From Ianthella basta (lineage: Eukaryota > Porifera > Demospongiae > Verongiida > Ianthellidae), in NCBI GenBank assembly GCA_964019415.1, contig OZ025872.1:6363322-6427321 (forward strand): a stretch of DNA of 64,000 nt. The letters are read 5' to 3'. Position 1 is the stretch's first letter. The number at the start of each line of letters is the position of its first letter. Shown here piece after piece: positions 1 to 64,000 of this stretch. The notes beneath the pieces are model-generated. The model saw only the letters and a program-made list of their open reading frames with translations. It was not told where the DNA came from and searched no databases. The position numbers and the translations under genes were made by a program.

Positions 1-1
1 T

Positions 2-457
2 CCACTCTCCCACCCGCAGCCACAGGCTGTACCCTCTCAACAGCCACAGTGGCACAACCAGCAGCACGCCCCTGTACTAGCACCTTCAGCCACTCTACAG
101 CAACCCCCAGCTCTGGCACCAACCCCTCAAACGTCATCCCTCTTGACCGATATGTCAATGGGGTACCCTATGCAGCAGCAGCAGGGAGTTTCGGCAGCTC
201 TTATTCAACCAGCTCCAGTGCCAGCAAGGATTACGCCAGTACAAGGAATGTCTGAAGGTGCAGGCCAACCCCCAATGGCGCTCTTCTCCCATCAAGGCAA
301 CTTCCCATCCGCAGCACCTCAGCCTGTCAGTGCTCCAGCGATGGGGGGACCCATGTGGGGGGCTGGTCAAGGTGGGGCAGCACAGAATATGTTTGCCACA
401 CCACAACGCACTGTGACTCCACTAAGTAAGCAAGACTTGGAAGACCTACTGAGCTGA
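2..457 (+). CDS. C-terminal exon of an unidentified Q/P-rich protein (partial)
   Basis: One frame is open from base 2 to the TGA at 455-457. It encodes a low-complexity tail rich in Gln, Pro, Ala and Ser, with a QQQQ run and Met/Gly-rich patches, and ends in a short acidic-hydrophobic peptide, LSKQDLEDLLS. The first bases are pyrimidine-rich and followed by CAG, so an acceptor could lie at 17-19; equally the exon may begin outside the window. Such tails occur in many trafficking and RNA-binding proteins and do not identify the family. Its stop lies 400 bp before the start of the next gene on the same strand. Confidence 0.6.
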   Translation, partial: PLSHPQPQAVPSQQPQWHNQQHAPVLAPSATLQQPPALAPTPQTSSLLTDMSMGYPMQQQQGVSAALIQPAPVPARITPVQGMSEGAGQPPMALFSHQGNFPSAAPQPVSAPAMGGPMWGAGQGGAAQNMFATPQRTVTPLSKQDLEDLLS

Positions 458-857
458 ACAGTACACAGCACTGTGTGTACACATGTGTTGTGCATGCATA
501 TGTGGCGGCTTGTCTTGCAATATTGCAATTGGCTGTGTGTGTGAAATGGTGAGTGTGCTGGCCTAGGCCTATTCTGGGCATACGTACGCGCGTTGTCTTG
601 CGGTTTGCACCGGATGTTAACACACATCTGGGGCAGTACATAGTGGCTTGCGTGGGCCGCGACGCGCACACCGCACACAGTCTCTAAAGCTTGTGTGAAA
701 TTCCTCCTGACCACTTCCTGTGGGGAAACACCGCCCTCTTCCAAAAATTCCTTTATCCGCAGACAAAGCGACTCCCACATATATATATAGCGTAACTCGT
801 GACCTGGCTCAGTTCGACACACCCATAGTGAACTGGTCGAGGGTGCGTGTCTTCACT
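458..857 (+). promoter_or_regulatory. Intergenic region with a TATA-like tract before the bHLH-PAS gene
   Basis: These 400 bp hold the 3' UTR of the upstream gene and the probable promoter of the bHLH-PAS gene. An alternating run, TATATATATATAG, at 779-791 lies about 70 bp before the chosen ATG at 858. No open frame of note is present. The transcription start cannot be fixed from sequence alone. Confidence 0.35.
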
Positions 858-3800
858 ATGGATAACGACGGATCAGTGTTCTACTTCGGAGACTATTCCT
901 CCTCACCAGACGATGGACGCAAAGGTAACAAGCGCAGGTAAGCGACTGGCGCAATGCCAGGGTCTTCTCGGGTGTTAATTCGCACGTGTTCCTCCTGTAC
1001 ATTGGTATACCAGTCACAGTCGACTAGTCTCCGTGTTGGCTGTAGTCGCCGGCGGCCGGCCCGGGGGGGGGTGTGTTGCGTCAATATACTGCCCCTACCA
1101 TAGAACTACACGCGCTAAAGCCAAGATTAAGTCTTTCCGTGCCGAGCCATTTAACATTACAGATAGTGCGCGCGCTTGTGTGTACGTGTGAAATGGTCAG
1201 TGGTACAGTAATAGTGCCCAGTCTGTGAACGTTTGAGGACGTATAGACATAAAGTAGTGGTGTACATGGTGGGATATTTCTGTACATGATAGTGATACTG
1301 TACGGGTTGCTCAAGACTATAGATAGTTGTATAGTGCTGTGTAGCCATGTCCAATCTATGAGGGAACGTAGGACTAGAGGACTACAGCTGTGCCACTCTG
1401 GCTGGGGTATCAGAGGGGGGAGGGGAGGGACGAGAGGAGATGATGAGGAGTGTTGTATGTAGGTGTATGAGGAGAATTGGCTAAAGACTTTGTAAGCAAA
1501 CCTGAACTCTGTGTGTGAGTGGTTTTGATGGGAGGTGCTGGAGAAGAGCCATAGGAGAGTCCTGATGATGTTGAGAGGTGAAACTGCCCCTTTCCAGGAT
1601 GAAACTGGTAGATGGAGAGGTATACCTCAGGAAGAGAGATTATGTAGGAAATGTGGGTTAAATGAAGACTGCGATCACTAGGTGTTGCGCGTTGTCTGAG
1701 TTGGGATCTAGAACGGTGACATCTGCTGACTAATCTTGGAGAAAGGATCCCTAATTTTCATCTGTAATTGACAATATCCAATTTGTTGCAATCACAGACT
1801 TGGCGCGTGAGGACCGGGGGATTGCCCGGCTGATCTATTCAGTGTGGACTGCGAGATTTGGATGATTTAACCTGACAGTATGGCTTTGTCTATGGCGTTT
1901 CTATACAGTCATGAAGACAGTGTCTCATTGGGCTTGTGTCGCAGTGCTCTTGTTCGGCACGTGTGCACTCTAATATTGATATTGATGTGCTGGCTTTCTT
2001 GCACACTTGATCTTACTCCAGAGTACAGCCACTTTTACTTGTTACTATATCCCCCCCCCCCCCCCCCCCCTCCTCTATGCAGACGTGTCAGACCGCCTGA
2101 GAAGATGGCCCGAAATCGTGATCTCACTGCGGCACGGAGGCAGGAAGAGAACACAATGATATCAGAGTTCACTGAAGTCCTCCCTCTTCACAAGGATCAG
2201 CTCAAGAAGGCTGACCGCACCACACTCATCAGGCTGGCCCTGCACTTCATCAAGATGAAGGAACTCCTTGGAAGTGCCATCTCCGGTGAGCCAGCCTTGT
2301 GTCTGACATGACTTCCAGTCATTCATACCAGAATGTGTCCTCATCCCTGATAGCTTGTAATGGCACATTGTGTGTATGTGTGCGGGGGGGGGGGGGGGGG
2401 GGGGGAGACTTCCTTCACTGACACTGTGTAATTGAACTCCCTCTCTAATTGCGTACACATGAATGTATGAGACCAGTCACCTTGTTTTGTACTTTTGGTG
2501 GTGTGGTGAGTAGCAGTACATGCATGGTGTGTATGTGTGCGGGGGGGGGGGGGGGGGGAGGGAGACTTCCATCACTGACACTGTGTAATTGAACTCACTC
2601 TCTAATTACGTACACACGAACGTATGAGACCATTCGCCTTGTTTTGTACTTTTGGTGGTGTGGTGAGTAGCAGTACATGCATCCCAGCTGTAGTGGTCTG
2701 GTAGTAGTGTTGTGGTATATACAGTAGTGTACACACACACACATACACACAAGCATTATTGCATGCTGTACCAACTGATGAAGGTATTGTGCCCTAAACA
2801 GTGTACACCAAATGTATGGTATCTGTGTGTGCTGTGTGTGTAAACACAAAGAGGACTAGCCGTTGGGTGTGCCTGGCAGTGCAGTGTGGGGATACCCTTG
2901 CTCAAGGGGTCACATACCTTAGAAGTTCAAGTGTTGACTCAATGAACATGTCAGTTCTTGCCCTGTTCCCCTCTGGGCTTTGGCCCAGACTGACATAGCA
3001 GACTGGGCCCCATTCTGTCTGGTTGTGGTTTGGGGGGTTAAGGGTCACTTACCTTATAAGTGTCTGCATTACTGATGCTGCATCAGGTTTTGTGAGTGAG
3101 TTGGTGCATATGACGTAACATTGGGCAAGCAAGCTTTTCAATTTGCAAGCCTAGTCAACTGGAGATGTGGTTACTCATGAGTTGGCCTAATGCCTGAATA
3201 CAGTGCAGCTTTGATCTGGTGACTGTGTGGAATTGTGTCTGCAGTTACCTAACTCCAGAGTAATGGAGGTGGGGCGACAAAGAATGAGCCTTCACAACCT
3301 GACTACATAGTTGGAATTCTTGCAAGTCATATATAGAGCACTGCCTTGGACACAAGTGTGCGCATACGTACATTTGTACTTTAGCAGTATTTCTTTTATA
3401 GGATTTCATGGCTGCTGAAGGTCTACAAAATCGCAGTAAAATGTCCACTTTGTGCCACAACTGTGCTATCTCGTTTCATGCCATTGCCAGCTTCAGAGCA
3501 TTCACTAGGTCAGCTGAGAACCAATTACCTTTGTGGGTTTCAAAGATGAAAGATGAATATGTTGGGCTAAGAAAAGTCAGTGATGAAATGAAGAGGCTGT
3601 TCCATCCTGCAAACTGCCTTTCTTGACATTGTCACTGTAGCCAAATGTGTAATTCTAACAAAATGTGTAACAACTGGATTAAGCAACTTCCAGTTTTGAC
3701 ATGTCATATCTGCTAGTGACCTGAGAAGTTCTGTTGACCCATGTCATGGATACATACTGCACTGTACGTATCAGCGACGGGCTGTGTATGGAGAGATGAC

Positions 3801-6800
3801 AAAACTAGATGACAAAACTACCTATGGTTGTGCAATAAAGCGCTTTAAAAGTTCAATTAGCTCAGTGTGGCACGACATCCGCTGATGTGGCACATAACCC
3901 TACCACATCCCTGTGTGTTGAGTTCATGTGTGTACAGTAGAGGTTAGGGTGCACATTTTCATTGTCACAAAGGGGAAGTTAGTGATTACGTACTTTTTGC
4001 CATTAAGAATTTTACTTTGTGTTTTACTGTCCTGTGTTTGCTTCACAAGAGGACACCCGTGAGTGGTTTGGTGGAGTGGTTTCATCCATTTCATAACATT
4101 ATACTATTTTGCAATCATATAGTCCGCAAATGTGTGAATCCAGTGTGTCCACCTAAGCCCTATGTAGCCATATAGCCCTATGTAGCCATATAGCCCTATG
4201 TGTTCACCTTAACAAAGGATGTGTACATAACATTGCATGCAGTGACCATTCCATACAACAACCAGGGCTCTTACGTGACGGAAGGGAAGGGGGCACTCTC
4301 TCAAGTGCATGGATGGAATGGCTAGTTGTGCTCGTGTGGCCGTTAGTGCTGTGCTGAGCTGTGCACAGACAAATGTGGTGTGAATACAACAATTATAGCC
4401 TCTGCGTTCTGTTTAGGTTCATTTACATAAGATACTATGCGACTATGTGCACCTCGTTATGTGTCAAGTGTGTACTGTTTGTTCTTTGTCACAGCTTTGT
4501 GCCCGTATTGCAGTTTAACTGTATGCAATCAATGTAGCCTGACTATGAAGTGTTGGGACCAGGGCATCTTGTATGTGTTCATCGTAGACTGTCAGTTTGC
4601 GCACTTGAGAATCCACCATTTCAATACTTCATTCACTTGATCAATTACATTGTGCCAATAGCTAACGGATAAGAAACCATGGAACTTGAAGTGCGTAGTG
4701 TACAGCATGTGAAACGCATACAGTAAGCTGCGGTTTCAGCTCAGGCACATATCCGTTAATGCCTTGCTTTAACCAGACACGAAATGGAGTGAAGCTGTGT
4801 GAATGAATGCTTGTGATGATGTCATTTGTATAGCTGTATTACATGGCTGCTATCCTGCAATATCAGAGGAAGTCTTGTGGGGCTTGTCATCATGTGTGCC
4901 TGCCTGCGGTGGTTGCTATTGACAATCTGTGTTTCCTTCCTGTAGCCGACATGAAGAAGACGTCTTCCGTGTCCACATTGTCCATGGGCAGCCCTGTAAG
5001 TTGCTCCAATACTATTATTTGATAATGATGTGCGATTGAATGTTCCTGGCTGCTTCATGAATGTCTCTGTACACACTGTCATGTGTAGGGAGTCAATGGG
5101 TTTGTCCTGATGGTGGACAGAGAGTTCAACATTCTTTTTGCATCGGAAGACATGTCTGATCAGTTGGGACCACTGCAGGTGTGTTGGTTGGGTAGGGGGC
5201 ACAGCAATGCACGGGGTTGGTGTGTGTGTGCGTGTGTGTGCGTGCGTGCGTGCGTGTGTGCGTGCGTGTGTGTGTGTGGTGTGGTGTGTGCTTTCACATG
5301 GTGGCAATCTACCTGATTATTTACACTGTAATGGATCACATGCGATGAGTGAGTGAGAAATTGTCTCATTTGTATATAGTAAGCAATTTCATTAGTGTGG
5401 CCAGCCGGCCCGTCTGCTGCTGTATCATGTTAGATGGTGTTGTGTGTGTCTGTTTCCACGACTACCAAAGCCTTGCACTCTATCATAGTGTACCTCTGGA
5501 CAATAGGGGCACATGGAGCTACTTCCACTGTCCTTGCCTGGCCTCTCAACACTCCCCAGCACTGGGTTTCACCACTCATAACATTACACCTGGCATCATG
5601 TGGATCTCCACTTGTTAGCATAATGGCTCAGTCAGAGCAATCGTCTTTGGCATGACTGCAATGTAATGAATGTCATGTCAGCATTCCTCCAGGGGCTTGG
5701 GGAAATCGGTGCATGCATCGCTAGGTCATGTGTAATGTAGATGGTCTAGTTATGTAAGCATTGGTTACAAGATACATTATGCAAGGGACATTACCTCACA
5801 GTACACATGCTCCTGGCACGCTAGATCGTTCCTTGTACAACAGATTCAATTGGTTAGTTTGTTTAGCACATATTTCCGTGCTTCTGTATGTACCTTAGTT
5901 ACGTAGTACATCTCCAAGCAATCGGTGTAACGGCTTAAGCATTTCAAAACTACGTAACCCCTAGCAACCTGGGGGTACGTATTTTATATGCTTTCACTGG
6001 CATAGTTGCTTAGGCAGTTTGTGCATATTATTGTACACATCTACAATGCAGTTTCATTAGTTTCACATGTATCCCAAAACCACATTGAGCTTCGGTTGAA
6101 CTCACTACACTATGATCAATTGTATTGTTACTGTTGTGGGGTTGAGATCAGCTATGTACTGGCTAGCTTCAACCCAGTCATACTTACTGTAGTCGTGTGT
6201 GCGACAGGAGACCATATGTAGCCTTGTCCAGACGTTAAATGGGTAGGTAGCAGGACTGATGCCTATCACACAGCCTTCACTTTCACCTGTGCTATAACTC
6301 CAGGTTGACACCATTGGGCAGCCCCTCTCAGAGTTGGTGCACCCTGAGGACCTCCCTAATGCGGAGCAGACCTTGGAGTCGCTGTTTGCCTCCAAGGATG
6401 GTGGAACAAGTGGTGAGGATGGAGTGCGCAGGGACTTCATTGCTCGCATGCGGACCACCCTCTCAACAGCAGTGCGATCATCGTCAAAGATTCAGTACAA
6501 GGTCAGCCCTTCTTGGAGTTAACATGTTATCCACAAACAACTGCTACTAGAATAGACACGCTCAAAATTTGTATTCCACTTTTGTCGTAAGTGGAAGTAT
6601 TGTGTGTACCCACTCTTCATTCAACTTGTTCCTTAAATTGCCATAACTTATAGCCTAAATTGCCATTATTGTCATAATTTAAGTTTTTTGGCACTTTACA
6701 TGTTTGATCAGATATCTGTAATACCTTTTATCCTTATAGAATGTGTTTGTTACCTGTCGGCTGAAGACAGTGAACACCAAAACCGACAATGGCGAGGCAC

Positions 6801-9800
6801 ATTCTCCCAGCACCACTGTGGCCATGTTGTTGTGTCGCAGTGAGGACGTCAAAGGTATCCCTGAGATCTGTCTGGGGGTGTATGCAGAGAGCATCTGTGA
6901 CGTGAACTGCTGCTTCCAAAGGATTGACATCAGGTGAGTTCGCACATGCTGTATGGTGGCTCTATGTTGTCTATTGTCTGACACCCAAAGTGGCGTCGCA
7001 TCACACTCCAAGAAGCATCCAACCAGCCTCGCATCTGCATACATAGTTGTAGCACCACGGCTGCACTGGTTCCGTCGTAGCTAGTAACTACATACTGAGC
7101 TACATACTGCTATATACGTACGTACATCAAAATGTCAATGCTCCTTACACCTAATATTCATGTCAGGCATGATGCACCAATTGATGTAATCCATTGGTAA
7201 ACTGTCCTAGATCCTCACTTCCTCTCCAGTGTAAGTACCTACTAGTGGAGAGCTAGGTCTCCAGGACACTAGCCATACTCAGCTCTGTGATAGTGCTTCC
7301 CTTCTGATGCAACTGTGTGTATTTATAGCAAGGCCTTGTGAGTAAACTTTATCTCTGGAAATTAATTGTGTGAGCTTTAATTTTAGGTATGCAGCTCTGG
7401 CATCCAAGCTTATCATTATAAGCAGAATCTCGCTAGTCGCTGTGGCTGTGTTCACTGAGCATGTGCAGACTTCCTGCCCTAGACATACTAATTCATGACC
7501 ACACTACACCACAATAATTGTACTTACATATGTCTCAAAGAATAATTGCATTGATATCACTCAGAAGGCAAGAACAAGGGGTATGGAGTATTACAGTGTT
7601 CCTTTCAATTCCTCTATACTATTGCAGGGGAGAATGGATCTTTGGCTATGCGACTGAGAGTCTTGTGGGACAGTCTGCCCAAGTGTTGCGTCACCCTGGT
7701 GATCAACTCACTCTTAAAGAGCTAGTCGAGACCAAGGACCTCAGTGAGTGATTGAGACATCATGACTGTTGGGTTGTTATTACATAGTCTGGCGCACCAG
7801 CCCCTCCACCTCACGGAGGAGGATCTGGTTTCACTTGTACAACGTTTTCATGCAGCATCTGACTTTCGCGATCCACCGGTTGGGTCGACCAATCAGATTA
7901 CAGAACGTGCGTAAACTGTAAATGTAACATATACGCATAAACGCATTACGTCATGACTCTAAATGAAATTAATTATACCAGTCTGACGAAGCAGACAACT
8001 GATGGCCACGACAGAGGGATGGTGCAGACTTTGCTGCAGAAAACCGGTCATTGCGAAGAAGAGAAGGCTTCAGTCATCTGTCTTTAGTCGCTAGTTGGGT
8101 AATATCGTATTACCTAACGTGAGTAGAGTAGGTTAATTTACGTGTCTATGCGTTTACTCCACCCACTATGCACGAAAACATTGTACAAGTGAAGCCAGAC
8201 CCTCCTCCGTGAGGTGGAGGGGCTGGCCCCCAGACTAGTGATTACATTAATAATTACCTTATCAGTAGACTCCTTCCTGTCCTTCCTGCCCTGTCAATGG
8301 GCCGTGGAAGGGATTCATTGTACACATCATAGGTTAATTGTAGTACAGCACTATGTCACTGAAGTTGGAATGAACAGTGGAGCAGTTAATGTACTAGTCA
8401 TTTGCTGTCAGACTTGTACTACGTACAGTGAATGTAGTAAAGTTGTCAAGTGCACATCAGGAGCACTTCGAACTGTTTGTTAATGATACATAAAGTAGCG
8501 TATATGCTTTAACTTTTGTGGTGTTACACTTTGGCGGATTGCAAGATTTTACAATTTCCCAATTTCTATTGCGGTTGTGAAGTCTCAGTCTGGCTAGCTA
8601 AAGCATTGTTTGAATTTTCGTTGGATGAAACTTTCATGGATGGTTACTGATCCACAAGAACCGCAAACATTTAAAGCGTATATGGTTTATTACGTACAAG
8701 CTGGAGCACCTGCCCGCCTTTGACAGGCACTCCTGCATGATACCCAAATTTGAAGTTCATAGCAGAGAATACAGGATGAGGCGTTACAGTGTGATTGGTC
8801 TGTCTCTTAATCCTATTTGACTAACACTCAGGTGTAAGTATGTAATTTTAATTTCAACCAAGAAATAGCTGCGTAGGAAAGTAAAGGAAGTTGAAGGACG
8901 AAACCATCTGAACGGCAAAACGGGGCAGTCCCCTCCTTCTTACAGCCATCCCTAGGTGGTTCTCCTTAGTATGCAGAGTTGTGCATGTTGGCCAACATTT
9001 TGTGCCATTAGTTAAGGAGGAGATAGTGAACAGTTGAGGGCTCTGAGAAAGCTAGAATAAGAGGATTGGTAACCTGGACCCCTTGTGATGCTTCCGTATA
9101 TTCTACATAGAATCACTGTTTACTCATTGAGCCCTGTAAGTATATGTATACATGTAGTGTGGTACTTACAATAATATAAATATTATGTACATAGTAATGC
9201 ACCTTGCCAGGAGCAGGTGCACTGAATCATACTGTATATTTCATTGTTGGCTCTCCATTTTTTCTGTAGTTGTTCGGAACGGCTCCTTTGTGTCTCCTGC
9301 ATATCGTATCATTACTGGATGGGGTGATTGGTTCTGGGTGAGAAGCTCTTTTGAGCCTCGAATAGCCTCCAATGGACAGTGGAAGGGATTTAAGACACGG
9401 ACTTGGATTATTGCGTAAGTCTACAATGCAGAGTCTAATACATTGTTTGACATGTGCTGTCATACATTGTTCATGTCAGTGCTTGGTGATGGGAAGTTTG
9501 TTGTCTGGTAGTTCATCTGTGTGTGACTCAATGAGTCAATGTACAGTGTGTATGTAGCAGTGTTAGCCATTATGTTTGTGTACGCTTGTACTTTGATGCT
9601 GCATAAAAGTTATGTGTCTTCCTTTCTTTGTTCTGCAGCACACCGGATTCTGTGAAGTCTTCAACTTCATCCTCCTTGTCTCAGTCTGTTTCATCACAGC
9701 CCCCATCCAGCACACAGGACCTCTCGGGTCCCGGCAGCACCAGCAGCAGCAGCAGTGTTGCCACCCAGCAAGCCCTCTCCCCTTCGGGAAGCAGTACCCA

Positions 9801-10545
9801 CAGTGGCACAAGTCGGTGTGCATCTGTAGGTTTGCCTGAAGATACAGAGCTGCGATCGTCTGCCTCCTCGCCGCCCGTATTCAGTCCTCCTGGCTCTCTT
9901 CAGCCGCTCAGTATTGCCAGCGCCAGCCCAGATATCAACCCTTACGAAACTGACCCAGTAGCAAGGTCATCGAGTGACTCTTCAGTTGATGACATTTTAC
10001 GTGACGTAATTGGCTGCAAGACCGGCGGTTATGATGAGCCACCCAGTGGTATTGACGGTGACATCTGTGGCGGAAGTGCTCCGTTCCTTTTCACCAGCAA
10101 TGGCTCTCCCTGCAGCAACACGTACTCACATGACAGCGTATTGAGTCCCCAGAGCAACTGGAGTGATAATTCATCCAGCAACCAACAAAGTGGCGGACTG
10201 TTCCCAGCCGAGTCCTACTCCTCTTTGGCCGGTATTGACGGCAGGACTCATTCTGCCTCCACCAGTGGATGGAATAGCGCCGTGCCCAGCCCCCAAAATG
10301 GCTCTCTTCCTTTCAATGTTCTGGACAGCGTCACATATGACTTCCCCGCATCGCTCCTTTCCCTAAGTGATGACCTCACAGATGCCGCCCTGCAATATGG
10401 CCCTCCCGGTCAAGGCCGCCCAACCATCACCTTGAGCGTCAACTGCGGGTCAGCGGGTGTGGGTGCAATGCACAGTGACATCTACCTTGGACACCCGGGG
10501 ATGCAGCTACCAGCCTACAAGGAAGGCAGTCAGTGCTTGTACTGA
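858..10545 (+). CDS. bHLH-PAS transcription factor, nine exons, 660 aa
   Basis: Exons: 858-937, 2083-2285, 4946-4995, 5089-5178, 6304-6501, 6740-6933, 7628-7743, 9270-9414, 9639-10545. All introns are GT-AG and the phases join to 661 codons including the stop. Exon 2 gives the basic helix-loop-helix (KMARNRDLTAARRQEEN, then LPLHKDQLKKADRTTLIRLA). Its LPL...KADRTTLIRL pattern is that of class I (HIF/SIM/NPAS/Trachealess-type) bHLH-PAS proteins rather than ARNT or CLOCK. Exons 4-6 (about residues 112-272) form PAS-A (FVLMVDREFNILFASEDMS, LVHPEDL); exons 7-8 form PAS-B (GEWIFGYATESLVGQS, YRIITGWGDWFWVRSSFE). The long last exon is Ser/Pro/Gln-rich with acidic patches, as in activation domains. 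Class I factors normally pair with an ARNT-type partner in the nucleus. Subfamily is unresolved. A donor at 925 would shorten exon 1. Confidence 0.9.
1480..1865 (+). mobile_element. Degenerate LINE reverse-transcriptase C-terminus in intron 1
   Basis: Broken frames resemble the C-terminal region of non-LTR retrotransposon polymerases. There is a cysteine-knuckle-like string, EERLCRKCGLNEDCDH, followed by a stop, and later a short open stretch ending in LIYSVWTARFG and TAA at the end of the fragment. No intact domain remains. It may instead be a chance similarity, so confidence is moderate. Confidence 0.4.
2371..2682 (+). repeat. Two-copy 155-157 bp tandem duplication with poly-G tracts
   Basis: The stretch 2371-2527 is repeated almost exactly at 2528-2682 within intron 2 of the bHLH-PAS gene. 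Both copies begin TGTGTATGTGTGCGGGG with a long G run and end in AGTAGCAGTACATGCAT. The few differences point to a recent duplication. Confidence 0.85.
4157..4201 (+). repeat. Short 18-bp tandem repeat
   Basis: The unit CCCTATGTAGCCATATAG occurs about two and a half times in intron 2. The remaining bases of this 2.66 kb intron, apart from the poly-G duplication, show no recognisable gene or element. Confidence 0.8.
5216..5284 (+). repeat. GT/GC-rich microsatellite in intron 4
   Basis: Interrupted GTGTGC/GTGCGT repeats begin about 40 bp after the exon 4 donor of the bHLH-PAS gene. Reading frames through the tract are repeat artefacts. Confidence 0.85.
7787..8235. mobile_element. MITE with about 60-bp terminal inverted repeats, TA target site
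   Basis: The left end (GTCTGGCGCACCAGCCCCTC) and the right end read in reverse complement (GTCTGGGGGCCAGCCCCTCC) match with few changes for about 60 bp, through a CACGGAGGAGG and CACTTGTACAA block. TA lies directly outside both ends, as expected for a Tc1/mariner-like or other TA-duplicating element. The 449 bp have no transposase frame, so it is non-autonomous. It sits in intron 7 of the bHLH-PAS gene. A 55-bp relative lies at 10987. Confidence 0.75.
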
Positions 10546-11420
10546 TATTAAACCATGTATAATACATATACATACATACATACTAATTTTACTTACAAAC
10601 TATAATTATGACAAAGTTAACTAAACGTGTATGTGTCTTTGTTTCAACCTGTTTGTAGTGCAGCTTATTAATTGCTGTATGCATTGATTATGCTATATAG
10701 ACAAAATGAATAATTGTACAACATGTATTTCGTATGTTCCATTGTGGATCACGTGCATTTGGGCCAGCACACAAATAATTATGGATTACAAAACAATCGA
10801 GGATGTTGATATATATATTGACCAATTAATGTGTCATATTTAGTACGTTGATTATATGTTGATTAAAAGCTTATAATCAAAGATATGCTGCTGTGAAATA
10901 CAACCCGACCACATCGCATCTAGCAATTGCAAGTGGAGTGGCCATTTTAAAATGGCGGCACTCTGGACCGGCCCGGCCCGCGATTAGTCTGGCGGGCCAG
11001 CCCCTTCACCTAACCAGGTGGCGCGGGCTGGCCAACCAGACTAGACTCTCGATTTGCTGAGCTCATAATTATCATCTGTCAGCATATTTCGCCGTGTATC
11101 CAAATAAACGAATTGTGTTTATATAGAACTTAGTTAAAAGGCTACGCAAGCACTCTTCTGAGCACAGATCTATGTTCTGAGAGATAACTACAGCTTCTAA
11201 TTTATAATACAACGGAAGTCGAACGACCGTTTGGTGAATGTACGCTGGAGTAGCCTTTTAGCTAGCTGTACTCCTCTGGGTGCCGACAAGCCGTATAACA
11301 CCAAGTGGACATTCAGAATGTCATGTACGTCAATAGCTACACCTGTCACGATGCATGAGTTTGACATTTTGGTATGCGTGCTGCATTGTCTGAAGCACTA
11401 CCCGTAGCCATCCAACAATT
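10546..11420. other. 3' flank of the bHLH-PAS gene
   Basis: AT-rich sequence without a credible gene. It holds the 3' UTR of the bHLH-PAS gene and the 55-bp inverted-repeat element at 10987-11041. The duplicated receptor region begins shortly after it. Confidence 0.5.
10987..11041. mobile_element. 55-bp element consisting only of two terminal inverted repeats
   Basis: GTCTGGCGGGCCAGCCCCTT faces the inverted end GTCTGGTTGGCCAGCCCGCG, with almost nothing between, and TA flanks both sides. The ends share GTCTGG..GCCAGCCC with the 449-bp MITE in intron 7, so it looks like an extreme internal-deletion derivative of that family. Confidence 0.6.
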
Positions 11421-11927
11421 GCGATATGGTAGCTAAGTAGACTGTCTAAATTCTCAATCATCACCAATACTGCTTCCCCAACTACTTACTAAACTATAAT
11501 ACCTATGTCTCCCACAGCAGTAGACAGCTGCAGCAGAAGGGAGGCTGAGCAGAATCAGTGTACACAAAATGGAATTCGTACACTGGCACATGCACTCTGG
11601 TTGATCATAATGTGTCAGTGAAATAGTGGCAGAGGAACACAACGTTTCGCCTTCTGTCCAGGTTCTAACCTATAGCTAGTCCAGCAACACTGATAGAGAA
11701 AGAAGGAATACCTTTGCTACTAAATATAAACTACACCGACTCATTCCTTCTGCTCTGTTTGATTAGAGCTCACGCACAAATGAAACATACTTTATTACCG
11801 ATCGATTCCACTAACCTTATGGAGTTAATTGAAACTATCAGACAATTTTACACATTTTCTGTGAATACTCTCTGGCCATGTACAATTGCAAGTACATTCC
11901 GTATACTCACGTGCAACCTCCATATAT

Positions 11928-13175
11928 ACAAGGGTGTGTAAAAATGTTTCCTCCAAAAACAAAGGGTGTGTAAAAATGTTTCCTCCAAAAACAAGGGCAG
12001 ATGTAAGGATGGTGCAGTGTGTTGCTGAAGGGCATGGCAAACCACCTGGCATAAAAACCGTAGGAACAAGGAGGAGGGCCGGTCCATGCAAAGAGGAGGG
12101 CTAGCCTGTCCATGCAAAACCCAGATCATTAACATTTGCTGACTTTGAATACATTCAGTGCACCATCCCTACATCTGGCAACATTTTGCTGCACCTCCTA
12201 CTAGTTACTGCGTAACCATTCTGACTATTCATATCCCCCTTTACGCCTACAGGTACAGCCTTACAATTTGCCCATCTCTCTGCTTAACTGTGCACTATCT
12301 TCTCTTTCCACCAGGTGGTCCCTGCAAATTGCTTGCTACTCAATCTACTTTGCTGTGCTCTAGAATCTAGGACCTCCTTCTCTTCCAATTCTTTATGTGT
12401 TTCCATTAAGTATCAGTTGCAGGCTCCATATTCTTTGGATTAATTCATCTCTTATGTAGCCATCTCGCTCTGCCATGAGACCCCAGCAAAATTAACCACT
12501 AAGATCACCTGCAGTGTCAATGCTTACCATAGCTGTTCACTATACATTGCTGTCTGCAAACCACCACACCCACTTTCATGCCCACACTTTAGCTCTAGGC
12601 CAGCACAAACATTGTACACTTCACTGCCAATGTTAGTAAAGTTCAACCTTCATAATACATATATCCAGATAGCAAGTGTCTTACAGTATACATGTATGTG
12701 TCACTGTGTACCAGATTCTGCAATTGCTATATAGCTGTACAACCTTTTCTCATCATTGCTTTATTCATGTACATGTCTGGGTGTATGCATGCAGCTTGAT
12801 GATGTGTACATGGGGTGATGCATAGCTGGAATTGACATACAATTTTTGTCGTGTGTAGTAGCCCTTTAGCTTGTTATTGCACACTCATAATTGCATAACA
12901 ATATGCAGGTAGAGTAAAAGAGGATGGTAGCAAGACGCAAGCACCGCCAAATGTTGCCAGATGTAGGGATGGTGCACTGAATGTATTCAAAGTCAGCGAA
13001 TGTTAATGATCTGGGTTTTGCATGGACAGGCTGGCCCTCCTCTTTGCATGGACCGGCCCTCCTCCTTGTTCCTACGGTTTTTATGCCAGGTGGTTTGCCA
13101 TGCCCTTCAGCAACACACTGCACCATCCCTACATCTGCCCTTGTTTTTGGAGGAAACATATTTACACACCCTTGT
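11928..13175. mobile_element. Inverted-repeat insertion, arms about 230-250 bp, in the 3' flank of receptor A
   Basis: The arm at 11928-12185 (starting ACAAGGGTGTGTAAAAATG) is repeated inverted at 12948-13175 with high identity. The left arm also carries a tandem copy of its first 33 bp or so. Between the arms are about 760 bp without a coding frame. The corresponding place in unit B (near 25405) lacks it, so it entered after the duplication or was lost from B. The foreign stretch in unit A runs on to about 14.2 kb. Confidence 0.7.
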
Positions 13176-14215
13176 TTCTTGACTTTTTATGGAATGCAAA
13201 TTTCAGATGGGCAACGGCTGGTCTACTTGAAAGGCTTCCAAACAACAGTGGCAACAAAGGAACCAATGTGCCCCGAATGCATGGCAGGGTGTGTAGCACA
13301 TTGTGGGATGTGGCTGGGTGGGCAACCTAGGGTAAGCTGTTGTGGGTGATCATGAGTGCAAGATGTATTACTTCTGTTTTGATAGGCTATCATGTTGCAG
13401 AGTTAGCTGTGATAAGGCTAAGACAACAGAACAGGGGGGGCTGGGGACTGTAGCCCCCAAAAATTACTTGCTTCAGGAAATCGTGGTGATAGGGAAGACT
13501 GGCTTGGTCATGGAGTAACCACCCACAATCTCAATCATATTTCTCTGCCACTCTGACTACGTATATACCCACACCACAGGCGGCATACAAAAGAGCTGCA
13601 CTGTACCTACATCCTTGAATGCAGGATGCTTGCGGAGTGAAACCGGAAGTGACAGCTAGCTTCCAAATGGCACGACTGCGGAGAACCTTCGAAATGGTAC
13701 GCGGGCGAATGGCGGTCGAAGCATGTCCCGTATGCACCCTGGAACATCTTACCGCGTTGTGGAACTAATGATTGCAACGCAACTGAAAGGATTAGGCGGC
13801 CGAAAAAACAAAGAATGCAGGCCGCGCCGGTTGCAACCGGTTGTCAATTACGTCATGGAAAAATGGCGACCCGTAGCTATGGGCGCCTTAGCCCGGAGAA
13901 TCGCCACATGCCATACAACGTCGCAGCATTCCCTAACCTACAAAAGGCACTAGCCAGGAATGGGGCGAGAAGAACTGCGAATGAATTGTTGTCTTAGACG
14001 AAACACGGAAATTGACGACGACGATTTCTACCCGACGGCGCGCTTGGGCTTGGAAATAAGGTTAGCTCTGGATACTGTACAGCCTCTCTTCTTCATAGAC
14101 GGTTTCTTTCGCCGGCTATTACTTCTGTTCAGGAGTAGCGCGACTTTTCGTTTGTATTACAGCATACAAACAACCACCACCATCCCTACATAGACAGCAC
14201 TACCGTACTGTCTGA
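13176..14215. other. Unassigned insertion sequence between the fold-back element and receptor A
   Basis: Unit B and relic C have no counterpart for this kilobase, so it belongs to material inserted into unit A or deleted from the others. It is GC-richer than its surroundings near 13.65-14.05 kb. Short open frames occur (13723-13953, 13960-14193) but show no recognisable domain, and I do not call a gene. Confidence 0.4.
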
Positions 14216-14498
14216 TTTACTGCACTTGATGTTATTTGACTGCATTACACCTGCAGACTACAACATTAACTTTATTTATTTTACAAAAATTAACCTATTA
14301 TAATTAATTAGCAACGAGACAAAGTCTTCATCGTGATCACATGCATGCATGAGCCTGGGAAGCTTGTGTTGCTACATGCAGGCACACTGGATACATAGTA
14401 CATCGCGTAAGCTGTCTGAATTACAGATATTACACTGAAGGCACACATAATTATACTAATGTAATGCAGTCAAATTGAATGTTACACACTTATCAACA

Positions 14499-17400
14499 TT
14501 ATATGAATTGCTTTGTGGCATCAGCATCCTCGTAGACATGCTGTTCGTTCCGTCTCCTTTGCACCACTGCTACAATGAGAACCACAAACACCAGCCCCAT
14601 CACATCTAGTAGTAATGTAGCGCTCACCACTACTGCTATTATAATGCCAATAGTCGACATCTGCAGTGACGACAGTCCATTGTCAGGAGTGGCCTGAGTC
14701 TGTTGTACAGTGCACGTGGTGCTTGATGGTTGAGTGACCATGTTGGATGGTGATGGAAGAGCCACAGAAGTTGAAGGAGGGATGGAGATAAGGATACTAC
14801 TTGAGAAAGGTGTGAGACTGGATGGTAGACTAAGTGTTGGGCTGCTAGGAGCTGACAAAGAGACAAGGGAGAGGTAGGTGCATATTAAAGTAGGTGGGTA
14901 CATACAATTGTAAGGGAATGCAGCGTGGGATTACATATGTGCATACTATATAAACAATCACTTACTGACTGATCGAGTCATCAATCATGCAATGGTATAC
15001 ATAGACTACCATCAGTACAGTCTGGCTTACTTGCATTGTTTCATTAAAATGCAGAGAAGAGCAACAATACGGTTGTCATATTGCTCAGAGAAGGAACCGG
15101 CATGCAGGCATCACATGGGGTGCATGCAGGTTTCCTTTACACCTCAGCCAGGGAAATGATACAACCAACATAGCTGTCAGTGTGTAGCTGACACATCTGC
15201 TGCTGACCTGGAGAAATCTTCTCTTGATGAATGACCAATTTAAGCCATATATACTGAGACCCGAAAGCGCACTATATTCTCCTCAACCATTGTTGTGAGT
15301 AGCTAACAACTTTCGGAAGATGAGTGATGATGCAAGGATGTGCTTATAAACTGATTCGCTGCCAGAGCCAGCCAAATATTTTGAATCTATGTATAACACA
15401 TGAAATGCTGACTAATAATTTTATTTGGTGTCTCTGAAGGCCGGATTAGATCACTCAGCACTTAGGCATTTCACGCCCTCAAGCCTCATGACTTAAACCT
15501 CAGAGACAACTCTAGGTCAGCATTTAACTATTACATGTATACATTGTTCCTTTGTGGAGTTATAATTATGGCCCTAACATTTCATTAATGAGAACAAGCA
15601 GTCTTATGTTTCTGGCTGTGAACTTTCCAATGGACTTGTATAACAGGTTATCACACATTGGAAGGATAATATTATGATTGTGTATTAAATAACTCAATCT
15701 ATCTTTCATATAATGTACACAAGCATTGCTTATACATAGCTATACAACAATGTAGCAATCATTATTAACAGTAATCAACACAGTCTTTCATGCAATTATA
15801 GACAGCTTATTGTATTTTGGTTGATATAGCAAATAAATATCTCACTTTGACTCAACTGATGATGAGTAGTCATGAAGAAGAAACATTGGAAGTGGAATAC
15901 AATGGTCAAACTTTTGTTGCATGGAAGCGGTACTGCACATTACTGCACATGTTCTGCACATGCAGTTTGATGCATGACCACATGTACACTGTCACATACT
16001 ATACCGTAGCTAAAAATAAAAATATGATCTTGGCTATATATACTGTGACTGTGCAAACATAGCTACAAGCAGCTGAGCACTCACCAACAGGTACTGTGAT
16101 TAATCCAGTGAATGTTGAAAATGTGTCTCTTTCGAGACACTGATAGGTACCCAGCTGCTGTTGCTCAAGTGGATCAAATATTAGCTCAGTTCGACGGACA
16201 CCACCACCTAAATCTGTCTCCTGCAAAGCATAGCAAGTATATGACACCTGAAATTCCAACCAGAAGATATCATGGTTGCATGGTCACAGCTGCCTTGAAG
16301 CAGCCTCTAACAATTGCTTGATCTTCTATACTTGTCTCATATGATACAGTACAGAATTGTATAATAATTATACACAACATTTTACTGCAAATTGTGATGG
16401 GTGCACCACTCTCTCTTACGGTTACAGAGATGTTGCGTTGGCCATCTTGTACTACCTGGTTAGACTGCAGCCACAGCAGTGGTAAAGTGACGTCAGCAAG
16501 CTCACAGATTAGCCTGTACATGTAGCCCAGCCTGGCATCGGTTATATCAGAAGGTTCAATAATCACACGTACTGCTCTACCTGTGTAGGTGTTGATAGGA
16601 ATATGTGCAGTCATTTGTGGGGTGATTATATTCTTTTAAATTTGAATTATAATCTACTAGCTGCAAGGCCCCCGCCTTCGGCAAGCCCCGTAGGAGGGTC
16701 CAGTGTATACTGTAAAGTGGTCGAGTGCGTCCTGTAGAGGGGTCCTGTACGTTTATCGCAGATCCAAGATGGCCGACGTCGGGTCATCCTGGGTTTTCGC
16801 CGCGCGCTCCTCGGCAGCAGCTTACTTTAGCACGTCTACCACCTTATATTGATGTGAGGTACAGCGCACGACGGCTGGGGACGTTTGGGCACGTTTCGTC
16901 GACGTTCGCGAACAACGGTGGGGTTCTTCTTTTGTATTGGCAGCATAGGAGCGTGCGCGGAAAACCGTATATTTTCTCCGTAAATCCAAGATGGCGGACG
17001 GTCGTTTGGAGTTTTTTTCGCTGCGCACTCCTCGTCAGGGGCTTCTTCGCGCACGTCGCCCCCCTTAGATTGAGACCGGATGTGGCATCCGTAATCTGGG
17101 AAAGTTTGGTGTCCATAGACCTTTTTCCCGAGGGTCACGTGCGATGACGTCACCGCCCCCCGTGTAAGGCAAAAGCTGTAGGCGACTTATAGCAATTATA
17201 CGGCGTTGTTGTAGTTATAGTCTAGTTGCAGTAACGTAACGATGATCGCGATGGAGGTGGATGCTCTAGGTGAATCTCTGAGGTCTACCATCAATTCGCA
17301 GTCTCTTTGAAAGAGTTTGGAGAGTGCTACGGTGCCTGTGCTGCAGAAGCTACGCAAGCTATTGAAAATAACGTTTAGCAACAAGACGAAACAGGAGCTC

Positions 17401-20010
17401 ATCGATGCCCTTCTAGGATACGCGGCCACGCACGGCCTATTTCTCCTCCACAACTCCAGCAGGACCAACTGATGGCACTTCAGAAGGTGATGCTAGTACC
17501 TTGGGCTGTTTCCTCTGCCCGCACCTTTTCTGATATCTTTTGCTCTTGCACCAGTTGCTTCTGCATTCTCCAAGCTCCTTTCTTAATGTTAACAATTGTT
17601 GGAACATAGTCCACGCCACTGGGATCCTCAGAAGGTTTGCCTTCTACAAAGTGCTTTCCACAAATGCGCATCCCTGATGTGGGCCACCAATCGACAGCAC
17701 GACGACAACAAACTCCTTTGATCCACAACTTCGTTCTCTCTTTGTCAGAAAGAGGAAAACGAAAGAATCAATATGGACATGACGAGACACCCCGATTTGT
17801 GCAGCTGCCGGCAGCACAAGAAGAAAGCATGACTGACAATAAGCGCCTTCGGAAGCGCATTTCGGCTAGCATCCGGTACTTCTGCCGCTCGTTCTTCGTA
17901 ATATAGCTAGCTAAGAGGAGCCAGAGATTTTGACTTGACATGGTTTAAGAGCAGGGCAATATAGGTTATGTCTACAAAGAATGCACGCATAGCCATCATC
18001 CTTGCGCTAGGAGGCAGAGAGCGAAGCGACCGAAGTCATGTTACTTCGCGGCCACTTCGCTCTCTGCCTCCTAGCTAGCTATGCGTGTGCCCTAGTTACC
18101 TCTTGTGCATTCATTCCTTTCTGATTCAACCCTGTATAACCTATTTTGGTCTGCCCTCAAAGCATACCCAGTTTAAAGCTCTGGGTCAGCTTAACTACGA
18201 AGAACGAGTGGCCCAAATACGCACTCTAACATATTATCGCTGGAGCTTTTGCCTTACACGCTCGCGGGCAGCATGTCACGTGACCAATGTGACAAAGGTC
18301 TATGCGCCGTTGCTCGCGGGAGGAGTTCGCGAACAACCGTTCTGCTCACTCGTTCTTTATATATACTGGCTGCATGCCCGCCCTTCTGGTGGGTTCCCAA
18401 CATTAGTCACGCGACGCCTGACTATCCCAACATATCGTTTGAAATTTGAGCGTTTAACCAATCAGAACCGTCCATTCAATTGGGAGTATTCGGTAGACTC
18501 GTTCCGTAAAACTCCGTACGTACAGAATTTACTTATGTTAACCCATTTCGTTTAAAGGAGTCCAGCGGCAAAGGCACTAACCACCTTAGATCACTCCCCG
18601 TATTGTCGTGATATACTCTTCCAAGTTTGGCGAAGATTGGTGAAAAATCAAAGGGGGAGTTCGTGCACAACCAAACACGATCTATTCCCTATCTCTTAGA
18701 TATGGCGGCGACCGTAAAAGTGGCAAGAACTCGGACGGAACGACCTTAAACTAAATTTCGGCTCGGCGAGGTTACTCACAGTCCCCCTCATCGTAATCCT
18801 GCCAAGTTTCGTGGCATTTCGTCCAGAATTGAAGGAGATTATCCCGAACAACGAAAATGTGCGTTACGCTTATTATAATAAGATAGATTACTAGCGGACA
18901 GACCCTCCCTTCGGGCGGGTCTCTCCGTGTGCTCGGCGTATGCCAGCTGGTCCGACATGCCATTGCTACTCAGGCCCCAGCTAGCTTCTAATACATAGGG
19001 CACACATGCGCACTGCCCTTAAAAATGATATAATATAAGAATGATAATGGAAATAGAAGTTCTAGATATCTGTCATTCTCTAAAGTTCATTGTTTAAATT
19101 AGCCCCAGTAAGAGTTTTGATTCAAGTCGCTTCTAGTAACCAGCTGACCAGCTTGTAATGCACTGGCTGGTCATGCATGCTCTGACAAAGAATAGTCCAA
19201 GCTGGCCTGGTGATGTCAGTGTGACTGACCTACCATGTGTGTATGCAATTTACATGGAAGATCACCGTAGACAAACAACAGATAGTTGTAAGAAGCTGAT
19301 GGTTTCTGTGTGTGAGATAACCCCCTTTTCTTTTTCTCCGCTTCGGTATCGCGCTAGCTTGGATGCGCGAACGCCTAGGATACGGCATACTTTAAGCTTT
19401 CTTTCAAGAGCCAAGATGGCCGACCGTCGGTTCATCCTGGGTTTTCACCACACGCTCCTCGGCAGCAGCTTATTTTAGCACGTCTACCACCTTATATTGA
19501 TGTGAGGTACAGCGTGCGACGGCTGGGAACGTTTGGGCACGTTTCATTGACGTTCGCGAACAACGGTTGGGGTTCTTCTTTTGTATTGGCAGCATAGGAA
19601 CGTGCGCGGAAAACCGTATATTTTCTCCGTAAATCCAAGATGGCGGACGGTAGTTCTGAGGGTTTTCGCCGCGCGCTCCTCGGCAGGGGCCTCTTCGCGC
19701 ACGTCGCCCCCCTTAGATCGAGACCGGGTGTGGCGTCTGTAATCTGGGAAAGTTTGGTGTCCATGCGCCGTTGCTCGCGGGAGGAGTTCGCGAACAAACG
19801 TTCTGCTCAACTCCTTCTTTATATATATAGATGAAGAGACAAAGGATGAGAACTCATATATACAGTGGCTAATGCAGTCTGGTAAGAGCAGCCAAAGGCG
19901 CACAAACCAGCCATTACTTCAGAATTAATGTAACCACTTAACATTGGCATGGATATTTGTACAAATATCCATGCCAATGCCATGTAGACTGTATGTGCAT
20001 GGACAAACAT

Positions 20011-20073
<63 letters not shown>

Positions 20074-21271
20074 AAAAATATTCAATGGAGAGTAGAAGCG
20101 ACTTGAATCAAAACTCTTATCCACAGGCACAGGGCCCTGATCCAGGTTCAGATTTGGATACATATGGGAACAACCCATACATTCACCTGCTAGCAGTGAA
20201 TGCCTGAGGTCACTGCATGCGTGAGCAATGATGGCGAAGATGATTGGATTGTGTTATTCACCACTTTGGACTGGTGTCAGTGATATGTAACTGACAGAGT
20301 AGACAGCAAAGAAGGAGGTGGAGGAGAATGCACATATTTTAGTCAGGAGTAGAGGGTCTGCAACTTCATTTCTTTGAGGGTGGAGAACGAAATAATTATG
20401 TGGACTGCTGTGACTATTTTAGTGATGGACAGACCCAGGATGATGACTTTGGTGCAGTGCCAATCCATTTGCTCATTTATTATATACATGCCAGGCATCG
20501 CTGTAGCAGTCTGGTTTTGCGTTGGTTTTATGTTTTTTCCACAGGTGTAATGTGAACAGTGAATTGTAGCTAACACGGCTCTACATCTAGATCACTATGA
20601 GCCTGATTTTACATGCCTGTGTGAATATATATCAAAATCCTAATATATCCCAGATCACAGTGAAAGGGGAGTAGTAGATCCAGCTATAATCCTTGTTATG
20701 ACCTTAGGATGTCTAGAAGTAACAGTGAATTGCATACTGAACATGTGGGAAATCAACCGTTACACAAAATCTGACCAATGTGCTGTTTACACAATTTCAA
20801 GGCACTGTACAGTAGTATTGTACTGCATGTCAGGTGTGCCAGCATGATGATGACGGTGAATATAATGGCTGTTTCAATAAGACTTACAAGAACTAGAAGC
20901 TGTGTGTGCTCACTCTGTCACACGTACCCTAGCTGTCCTGAATTCCCACAGAGATTACACACAACTATTAGACCTTTCCAAGAAGTGTTGTGCAATAGTG
21001 CATGGAAGCAGGGAAAGGGCTGGCAATACTAGACTACAGAGGTATACATAATGGCCGGAATTTCTGGCAGAGAACAAGAACATAATAGCATAGTTTTAAC
21101 CTGAGTGTCACCCTATTAAAGTTTTTTTTCTCCGCTGGCCATTCCAGTTTCCTTATTAAATGAAGGAGACTTTGAAATTCCCCTTTTCGAGCAAACCCGC
21201 CTACCTGTTTTTCCCATGCAGAGCGTCAGCAGCAACACAAGAAGGCCACACCTTGATATTTCGCGCGCCAT
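14499..21271 (-). CDS. Receptor A: single-Ig transmembrane protein, short tail, 238 aa
   Basis: Minus-strand exons: 21271-21205, 16580-16420, 16220-16085, 14851-14499. All junctions are GT-AG with phases 1, 0, 1, giving 239 codons with the stop. Exon 1 is a signal peptide (MAREISRCGLLVLLLTLCMG). Exons 2-3 form one Ig-like domain: YRLICELADV and LLWL supply the first Cys and core Trp, and LGTYQCLE the second Cys. Exon 4 encodes a Ser/Thr/Pro-rich stalk, a membrane segment at about residues 188-218 and a tail of only 20 residues (QRRRNEQHVYEDADATKQFI). Asp204 lies in the middle of the membrane segment, where paralogue B has Val199. The short tail follows from a deletion relative to B. It is probably a surface receptor or adaptor-pairing protein; the ligand is unknown. 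A Helitron cluster fills its first intron. Confidence 0.78.
15000..15800. other. Intron 3 of receptor A, conserved with receptor B
   Basis: No coding exon seen. The sequence aligns along most of its length with 26390-27150 of unit B, so it is part of the duplicated unit. Confidence 0.5.
17480..17840 (-). pseudogene. THAP-domain gene fragment inside the Helitron cluster
   Basis: On the minus strand one frame reads a THAP-type zinc finger: a CAAGSC cysteine pair, then FVFPLSDKERTKLWIKGVC, then a tryptophan-containing WWPTSGMRICGKHFVEGKP with the CxxH pair, and YVPTI as the closing proline motif. A Lys/Gln-rich stretch follows. No start, no catalytic region and no convincing downstream exons were found. 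THAP domains occur both in host genes and in P-element-like transposases; which was the source is unclear. Its position suggests capture by the Helitron. Confidence 0.6.
18008..18074. repeat. Hairpin with about 20-bp arms
   Basis: CTAGGAGGCAGAGAGCGAAG and CTTCGCTCTCTGCCTCCTAG are exact reverse complements separated by a short loop. It lies inside the Helitron cluster and could be a small MITE; no target duplication was established. Confidence 0.75.
20013..20071. repeat. CA microsatellite in intron 1 of receptor A
   Basis: A pure (CA)n run of about 58 bp. Unit B has a longer (CA)n at the equivalent place (28577), so the locus predates the duplication. Confidence 0.95.
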
Positions 21272-21535
21272 CTCACCTCGATCACTTCGCACTCCGCAAA
21301 CAACCCCTATTTCACACGACCACTAACTTTCTCTTGGTAAATATATCGTGCAGATAGTCTCCCCTGGCCAGCCCTTTTATATCCATCGCATCCGCCATTG
21401 CGCAATAAGTCCTCCTGGAATGCTTGATCGCACTGGATTATGATTGCACTCACTATGTAAAAGTTGAATACGATCTGAATTAAACGACTAGCTGGGATCC
21501 CAGCTAGCTAGCCATAGCGCTAGCTCGCGAAGCTA
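21115..21535 (-). promoter_or_regulatory. Promoter and first-exon block of receptor A
   Basis: This block is duplicated at 31495-32070 in front of receptor B. Upstream of the ATG at 21271 the minus strand carries a TATA box, TATAAAAG, at 21381-21374, about 100 bp from the start codon. Further upstream GCGCAATGGCGG, a YY1-like motif, is conserved in both copies. In the B copy the TATA sequence is changed (CTAATAGG), so the two paralogues may differ in basal expression. Confidence 0.55.
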
Positions 21536-21950
21536 CCCTTGGAGCTCCAGTTTAAGGAGATCGAAGTTTTGTTCCATGCTCTGGACTCATTTTTCCTTAC
21601 ACATGCAGCCCAAGTGACATGTCCTCCTCCAACAAAGCGCTTAGCATAGCTAGCTAGCAAAATAGCTGTAAGCGTTCCTCCGGGTTACAAACGGGAGGAA
21701 CGCCCTAACTGAATTAGGGCAGAATACAGTGCAGGCTATCATTTTATGGCCACCATCATTAGCGAATGCTCGATCTCTCAACCAGTATAGACGAATCGGT
21801 TTAAGTTCACCATAATTGGAAAGCAAAATCATGCAGTGTTAACAACATTTGGACCTACCACCCAACATTCCCTGGTAATTGTAGGTATTACTCAACATCA
21901 TCCTCGGCGTGACATTTGGAAAGGCGCTCACAGAGAGTAACTATTAACGG

Positions 21951-22172
21951 TCAGAAGTTATATGTATTAACGGTCGGCAGCTCGTAGTCTGCGCCCATGA
22001 TGCTGGAGTTGCCGCTACGTACAGCATAGAGGCTCGCGTACTCGGCCTCTTCGTGGTTCATGACAGCGATTCGAAATCCACATGCAACGACAGAGATAAG
22101 CGGGCATCTTAAACTGTATCGGGTGGTGTGATATATTACCGGCCACCATGAATTCATGAATTTTTCACACAC
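21951..22172 (-). CDS. Possible terminal exon with tyrosine motifs
   Basis: A minus-strand frame ends in a tail with closely spaced tyrosines: EEAEYASLYAV, then GADYELPTV and a final NTYNF before TGA. A splice acceptor (GATACAG) lies at 22119-22114, and the frame continues from it. It sits between relic tail C and the promoter of receptor A and could be the last exon of another receptor gene, but no membrane or Ig exon can be joined to it. It may be non-coding. Confidence 0.3.
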   Translation of the reverse strand: MCEKFMNSWWPVIYHTTRYSLRCPLISVVACGFRIAVMNHEEAEYASLYAVRSGNSSIMGADYELPTVNTYNF

Positions 22173-22199
22173 AAATTTAAACCTACCTCACCGCTTGTG

Positions 22200-22815
22200 A
22201 AGCTAATAGAAATTATCAGTCTGACAGATAATTGTACACATTTTCTGTGGATACTCTGGCAATACAAATGCATGCATGCAAGTACAGTCTGCATACCCGC
22301 ATGCAACCTTCATACTGCACGGGATGTTATCTGACTGCATTACAGCTGCAGACTACAACTTTATTTACAACAACGAATGATACAAACTCTTCATCATTTG
22401 ATCACATGTATGCATGAGCCTGGGAAGCTTGTGTTGTTTCAAGCACTTAGCCGATACATGATACATTGTGAGCTGTCTGAATTACAGATATTACAGTGAG
22501 GGCAAACATAATACTAATGTAATTCACTCAAATTGAATGTCACATGATTATCACCATCTTTATCTATGAATTATGTTTCAGAGTGATATCTATGCAATGA
22601 AAAATTGCTAACAACACTATCACACGTTAGCATGATCTCCCGAGGTGATGGTGTCCCCAATGGACTGGTAGTCTGGGCAGTCCTGCATCGCAATGTCATC
22701 ACCATTGGCTAATGTAGAGTTGGTACCGTTAGTTGTGGGCGAGTGGTTGCCTATAGTAACACATGGGTATGGAATGCATTTTTTCTCATGCATGAAAAGT
22801 TGGAGTGTACGCACA
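22200..22815 (-). pseudogene. Relic C: tail exon and 3' region of a third receptor copy
   Basis: The frame 22814-22620 matches the C-terminal tail of receptor B (DCPDYQSIGDTITSGD, then HANV and the same stop context), and 22200-22610 matches the 3' flanks of A and B. No stalk, membrane or Ig exon was found upstream. The second tyrosine of the ITAM-like pair is His here (HANV in place of YANV). It is best read as a remnant of an additional tandem copy. Confidence 0.6.
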
Positions 22816-23025
22816 GGAAAAACATTTCCTGCATTCTATACAGTTCCCATTGTTGTTAACATGAATGCAGTGTATACAAGGTATGTTTCAAACTGGTAAT
22901 ATCAAGTAATAATTATGTATAGGTGGTTTCCTGGACGAAACTGAAATGGCATAGACTGCTGTATAATAATTATATAGCGTAGGCTGTGTTTCCTAATCTG
23001 TGAACTGAGTGCACATTTGAGTGCT

Positions 23026-23212
23026 TACGGCCGATTTCAGAATGGTTGTCCAAAAGGTAAATGGCAAATGGCGTGACGTCATAGCAAAATTAATGGCAAT
23101 ACTGTACAGTAGGAGTGACGTAGTGGCAAGCAGTTAAGCTATAGTGACATCACGCCATTTGATCATTCTGCCATTTGCCATTTTGGCCAGCTTTTCTGAA
23201 ATTGAGTGTACA
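23026..23212. mobile_element. Imperfect palindromic MITE
   Basis: The left half (TTTCAGAATGG..CCAAAAGG..AATGGCAAATGGCGTGACGTCA) mirrors the right half (TGACATCACGCCATTTG..CCATTTTGGCC..TTTCTGAAA). Related copies with the same GTGACGTCAT..GACATCAC(A/G)CCATTTG core are nested inside both 1.75 kb elements (about 51866-52050 and 56260-56440). Confidence 0.6.
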
Positions 23213-24930
23213 TACTAGTTGAGAGCAGTTGAAGAAATAACCCAGTTTGTTGTTTAGGAACATATTACGTGAGAGTCAACAGTTTTGTTTACCAGTGAAG
23301 GCAAGCATATGTTTCTCATTTAAGTTGCTGCATGAATACATGTTTCCACACTCAAAACAACAGGTCCACATTGCATGTACACAATTCTTATACAGTTTAT
23401 ATGACATCGTATTAAGTTTAGGAGTGGCATTCACACCACTAATCTGGTGTGCTTGTGCTTCTCATTACTATTTCAGGTAGCTATATATATTTTGCATGGG
23501 GTGCACAATAGTCCAGGACATTTGGCATGGGGCATAGAATAGCCTAGGACATTTGGCATGGGGTATAGAATAGCCTAGAATATTTTGCACCCAGGTTACA
23601 AATTTCCTGACTTCAGGTTTTTCTAAATTTCCTAGGGGATGCCACATTTTTTATAGTATTTGGAATAGGGTACCATATTTCCTGGGGTGTCAAAATGGCC
23701 TGTGACACCGGTACATCCTGATAGGGCAACTGAGCTTACCAACACTTTCATAGATCTTCACCAGATCCTGCTAGCTAGACAGCTGGACATACTCTGCCAC
23801 ATTCTGTATAGCTCTAGCTCTTCTGTCTTTTAGCAGCGATTTCATCTGGTACATCTTCTTCCAACAGGATGCTGCTTTCATTCTTCCTGGCATGGCTTCT
23901 GGCAACTTCTATTTGTTCATCATAATATTCTTCTATTTATTCGTCTCATTCAGCTACCTGGCCAATTTACTTCTATATGACATTGCTTCTGAGAGTTGCC
24001 CTGAAAAAATTTGAAGGTGCACGGTATACAATAATATTGCAGCCACCACCACCTGTGCCAGTAGAGTGTCTGCGCCAGTTGGTCATAGAAAAAGACCACC
24101 AGTGCAAGTTACAGTGCATGGGCCTAGGGCAGCACACGCACCATTCACACCGCCACATGTGCCAGAAAGTAAATCCGCTCAATGGCTGAAAAAGACCACC
24201 AGCGCAAGTTACAGTGGGTCAGTTTCAGGTCAATTTCACTTCTGCTCCAATTCAACAGATTCTCTAACTTTAATTGACCGTTGTACAGCTAGCTACATGG
24301 GCCCAAGTGTCTAGCTAGCTAGTCCCAAGTAGCTACAAAGAAATTAGGAATGCATAGCAAACTTCACGGCAATGTGGTTCATCATGGTGTTGAGTTAATG
24401 TTGCTTGTTTCTACGCTTATTCTGCTTTATAAGAATTTCAATGAGACCCACTTATGAAGTGTGATTGTCCTACTTATGAAGTGGAACACACTGTGCTATT
24501 ATCTCATGAAGGGATGGCCTGGCACAATGGGCAGAACAGGAAGTGTTACCATAATTTCACTTCTACTTCATTTTGTTGAGAGATTTTGGGCCAGTTCTAA
24601 TTGACCCATTAAATTGTTCAACTTAGATATGGGAGACATGTACAGTCATACTTATTTAATGGGACTGACCCACTTATGAAGTTCAACTGTCCTACTCATG
24701 GCAGTTTCAACGAAATTTGGTTTATTTCCTCCAGCTTCTGTCCGAGAGCAGTGAACTTGAGTCCTCTCATTGTGCGACACTTGTGTGTACTTGATTGTGT
24801 TTTGGCAACTCTGAGAATGTGCAAACTGTGAATAAGGTACATACGTAAGCTAGTGACTGTACCATTGTGCACGTGTGTAAAAGTATTTTGACCCGATTCA
24901 TGTCAAGCCCTCAACATCCAACGATGCGAT
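23213..24930. other. Intergenic region between receptor units, dispersed repeats only
   Basis: No gene found. Part of 24190-24860 resembles 30780-31100 (shared phrases such as ATTATCTCATGAAGG and AATTTCACTTCTGCTC), so an unclassified dispersed repeat is present. A short run of near-repeats (GGCATGGGG..ATAGAATAGCCTAG) lies at 23495-23580. Confidence 0.45.
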
Positions 24931-25698
24931 ATGGTAGCTAAGTAGACTGTCTAAATTCTCAATCATTACAAATACTGCTTCCCCAACTACTTACCTAGCT
25001 ATATAGCTATGTCTCCCACAGCAGTAGACAGCTGCAGCAGAAGGGAGGCTGAAGAAGGAGCAGGATCAGTGTACACAAAATGGAATTCATACACTGGCAC
25101 GCTCTCATTGAGTCAGTGAAATAGTGCATAGCAAAGGAACACAACCTCTCACCTTCTGTTCAGGCTCCAACCTACATGGTCCAGCAACACTGACAGAGAA
25201 AATAGGAATTTCTGTACTACTAAATTACACCAAATTATTTCTCCTACTCTGTGCCTACTCTGTGTTTCAATTTGTGTGCACTCACGTGCACACAAATTGA
25301 AACCTATGTACCTCATGATCATTGATTCTACTTCGAAATCATTAGATAATTTTACACATTTTCTGTGGATACTTTTGCCTTACATACCCAAATGCAACCT
25401 TCATACATTTACTGCACAGCTGCAGACTACAATTTTATTTTTACAAGAATTAACCATTTAATTACCACAAAAGTCTCCATCACGACCACATGCATGTGGT
25501 ATTTCAAACACACTTGATACATACATGGTAATACATCGTGAGCTGCCTGACTTACAGATGTTACCGTGAGGGCAAACATAATTATACTAATTCTAAATAC
25601 TAATACTTCTACTAATTCAGTCAAATTGAATGTTACACGCTTATCAAATTATGAATTACTTTTCAGAGTGATCCAAAGAATAATTGCTAACACCACTA

Positions 25699-28570
25699 TC
25701 ACACGTTAGCATAATCTCCCGAGGTAAGTGTGTCCTCAATGGACTGGTAGGCGGGGCAGTTCTGCATCGAGATGCCATCACCATTGTCTGATGTAGTGTT
25801 GGTGTGAGGCATGTGAAGGGGGTGGGGCTCATGGTGTTCAGGGGTGTGGTTCCCATCCAGATTTGTTGGATCACAGTATGTTGTAGACTCGAGTGTGTTG
25901 GCCTCCTGAAGTCTTACACCTCTAGTGGAATTGGCATCCTCGTAGACATGCTGTTTGCTCCATCTCCTTTGCACCACTGCTACAATGGTAACCACATACA
26001 CCAACCCCATCACAACCAGTAGTAACGTAGTGCTCACCACTACTGCTATCATAATGTTAACAGTCATCTGCAGGGACGACAGCCTATTGTCAGGAGTGGC
26101 TTGCGTCTGTTGTACAATAGTGCTTGATGGTTGAGTGACCATGTTGGATGGTGAAGGAAGAGCCACAGAGGTTGAAGGAGTGGTGCAGATAAGGATACCA
26201 CTTGAGAAAGGTGTGAGACTGGATGGTAGTGTTGGGCTTCTAGGACCTGTCAAAGAGACAAGGGAGAGGTATATAGGTGCATATTAAGGTGGGTGGGTAC
26301 ATACAATTGTAAGGGAATGCAGTGTGGGATACATATGTGCATACTATATAAACAATCACTTACTGACTGATCGAGTCATTAATCATGCAATGGTAGACCA
26401 CTGCCAGTACAGTCTGGCTTACTTGCAATTGCATTGTTTCAATGAAATGCAGGGAAGAGCAACAAAATAGTTGTGATTCTGCTCAGAGAAGGAACTGGCC
26501 GGCATGCATGCAGCCATTCTAGGTTTCCATTACACCACAGCCAGAGAAACGTTGTGACCGACGTGGCATTCGGTGTGTAGCTGACACGCTGTATGTGCTG
26601 CTGACCTGGAGAAATCTAACCTGAAGGTGCACGGCATTCTCCTCAACCTTTGTTGTGAGTAGCTAACTACTTCCAGAAGATGAGTGAAGATGTGAGGATG
26701 CGCTTAGAAACTGATTCGCTGTTGGAGTCAGCCAAATATTTCGAGTCTACAACACATAAATAATAACTAATTTGGTGTCTCTGTAGAATTAGATCGCTCA
26801 GCACTAATGCACTGTGCGCCTTCGAGCCTCATGACCTAAAACTCAGAGATATACCTCTAGGTCAGCATTTAACTATTCCAAATTGCTCCTTTGTGAGTTT
26901 CTAATTATGGGTCTTAAAATTTCATTGAGAACAAGTAGCCTTATGTTTCTGGCTGTAAACTTTCCAATAGACTTGTATAACAGGTTTCCACACATGGGAA
27001 GGATATGATTGTGTAACAATCTATACCTTTCCATATAATTTTATATAATATAATAATACAAACATTTATCATGATCACTAAATAGCTACAACAGCTAGCT
27101 TTATTTGCAACAATGTAGCTATCATTATTTACAGTAATCATCACAGACTCCAAATAGCAGACAGCGTGTTGTCTTTTGGCTGGTGTAATAAATACATCTC
27201 ACTTTGACTCAACTGATGTGTATTTTCTACACATGCAGTTTGATGCATGGCCACACTGTCACGTACTATGCAGTAGCTATAGCTAAAAGTATATTCTTGA
27301 CTACATTGTGACAATGCAAGCATAGCTACAAGCAGCTGAGCACTCACCAACAGGTACTGCAATTTTGCCCCTGAATGTTGAAAATGTGTCTCTTTCGAGA
27401 CACTCATAAGTACCCAGCTGCTGTTGCTCAAGTGGGTCAAAAATTAGCTCTGTTCGACGGACACCGCCACCTAAATCCATCTCCTGCAAAGCATGGCAAG
27501 TACATCACTCCTGAAACTCCAACCAGAAGATATCATGGTTGCATGGTCACAACTGCCTTGAAGCAGCCTCTAACAAATGCCTGATCTTGCTAAATATCCT
27601 GTCTGGCTAGATACATACATATGTGTCTATCACCAAACTTCACTAGCCAAAACTTTGAATTAATGAAGCCAAATGTTTCGACAACTATGCAGTTGTCATT
27701 CATCACTAACAATGACAACTGCATAGTTGTCGAAACTTTTGGCTTCATTAATTCAAAGTTTTGGCTAGTGAAGTTCAGTAATAGATATGTATGCCTGATC
27801 TTCTATACTTGTCTCATGATCAATATGATACAGCATTGTATAGTGTATAAAAATTGTACACAATATGTCACTGCAAATTGTGATGGGTGCACCACTCTCT
27901 CTTACGGTTACGGAGATGTTGCATTGACCATCTTGTACTACCTGGTTAGACCGCAGCCACAGCAGTGGTAAAGTGACGTCAGCAAGCTCACAGACTAGCC
28001 TGTATGTGCAGCCCAGCCTGGCATCAGTTATATCAGAAGGTTGAATAATCACATGTACTGCTCTACCTGTAAAGTGTAGATATTGATAGGAATATGTGCA
28101 GTCATTTGTGGAGTGATATATAATTATAATTATGTACATATTATGAAGAGCCAAAGAATGAGAACTGCATGATATATACAGTGGCTAATGCAGTCTGGTA
28201 AGAGCAGACAAAGGCACACAATTTAAAACAGCCATTACTTCAGAATTAATCCAACCGCTTAATGTTTGCATAGATATTTGTACAAATACAGTCTTTTTAT
28301 GTATGTATATGTATTACATTATCTTAATATGCATAATATTATGCCAGTGCTGTTGTGGTTAACTAGCTGTAACTAAAACACAATTAATGTCATAGCATAT
28401 TATGTTATCTCAGGAAGTTAGCTAACTTAACTAGAACATTATTCAACAAGTTGCAGTGTTCTCTTTGCTCGCACTACTACTTGGGTAGAAGGGCCTGTGT
28501 TTGTTGTTTTCCGGGGTCGGGCAAAGATTAGAAAACTTGGACTGTATGTACACAGACAGATATGGACACA

Positions 28571-28661
<91 letters not shown>

Positions 28662-31653
28662 CACACACACACACACATTAGCGGTCCTAATGTAATGTCC
28701 GGATCACTGCAAAAACTACATGGAACAATAATTAATCGAGAACAGAGTGACTGGGAATCAAAGCTCTTATCCATGCCACAGGCACCCCCGGTCCAGGTTG
28801 AAACCTGAATACATTGTCATACGAAATCAATCCGTACATTCTCATGAGCAGTAGCTGCTGGCAGTGAATGCCTGAGGTCACTGTGTGAGCAATGATGGCG
28901 AAGATGATTGGATTGTGTTATTCACCACTTTGGACTGGCGTCAGTGATATGTACCAGACAGAGCAGACAGCAAAGAAGGAGGTGGAGGAGAATGTACATG
29001 TATAACCATCTACTCAATTCCACAATCCCGCATCAATGCCTTTCGATTTTCCTATTTTGTAAATGCCCCCTTTACCTGGAATGAACTGCCACCAAATCTT
29101 ATTCAATCCTCATCCTTATCCACTTTTAAATTCCGCCTCACCAAATTTTTGCTGAATGAATCTTAACCGTCAATCTATTCACTTACTTGCCCACTTAGTT
29201 AAATTCTCTCTTGTTTTATCTACAGTCACCTTTTCTCCATCATTCCCTACACCCCCTGTTGTATTATTGTCCTGCATTGTAAATGTATGTCTTAGGGGAG
29301 CACAATCATAGGCAATTTGCCTCTCATGCAACCCTTTCCCTACGGGGATAAAATCATTTCAAATTTCAAATTTCAGAATTACTCCTCACTCAATAAAATT
29401 ATATACCCTTTTACCTTGCAATTGGTACCTTCTGAACATGTTGTTGATCAGTGCTATATTATTATGAACAGCTCATAGCTATGCCAGCCCCTTTCCTCTG
29501 CTGAGGGGGGGGGGGGGGGGGGGGTGCTGGTTGAAGCAGACCTAGGATGGGGTCAGGCCACATGGGACTAGATTTCTGGTTTACACAATGGTTATAGGTC
29601 AAAGGTAAAGGATCAGAGATTTGCTTTCAGTAATACAGGGTGATCATCCCAACAGAAAGTGGTGTTGCCACAGTGAGCACACTTGATGCTGTAGCTAGAG
29701 GCTCATTGCTACATAGCTGATAATAGGAACAGGGAAGTTTGTGCAGTACATGTTGCATAAGATCGAAGTTAACAGGACGTCATGGCCACATGGACCCTCG
29801 AGAGCCAGAACTCTAGTTTCAGCTGACAAAGGTCTTCAGTTTCAGCTGCATGAGAAAGGCTTATGCAGCCAAATTGTTCAGCTTAACTATAGACCTTAAT
29901 ATGCTCTGTATACTGCTTGAAACTTTCCCTGTTCCAGTTGTGATCACACTTGCATTATAATTAATTTTGTTTTCAGTGTGATATTCAGTCCAACCAGGAC
30001 AAGAGACTACATGGGCATAAACATGCAGCATATATCAGATGTCATGCTCATGATAAATGGTGGCAGCAAAGAACAATAATCGATAGTTTCAGAGGCATAG
30101 GCTATAGATAGGCTATACTTTGATGTACTGAAGACTGCAGTGCACCCAAAGCCAACCTGGAGTACAAATAAGAGAAAAGTGGTGCAGGCTGCTCCTAATA
30201 AACTGAAGGAGGGCCTGATCATGAAAGTGAATATATCTGAATGCTGGTGGCAATCCAATGAGTACAGCATTGGAGCTAGCATGAAGTTTGTGTTCCTGTG
30301 TATTAGCATATACACACCCTATGCCACCATTATATTGTGCTCAAACAGCTTCAGACATAGTCAGCTAAGATAGCTATAGCTATGCTCTATTTCTGCACCA
30401 TCTTATTGACTGGCTTAAGAAAGGGGCCTTAGCCAGCCCAATATTAATTTCACGTAGCTAAAAGGTGTAGCTACAAAGTAGTGAAATAAAAAGTTTCCAT
30501 TAAAGTTTAAAGGGATATATGGCCAGCAGAAATAGCACAGAAACAAGCAGCACAAACGATAAACTACACTTCTGTGGAGTGTACTTAGCATTATGAATTT
30601 TCTTGTACCATATGTCATGGAACTATAGTTAGCTAGCTAATCATACACATTTAAGTCTATGGACAAGGAAACTCTGCAAAAATTAGGCATATCATAGTGC
30701 TGAGCTACTATTGCTTTCATCTTATTGGGTGCCATTCAGGTCAAATCAATGCTATTGTACTTTTGTTGAACTTACATAGCTATCAAATTGTTTAACTTAG
30801 ATAAGGGGGACATGTATGGGACTGTCCTACTTACATATGAAGTGCGACTGTCCTACTTATTAAGTGGGACTGACTGACTGTGTGTGCAATTATCTCATGA
30901 AGGTAAAGCTTGGTACAATGGACAGGAAGTGCATTCTAATTTCACTTCTGCTCTAATTAAACAGATGGACAATCAAGGTGGGCGCTATACTGTGCTGTAA
31001 AATGGTAGGCATGCAGAAGTGCACTCGTGCACTAGATTTGTCTCATGAACAGATGACCTGCACAACAGTGTGAATTGGTGCAAAAGAGGTAGCAGATGGA
31101 TTCACAGTACAATTTGCTAAGAGTTGTCCTTTGCACTACCCAAGCATCTCTGACTGTCACACACCTTTTGCTTCCATGTGACTTTTGTTGACCACCTTGG
31201 ACAAAGAAGAGATTAACTGCGGCAATGTTCTGGATCTGTGCATGCTGTAAGTCACGTATGCCAAGGCCTATGTATAGTGCACGAGTGTGCTTCTAGATCT
31301 GCTTGTCTACGGTTTTCACACATAGGCACCCGTCTCACCCATTTGTCAAGATGGAGCATGCAGAATTGAAACGGTCACATTTCCTACCAACATGCAACAA
31401 AACTTCGTGAGTTGGACAGACAGTCCCATTCATAAGTATTTCATAGCTAAGTTGAACAAAAATACGAGCGCCTAGTTTTGACCTGAATGGCACCCAATAT
31501 AATTTAAGTTTTTTTGCTGGCCATTCCAATTTCCCTATCAAATGAAGGAAACTTTGAATTTCCCCTTTTCGAGCAAACCAGCCTACCTGTTTTTCCCATG
31601 CAGAGCGTCAGCAGCAACACAAGAAGGCCACAGCTAGAAATATCGCGCGCCAT
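25699..31653 (-). CDS. Receptor B: single-Ig transmembrane protein with ITAM-like tail, 303 aa
   Basis: Minus-strand exons: 31653-31587, 28066-27906, 27483-27348, 26246-25699; GT-AG introns, phases 1, 0, 1, 304 codons with the stop. The first three exons have exactly the lengths of those in receptor A. Signal peptide: MARDISSCGLLVLLLTLCMG. The Ig-like domain has Cys48, Trp59 and Cys104 (LGTYECLE). A Ser/Thr/Pro stalk precedes the membrane segment (about 184-213). The 90-residue tail has tyrosines in HVYEDA (223), TTYCDP (245), PAYQSI (288) and DYANV (300). Y288-QSI, eight residues, Y300-ANV resembles an ITAM (YxxI/L-x6-8-YxxI/L) except for the final Val; YAN also fits a GRB2-type pYxN site. 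Kinase coupling is inference. The gene lies head-to-tail upstream of receptor A. Confidence 0.8.
27589..27802. mobile_element. Fold-back insertion in intron 1 of receptor B with 12-bp direct repeats
   Basis: Two arms of about 63 bp (AACTTCACTAGCCAAAACTT..TGACAACTGC and its complement) face each other across a loop of about 12 bp, with weaker pairing outside. The insert is flanked by ATGCCTGATCTT at 27577-27588 and 27791-27802. Unit A has a single version of this site near 16312-16326, so the insert post-dates the duplication, and the direct repeat looks like a target duplication. Confidence 0.75.
28577..28677. repeat. CA microsatellite in intron 1 of receptor B
   Basis: About 100 bp of (CA)n with one AACAC interruption. 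It is the counterpart of the run at 20013. Frames of repeated His-Thr or Cys-Val across it are artefacts. Confidence 0.95.
29005..29375 (+). mobile_element. 3' fragment of a LINE
   Basis: An open stretch encodes the C-terminal signature of LINE polymerases: RINAFRFSYFVNAPFTWNEL, then a Ser-rich link and FKFRLTKFLLNES with TAA. It is followed by a 3' UTR ending in a short AATTTCAAATTTCA repeat, typical of LINE 3' tails. It is 5'-truncated. It begins where the similarity between units A and B stops, so it marks a breakpoint. Confidence 0.7.
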
Positions 31654-32070
31654 CTCACCTCACTTCGCACTCCGCGAATAACCCCTATGTCACACGACCG
31701 TTAACTTTCTCTTGGTAAATTTGTCATGCGGACAGTCTCGCCTGGCCAAACCTATTAGCCACCGCGTCCGCCATTGCGCAATAAGTCCTCCTGGAATGTT
31801 TGATCGCAGTGGACTACGATTGCACTCACCAAGGGCGGATCCAAGGGTGTTTCCAAGGTTTCCAGAAACAGGTCAGATCACCTCTGGCTAGTATTTGCAT
31901 GTATCAGTCTTATAATGTCTATGCTTCCTTATAGCTATACCTTCATGCGTTGGAAACCAGTCATAAATGTTTCTCGATCCGCCCTAGCTCACTATGCAAA
32001 TGTTGAAGACGATTTCCAAAGAATTGAACGACTGGGGTCGCTGCTAGCTAGCCATAGCGCTAGCTTGCGA
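31495..32070 (-). promoter_or_regulatory. Promoter and first-exon block of receptor B
   Basis: Duplicate of 21115-21535, interrupted by a MITE at about 31832. The GCGCAATGGCGG motif and the first exon are conserved, but the TATA box seen in A is not. Confidence 0.5.
31832..31985. mobile_element. 154-bp MITE inserted in the receptor B promoter block
   Basis: Ends AGGGCGGATC and GATCCGCCCT are inverted, with further inner pairing (GGTTTCCAGAAAC and GTTGGAAACC-like). CTCAC lies near both sides. The matching promoter block of receptor A (near 21450) lacks it. Confidence 0.65.
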
Positions 32071-33929
32071 AGCTACTGTAAACCGGTGTCACAGTTTAAA
32101 GTATCCCCCCGTACAAAGTATCCCCCGGGGTAACCGAAAGTCGATTAAACAACAGAGAACTGACGATAGAAGCTAGTACTACTACTGGATGAGACCTCCT
32201 ACTGCTAGTAGAGACTGTTAAACGTCCAAATCTCCAAAACCTTGCACTTCATTTGGGGTGGATGCAAAATATTACGTCTATCGCGTTAACCGACGATCGC
32301 GGGGAAGTTTTGTCTTTGAACTCTGGCTGGGAAGCTTGTACTGTCCCATGGACGCTCTGAGAATGCCAACATGGCCCTACTGCAAGAAACAGAAGTGTTT
32401 AAGCAGCGCCAAGTAGCACGAAGGCGTGCAATTTCGCAAACTGGTGGACATCGTTGTGCAGGTGCAAAGTCGCCGCAAAGTAGCATGCGAAGAGGAGGAA
32501 ATTGTTCAAATGTTAGCAACTACTTGTCCCAGAAGGGTCAAATGGTGGTCACATCAACCCCCTGGGGTAGAATGCACCAAGGAAAGCAAAGAAATACAGC
32601 ATCGGGGGATAAAGCATCCTAGTATATTTTAACCGGGGGATACAAAATCGGGGGGATAGAATAAACCGTGCACCGGTTATAAATAATTATAAGTTGAACA
32701 CTTTAATAGCTAAGTTCAAGACAACGTTAACATAAGTACAATACCACAGATTTGACCTGAAAGACACCCAAAGAAGAAAGCAATGGTAGCTGAGCACTAT
32801 GATATGCCTAATTTCTGAGGAGGTTCTTGTACATAGACCCTATAATGTGTATAATTAGCTAGCAATTAACTAGAAACCAAGTTCCATGTAACCAAGTTCC
32901 AAGAAAGTTTGTAATATTGAGTAAACTCCGTGCACGTGCACAGAAGTGTAGTTTATCATTAGTTGAGTTATTGTTGCTTGTTTCTGTGCTATTTCTGCTG
33001 CTGACCATATATCCCTTTAAACTTTAATGGAAACTTTTATTTCACTACTTTAAATTGTAGTGACACCTTTTGCATATCCAAAGACTATAGATACGTCAAA
33101 TTAATCTTGGGCTGGCTAAGGCCCCTTTCTTAAGTGAGTCAAAAAGATGGTACAGAAATACAGCATAGCTATAGCTATCATAGGTGTATCATGTATGAAG
33201 CTATTTGAGCGCAATAAAATGGCGGCATTATATTATGCTAATACACAGGAACACAAACTTCATGCCAGCTCCAATGCTGTACTCATTGGATTGCCACCAG
33301 CGCTCAGATTTTCACCCTTCATGTCTGTACATGATCAAGTCCTCCTTCTGGGTAGGAACAGCCTGCACCACTTTTCTCTTATGTGTACTCCAGGTTGGTA
33401 TTGGGTGTACTGCAGTCTTCAGTACATCAAAAGTAGCCTATCTATTGCCTATGCCTCTGACACTGTCAATTATTGTTCTTTGCTGCCGCCATTTATCAGG
33501 AGCATGACATCTGATTATATGCTGCCTGCGTACGCCCGTGTAGTCTCCTGTCCTGGTTGAAGTGAATATCACTCTGAAAGCAAATGCAAGTGTGCTCACA
33601 ACTGGAACAGGGAAAGTTTCAAGCAGTAAACAGAGCATAAGGTCTAATTCGGCTGCATAAGCATTCATCAACTGAAACTTAAGACCTTTGTCTGACTCAG
33701 CTGAAACTGCAGTTTCAGCTGACAAAAACATGAGCTGAAACTGAAGTTTTGGCTCACAAAGGTCCATATGGTCAAACCGTCCTGTTAACTTGAACCTTAT
33801 GCATGCAGCATGTACTGCACAACATTTCCTTGTTTCCGTTATCAGCTATGTAGCAATGAGCCATTGTGTAATCCAGAAGTCTAGTCCCAAGTGGCCTACC
33901 CTTATCCTAGGTTTGCTTCCACTGCACAC

Positions 33930-34774
33930 TCCATGCCTGTGTCAGAGCAATGTACAGTGCATGTACCACTGTGTGGATATCTGACATTAGCTACATTGTT
34001 GTATACTATCTTCACTTATGTATGCTTGGTTGTTGTTACTGTAGGTTTACTGGAGTCCAGGTGAACTGGTTTTTGATAATTCAAACTTGCTCCTTTACAT
34101 ATGCATTCTTTGCATGTAACTTTCATCAACTTGTCCAAAGTTTCTGGCACTGCATTAGTGCAATGTTAACAGTGTAGCTAGTGACTAGTATAGGAACCTC
34201 GAGCTCTTGGATTGACTTTAATTTGATTTTGATTTGATGACATGTGCACACACATGTGCATGCAATCCAGTGTGTAGTATGTTGGCCGGTGGACAGGGTC
34301 AGATACAAGACTGTGCAGCATGTGTAAGCATTCAAGACAAGGTCAAGAGTGTAGCTATGCCTCAGTGTGTAGTGAATGAGGTGTACATGTGTTCCTTCAA
34401 ATGGGCGCTTAGTAAACACCTTAGAACTGCGGACAACATAAACATTTTCCATGCTTCCCCTCAGGAGCTGAAAGGTGGTTGCATGCTTGCGTGCAATTGA
34501 ATGCCACGTGCGTTGTTGTTGTGCAATAAAGAAACAAAAGCCAGAATCTGTCCTCTCCTAAGTTCAACATCATAAATCACACCAAATGTAACAAGTGGAC
34601 TTCAAGCCACTAGGGTACTTAGTTATTCATGAGCTGTGGAATTGTAACAAGAATTGGGAGCATAATTACGGCACACACATTATGCATGGAGTGGTCGCAA
34701 TGCACAGAGTCACAGCTGGCGCGCGTCACGTACCAGAAGGGGCGTCACTCCATATACCCCGCCCCCTTGGCAAA
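33930..34774. other. Intergenic region upstream of the ROC-COR gene
   Basis: No gene recognised. Contains ordinary AT-rich sequence and the presumed promoter of the ROC-COR gene; no clear TATA box near the start. Confidence 0.4.
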
Positions 34775-37700
34775 ATGGACGGAGGTGGCCCCACAAGAGA
34801 ATGCCACCGTGAAACACTATTAAGCACATGTACACATGCCAGGAATGGAGGAGAGAACACGTCTATGGAATTAGATCGGCTCTTCCTTGAACACCACGAA
34901 CAGTTGCCTAGCGAAACGGCCACAGAAAAGGGTGCCAAGCTAGCCGACGAGGTGAAAAGGCTGACAGATCACGAGACATCAGCCGCCCAAGCCACTGCAC
35001 CTTTCACTCCACCGCACTCCTCAGAACAAGAACTTGCTGGAGTCGAGGAAGAATCCGGTGAAGCAAGACAGAGTTCCGGAGAACTAGTACAAGGTTAGTA
35101 TTGCGCGTTGCATGAGCAGCTATGTAGCTAGCTAGCTAAATCAACTCAGCCGCAGGGCTCTTTGACTCATGCAAGAGTCTCTGCTACCCTGAGAGGCTAT
35201 AGCAGTTGACCAAGACTTTTCTGTAATGGCGAATCGCTTTCACCCATAGTGGCAAACTAGCTATTTCATGTTCTTCCATCATTCCTGAAACACCTCCCAG
35301 TTTTATGCTTGGCAGTGGCCATGGGCCAAAACACTGGTAAGGAATTGTCTTTTTGCACTGAACCCATTACCATGGTAACAGACATCTAAGTAATGTTCAC
35401 ATTTCTGGATCTGACAGCCATGCACTGCATGTTTTGGGTTTTGGCGTGAGATCTATATCTGATGGACATCCTCGGTGGGCAGAGTGTGTGGGATGTCTAT
35501 ATTCATAGATATCTCTGATGTCATGTGACATCATTAAAGATGGTCAATTATTGCCAAGTTGAAAGTTGGACAAGTAATCATGATGTTTGGGTGTCTTGTA
35601 TCCTATATATTATAATGGAGCTAAGCGTTTTGTATTCCTGGCACCATTTCATATTCTCAGAGCGTTTCCTATTCCACTACATAATATTATTCAGAAAGCA
35701 TTTGTTTGAGTGTATGAGCATGGCATTACAACTTGCATGACTTTCTTGTTCTTCCATGCACACAGGTGTTCAAGGAATTCAGCCGAGGTTGTCCACTGTA
35801 GGTTTGAGGCAACGTGTGATCAGTCTGCCATCAAATACAATGCAGCAGCCGCAGCAGCAGCAGTCGCACCAGCGACAGCTGCTCAAATACACAAATCTGA
35901 AGATGGATCTTAAGATTAAAGACATATCTGACCTCATGTCTGAATCTGATCCGATGCGCAGTATTATGCTGCTCTATGCCAACACCCTTGCTGCTATCAC
36001 TCGCCTTTTGGAGCCTCATCTTCAGGCAGTGAAGGAGGAGGCTGTCAGGTATCATCAACTTGGCCTTCATCAAGGGATGTCGGAAGAAAGTACAATTAGG
36101 TCTGCTAACTCCCTCGATGACGTACTAAGGCAAATGTCAGTGACAGAAATGTGGAGTGATACTCGCTTCTTGAGCCAGGCTGTGGGTGCCATTCCTGCAT
36201 CTGCACTTGAGCGAGAAGTTGTGGAAGACATCCTTTCACATTACAACTTGCATCTGGCCATTCATGAGCGGGCCACACAGCTGGACGATGCCCTTGCCAA
36301 ACAGTCTGAGAGCAAAGAGGAAGGAAAAGCTCCCGAGGAGGATACCGGACTAATCCGGTTGAAGATCCCAAGATGGCAATCGATGTTTGGTTTCACTTGG
36401 GAAAATTGCTACCACTTGCAAGCATATATCCTCAGCAAAGCGTATTGCATTCCAAAGCAGAAGATCATCTGGTTTCATGCTGACCTTGATGGTAAGCTCA
36501 TGGCTATAAGCAGCAGTTAAATCCACATGATTGTTTGGTAGAGCTGAAACAAACATCCTTATCCACAGGATATCCGTTTGGCATACTACTATCCACCTAT
36601 CAATGTAGCCTCCCAGAAAATATATTATAGATGATTCTTCGTTTCACCACTTTCAATCTGGTATTTGTTTCAGTACATATGTTGCAAGCTTTTGCTCGAA
36701 CAATTCCGTGTAACAAGAATCTGTGAAGTATGTCTCACATTTTTGATTGAACTGTGTTAGATCGAAGACAATTTGTTTTGGGTGTAAACTTTAAATGCAT
36801 GGCCACTAGCTAGAATTGTCACACTGATGGGGATAATTGCAAGACCAATTAATTATTTGGCAGATTCGCATCTGAATGAGCATAGGTCAGGTGTGTGTGT
36901 GTGTGTGTCTTTATATTTTTATTGTAGTCTGCTGTACCTTATACTTTAGGGCATGCTCCAGTGGCTGTCAACCAAGAGGAACAGTGGGAAGAAAGAGGGG
37001 ACCTGACAGGAGAAGGTGCATGCATGCCCTTATCTGTGTGTGTGGCGTGAGCATGCTGTGTGTGTGTGTATGTGTGTGTGTGTGTATGTGTATCTGCGTT
37101 TTTAGTATTAGCTTGTTTGTGTATCTTGCACTGTAGGTTTCACAGAGGCAGATTGCTCCAGACTGTACCACAAAGCTATCAGAGACAACCCCACCATCAC
37201 CCTCCACATTGCCAAGGCCATGACCATTGGACCCCCTCAAGTCGGCAAGACTTCTCTGCGTGACCACCTGTTGGGGCTGCCACCACCTCAGATCAGCAGT
37301 AGCACTCCCGTAGTGGATACAGCTGCAACGGTCAGTGTGTGCCCATCTGATAGTGCAGTCTTAAGTGATAGGTATTCAGAAGATTCATCGTCATCAGATG
37401 GCACAGAAGACTCATTGTCATCAGATGACTCAGAGGATGGTGTGGGTCAGAGAGTAGTTAAAAGGTGCAGATATGAATCCTGTATGTGTGTGGCAGCTGG
37501 AAATGAGTGGGTTTTAGTAAACAGTGACAGTGGAATACTCAGTCTACTCACGTTCCTGCAGCAAAAAATGAGTACACTCATCCAAAGCAGCACAGAAGTA
37601 AATTCAGTGGCTTCTGAGACAACATTTTTGTTACCTAGCACACATGAAGGAATACTTCCTGAAACTGCCATTCAGCCTCTAGGTGATACATCATCCATTC

Positions 37701-40700
37701 AGGCACCTGTTCATAAACCTGACTCCGTTGCAACAACGATTAGTCGAATGTTCAACTTCCCTCAAAGGTTAATTGTGAGAGCAAGTCCCCTAAGCCCTGT
37801 GCTGTGCTGGTGGGCACTCACCTTGATAATCTGATTGAAGGAGATTCAGATGCTACATTGAAGGCCGTTAATGAAACACTGCATAAAGCATTGCAGTCAA
37901 AATATCACCTCCTGGAAGAGATGGTTGTGCCAAATCACAAATCCAGCCTCATGTTCTTTCCCATCAACAATATGCTATATTTTGACCAAAGTCATCAGTT
38001 GCATAAACACTGTAAATGTCAGCACTGTCGTGCTACCAAGCATCTCAAGAGGAGGCTAACGAAGCAGGCAATGGAAGGTGCTGTTAAGTTAGAAGTCCCC
38101 GTGAGGTGGTACCTCCGTCAGCTGTTGGAGCTGAGCCAGGGTGCAGAGAAGCCGTTGTACTCATACAGTGAACTGTATCAACGCTGCATGGAAGAAGGTT
38201 CTGTTAGTGACGAAGGAGAATTTCATGCCATGGTCACCTACTTCCATGCCCTTGGTCTCCTCGTTCACCTTTGTGGAGCTGATGTAGGGCACACTGAAGA
38301 CAGTGACTGCCTGGTCTTCACCAATCCTTCCTATCTCTTTAAGAACATTTCCAAACTGTATCAAGTGCAGTTTGAAGAGGTTGAAGGAGTTGGCATGAGA
38401 AAGCTGAAACATGAAGGCAAATTGACAAAGGCAGCACTTCGGGACCTTGAGGTTCAGATCAATTATGACCACTTCATGGACCTCCTGGTCCAGCTCTTCA
38501 TTGGAGCAGAGGTCAAGTCACATGATGAAGACAAGACTCTCTTTGTCCCGTCGGTATTGACCAACTCACCAGTTGATGTAACCCCATCAGGAGTTGGTAT
38601 CAGACCACAGGAGCAATCCCTGTGTTTTGCCATCACCTTTGAAGACAAACATTTCATTCCTTGTGGAGTATTCACAGGAATGATTGCTCGCTTGCAATCC
38701 ACACCAGGGTGGGAGATATGCACCCACTCTATCTCTCGTGTGCGAATGGAGTTCGCAGTAGGAGCAATGGGCACTGTAATTCTGTGGGATCGTGCCACCC
38801 ACATCAGTGCGCAGATGGATCACCATGAAAGAAGGAGACACAGACGATACCAGGAGTACCGTGACACCATCATAAAGGCTACTGCAGACTCGTACTGCTT
38901 CCTCTTCCACAGCAAGGCTGGCAAAGACCCTCACAGTGGGACCTGCAGTGAGTGCAGGGACAGTCCCTACCTGGTCCTTGGGCAGACGTGTCAGAAGTGC
39001 CCCACTCAGTCAAGTGCTCCTGAAGGCCCACACTTTGCTGAACTGAAGGTGGAGGACCATATCCCTGCATCTGTCCGCTGCCAGAGGACACTGGAGCCAA
39101 AATCACTGAATGACAACAAATCAGAGCTTGATCTGTTCCAGAACATGTCTCATTATGTAAGTTGTCTCCTGTGGAGAGTTGAATACACCAGTAATTGAGT
39201 AGTGGCTTTTCTATCCTCCACTGAAGTATGCCATTTTGCTTTCTCCCACATGCAGGCTGTTGTTGTTGAACAACATACCAGCTACTCTCTGGAGATTGAG
39301 AGGGAGGGGGAAGTCCCATCCACTCAGACAGGTTAGATCTCACTCCACCCACATAATCAGTACTGAATATCACTTAATGGTGTTTCCCCAATTACAGCAG
39401 AGCCTCCGTTTGCAATGCATGCAGCTAAATGGGCACATTTAGTGTGCCATTATTCTGACTGAATGCATGTGTTCACCCTCGACGGCGAGTAGCGAGGTGA
39501 GGGGTTACGGTACTTGGTTTGTCTGTGTGTGTGTGTGTGTGTGTGTGCGTGTGTGTGTGTGCGTGTGTGTCCGCGCCTAATCTGGCACTACAGGCTACGA
39601 GGCGCCTTATGAGCAATACCAGTGGATTCAGAACGACAAAGTAGGAAGTTGAAAAAGGGGATTGTCTCGAAAGGACTGCATTCGAGAGATATGGTAGTCT
39701 GGTACCATCCTTATCTCCGCCGTTTTGCCAACTTGGGAGAAACGTCCTCCAAAATGGCGGAATGGTGGAGATGGGTCTGGGATGAGACTAGAGATATGGC
39801 GTAAAAACAGTGAAAAGGCCAATATGCAGCTTTTACTCTTTACGAGAACGACTAAATTGCGCTTGATGGTGGGATGTAATCAAGAGGTGCCGAGTCCAGC
39901 GTTCTATTCTGGCGGTAGATCACCAGATCCGATTTGCAACGCGTACCACACGGTAGAATGCTGTATGTAGTTTGCATAGAGTAGAGAACCACTTCTATGT
40001 AGTTCAAGAGGATCCACACCTCGACGGTAATGGCGTCCATTTGATCTTTTCCAATGATGTCATGTTATCACACAAGTGTTCAGCCGCTTATCTAGTGCCA
40101 CAGAATCAGATGTCATATTAGTTGCTGTATACAGCTGTTTTGTGGCATGCATGCACACTCTCGCTCAGTATTGTGAATTACATTGCTTATACAATGCCTT
40201 TGTTGCATAGCTACAACAAAGACCTATAGCTACAGTCGCATACAGTACTTACAGTCATTGCATGTATATGTTGAGCTTCTACCCTAGACTCTTAGTGAAT
40301 GCAACAATCTGCATAAATGTTAATTAAGCCAGCAATGTTTGTTTGCAAACACGCTAATGGTTTTGCACTGTAGTGCTTCATTTGACTAAGCAATCTTCTT
40401 CCACACTGGGAACAGCTAGGCTGCTTCCTATTTAGTAAGGGTCGAACGAATACTCTACATTAAGTTCGACTATTCGTTGCTTCCAATGAACGAATATTCG
40501 AATATTCGTTCCACCGGAAGTAATTACCAAATATGGCCGTCTTCTGTGGAGCGATTACCGGAAATGGGAGGAGGAAGTCAGATGAAGAGCAGAACGGGCG
40601 AATTTGACCTGACAGAAAACATTTTTCTGCCGTCTCTGTGTAATCCATAAAAGATAGGAGGTGTTTCGTTCCGTAGATATCGACTGATTCATGAGCGAAA

Positions 40701-43700
40701 CGAATTTTATGTGGTTGGCGGCCATTTTTATGACGTCATTAAGCGTCACCAATATTCAAACGAATAAAATTATCCTTCGAATATTAGGCTACCGAACGAA
40801 TATTCGACTATTCGGTTATTCGTTCGACCCCTACTATTTAGTTCACTGTTGATTCTCTTCTGGAGCATTAGCTCCATTAACAGGTTGATGAGTGCATTCT
40901 CCTCCGGATAGTTGTCAAGTTTCATTAACAGTTACAAAATACCAAAGTTTTTTCCACCCAAGGTGGAACATATCAACTAATGGCAAATCATTGTCTGCAG
41001 AGTGCACAGCAAAGTTTAACATTACAGGTAAATGAGTGGGTAAATTATGAATTTCGCAGGCAAATTATAAGCCTGTTTTGCAACTCAACGTTTAGAAATG
41101 ACCTATCAAAACGGTCGTTCAGCTGATCAAAAGTCGAATTGTTGAGCTAATATTTATTCACACGTCAGTGCAGATGATAGATAGATAGATAGATAGATGA
41201 ATTATTTCAAACAGGAGTGCTGCATCCACAAGAGTGGGTTTTCATGCAGGTCCTGAACAGTACAGATACAAGCATAGGTATATATACACACATAGGCAAT
41301 TAAATAGCTAATAAATAATAGATAAATAAACAATGAATTTCAGGGTCCAGATAAGTAAGACATAGCTATAGAGTTGAGTTACAGATTCAAAATTGCATGC
41401 TTAAAGGATTTCACACTTGATAATTGTCTAATACTTTGCGGTAGTTGATTGTACTGTAAGGCACCTTGGAATTCGAACGATTGTCTGTACATTTCTGTGC
41501 GAGGTTGCGGAAGGTGGAGTTTGTCGGCTCCTCTGGTGGATGAGTAAGTACACGAGTTCTTGACGAACTTTCCTGTTAGATAACTGGGAGCCTGCTTGAG
41601 GACACACCGGTGGACCTGGCAGAGTGTTGCATTGTGTCGCCTCCTGTGGAGGGTGGTCCACCCAAGTTCGTCTCTGAGGGGGGCACTTGGTGTTCGTGGA
41701 GGCTTGTTCAGTACCACTCTCATTCCATAATTTTGTACTCTCTCCACACTTTGGGCGAGGTTGGAACTGCAGGGGTGCCAGATCACCTGGCAGTAGTCCG
41801 CATACGGCAGGACTAGTGAGTTGTACAGCATCCGTTTGGTCGAGAGGGGGAGGTAAGCACTGACTTGTCTTATGCTAGCAATTGCAGCTAGCATTCTTCT
41901 CCGCACTGCTCCTACATGGGACTTCCAACTCAGGTCGTGATCAATAGTTACTCCCAGATACTTGACAGATTCCTGCCGAGGGATGGTTGCCCCATTGACT
42001 TGGACCTTGATCTGTTCTGCCCGTGACCTGGCGGCCCGCCTGCTTAGTACCATCATTTGGGTCTTGCTTACATTCATTGTTAGTTTGTTAGACACAATCC
42101 AGGTGGCAATGAGCTGGAGATCATCATTAATGGCATGTGTCACACAATCAGGATCCTGGTTTGCATAATAGATGGTAGTATCGTCGGCATATAGGTTGAT
42201 GGTACAGCTGGTGACTACAGTAGGTAAATCATTCATGAATACCAAGAATAGCAGTGGGCCAAGAATGGAACCTTGTGGTACCCCTCTTGAGACTGGGGCC
42301 CAATCAGAGTAAGCTGCATTTACCATGACTCTCTGCTGCCTGCCTGAGAGATAGTTTGAGAACCATTGGTGCTCTCCGTTCAAAATGCCATAGGCTGAAA
42401 GTTTGTCAAGGAGTAGGTTGTGATCGATAGAATCAAAGGCCTTACTCAGGTCAATCATTGCAGTTCCGACACATTCTCCACGGTCAAGCGATGCTCTCCA
42501 ATCATCAACAGTCTTGAGTAGCAAGTCCTGGGTGCAATGGGCGGGACGAAAGCCTGATTGACTGGGATGGAGCAAGGAGTTCTCTGTCAGGTAGGTGTAG
42601 AGCTGCTTGTGAACAAGAGACTCAAAGACTTTGGCTATGACTGGGAGAACAGAGATGGGTCTGAAGTCAGATGGCTGACATGCTACTGTACACTTGGGGA
42701 CTGGTGTGACATTTGCCCTCTTCCACTCTTCTGGGATTTCACCACCAGCCAGGCTCTGGTTAAACATCTTAGCCATGCTCGGTGCAATGGCTTCAGCAAC
42801 CATGCGTAGGAGACGAGCTGATACTCCATCCACTCCAGTTGATTTATGCACATTCAACCCTTTTAAAGCAGCCAGGATGTCATCCTCTTCAAGAGGGTGG
42901 AAAGTGAATTCTGACTTGGCCTGGTGCAATGCAGATGGTGTACAATGATGGGCAGGTTGTTTAGCTGAATTGGTGAAATAGGAGTTGAGCTGGTTCGCGA
43001 TCTCCCTGATTGATGTGAGAATACCAGAGCTGGTCTCTAGCTGGGTTATGCCACTCTTCACTTTACGACCTAGGGCTCTGTTCAGCTCATCCCATAGTTT
43101 CTTAGGTTGCCTGGACGTGTTTTTACAGACTCTCTCAAAATGATCTTTCTTGGACTCCCTCAGGTTCATTTTCACTGCATTCCTCAATCTACGATAAGTC
43201 TCCCAGTCCTGTTCATCCCGTGTCTTCCTATACTTATTGCGATAGTAGTTCCGAGACTTCATCATCATACGGATGTCAGCAGAGATCCACTGGTGGCTGT
43301 GCTTTCTTGGCCTTATCCTGATCATAGGGGCATGTTTGATTACAATCTTCATGAAGAGAGTCTTCCAATAATCCCATTTGTCATCCATAGAATCGAAAAC
43401 ATCCATGACTCCCCAGGGGGCCTCCTGCAGATCAGTTAGCAAGGTGTCCACATTGCACTTCTTAAAAGACCGAATCTCCTTAACAGGCTGTGTAGGTCTT
43501 CTAGTTCTCGCTGATCTAGATGCATAAATTAGCATATGGTCACTACCTGCTGGTGGGGTGACTCCAGAAGTGTAGCACATGGGAGCAGAAACAAAACAGA
43601 GGTCGATGAGAGTCTGTGACTGATTAGTCACCCTGGTAGGCTCGGAGATGAGCTGAGAGAGTTGGTGTTCCTCCATAATCGCAGTGAGGTGCTTCGTGGT

Positions 43701-46033
43701 TGCATTTGGTGCCAGGATGTTGCAATTTAGGTCCCCCATTATCATCAGTTCCTTTCGTTCACTTGCGGCTTGTTCAAGCACATCAGACAGGTCTTCTAAA
43801 ATGCATTTAGCAGAGTTGGGGGGGCGATAGATGTGGCAAAGCAAAATGGTAGACTTCTCGATGCGTAGCTCCAGCCATACAGCTTCAATGTGGTCACGCT
43901 CCAGATCTTCCCTCCTGTGGCTTCTAATGGAGACAGGGACTTGAACCAGGATGCCTCCACCCCTACCATATCTCCTATCCTTTCGGTATAGCTTGAAATT
44001 CTCCACTGTTACGGCAGCATCGGTCACAGAGCTGTCCAGCCAAGTTTCACTGATGCCAAGGATAACCGAGCATTCACTTCTGCTGAGAAAGTCTGAGATC
44101 TCATCCAGTTTGGATGTCAAAGACTGGACATTAAGATGACAGAAAGCATATCCATTGGATGGGAATGAGGGTTGTTGTTGTGGCTCACTCTCAGAGAAAG
44201 GGAATGACTCCCCCCCCTGGTCAGACGTACCTGTTCCTGTGTTGAGATAATCAATGTCAGAGTCATAAAAGGGTAGCTCAGTGGAGATACAGGACGAGCA
44301 GAACCACTCCTGACCATCCAGTGATGCATAGTCAATAGCGGTGGATGCGGAGCATTTCAGGTGGGTCCACTTGAGGCAGCGCGAACATTCGATTCCACGC
44401 TGGTTTGATCTGACTGGCTTCATGCACCCAACACAGGGAAATTTGTAGTTCGGTTTGGCTGGTCCTGGATTGCACTCAATGTCGCCTGCTAGTATTAACA
44501 GGATTGACTGCATAGGTGACCTAGCGCCTTTAGCGAGTTGTCTCTCCTCACGCGGGGGTTCTCTTTCACGCCAGGAGATAGCGAAGGATTCTAGACCTGT
44601 CGGCTTGAAATTGGAGGCAAACAGGATACATTCGGGGTCCAATGGATGAGTCCTAGGATCCAGAATCGTTTCAAAGGATAGGATTCACCTCAGGATCACA
44701 AAGATCACAGTCATCGTCAACTTCAGTTTCGCGCGATCCGCCATCTTGAGTTCAAAGGTCAAAGAATGATGCATAATTCCTTTACTGCATAAACATTGCT
44801 GAACACTTCATCTGACACCAAATGTTGCAAATCTCATTGGCTATGGGTCTGGTGTAATGTACCAAGTTAATTAGATGTAGAGATACTTGCAAGGTGGTGC
44901 TGTATGGTGCACAGTGGACAGGCTGGCTCTGTGAGGCCAAGTGAGCTAGCTGTTGTCAGTCCTTCAAGTGAGGTATGGACTGTACTACTGCCGTGCACCT
45001 CACATGACACTCTGAAATGCACTCATGTCATTGTACATGAACTATGCACAGTCAACATATTACCTGTGAATAGGACAAGGTGGCAATGCACCACAATTCT
45101 GATAATTGCTTAACTTATAAATTCCATAATGATTCAGGTAGTACTTTGCTTAGTGCAGTCATTGTCTGTCATGACCAGGAGCCCAGTCAGTTCAAGAAGA
45201 CCCTCTTTACCAACTGTTTGCAGTGTTTGTTAATGTAAGAGTTAGGCAATGTGTGTGGAGTAATTTGAGTATTACATTGGATTGTTCTCCGTTTCTCATG
45301 TAGCCTCTCAGATCCCAACCCACTGCCCTCCTTCCAGTGGGTCTGAACCAACCAGTCCACAGGCCAAGAGGAGGCGAATTGGCACACCTGGTAAGGCAGT
45401 GCCTAGAGAGGTTTGGTGTGTGTGTGTAAGTGGGTGGGTGGGTGGGAAATGCAGCTACATTACTTTGTTTGTATTTGCAGTAAGTTTCATAAGTACTAAC
45501 ACAAATATGCTGTAGGAATCATTTCTACTTTCCTGAGTGGCTGGCAAACTTCATGTGTAGCTAGTTTGGATGGCCTCACATAACGTGCACACTTCCAGCA
45601 CTGTGTAATGTACCAAGGTAGGAAGAGATACAGTACATACAGGGGGGAGGGGAGGGGAGGGGAGGGGTGGAGAGAACAAGAGGGAAGGAAGAGAGAGAGT
45701 GGGAGAGATGTGTTCCTCATTAATCTCTTTCTTTCCACAATGCAGGTGTCTCAGAATTTCTTAAGAAACACGAGTCAGAATTCTTCAGAGTAGTGGACCC
45801 ATTGTTTAGCCTGCGGAGGCTACAACGTAAAGAAGTTATTCCAGAAGACGTAGTGTCAGATATCTCTGCTGCAACAAACGTCGCAGATAGACAGGAGATA
45901 TTGTTTACTCACTTGTCACGTAATGCTGACGTGAAAACTCTGTGGGAATATTTTGATGTTATCACTGCAGCCAATGGTTTCCCAAACATGCAGTCATTTG
46001 GAAGAAGGAGAAAGGAGGAGCTGCAACAAGGAG
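34775..46033 (+). CDS. ROC-COR GTPase-like protein with C-terminal CARD-like domain
   Basis: Exons: 34775-35093, 35766-36491, 36950-37015, 37137 to about 37767, then in another frame to 39156, 39256-39331, 45304-45390, 45746-46033; splice phases agree except at about 37767. The Ser/Glu-rich N-terminus leads to an unrecognised helical region. The P-loop IGPPQVGKTSL is at residues 401-411, and the G4-type VGTHLD is at 37810-37827. The COR region follows (WYLRQLLELSQ; YFHALGLLVHL; FTNPSYLFKNISKLY; FIPCGVFTGMIARLQ), then a Cys-rich CxxC segment, an NLS-like AKRRRIG exon and a CARD-like exon (EFFRVVDPLFSLRRLQRKE; ILFTHLSRNAD). The G3 (DxxG) segment expected between P-loop and G4 is not visible. 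The frame changes near 37767 without room for a normal intron, so this is a broken allele, assembly error or tiny unannotated feature. Likely an innate-type signalling scaffold. Confidence 0.7.
39332..41164. other. Large intron of the ROC-COR gene, left part
   Basis: No exon seen. Contains a GT tract at 39525-39570, an unclassified stretch with ATGGCGG-type sequence at 39600-39900, and the MITE at 40436-40833. Confidence 0.45.
40436..40833. mobile_element. 398-bp hAT-type MITE with perfect 8-bp target duplication
   Basis: Ends TAAGGGTCGAACGAAT and, inverted, TAGGGGTCGAACGAAT; the sub-terminal regions are rich in CGAATATTCG palindromes. CTATTTAG flanks it on both sides (40428-40435 and 40834-40841). 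An 8-bp duplication with a TAGGG-like end is the hAT signature. No transposase frame. Confidence 0.85.
41165..44742 (-). mobile_element. CR1/L2-type LINE, apparently near full length
   Basis: The element lies antisense in the large intron of the ROC-COR gene. Its 3' end carries a (GATA)n tail at 41175-41199, typical of CR1/L2-group LINEs, and its 5' region begins with an AAGATGGCGGATCGCGCG leader that opens a 19-codon upstream frame. A single 1087-codon frame spans most of it. No target-site duplication was established, so the ends are approximate. No separate first ORF was seen. Confidence 0.85.
41379..44642 (-). CDS. LINE polyprotein: 2A-like motif, PHD-type finger, endonuclease, reverse transcriptase
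   Basis: 1087 codons without interruption. Residues 46-61 read SILLILAGDIECNPGP, which matches the 2A ribosome-skipping consensus D-x-E-x-N-P-G-P with the usual upstream Leu-rich helix. A PHD-like finger follows: C70/C73, C86/C89, H94/C97, C115/C118. The apurinic-type endonuclease begins near 165 (FCHLNVQSL) and contains ISETWL, IYRPPN and MGDLNCN. Reverse-transcriptase motifs include DFRPISVLPVIAKVFE, QSGFRP, MIDLSKAFDSIDHN, GVPQGSILGPLLF and the catalytic YADD at 818-821. The C-terminal half has KYLGVTID and the LINE-typical end FEFQGALQYNQLPQSI. 2A motifs are known at the N-terminus of some APE-type LINEs, where they split the product or act as alternative signal sequences. All catalytic motifs seen are intact. 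Confidence 0.93.
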   Translation of the reverse strand: MDPECILFASNFKPTGLESFAISWREREPPREERQLAKGARSPMQSILLILAGDIECNPGPAKPNYKFPCVGCMKPVRSNQRGIECSRCLKWTHLKCSASTAIDYASLDGQEWFCSSCISTELPFYDSDIDYLNTGTGTSDQGGESFPFSESEPQQQPSFPSNGYAFCHLNVQSLTSKLDEISDFLSRSECSVILGISETWLDSSVTDAAVTVENFKLYRKDRRYGRGGGILVQVPVSIRSHRREDLERDHIEAVWLELRIEKSTILLCHIYRPPNSAKCILEDLSDVLEQAASERKELMIMGDLNCNILAPNATTKHLTAIMEEHQLSQLISEPTRVTNQSQTLIDLCFVSAPMCYTSGVTPPAGSDHMLIYASRSARTRRPTQPVKEIRSFKKCNVDTLLTDLQEAPWGVMDVFDSMDDKWDYWKTLFMKIVIKHAPMIRIRPRKHSHQWISADIRMMMKSRNYYRNKYRKTRDEQDWETYRRLRNAVKMNLRESKKDHFERVCKNTSRQPKKLWDELNRALGRKVKSGITQLETSSGILTSIREIANQLNSYFTNSAKQPAHHCTPSALHQAKSEFTFHPLEEDDILAALKGLNVHKSTGVDGVSARLLRMVAEAIAPSMAKMFNQSLAGGEIPEEWKRANVTPVPKCTVACQPSDFRPISVLPVIAKVFESLVHKQLYTYLTENSLLHPSQSGFRPAHCTQDLLLKTVDDWRASLDRGECVGTAMIDLSKAFDSIDHNLLLDKLSAYGILNGEHQWFSNYLSGRQQRVMVNAAYSDWAPVSRGVPQGSILGPLLFLVFMNDLPTVVTSCTINLYADDTTIYYANQDPDCVTHAINDDLQLIATWIVSNKLTMNVSKTQMMVLSRRAARSRAEQIKVQVNGATIPRQESVKYLGVTIDHDLSWKSHVGAVRRRMLAAIASIRQVSAYLPLSTKRMLYNSLVLPYADYCQVIWHPCSSNLAQSVERVQNYGMRVVLNKPPRTPSAPLRDELGWTTLHRRRHNATLCQVHRCVLKQAPSYLTGKFVKNSCTYSSTRGADKLHLPQPRTEMYRQSFEFQGALQYNQLPQSIRQLSSVKSFKHAILNL
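44743..45303. other. Large intron of the ROC-COR gene, right part
   Basis: Sequence without a recognisable exon or element between the LINE and the next ROC-COR exon. Confidence 0.4.
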
Positions 46034-46752
<719 letters not shown>

Positions 46753-46879
46753 TTGGTTTTGCTTTGGTTACAAGTCTAGTCATACTTGTGAACCACAAAC
46801 CACTGGGAAAGTAAGGAACTTGTGCAATTCTCTGTTAGGTGCTAGCGCACTTTCCAGTGTTCAGCACTGGTAGTGCAAC

Positions 46880-47173
46880 GTATGCTAGTCACCTAGACAT
46901 TACCAAGTGTAGGTGGGGAGTTCTATGGCCAGGAGCACAGGATGGATACTCTGATGCCGTCACTTAAGGCCGTACCCCACCTCTCTCATCTCATGGGTCT
47001 TGCAAGCCCATAGATGAGTACCCCTACTGCACCGAGGGGGCCATGCGACTGGGGTGATAAGGCTGGTGTCTCCGCAGCCAACGGTGCCAACGGTCTTGTT
47101 GCCACCTGCTGGCTCACCCCATTCATGGGGTCCACTTAGCCAAGTCTTGGCTGTGGTAGTACAAGTACAAGTA

Positions 47174-47228
<55 letters not shown>
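46880..47228. repeat. Putative LINE/SINE 3' region with (GTACAA)n tail, then GT microsatellite
   Basis: A moderately GC-rich segment ends GTAGTACAAGTACAAGTACAAG at about 47155-47177, a short-unit tail as in LINE or SINE 3' ends, followed by (GT)n to 47228. No coding region is visible, so the family cannot be named. Confidence 0.35.
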
Positions 47229-47230
<2 letters not shown>

Positions 47231-47500
47231 GATACAGTAAGCCTTTCTGTCTGCTTCCACCCATGTGCTCATACGCACGTGCACACACACACACACACAT
47301 TATGGTTTCATTCCCTCCTGTCTCCCCACTGTGTCCCACACAGGGGAAGCACCCTAACTGAGAGTCATGACCTCAGCCGGATTCACACCAACTAACACAA
47401 GACAGTGTTTTCGTCTTCTACGTAGCCTTTACATTAACTATTTATACATTTGGTTTTGTAAAGTTTTTCTTTTAAATTCTGGTTTGTCAAGGACTGTAAT

Positions 47501-47502
<2 letters not shown>

Positions 47503-47559
<57 letters not shown>
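47503..47559. repeat. CA microsatellite
   Basis: About 56 bp of (CA)n just before a duplicated ROC-COR exon; the two may have moved together. Confidence 0.9.
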
Positions 47560-47560
<1 letters not shown>

Positions 47561-47587
47561 TCCCCACTCATACATGCCCCCACACAG

Positions 47588-48129
47588 TCAAATGTTCCTG
47601 GAGGCCCTCACTTTACTAAACTGAAGGTGGAGGACCGTTTGCCTATGTCTGTTCATTGCCAGGCAATGGCGGAACTGAGACTACTCGGCAGCAATGTATC
47701 AGAGCTTGACCTGTTCCAGAACTTGTCTCATTATGTGAGTTGACTGCTGCAGTCATTGAGTAGTGGCTCCTAAATTTGTGCCTTCTTTACTTTACTGTTG
47801 TGTAATGGAACAGCATATCAGCTGTTATCCGGAGGGGGTCCCCCTAATCATGCACATGCTATTAAATGCCTCCAACCACAGTAGAGCCTTCCCTGTGGGT
47901 CAGTTTTGAGTGGTTTGTGAACTTCAGCTGTCACAGAGTGCACAGTGATGATGTCATTGTACGAGTTAGGCAGTGTTTGTGTTATACGTATGTAGAATGT
48001 TTAATCTGATTTGTTGTCATTGAATTGTGTTCTGTTGATCAGTTTCACAGATCCCAAGTGGCCCCTGTCCTCACAGTGGGCCTGATCTAACCAGTTCAAA
48101 GCCAAAGAAAGTGGCAACTAGCTCAACTG
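47588..48129 (+). pseudogene. Partial duplicate of ROC-COR 3' exons
   Basis: 47588-47734 is an open copy of the end of the COR exon (SELDLFQNLSHY then a GTGAGT donor, versus SELDLFQNMSHY then GTAAGT at 39156). A degraded counterpart of exon 39256-39331 follows near 47800. 48043-48129 is an 87-nt copy of exon 45304-45390 (VSQIPSGPCPHSGPDLTSSK) with the same length, phase and splice sites. No P-loop or CARD exon accompanies them. It could supply alternative 3' exons but is more likely a relic of a tandem gene copy. Confidence 0.6.
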
Positions 48130-48161
48130 GTGAGGGCCTCCAACAGTGTGCAGACAGCTTG

Positions 48162-48163
<2 letters not shown>

Positions 48164-48236
<73 letters not shown>

Positions 48237-48260
48237 TGTGTCCATGTGTGTGTGTGTGTA
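48164..48260. repeat. GT microsatellite
   Basis: Long (GT)n run with a short interrupted continuation, about 35 bp after the donor of the duplicated 87-nt exon. Confidence 0.9.
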
Positions 48261-48649
48261 AGTGGCTGGTTTGGTTATACTAGTGTCTTTGTCTGCTAGT
48301 GTGTTTGAGTGAGTCTATGTGTAGTGTACAATGGGACAAGGGTGTGTGGGTGTGTAGGTGGGTGTGGTTACTATGGTTACCACCCACCCACTACCATGTG
48401 TACTTGTGTATGTTTGTGTTGCTGTGTGTTTATTCACAATTCAGTTAGACCTTTGTGAGGACAGAAAAGTTATTATGATAAGTGTTATTGTGCAATGTCT
48501 TAACAGTGACTGATAGTGAACCACAATTAATACAAGGTACATAGATACGTAGATGCAGAAATGTATGCAAAGTGCTGGTAGTTCAATTGAAGTGCACTCA
48601 TGGAAGAATCCAGTTGTGGCCAGTCACAACTGACTGCTGTTTCCTTTGT

Positions 48650-49340
48650 CTGCAGACATTCTTAGAGCTCTCAAGTGCCAACTAATACAAGATGGCAGCA
48701 GTTGGTGTTGTCCTGACTGTGGACCACCTGGTCATGGGGGGCATTGAAGAGGTGAAGGCCCAAACCAGGAGACTGAATGCTGGAGCTGGGGGGGGAGTGG
48801 GTCTCCTGTCATGAATCAACGGAACCCTCCCTCACACATGGCAGATGGTGGTGAAGGCAGTGAAGGACACCAGAGAGGGAGGGGGAGGGGAGGGGAAGTG
48901 GTTATGTAGTGAAGGAGTAAGGGTGCTGTGTGTGAAGTGCTGGTGTGATGTGATGTGCTCTCCCCCCATGCAGGTGCTAGGCCTCCACCTCACCTACAGG
49001 ACACCCAAGAGGGTGGTGTTTGACTCCATGCTTGCCTGAACAGGGGGTGATCTACAACATGCTGGTGTACAGGGAGGGGCGGTACGGGGCTTACATCCCC
49101 ATGGCAACGTACTCGTGATTATTCAGAGGAAGCCAACACTTGCATCATCTCAGGTACGTATGCCACACACACACACCTCCATTTGTTGGCTTGTGCCGTT
49201 TCAGATGAGGAGGGAGCCATTTTGGAGAGGTTACTCCGTTTCTGTACAGGTAATATTGTTACCAAGGTAACGGGGGCCCTTATTGGAGTGGTTGGACTCT
49301 ATGTTTCATTGGACACCGCCTCTTCCATATTGGTGAGCAT
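48650..49340 (+). other. Debris of possible exons before the Calx-beta gene
   Basis: Several short frames with splice-like borders occur, for example MAAVGVVLTVDHLVMGG from 48692, VLGLHLTYRTPKRVVFDSML near 48974 and GVIYNMLVYREGRYGAYIPM near 49045. They are separated by stops without clear introns. I do not recognise the protein. This looks like a decayed gene fragment. Confidence 0.3.
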
Positions 49341-50469
49341 GGGGAATTTCCTGTAATTAGCAATGTAGTGTAATCCTTATCCTACAACAAGGCATTTAGT
49401 GGTTATGTGATATCCATTCACGGTGTATAGCTGATGCGGGCATGTGATCAATTGTTTAGAGCTGATTGTGTCCCTGATGCCAAGTGTGTATATGGTGCCA
49501 GAGAGTGACAGTGTCACAGTGACACTTGTGACAAACATCCCCTACTCGTTTGGGTTTAAAGTCACAGTTGAAGGCAATAACAGAACAGCAACTCGTAAGG
49601 ATACACGTCAACACTTAAGTGTAGTGCAGGGACACTCACATCCCACTCCCGCCACAACTGGTGTTGACTATGACAGTGGTCCAAAGGAAGTCAGCTTCGC
49701 AGCCTCTGTCACTTCACCCGGTTCTGCTAACACCACCTTCCAGACACGCACTCACAATGTGTTTGAAGGAGAGGAGGTCTTCCTTGTGGAGCTGATGAAT
49801 GTCAGCGACGTGGGCATTGGACCTGATACAGGCTTGGTGATAATAGAGGACCAGACCAGTGAGCCGGCCAATTGGGCAGCCAGTGGGCAGGGTAGGGGCG
49901 GAGGTCATGTGTGGTCTCACCTCTCTACTGTTAGTGGTTAGATTGTCATTCGGAACATCTAGTTATGTGGTTGCCGAGGGCAACCGTATGACAGTCACCT
50001 TGGAGAGCGATGTTGCCATAGAAATGTCCTTTGAAGTCAACGTGTCCACTGTGGAGGGAACAGCAGATGGTGAATGGGGAACCCCTTTCACGTGAAGTGT
50101 TTGTGAGTGCTCCTCTCCTCCTGTCTTCAGCTGGGGCTGACTTTACAGCCCTCACCGATGTCGTGGTTACCTTTGAACCTGGGACATCTCCTGTGTCTGT
50201 CAACATCTCCACCACTTGACTTGACTTGACTTGACACTCCACACCTTGCGGCTGAAAGTGATGAGACACTGCATGTCACCTTTGTCATTCTGTCAACAGA
50301 AGCAACCGTGAACGTCATGTCTGGCAGTATTAGCAGGGCTAAAGTATTCATTGAAGACAATGAAGGTGCGTGAAGGCAATTATGTGTGTGCTGCGGGTGT
50401 GCTGTGTACAACATATGCCTGTGTGTGTGTGTGCGTATCTCTCACCATGTGTGTGTGTATGTGTATGTA

Positions 50470-50505
<36 letters not shown>

Positions 50506-51129
50506 GCAGAGTGTGTGTCTAGGCCTTGTGTTCACCAGTGGGGTGCCTGTGTGTTCTCCCCTCTCTGCCTACTGCTGCCACTGTGTCATCTGCAGCTCTC
50601 AGTGTTCAGTTTGAGAGACCAGCCTATCAAGTGGGGGAGGGAGATGGGGTGCTTGAGGTTGCCATGGTAACAAAAATCCCTTTGAGTTCTCCTTTAGGGC
50701 TCTTATCACTGCAGTGGATGAGACGGCCACAGGTGAGATATTTGTTGTCATGACAACTGGAGTGAAGATGGACAGAAGATTTTTACAATTATACATTCTC
50801 CTGTCTCCCTCCCCTCCCCCTTTCGCTCCCCTACCCCTCTCTCTCCCCTCTTCCGTCTCCCTCTCCCTCTCCCTCCCCTCCCCTCCCCTCCCCTCCCCCT
50901 CAGCCCTTACTGACTATGATGTCACTGGTTTCCTGTCCACAATTCAAAACATTCTACCTGGCTCCACACGGCATAACTTCAGTGTGAAAATCATTGAAGA
51001 TTCCACTTTTGAAGGAAATGAGAACTTCTCCCTGACACTGACTGTGCTTGACAGCGGGCCACTTGGGATCACTGTAGCAATGCCTGATGTTGCCATGGTG
51101 ACGTTTGTGGACAATGAGAGTAAGTGTAA

Positions 51130-51391
51130 TGTACACCACCGCTTAACTCCCATCACAATGTACCCCACCACACTGCACCCATCTCAGTGTACACCACCAC
51201 ACTACACCCATCTCAATGTACACCACCACACTACACCCATCACAATGTACACCACCACGCTACACCCATCTCAATGTACACCACCACACTGCACCCATCT
51301 CAATGTACACCACCACACTGCACCTATCTTAATGTACACCACCACACTACACCAATCTCAATGTACACCACCACACTGCACCCACCTCAAT
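51130..51391 (+). repeat. 29-bp minisatellite, left part
   Basis: Units beginning CAATGTACACCACCACACTG and ending CACCCATCT repeat with period 29 just after the donor of the Calx-beta exon at 51119. The array is split here by the transposable element at 51392. Confidence 0.9.
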
Positions 51392-53144
51392 CAGTGGCGG
51401 ATCCAGACATCCAATTAGGTTGGTGCCCAGGTTCCCAGGATTTTTTGAACGAGATGCTCTCTGGCAAGGGATCGTCTACTGTCAAAAGTAGTGTGCGGAT
51501 TTCGAGAACTTTAATAGCTATCGTGACATTTCTGATATGCGCATCACTGCATGCAGATGGATATCATGTGATTTTGAAACTAAGATGCTTAAATCATGGG
51601 CCATACCAGCTATAACTAGTATACATAGCTGGTAATTGATAGTATCACCACTACACTGCACAGGATCAAAAGAAGCAACTTTTAAAGCTGGTTAGACCTA
51701 GGGAAACTACTGTTTGCAGCATGTTCTGCCTACTGTGGGGTAGTTGGCTAGTGTGGGTTAGCACCATAATTATGATAGTACTATCAACTTACATGGTACA
51801 GACCCTTAAGCATCATGTGAGGTGATAATAATCTGTACAGTTAATAATAGCAATGCAGCCTATTTCAGATTAGTTGCCCAAATTTAAAGCTAAATGACAA
51901 ATGGAGTGACGTCATAACGAATGACAATAGAGGACAATGGGTGTGACGTGGTGGCAAGCAATAAAACTAATACTGACATCACACCATTTGGCTGCTCTTA
52001 ATACCTTTTGCTGTGTTGACCAACCATGTTGAAATTGACTGTGTTGTAACAATAGCAGCAGCTATCACTGAATGTTTCACAAGGTACAACAACAACAACA
52101 GAAACAGAAACTTGTATAAGTGATCAATACATGTTGACAAATTAAGTTACACACACTAACAGACTCGTTTTCAATACTGGTTAGTTTTGGTTTCTGTTTG
52201 TTGTTGTGCCAAATACGCTGTCATCATCAACATGGTAATGCCGCCAAGTCCACTTTATGAAGACCATGCAAGTTGACTGTCAACTGTTCATTTATACACT
52301 TTGCATGACTTTCTTGTCATATATACTCCCTTTTGGGAAATAAGGCTCTTTGCAATTGGCTAAAAAGGACTCTTCGAAATGTCAGCATGTGTGTGGTACA
52401 ATGCATGAACATCATTATGATTTTAAAGCAGTTGCAGTTGGCGTTTCTACATTAATTGCACACCTATCTTATCATATATTACTTTGTATGATGAAACCTG
52501 TCTAAGCTGGTCACTGTGTTAAGCAGTCACTCCTTGATACTACACGATGTAGCTAAGAGTTTCTAATGATTTTGATAGTGACTTTCTATATGGAGCACCA
52601 AATGGGAGATTCAGATTTCAAAATTTCAATGGATTTTAACCCACTGTGTATGAGATTTTAGCACAGTAAATGACTCATCGCTCTCTGGTGAGTTATGACT
52701 TCTGCAGCTAGCTAACTGGCTGGCTGCAGATTTCATTCTAGTGCACAGCTGTTTAAAACATGCAACCTCTGCCCAGGAAGAGCTCTGCATGAAAAGCATT
52801 CATTGGATACCAATAAGAGTACACTGATAACATGTTGCTCTATTTAATATTATGGAAATTTATAATTGTGCAACGTACTGATGATGTCATTATAAAATGG
52901 CGTTCAATGGGATTTGGAATGTTCTGCATTACTACATACAGCTGGTGGAACGTTTTGAACTCAAACATGCTACTTTGGAAGCACTTTCATAGTATAACTT
53001 TATGTTCTTGGTTCTTGGCTAGTAATAGGAATAATAGCTGTCACCAGTCTGAGACAAGGCTCTAATTACTTAACAATTTTCTGCTACTGCGAATGTCAAG
53101 GATGGTGCCTGAGCACCTCAGGCACCACCCTGGATCCGCCACTG
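51392..53144. mobile_element. 1.75 kb non-autonomous DNA transposon, copy 1
   Basis: Terminal inverted repeats CAGTGGCGGATCCAG and CTGGATCCGCCACTG, with TCAAT duplicated at 51387-51391 and 53145-53149. It is inserted in the 29-bp minisatellite. The TIR type resembles hAT elements; a 5-bp duplication is unusual for typical hAT (8 bp) but has been described for some hAT lineages. No transposase frame. An older palindromic MITE is nested at about 51866-52050. Confidence 0.88.
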
Positions 53145-53996
53145 TCAATGTACACCACCACACTGCACCCACCTCAATGTACACCACCACACTGCACCCA
53201 TCTCAATGTACACCACCACACTGCACCCATCTCAATGTACACCACCACACTGCACCCACCTCAATGTACACCACCACACTGCACCCACCTCAATGTACAC
53301 CACCACACTGCACCCACCTCAATGTACACCACCACACTACACCCTCCTCAATGTACACCACCACACTGCACCCATCTCAATGTACACCACCACACTGCAC
53401 CCATCTTAATGTACACCACCACACTGCACCCATCACAATGTACACCACCACACTGCATCCATCACAATGTACACCACCACACTGCACCCACCTCAATGTA
53501 CACCACCACACTGCATCCATCTCAATGTACACCACCACACTGCACCCATCTCAATGTACACCACCACACTGCACCCATCTCAATGTACACCACCACACTA
53601 CACCCATCTCAATGTACACCACCACACTGCATCCATCACAATGTACACCACCACACTGCACCCACCTCAATGTACACCACCACACTGCACCCATCTCAAT
53701 GTACACCACCACACTACACCCATCTCAATGTACACCACCACACTGCATTCATCTCAATGTACACCACCACACTGCACCCATCTCAATGTACACCACCACA
53801 CTGCACCCATCTCAATGTACACCACCACACTGCACCCATCTCAATGTACACCACCACACTGCACCCATCTCAATGTACACCACCACACTGCACCCATCTC
53901 AATGTACACCACCACACTGCACCCACCTCAATGTACACCACCACACTGCACCCATCTCAATGTACACCACCACACTGCACCCACCTCAATGTGATG
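53145..53996 (+). repeat. 29-bp minisatellite, right part
   Basis: About 29 units with few variants (CATCT/CACCT/CATCA, TGCA/TACA). Because 29 is not a multiple of 3, each forward frame cycles through the same 29-residue peptide, and none has a stop, which creates three overlapping long open frames. It ends 20 bp before the acceptor of the exon at 54017, so it is intronic. Confidence 0.93.
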
Positions 53997-54309
53997 CGGC
54001 CCTGTCCTTCATGTAGACAACAGGGTGGTTATAGGACCCGAGGATGTTGCTACAGTTACCGTTGAGGATGGAGACAGTGAGTGGGAGGGTTGTGTGGCAG
54101 AAGGCTTTGCGTATGAGAGTCCTTAGTACCTTGTCAGCTCATGTTACCATGGCAATTTATTTCCCCAATCCTAGGACCCACTGTGAACTTCAAGCACATA
54201 ACCTATACCGTGTCTGAGGGAGAAGAAGTGCACCTAGTCCTCATCCTTGACAAGGAGCCAACAACAACATTCGTGGTGGAATTTATGACAGAGGATGTCA
54301 CTGCCAACT

Positions 54310-55163
<854 letters not shown>

Positions 55164-56912
55164 CAGTGGCGGATCCAGGGTGGTGCCTGAGGTGCTCAGG
55201 CACCATCCTTGACATTCGCAGTAGCAGAAAATTGTTGAGTAATTAGAGCCTTGTCTCAGACTGGTGACAGCTATTATTCCTATTACTAGCCAAGAACCAA
55301 GAACATAAAGTTATACTATGAAAGTGCTTCCAAAGTAGCATGTTTGAGTTCAAAATGTTCCACCAGCTGTATGTAGTAATGCAGAACATTCCAAATCCCA
55401 TTGAACACCATTTTATAATGACATCATCAGTACGTTGCACAATTATAAATTTCCATAATATTAAATAGAGCAACATGTTATCAGTGTACTCTTATTGGTA
55501 TCCAATAAATGCTTTTCATGCAGAGCTCTTCCTGGGCAGAGGTTGCATGTTATAAACAGCTGTGCACTAGAATGAAATCTGCAGCCAGCCAGTTACCTAG
55601 CTGCAGAAGTCAAAACTCACCAGAGAGCGATGAGTCATTTACTGTGCTAAAATCTCATACACAGTGGGTTAAATCCATTGAAATCTTGAAATCTGAATCT
55701 CCCATTTGGTGCACCATATAGAAAGTCACTATCAAAATCATTAGAAACTCTTAGCTACATCGTGTAGTATCAAGTGACTGCTTAACACAGTGACCAGCTT
55801 AGACAGGTTTCATCATACAAAGTAATATATGATAAGATAGGTGTGCAATTAATGTAGAAACGCCAACTGCAACTGCTTTAAAATCATAATGATGTTCATG
55901 CATTGTACCACACACATGCTGACATTTCGAAGAGTCCTTTTTAGCCAGTTGCAAAGAGCCTGATTTCCCAAAAGGGAGTATATATGACAAGAAAGTCATG
56001 CAAAGTGTATAAATGAACAGTTGACAGTCAACTTGCATGGTCTTCATAAAGTGGACTTGGCTGCATTACCATGTTGATGATGACAGCGTATTTGGCACAA
56101 CAACAAACAGAAACCAAAACTAACCAGTATTGAAAACGAGTCTGTTAGTGTGTGTAACTTAATTTGTCAACATGTATTGCTCACTTATACAAGTTTCTGT
56201 TTCTGTTGTTGTTGTTGTACCTTGTGAAACATTCAGTGATAGCTGCTGCTATTGTTACAACACAGTCAATTTCAACATGGTTGGTCAACACAGCAAAAGG
56301 TATTAAGAGCAGCCAAATGGTGTGATGTCAGTATTAGTTTTATTGCTTGCCACCACGTCACACCCATTGTCCTCTATTGTCATTCGTTATGACGTCACTC
56401 CATTTGTCATTTAGCTTTAAATTTGGGCAACTAATCTGAAATAGGCTGCATTACTATTATTAACTGTACAGATTATTATCACCTCACATGATGCTTAAGG
56501 GTCTGTACCATGTAAGTTGATAGTACTATCCTAATTATGGTGCTAACCCACACTAGCCAACTACTCCACAGTAGGCAGAACATGCTGCAAACAGTAGTTT
56601 CCCTAGGTCTGACCAGCCTTAAAAGTTGCTTCTTTCGATCCTGTGCAGTGTAGTGGTGATACTATCAATTACCAGCTATGTATACTAGTTATAGCTGGTA
56701 TGGCCCATGATTTAAGCATCTTAGTTTCAAAATCACATGATATCCATCTGCATGCAGTGATGCGCATATCAGAAATGTCACGATAGCTATTAAAGTTTTC
56801 GAAATCCGCACACTACTTTTGACAGTAGACGATCCCTTGCCAGAGAGCACCTCGTTTAAAAAATCCTGGTAACCTGGGCACCAACCTAATCGGATCTCTG
56901 GATCCGCCACTG
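55164..56912. mobile_element. 1.75 kb non-autonomous DNA transposon, copy 2 (opposite orientation)
   Basis: Same ends as copy 1, with ATAGG duplicated at 55159-55163 and 56913-56917. It is near-identical to copy 1 along its whole length but inverted, only 2 kb away. Length 1749 against 1753 bp. Conserved short frames in both copies reflect recent common origin rather than coding. Confidence 0.88.
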
Positions 56913-56917
56913 ATAGG

Positions 56918-57417
56918 CACTTTATCCAATGGACTACTGTTGAATTAGCTATTACAGAACAGTGAAGGAATTAGTGCTGCACTCATAAACACTTTGACAC
57001 TGGTGATCACTTATCATATTATGCAGTTGTTTTTAGTTTCTTGTCCGAATTCCCATTAGCACTCTGCATTGATCATGTGAGCACAATATTGGAACATTGC
57101 ACTTTTGTGTATGGGATGACGTCAATGTACAATGAGAGGCATGTACACATCCACTGTACCTGTGCTGTATTCACATGATCAAGTGCAGTGGTGGGTGACA
57201 CCAGGAGTGACTGAAGTGGGACTAGAAGCCATGACATGACTGTAACATGGTGCATGTGTGTAGTAGAGTGTAGTTGGTGAAACATTGGATTGTTCTCTGT
57301 TTCTCTTGTAGTTCTTCAGATCCCAACCCACTGCCCTCCTTCCAGTGGGTCTGGTTCCTACTAGTCTACAGGCCAAGAGAAGGCAAATCGGGTAAGGCTG
57401 AGTGCTAGAGGACGTTG

Positions 57418-57489
<72 letters not shown>

Positions 57490-57603
57490 ATGTGTGTGTG
57501 TGTGTGTGTGTCCAGTGTTTGGCAGAAGCTGTGTGAGTATGCCAGAAGGGTGACAGATCTGCAGCCAACGGGTCTGGCATTTGGAAGGCTGAAAACGAGG
57601 ACG

Positions 57604-57655
<52 letters not shown>

Positions 57656-57685
57656 ATTTGTGTGTGCGTGTGCGTCCATCTGTGA

Positions 57686-57732
<47 letters not shown>

Positions 57733-57746
57733 CGTGTGCGTCCATC

Positions 57747-57809
<63 letters not shown>

Positions 57810-58746
57810 ATCCTTGGACCTTGGACCTTGGAAGATGGCCATCCATGGATGATGCCCTTCTGTGGCAGACCGAATTATGATTGACTTGGCTGAGGACCTC
57901 TTTTGCCACAAGGGTGGGTCGTCACACACTTGTGTCTAGCAATATCCTGGTAGCTATCAAGGGGTAACGTATACGCTAATGTACACTTGGCATCTTTTCA
58001 ATACATTGCATATTATATGAAACACATTTGTCCTATCCCTCATTCATATTCTGACTGACTTATTGTTCAAATGATGGTGTTAGCTAGCTAGGTTAGTAAT
58101 TTTAATGAAGCCAGGAGTCTGGACTGATGGGACACCTTGCCAAGTGGGTTTATTTGACAGCTGGGGAGGGGTTTATGGGATTATCTGGTAGTTTGGGTGT
58201 GAAAACGACGTTATGCATGTTCCCACTTTGGATCCCAATATTATTGCAGCTCACCAGGTGCAGGGGGACATGCTGAAGCTTTGACTATTGCACAAATGTG
58301 AAAATGGCCACTGGTTACGTGAGAAGTCCAGTCCTTTCACCTGTGTGTTCATCTTGTGTGCAAGTCATAACTTGATTGTGTGTTGTGTGTTGTGTGTGTT
58401 GTGTGTTCAACACATCTCACTAGTCCATCTTGTGTAACAAGTCTTACCTTGTGTAATTGTGTCTGTGTATGTATGTATGCATGAACTCTGTGTTGATGTA
58501 TTTTATATACATTACACTATAACTCTTCACTGTACAGACAAATATAATTGTGTGTGCCTTCCTTGTAAGTACAGCAGTCATTTTTGGTGAGTAACTGCTA
58601 CAGTCACATTTCCAGATCAGTTTCAAGTTTGGAATGGACGTGGTTCTTTGTTCACATGTACTATTGCATCAATTTGTGTTATTTTATAATACCCCATGCC
58701 CACCCCCACTTGCCCCGCCCCCTCACCACTTCCCCGCCCTCTCCAG
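56918..58746. other. Interval with a relic ROC-COR exon and GT microsatellites
   Basis: 57312-57391 is a third copy of the ROC-COR 87-nt exon (here 80 nt, LQIPTHCPPSSGSG then a stop). GT tracts lie at 57418-57510 and 57605-57806, and the 90-bp block shared with 46664 at 57508-57597. The remainder to 58746 shows no exon. Confidence 0.6.
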
Positions 58747-58876
58747 CCATATCCACCTTGCCCTCTCTTCGACTGATTTGGACCAACTTCCTCAACCGAG
58801 TGACCGTTGCTGGATTTGACTTTAAAATGTACCAAGCATACTCCTTTCAGCTTAATGGTCAGCTACCTAACACACA

Positions 58877-58924
58877 TACACACACACACCAACGCACGCA
58901 TGCACGCACACACACACACACACA

Positions 58925-58986
<62 letters not shown>

Positions 58987-58990
58987 CACG
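58877..58990. repeat. CA microsatellite between membrane-proximal exons
   Basis: Interrupted then pure (CA)n in the intron between exons 58747-58857 and 59078-59337. Confidence 0.92.
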
Positions 58991-59349
58991 AAGTCCATGC
59001 TGTAAGCTCCCAACACCACATCTCGCAATACTACCCCTCCCCCTTCACACCTCCCCTCCCCTCCCCTCTCCCTACAGAAATCCTCCTATGTCTGGCGTGG
59101 CTAGTCCTCCTTGTGCTGGCGATCGTAGTGCAGTCCTTGCTGAGCTGCAGACGCCCTCCCTTCCCTTTTCAGTCTCTCTACCACAAGTGGAGCCAGAAGA
59201 GGAAGATGAGGAGGGAGAGGAGAGAACTGGGCCTCAGCCACAACCAAAAGGGCCTCAGAACATTAGCAGGATCCCCACAAGAGACCAGCCCACTGTTGGG
59301 ACCCAGCACATCACGAGGATCCCACAGACTGAACTGAATACAGTGTTGT

Positions 59350-59350
<1 letters not shown>

Positions 59351-59406
<56 letters not shown>
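59351..59406. repeat. GT microsatellite after the membrane exon
   Basis: (GT)n starting about 13 bp after the stop codon at 59337, in the presumed 3' UTR. Confidence 0.92.
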
Positions 59407-59408
<2 letters not shown>

Positions 59409-59548
59409 GAGGGTACTCAGCATACATTGCTTTCAACCCATCACTGTACTGTAATTAAGTACCCATGTCAGAGGAATGTCATTAATACTGTTGACTGCCA
59501 CATACCTCTAGTGAGTGGGAGGACCGAGAGCTGGAGGTCCGCCGGTAG

Positions 59549-60812
59549 ATGGCTGAAGAGAAGTCAAGTGTCGCGGTGGGTTGTCACTGCGCTGACAGCA
59601 AGGACCCGTTTCCGCGCTATGTGCGGTATTCTGGTACTTGGCGCTGTGAGTTTGCGATCCGAGTGCGTTAAGTAATTCTTACGTATCAATTCACTAGCTA
59701 AGTTAAGTTACGTTGAGTGACTTTATCTGTTCCTTAGCTACACTTGATCGCAGTAGTAGCTAGTCAGGCGTAGCCACAGCGGAAGGGACAGCCACTCCTG
59801 TCTAAGTAGCTAGCGGTATTGTGAGTCTGTTTGTTGTGTTGTAGCTGTGTTGTGTTACTGTCCTGTGTTACTGGTGTGTGCAGTGCTGAAGACTCTACAT
59901 GTGGAGAAGGACTTCATCACTGAAGAGGAGTGCAGAAGAGTTGTGGAGGCAGAGGGCTGGTGGCGTGACGAGCTCGTTGGTACTATAGCAGTGAAGCTAC
60001 CTGGTGTGGTGAAACTGGTGATGAATGTGTTGGAGGAGTACAAGGAGAAGGAGTGGTACAGCGAGATTGCTAAGAGGATCAAATGTGAGCATACAGTGCT
60101 GCTGTTGAATAGCATGTGATTCTGCACAAGTCATTGACCGTTCATGTAGAGGGATGGTGTAGTGTTATAGGTGCTACTCACCAATATCAATGTGAGTATG
60201 AAGTGTTAGAGGATCTGGTGTACACAAGCAGACCTAACTCTGAGAGGTGACTGTGTGAGTTATCTGTAGACATAGTAAAGGTTAGCTTCGAACAGATTTC
60301 CTTGTGTAGACTGTGTGAGTGTTGCCTTCAACACCAATCCATGGACCATATCAGCATGCACCTGTTCCTCCTACCTTCAGCAGTGACTGTGTACCCACAC
60401 ACATTGTAGAGCTTTGGTATTAGCATAGTGTGCGAAATCAATGTTTTGTGTGTCCAGTCTGTGTATCAGTGCTGCTATCCCACACAGTGCTGTCAGAGTT
60501 GTACCAGGAGAAGTTGGTGACTGAGGATGAAGTGAAGAGGATGAAAGAAGAAGGAAGGTACCTGTTTAATCAACTTATCCCTATCCAGTACACCAAACCT
60601 CCAGAAGTGGTGGCCAGAACAGCTGAGTTAATGGCCAAGTTTGGGCGTAATGATGGAGCACGGCAGTTGAGAGGTTGGTGAGGTAGTCAGATTACTCAAC
60701 AGTGAAGTCAGTGTAACAGCTGAGCCAGTCCACCCTATGCCAGCCTTGACTATTGTTTTGTAGCCTCATCTAACCCATGCAGTATTGGGCACATAATTTG
60801 CCTATATTACCA

Positions 60813-60845
<33 letters not shown>

Positions 60846-61912
60846 TGTGTGTGTGTGCGTGTGTTGTGTGTGTGTGTGTGCATGTGAAACGTTCTACTGA
60901 TCTTATTGTTCAATCACTGATACGTGTTTTGCTGACCAAAGCTCCCAGACAAGTGCTTACTTGATGTATGGTAGTAACAGTGCGGGGGTAGGGGTAGGAG
61001 GGGTCTTACTTTCTGGTACCTTTTACATGTGTCCAACTGTTGAGTGTATACTGTGTAGTGAAAATGTGTACACAGCACACTGCATGAAGCAGTGAGTGGT
61101 CAAGTGATTTCTAAACTTATTCACACCCTGCAGTACTGAATGCGCTCTTCACTAGACACCTCTTAACAGCAGAAGAGTGCTCTGAGGTGGCTAGGAAGGA
61201 AAGGTGGTTGTGGAAGGATCGTCTTTGTCAAATCTTGTTAACCAAACCTGCAGAGGTAATGCAGGAAGTTGTTCAAATGCTGGAGAAACATGGCTGCCAT
61301 GTGAAGAAGGAGCTGAAGAGTGAGTTTTACTATAGTAGCACACTCGGGGAGAAGGGTCTGGTACGCTTGTGCAGAGACCCCCCGGAACTAGGGGCTGATA
61401 ATTGTATTCTACACCCACGCGTTACCAGGCAACCGCCCGCCCACAACTGCTGGTGTTGCACAAGCCATGGCAACAAAGGCCATGATCCACTTGGCGCTGA
61501 GTTTTTAGCCTTCGCAGTTTGAGCGATTTTGCTTCACAAAGCCTTTTCGTAGCAGCCTGCTACATGCCAATCTAGTCATGGCCTCCATTGCCACGGCTGG
61601 CGAAACACCAGTAGTTGTGGGCGGGCGGTTGCCTGGTAACGCGTAGGCACAGAATGCAATTATTACCCCCTAGTTCTGGGGGGTCTCTGCACAAGCGGCG
61701 CATAGGCAATGTACCCCAGACCCTTTCCCCTGGAAAGCAGTCTGGCTATGCGAAACTACTGCATAGACTGCTAATGTTGCATGTTGCCTGTTTCTCTCCC
61801 TAGCTTGTCTGACACCACCATCTTTTCCACCCTATCACCTGTTACCTCATCACTCTGCGTCACACACTTTGACACCTCCTGTCCCTGCACACACACACAC
61901 ACACACACATGC

Positions 61913-61966
<54 letters not shown>

Positions 61967-63762
61967 TCCTCTCATCCTACACTGTCGCACACTTTGACAC
62001 CTCCTGTCCCTGGGACCCTCTTAAGCCCAAGCCTCTCAATGTTTCATTCTCCTCTCTCCTATCATCCAGTTCACACTTCATCATGCTCATCTCTTCCCTC
62101 AACTCCCCTACTTCTCTGCGCATCTGCACCAGAGAAGCGGACAAGCAAAAATAGCAAACAAATGATCTCCCTTCCATCACCCTGGCATCCTCTTTCATTC
62201 CCAGACATCTGATGTGAGACCATCCTTCACAAGTCTTGCAATTGCAGCACACCATTTCCCCTGACTCTACTTCACGAGTACAGACACACCTAATTTTTTC
62301 GTCTTTGGTCTCCCTAGGCTCACCTTCCTTCACATGACTCACTTTGCCACTCCCTCCATCGAGGCTTTCCTCTGTCCTTCCATCCCTTTGTCACTCTCAT
62401 AATCAACCCCTTCCCTGACCACACCACTGACTCCTTCCTCCAAATGTCCACTGATCTTTCCATCGATCTTTCTTCCCTTCTTTCTCCCGATCCCTTGAAT
62501 TTCCCTTCTTTGATCCTTTTCTCGACCCCTTCTGCGGTCCTACCATCGATATATTGTGAATGACCTCTTTTCTCTTCCCTCTCTTGCTCTTCTGAATCAG
62601 CTTCCCTACTGATGTTTTCTGTCTACGCACACAATTGTTTGTCAAATCTTTTGTCAACCTCCGTGCTCACACATTCGAGGCAGCCATCTTAAATTGTATG
62701 TATATATGACATATATATTATATGCCCTAAGTTTGTATCTGTACTAACATATGTCTCCCACTTATGTGAGTTATACGAAGCATTTCTGAGCTGTGCCCAG
62801 AGTCAGACTAGCTCTATCAAAGCAATGTCTCCGTTCCGCACCACTCTGATCTGCGCACTTCTCCTTTGTAGTATTTTCTGTCCAGTTAGGCCCATTCCAA
62901 CTTCCTCTGTAGGGTCTGCATGGTATCTTCAGCAGTGACTGTGTACCCACACACATTGTAGAGCTTTGGTGTTAGCATAGTGTGCGAATGTTTTGTGTGC
63001 CCAGTCTGTTGTTTTGTAGCCTGAGCCAGTCCACCCTATACCAGCCTTGACTATGGTTTTGTAGCCTCATCTAACCCATGCTGTATTGGGCACATAATCT
63101 GCCTATATTTCCAGTGTGTGTGTGTGTGTGTGCGTGCGTGAGTGCGTGTGTGGCCGTGTGTGCGTCTGTGCACACATACTGGTGGTGTGGTGTTAGGTGT
63201 CCCAGTCTGCTGACGTGTTATAGACTGTACTTTTGTATGATAGCCCATGTTTGTCACATGTTTTAGTACTTTTGATAAACATTTGTACGTACATGTGAGT
63301 GTTCCAGTAGTAGGCTTTTCTGCCTGTTCTCACAGTGCCGTATTATATGTGTTTTGTTTGCAAGCGTTCCCAAGCTCACCAAAGCTCCCAGACAAGTGCT
63401 TACTTGATGTATGGTAATAACAGTGCAGGGGTAGGGGTAGGAGGGGTCTTACTTTCTGGTACCTTTTACATGTGTCCAACTGTTGAGTGTATACTGTGTA
63501 GTGAAAATGTGTACACAGCACACTGCATGAAGCAGTGAGTGGTCAAGTGATTTGTAAACCTATTCACACCCTGCAGTACTGAATGAGCTCTTCACTAGAC
63601 ACCTCCTAACAGCAGAAGAGTGCTCTGAGGTGGCTAGGAAAGGGAGGAAGGAGTGGGAGGACCATCTTTGTCAAGTCCTGTTAATGAAACCTGCTGAGGT
63701 AGTGCAGGAAGCTGTTCAAATGCTGGAGAAACATGGCTGCCGTGTGAAGGAGGAGCTGAAGA
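59549..63762 (+). CDS. Tandem CARD-like repeat protein (5' part; continues past the window)
   Basis: Exons: 59549-59645, 59884-60084, 60488-60673, 61134-61319, 63577-63762. Exon 1 gives MAEEKSSVAVGCHCADSKDP and ends in phase 1. Each later exon is phase 1 to phase 1 and encodes one helical repeat of 62-67 residues: a first helix (VLxxLFTRHLLTAEECSEVA), a Trp-containing middle (WWRDELVGTIAVK or WLWKDRLCQILLTKP) and a last helix (PAEVMQEVVQMLEKHGC). The pattern L..L....LT.EE...V....W.D.L...L..KP..V...V..L resembles the CARD/death-fold core but is shorter than a classical 90-residue CARD, so 'CARD-like' is inference. The exon symmetry lets repeats be added or lost without changing frame. The next exon lies beyond 64000. 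Starting at 59549 rests on the phase match and the GC-rich upstream region. Confidence 0.65.
60375..61330 (+). repeat. Segmental duplication, unit 1 (two CARD-like exons)
   Basis: Matches 62932-63780 at high identity, including intron sequence (GTGTACCCACACACATTGTA; CTCCCAGACAAGTGCTTACT). This unit has both the 60488 and 61134 exons; the other unit has only the latter's copy. Confidence 0.85.
60810..60885. repeat. GT microsatellite
   Basis: Interrupted (GT)n in the intron after the second CARD-like repeat exon; the counterpart is at 63113. Confidence 0.9.
61344..61731. mobile_element. 388-bp MITE with long inverted ends
   Basis: Left end GGGGAGAAGGGTCTGGTAC and inverted right end GGGGAAAGGGTCTGGGGTAC continue inward through GTGCAGAGACCCCCC and CGTTACCAGGCAACCGCCCG with their complements. 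The unit-2 copy of this intron (63786) lacks it, so it inserted after the segmental duplication or was absent from the source. The target duplication is unclear. Confidence 0.7.
61888..61966. repeat. CA microsatellite
   Basis: (CA)n flanked on both sides by TTTGACACCTCCTGTCCCTG, so the flank itself is duplicated. Confidence 0.9.
61977..62690 (-). mobile_element. LINE first-ORF fragment with PHD finger and coiled coil
   Basis: The minus frame 62342-61977 contains a PHD-type finger (CVCTREVESGEMVCCNC, then CEGWSHIRC, then FVCYFC) followed by a coiled-coil-like helix (MRREVGELREEMSMMKCEL). Upstream, 62657-62403 is very Lys/Arg-rich, and the probable 5' leader has AAGATGGCTGCC. PHD plus coiled coil is typical of the first ORF of CR1-group LINEs. 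No polymerase part is present. It lies between the two segmental-duplication units of the CARD-like gene. Confidence 0.6.
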
Positions 63763-63780
63763 GTGAGTTATACTATAGTA
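62932..63780 (+). repeat. Segmental duplication, unit 2 (one CARD-like exon)
   Basis: Copy of 60375-61330 lacking the segment with exon 60488-60673: the sequence passes from CCCAGTCTG straight to text matching the downstream intron (TGAGCCAGTCCACCCTATAC). The remaining exon, 63577-63762, is open and has the same splice sites. Confidence 0.85.
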
Positions 63781-63862
63781 GCACACTTTGCCAAGTTGTG
63801 TTCCAAGTACTGCACTATGACAACTTGATAGTGACACATGCACCAACTGCATAGACTGCTTT

Positions 63863-63876
63863 TTGTGTGTGTGTGT

Positions 63877-63913
<37 letters not shown>

Positions 63914-63960
63914 CACACGTGTGCATGCATGTGTGAGAGTGTGTGTGCGAGTGTTGAGGT
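63863..63960. repeat. GT microsatellite near the right edge
   Basis: (GT)n with a GCGCGCACACGTG interruption. The rest of the window to 64000 shows no exon. Confidence 0.9.
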
Positions 63961-64000
63961 GGGATCTATGGACTCTAGTGAGAGTTTGCTGTACCAAAAG

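Follow-up and report, generated by a model that had tools for sequence, protein, structure and literature searches.

Two predicted receptor genes, here called A and B, are exon-shuffled chimeras in which an Ig module has been joined to a stalk-membrane-tail exon of the type found in a receptor array on contig C8, as comparison of their DNA with the rest of the genome shows. They lie in the window, a 64,000-nucleotide stretch of contig C5 (positions 6363322–6427321) of the sponge Ianthella basta, and the searches reported here covered the 209-Mb genome. The DNA preserves a readable order of events: a large array contributed a ready-made signaling exon to an Ig module, the chimera was duplicated, and one of the two tails was lost. 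We regard it as somewhat better than an even prospect that the products are chimeric single-Ig receptors, with B signaling on its own and A acting either as a non-signaling counterpart or in dependence on a partner.

Gene models and the two halves of the chimera

A and B are intact minus-strand genes of four exons, with GT–AG introns and without internal stops; their splicing is predicted from the DNA. Gene A spans 14499–21271 and would encode 238 residues, and gene B spans 25699–31653 and would encode 303. The original prediction held that both genes follow one plan, with exons of 67, 161 and 136 nt, then a stalk-membrane-tail exon, and phases of 1, 0 and 1, and these gene models hold in our analysis:

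Gene A, exon 1: 21271–21205, minus strand; 67 nt, start codon and signal peptide
Gene A, exon 2: 16580–16420, minus strand; 161 nt, first half of the Ig-like domain
Gene A, exon 3: 16220–16085, minus strand; 136 nt, second half of the Ig-like domain
Gene A, exon 4: 14851–14499, minus strand; 353 nt with the stop; stalk, Asp-containing membrane segment, ~17-residue tail
Gene B, exon 1: 31653–31587, minus strand; 67 nt, start codon and signal peptide, phase 1 donor
Gene B, exon 2: 28066–27906, minus strand; 161 nt, first half of the Ig-like domain
Gene B, exon 3: 27483–27348, minus strand; 136 nt, second half of the Ig-like domain, phase 1 donor
Gene B, exon 4: 26246–25699, minus strand; 548 nt with the stop; stalk, membrane segment, 89-residue tail (YEDA, YCDP, YQSI, YANV)

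This shared plan goes beyond chance, because two other loci have exons of precisely 161 and 136 nt and relatives of exon 4 turn up at tens of places in the genome. The tails, expected to have about 90 residues with four tyrosines and about 20 residues, measure 89 residues with four tyrosines in B and 17 residues with one tyrosine in A when counted past the membrane segment by a hydropathy rule. Judged from their divergence (dS 0.168 and dN 0.081 over 230 aligned codons, residues 1–235 of A), A and B are recent tandem paralogues, as had been proposed, and their introns are alignable in parts. The values for the signal part (dS 0.129, dN 0.042), the Ig part (dS 0.174, dN 0.068) and the stalk (dS 0.158, dN 0.062) stand beside those for the membrane and juxtamembrane part (dS 0.188, dN 0.154), which is weakly constrained.

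The relatives of the Ig half lie on C5, C14 and C17. Among the matches listed in the genome search, the first half of the B Ig domain is found on these three contigs only, and all eight rows returned by a genome search with the C14 Ig domain lie in A, B and the C14 and C17 genes. The Ig exons of the latter two genes are exactly 161 and 136 nt long, as in A and B, with identities to A over 100 residues of 68% for the C14 gene and 61% for the C17 gene, and the C17 gene has a signal exon (MAREI) similar to exon 1 of B. Both continue with a second Ig-like exon, and past this second domain nothing recognizable was found in the C14 gene (locus L050). The Ig fold is marked by two core cysteines, a core tryptophan and a GxYxC motif; C26, W37 and G78-x-Y80-x-C82 are invariant across A, B, C14 and C17. 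The Pfam ig and Ig_3 models match A and B with E values of 0.011–0.091, below their gathering scores, as is also the case for C14, and we have therefore counted the Ig assignment against our best explanation.

Membership of A and B in the large Ig clusters of this genome (C8 1.7–3.5 Mb, and C21) was considered and rejected, as none of the eight rows of the C14 Ig search falls there. The clusters themselves consist of strong Ig_3 exons at C8 1.76–3.49 Mb and C21 2.05–2.67 Mb and are separate from the A/B family; the genome search for Ig_3 gave at least 150 matches, scored from 1638 candidates.

In the PDB, the sequence of B is best matched by Ig domains from two proteins, obscurin-like protein 1 at E 3.1e-4 and junctional adhesion molecule 1 at E 9.6e-4. 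These matches speak for a different role, in which A and B would be adhesion or self-recognition molecules rather than immune receptors, with tails that anchor them or report contact, and motifs of the same kind are used by invertebrate allorecognition receptors according to extracts of PMC12065747. We consider such a role rather unlikely, though not far-fetched; a large array of varied ectodomains would suit recognition in an immune and an adhesive setting alike.

The other half of the chimera has its relatives on C8. A genome search with B gave 64 matches, and none of those on C8 extends upstream of query residue 75, exon 4 starting near residue 100; they form an array at 7.60–8.04 Mb, apart from a single outlying gene at 6.62 Mb. 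In the C8 loci read, a gene has three parts: a signal exon, one exon for an ectodomain of ~197 residues, and a stalk-membrane-tail exon. Exon 4 of A and B is homologous to the last of these, with entry in phase 1. When a C8 membrane-tail segment was used as the query, the genome search returned 77 rows, 33 of which run from query position 10 or earlier to position 107 or later; as lower bounds, these long matches comprise 32 on C8 and B itself, and three of the 33 have internal stops. The corresponding search with the C8 ectodomain gave, again as a lower bound, 34 near full-length rows out of 38, all 34 of them on C8, the remaining four being partial and one of these on C1. Within the window, a search for the ~197-residue ectodomain produced one chance-level match only (E 0.64).

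DNA similarity to the array extends past exon 4 into intron and flank, and decayed pieces of C8 type lie nearby:

25615–26370, minus strand: segment of B with DNA similarity to the C8 array, covering ~124 bp at the end of intron 3, then exon 4 and the first part of the 3' flank; 34 loci
25049–25252, minus strand: decayed C8-type first exon downstream of B; 17 loci, best E 1.4e-28, protein level E 0.003
22430–22727, minus strand: remnant C, upstream of A, a C8-type tail end (YQSI kept, last motif HANV) with 3' flank; 26 loci
14513–14987, minus strand: part of A whose DNA resembles the C8 array, from inside intron 3 onward as in B; 13 loci
11547–11825, minus strand: remains of a C8-type first exon, lying downstream of A; 15 loci, best E 2.2e-13, protein level E 3.7e-4

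The outermost start in B, at 26370, rests on one C8 gene (L039/L014), the others starting at 26269 or 26057, and the locus numbers given for these blocks are not gene numbers, since some loci are overlapping stretches of the same DNA. In the C8 array the first exon of the next gene likewise comes after a tail exon, and the simplest reading of this order is that a stretch of the array was joined, as genomic DNA, behind the Ig exons. The joined stretch would then, again on the simplest reading, have been duplicated together with A and B; we infer the direction of movement between the chromosomes. Phase 1 was seen by eye at every module join that was read, in A and B, in the C14 and C17 genes and in the C8 genes, which is what exon shuffling classically requires. 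Five other stretches that the window has in common with other loci (24031–24222, 30099–30179, 31830–31987, 32083–32178 and 33371–33450) look like dispersed repeats and were set aside.

The two halves have different relatives, as would be expected if the Ig exons and exon 4 were simply neighboring parts of separate genes, wrongly combined in the gene models. However, the junction, its phase and its splice sites are identical in A and B, and neither the C8 ectodomain nor the second Ig-like domain of the C14 gene was found between the halves in a search of the window at E values up to 1. We judge such an artifact to be very improbable.

Tail motifs and the C8 array

The tail is under protein-level constraint. 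In an alignment of ten tails the tyrosine of YQPI never varies, and neither do P, L, MQ and other residues nearby; the tyrosine of the last motif is aligned, by eye, in seven of the ten, which we have counted against the signaling reading. For codon comparisons, 20 tails and 23 ectodomains were chosen by pattern and pairs with a dS of 0.05–1.5 were kept. Among the tails, dN/dS is below 1 in 186 of 187 pairs, with a median of 0.52 (0.46 for B against 19 C8 tails), and among the ectodomains it is below 1 in 241 of 250 pairs, with a median of 0.62.

Motifs were counted in 33 tail segments and set against the numbers expected from shuffling, with the ITAM pattern taken as YxxL/I-x(6–12)-YxxL/I; one further row, cut at a locus end, was left out. 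The segments are related, so they are not independent trials, and they include A, one membrane-only fragment and two overlapping pieces of one locus; seven in which a membrane part was not recognized were used whole. YxxM occurs in 26 of the 33 segments (4.8 expected) and YxxI in 28 (8.6 expected), the strict ITAM in 11 (0.5 expected) and a relaxed ITAM in 12 (1.2 expected). The docking motif that YANV contains, YxN, shows no enrichment (four segments, 6.4 expected), and an ITIM was found in none of the 33, B included (4.0 expected). B itself carries the relaxed ITAM only (YQSI-x8-YANV), the strict pattern failing with its last motif, YANV, and its tail lacks YxxM, unlike most C8 tails. Because no ITIM was found in the tails counted and the tails of the family are ITAM- and YxxM-like, the long form looks like a signaler rather than an inhibitor.

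The C8 array at 7.60–8.04 Mb (loci L010–L036, L039, L040 and L043–L049, less the C5 loci) holds at least 34 genes with two kinds of tail. The alternative tail exon is almost without tyrosine, and all eight of its matches lie on C8, at 7.84–7.92 Mb. The six loci read there have a membrane exon with a different ending (KDE[N/R]...). For four of these loci the examined stretch includes the new tail exon, whose splice sites were read by eye; tails that carry tyrosine motifs and tails that lack them thus coexist beyond A and B. A tandem tail unit of 26 residues with two tyrosines (CPAYQPIEDTPTSVEYTN...) is present in 13, 8 and 5 copies in L051, L052 and L053, respectively, and in two of the 13 units of L051 (C8:7650000–7652600) N replaces the first tyrosine. 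It is possible that the repeat number varies the signaling dose in these tails. The ectodomain, searched with two members, has no Pfam match at E values up to 1, and matches in NCBIfam and PDB are at chance level only (best PDB E 0.49). With its unannotated ectodomain and tails of up to 13 tandem tyrosine modules, the array is a candidate recognition system and may be a more interesting object than A and B. Four of its tyrosine-tailed receptors (L013, L022, L027 and L035, at 8013, 8025, 8001 and 7963 kb) have a glutamate within the membrane segment, which suggests partner chains.

The short form

Exon 4 of A aligns to B as far as B position 25925 and again from 25662, and the ~262 bp between, containing the tail and stop, are missing in A. 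Its frame ends a few residues past the gap, at a new stop supplied by sequence that is flank in B. The 3' flank of A (14499–14218) is closer to the flank of remnant C (22557–22313, 73% over 284) than to that of B, so the tail may have been lost by unequal exchange with a C-type copy and not by simple deletion.

Loss of the tail, with a stop taken from B-type flank sequence, would also be expected if A were a truncated, drifting by-product of birth-and-death evolution, in which case there would be no functional pair and only B would matter; the relaxed membrane segment and the presence of another decayed copy, remnant C, between A and B point the same way. However, at a dS of ~0.17 A has kept an open frame, all of its splice sites and both core Ig cysteines, and the dN/dS of the Ig part between A and B is ~0.4, although this constraint may sit on the B lineage. 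With C14 and C17 as outgroups, the derived changes in the Ig part number four synonymous and six amino acid-changing in A and two of each in B, with 12 left unpolarized; those of A are too few for selection on A to be read from the counts. We hold it to be a real possibility, short of a probable one, that A is such a by-product.

In vertebrate paired receptors, the activating partner has a basic membrane residue for adaptor pairing. The membrane segment of A has instead an aspartate, where B has valine. Among 23 distinct genes whose membrane segment was caught by pattern, A has this Asp and two C8 genes have Glu, and a basic residue was found in the first 24 positions in none of the 23, A included; a second pattern, applied to all 34 segments, finds Glu in four C8 segments. 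These observations bear on the original prediction that A and B form a pair of the vertebrate kind, with an inhibitory long form and an activating short form. The layout itself stands, with related ectodomains and one long and one short tail, but the long form lacks the ITIM and the short form the basic residue, and the assignment of functions is accordingly not supported: B and all 33 segments are without an ITIM, and the membrane residue of A is acidic. That B inhibits and A activates through an adaptor is therefore improbable, even though the long/short arrangement and the nearly identical ectodomains would fit. A is best read as the tail-deleted counterpart of a putative signaling receptor, not as the adaptor-coupled half of a vertebrate-type pair.

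Proposed mechanism and comparison with known systems

The mechanism that we favor starts from what the sequence shows, the joining by phase-1 shuffling of a signal peptide and an Ig module of the C14/C17 kind to the stalk-membrane-tail exon of the array that is now on C8. B would most likely signal by itself: once receptors were clustered by ligand, YQSI and YANV would be phosphorylated on their tyrosines, to which SH2 proteins would then bind, either as in an ITAM or by docking. A, which arose by duplication and tail loss as its alignment to B indicates, would most likely share or compete for the ligand of B without signaling, as a decoy or brake; alternatively, it may signal only through a partner, helped by the membrane aspartate. 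The C8 array repeats this division at a larger scale, with tyrosine-rich tails, some of 5 to 13 tandem modules, on one side and the almost tyrosine-free tail exon on the other.

Candidate readers of such tails are encoded in this genome, with 70 matches to the SH2 domain and 156 to PF07714, whose model also picks up Ser/Thr kinases and has matches in 9 of 14 control genomes. A Syk-like tandem-SH2 kinase was not recognized in the four SH2 loci read, of the 70 matches; we take these four to be SOCS, PLC-gamma, JAK-like and FES-like genes. As to published reports on Syk, extracts of PMC8662651 tabulate it among kinase families emerging in vertebrates, while extracts of PMC12065747 report Syk-family kinases as expressed in a tunicate. 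With these reports and a Syk-type reader unseen in the four loci, the ITAM reading of the tail is a motif argument only, and docking of other SH2 proteins (PI3K, Src-type) would be just as possible.

Receptors of the Ig type with tyrosine motifs have been reported in vertebrates, tunicates, cnidarians and molluscs (extracts of PMC2413239, PMC12065747 and PMC11999971), and their occurrence in invertebrates is thus already known. According to the extracts of PMC2413239, the inhibitory members in vertebrates have ITIMs and the activating ones pair with subunits that bear ITAMs, and the FcR, KIR, LILR and XFL receptors there resemble A and B in having similar outsides and different membrane and tail parts. 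In A and B the vertebrate combination was looked for and not found: the long form has no ITIM and the short form no basic membrane residue, a trait of vertebrate short forms that is general background rather than a statement of that source.

Among invertebrates, the Alr family of Hydractinia comprises 41 IgSF allorecognition members in a genomic complex (extracts of PMC11999971 and PMC12065747). Like A and B, these are Ig membrane receptors, and ITAM and ITIM motifs are reported on Hydractinia candidates. Going by the available description, the present family differs from them in that its big array has a Pfam-unmatched ectodomain, its Ig genes lie apart and share the tail of the array, and an ITIM was not found. 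For the fuhc locus of Botryllus, extracts of PMC12065747 present the fester family and FcoR as proposed activating and inhibitory families, with ITIM and hemITAM on an Ig receptor family; by this description, our tails differ in carrying YxxI and YxxM, some in tandem, and they are known from genes alone. The oyster CgIgIT2 is also an invertebrate Ig receptor with an ITAM of its own, but it has five Ig domains where A and B have one, and a tail-sharing array goes unmentioned in its description in the extracts of PMC11999971.

In the open literature, as incompletely covered by titles and the starts of abstracts, we found no description of the A/B-C8 family or of ITAM-type receptors in sponges, and within the same scope neither tail-sharing between an Ig pair and an array with other ectodomains nor tandem tail modules. 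A broader and more tentative view, which we think unlikely to be right in full, is that a lineage branching early among animals possesses a modular receptor system of its own, in which a single signaling cassette, made up of a membrane segment and a tail of 1–13 tandem tyrosine modules, has been combined with at least two unrelated ectodomains by phase-1 shuffling and each branch has signaling and non-signaling forms. Pairing of opposed outputs would then have arisen independently of vertebrates, through deletion or exchange of an ITAM-like tail and not through addition of ITIMs.

The window contains other features. An intact frame of 1101 residues at 41382–44684 on the minus strand has PHD, endonuclease and reverse transcriptase matches and represents a non-LTR-type retrotransposon. 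At 49435–51415 on the plus strand there are Calx-beta matches that fall short of the cut-off, some of them narrowly. Calx-beta is a domain of sponge aggregation factors, and the proximity of such a gene to A and B was considered as possibly special; this was ruled out by the at least 150 Calx-beta matches in the genome (scored from 969 candidates), which lie on several other contigs and are mostly clustered on C11, C6 and C23. Finally, the window has two arrays of 29-bp tandem repeats whose units are almost identical, with nine copies at 51128–51391 and 29 copies at 53145–53992.
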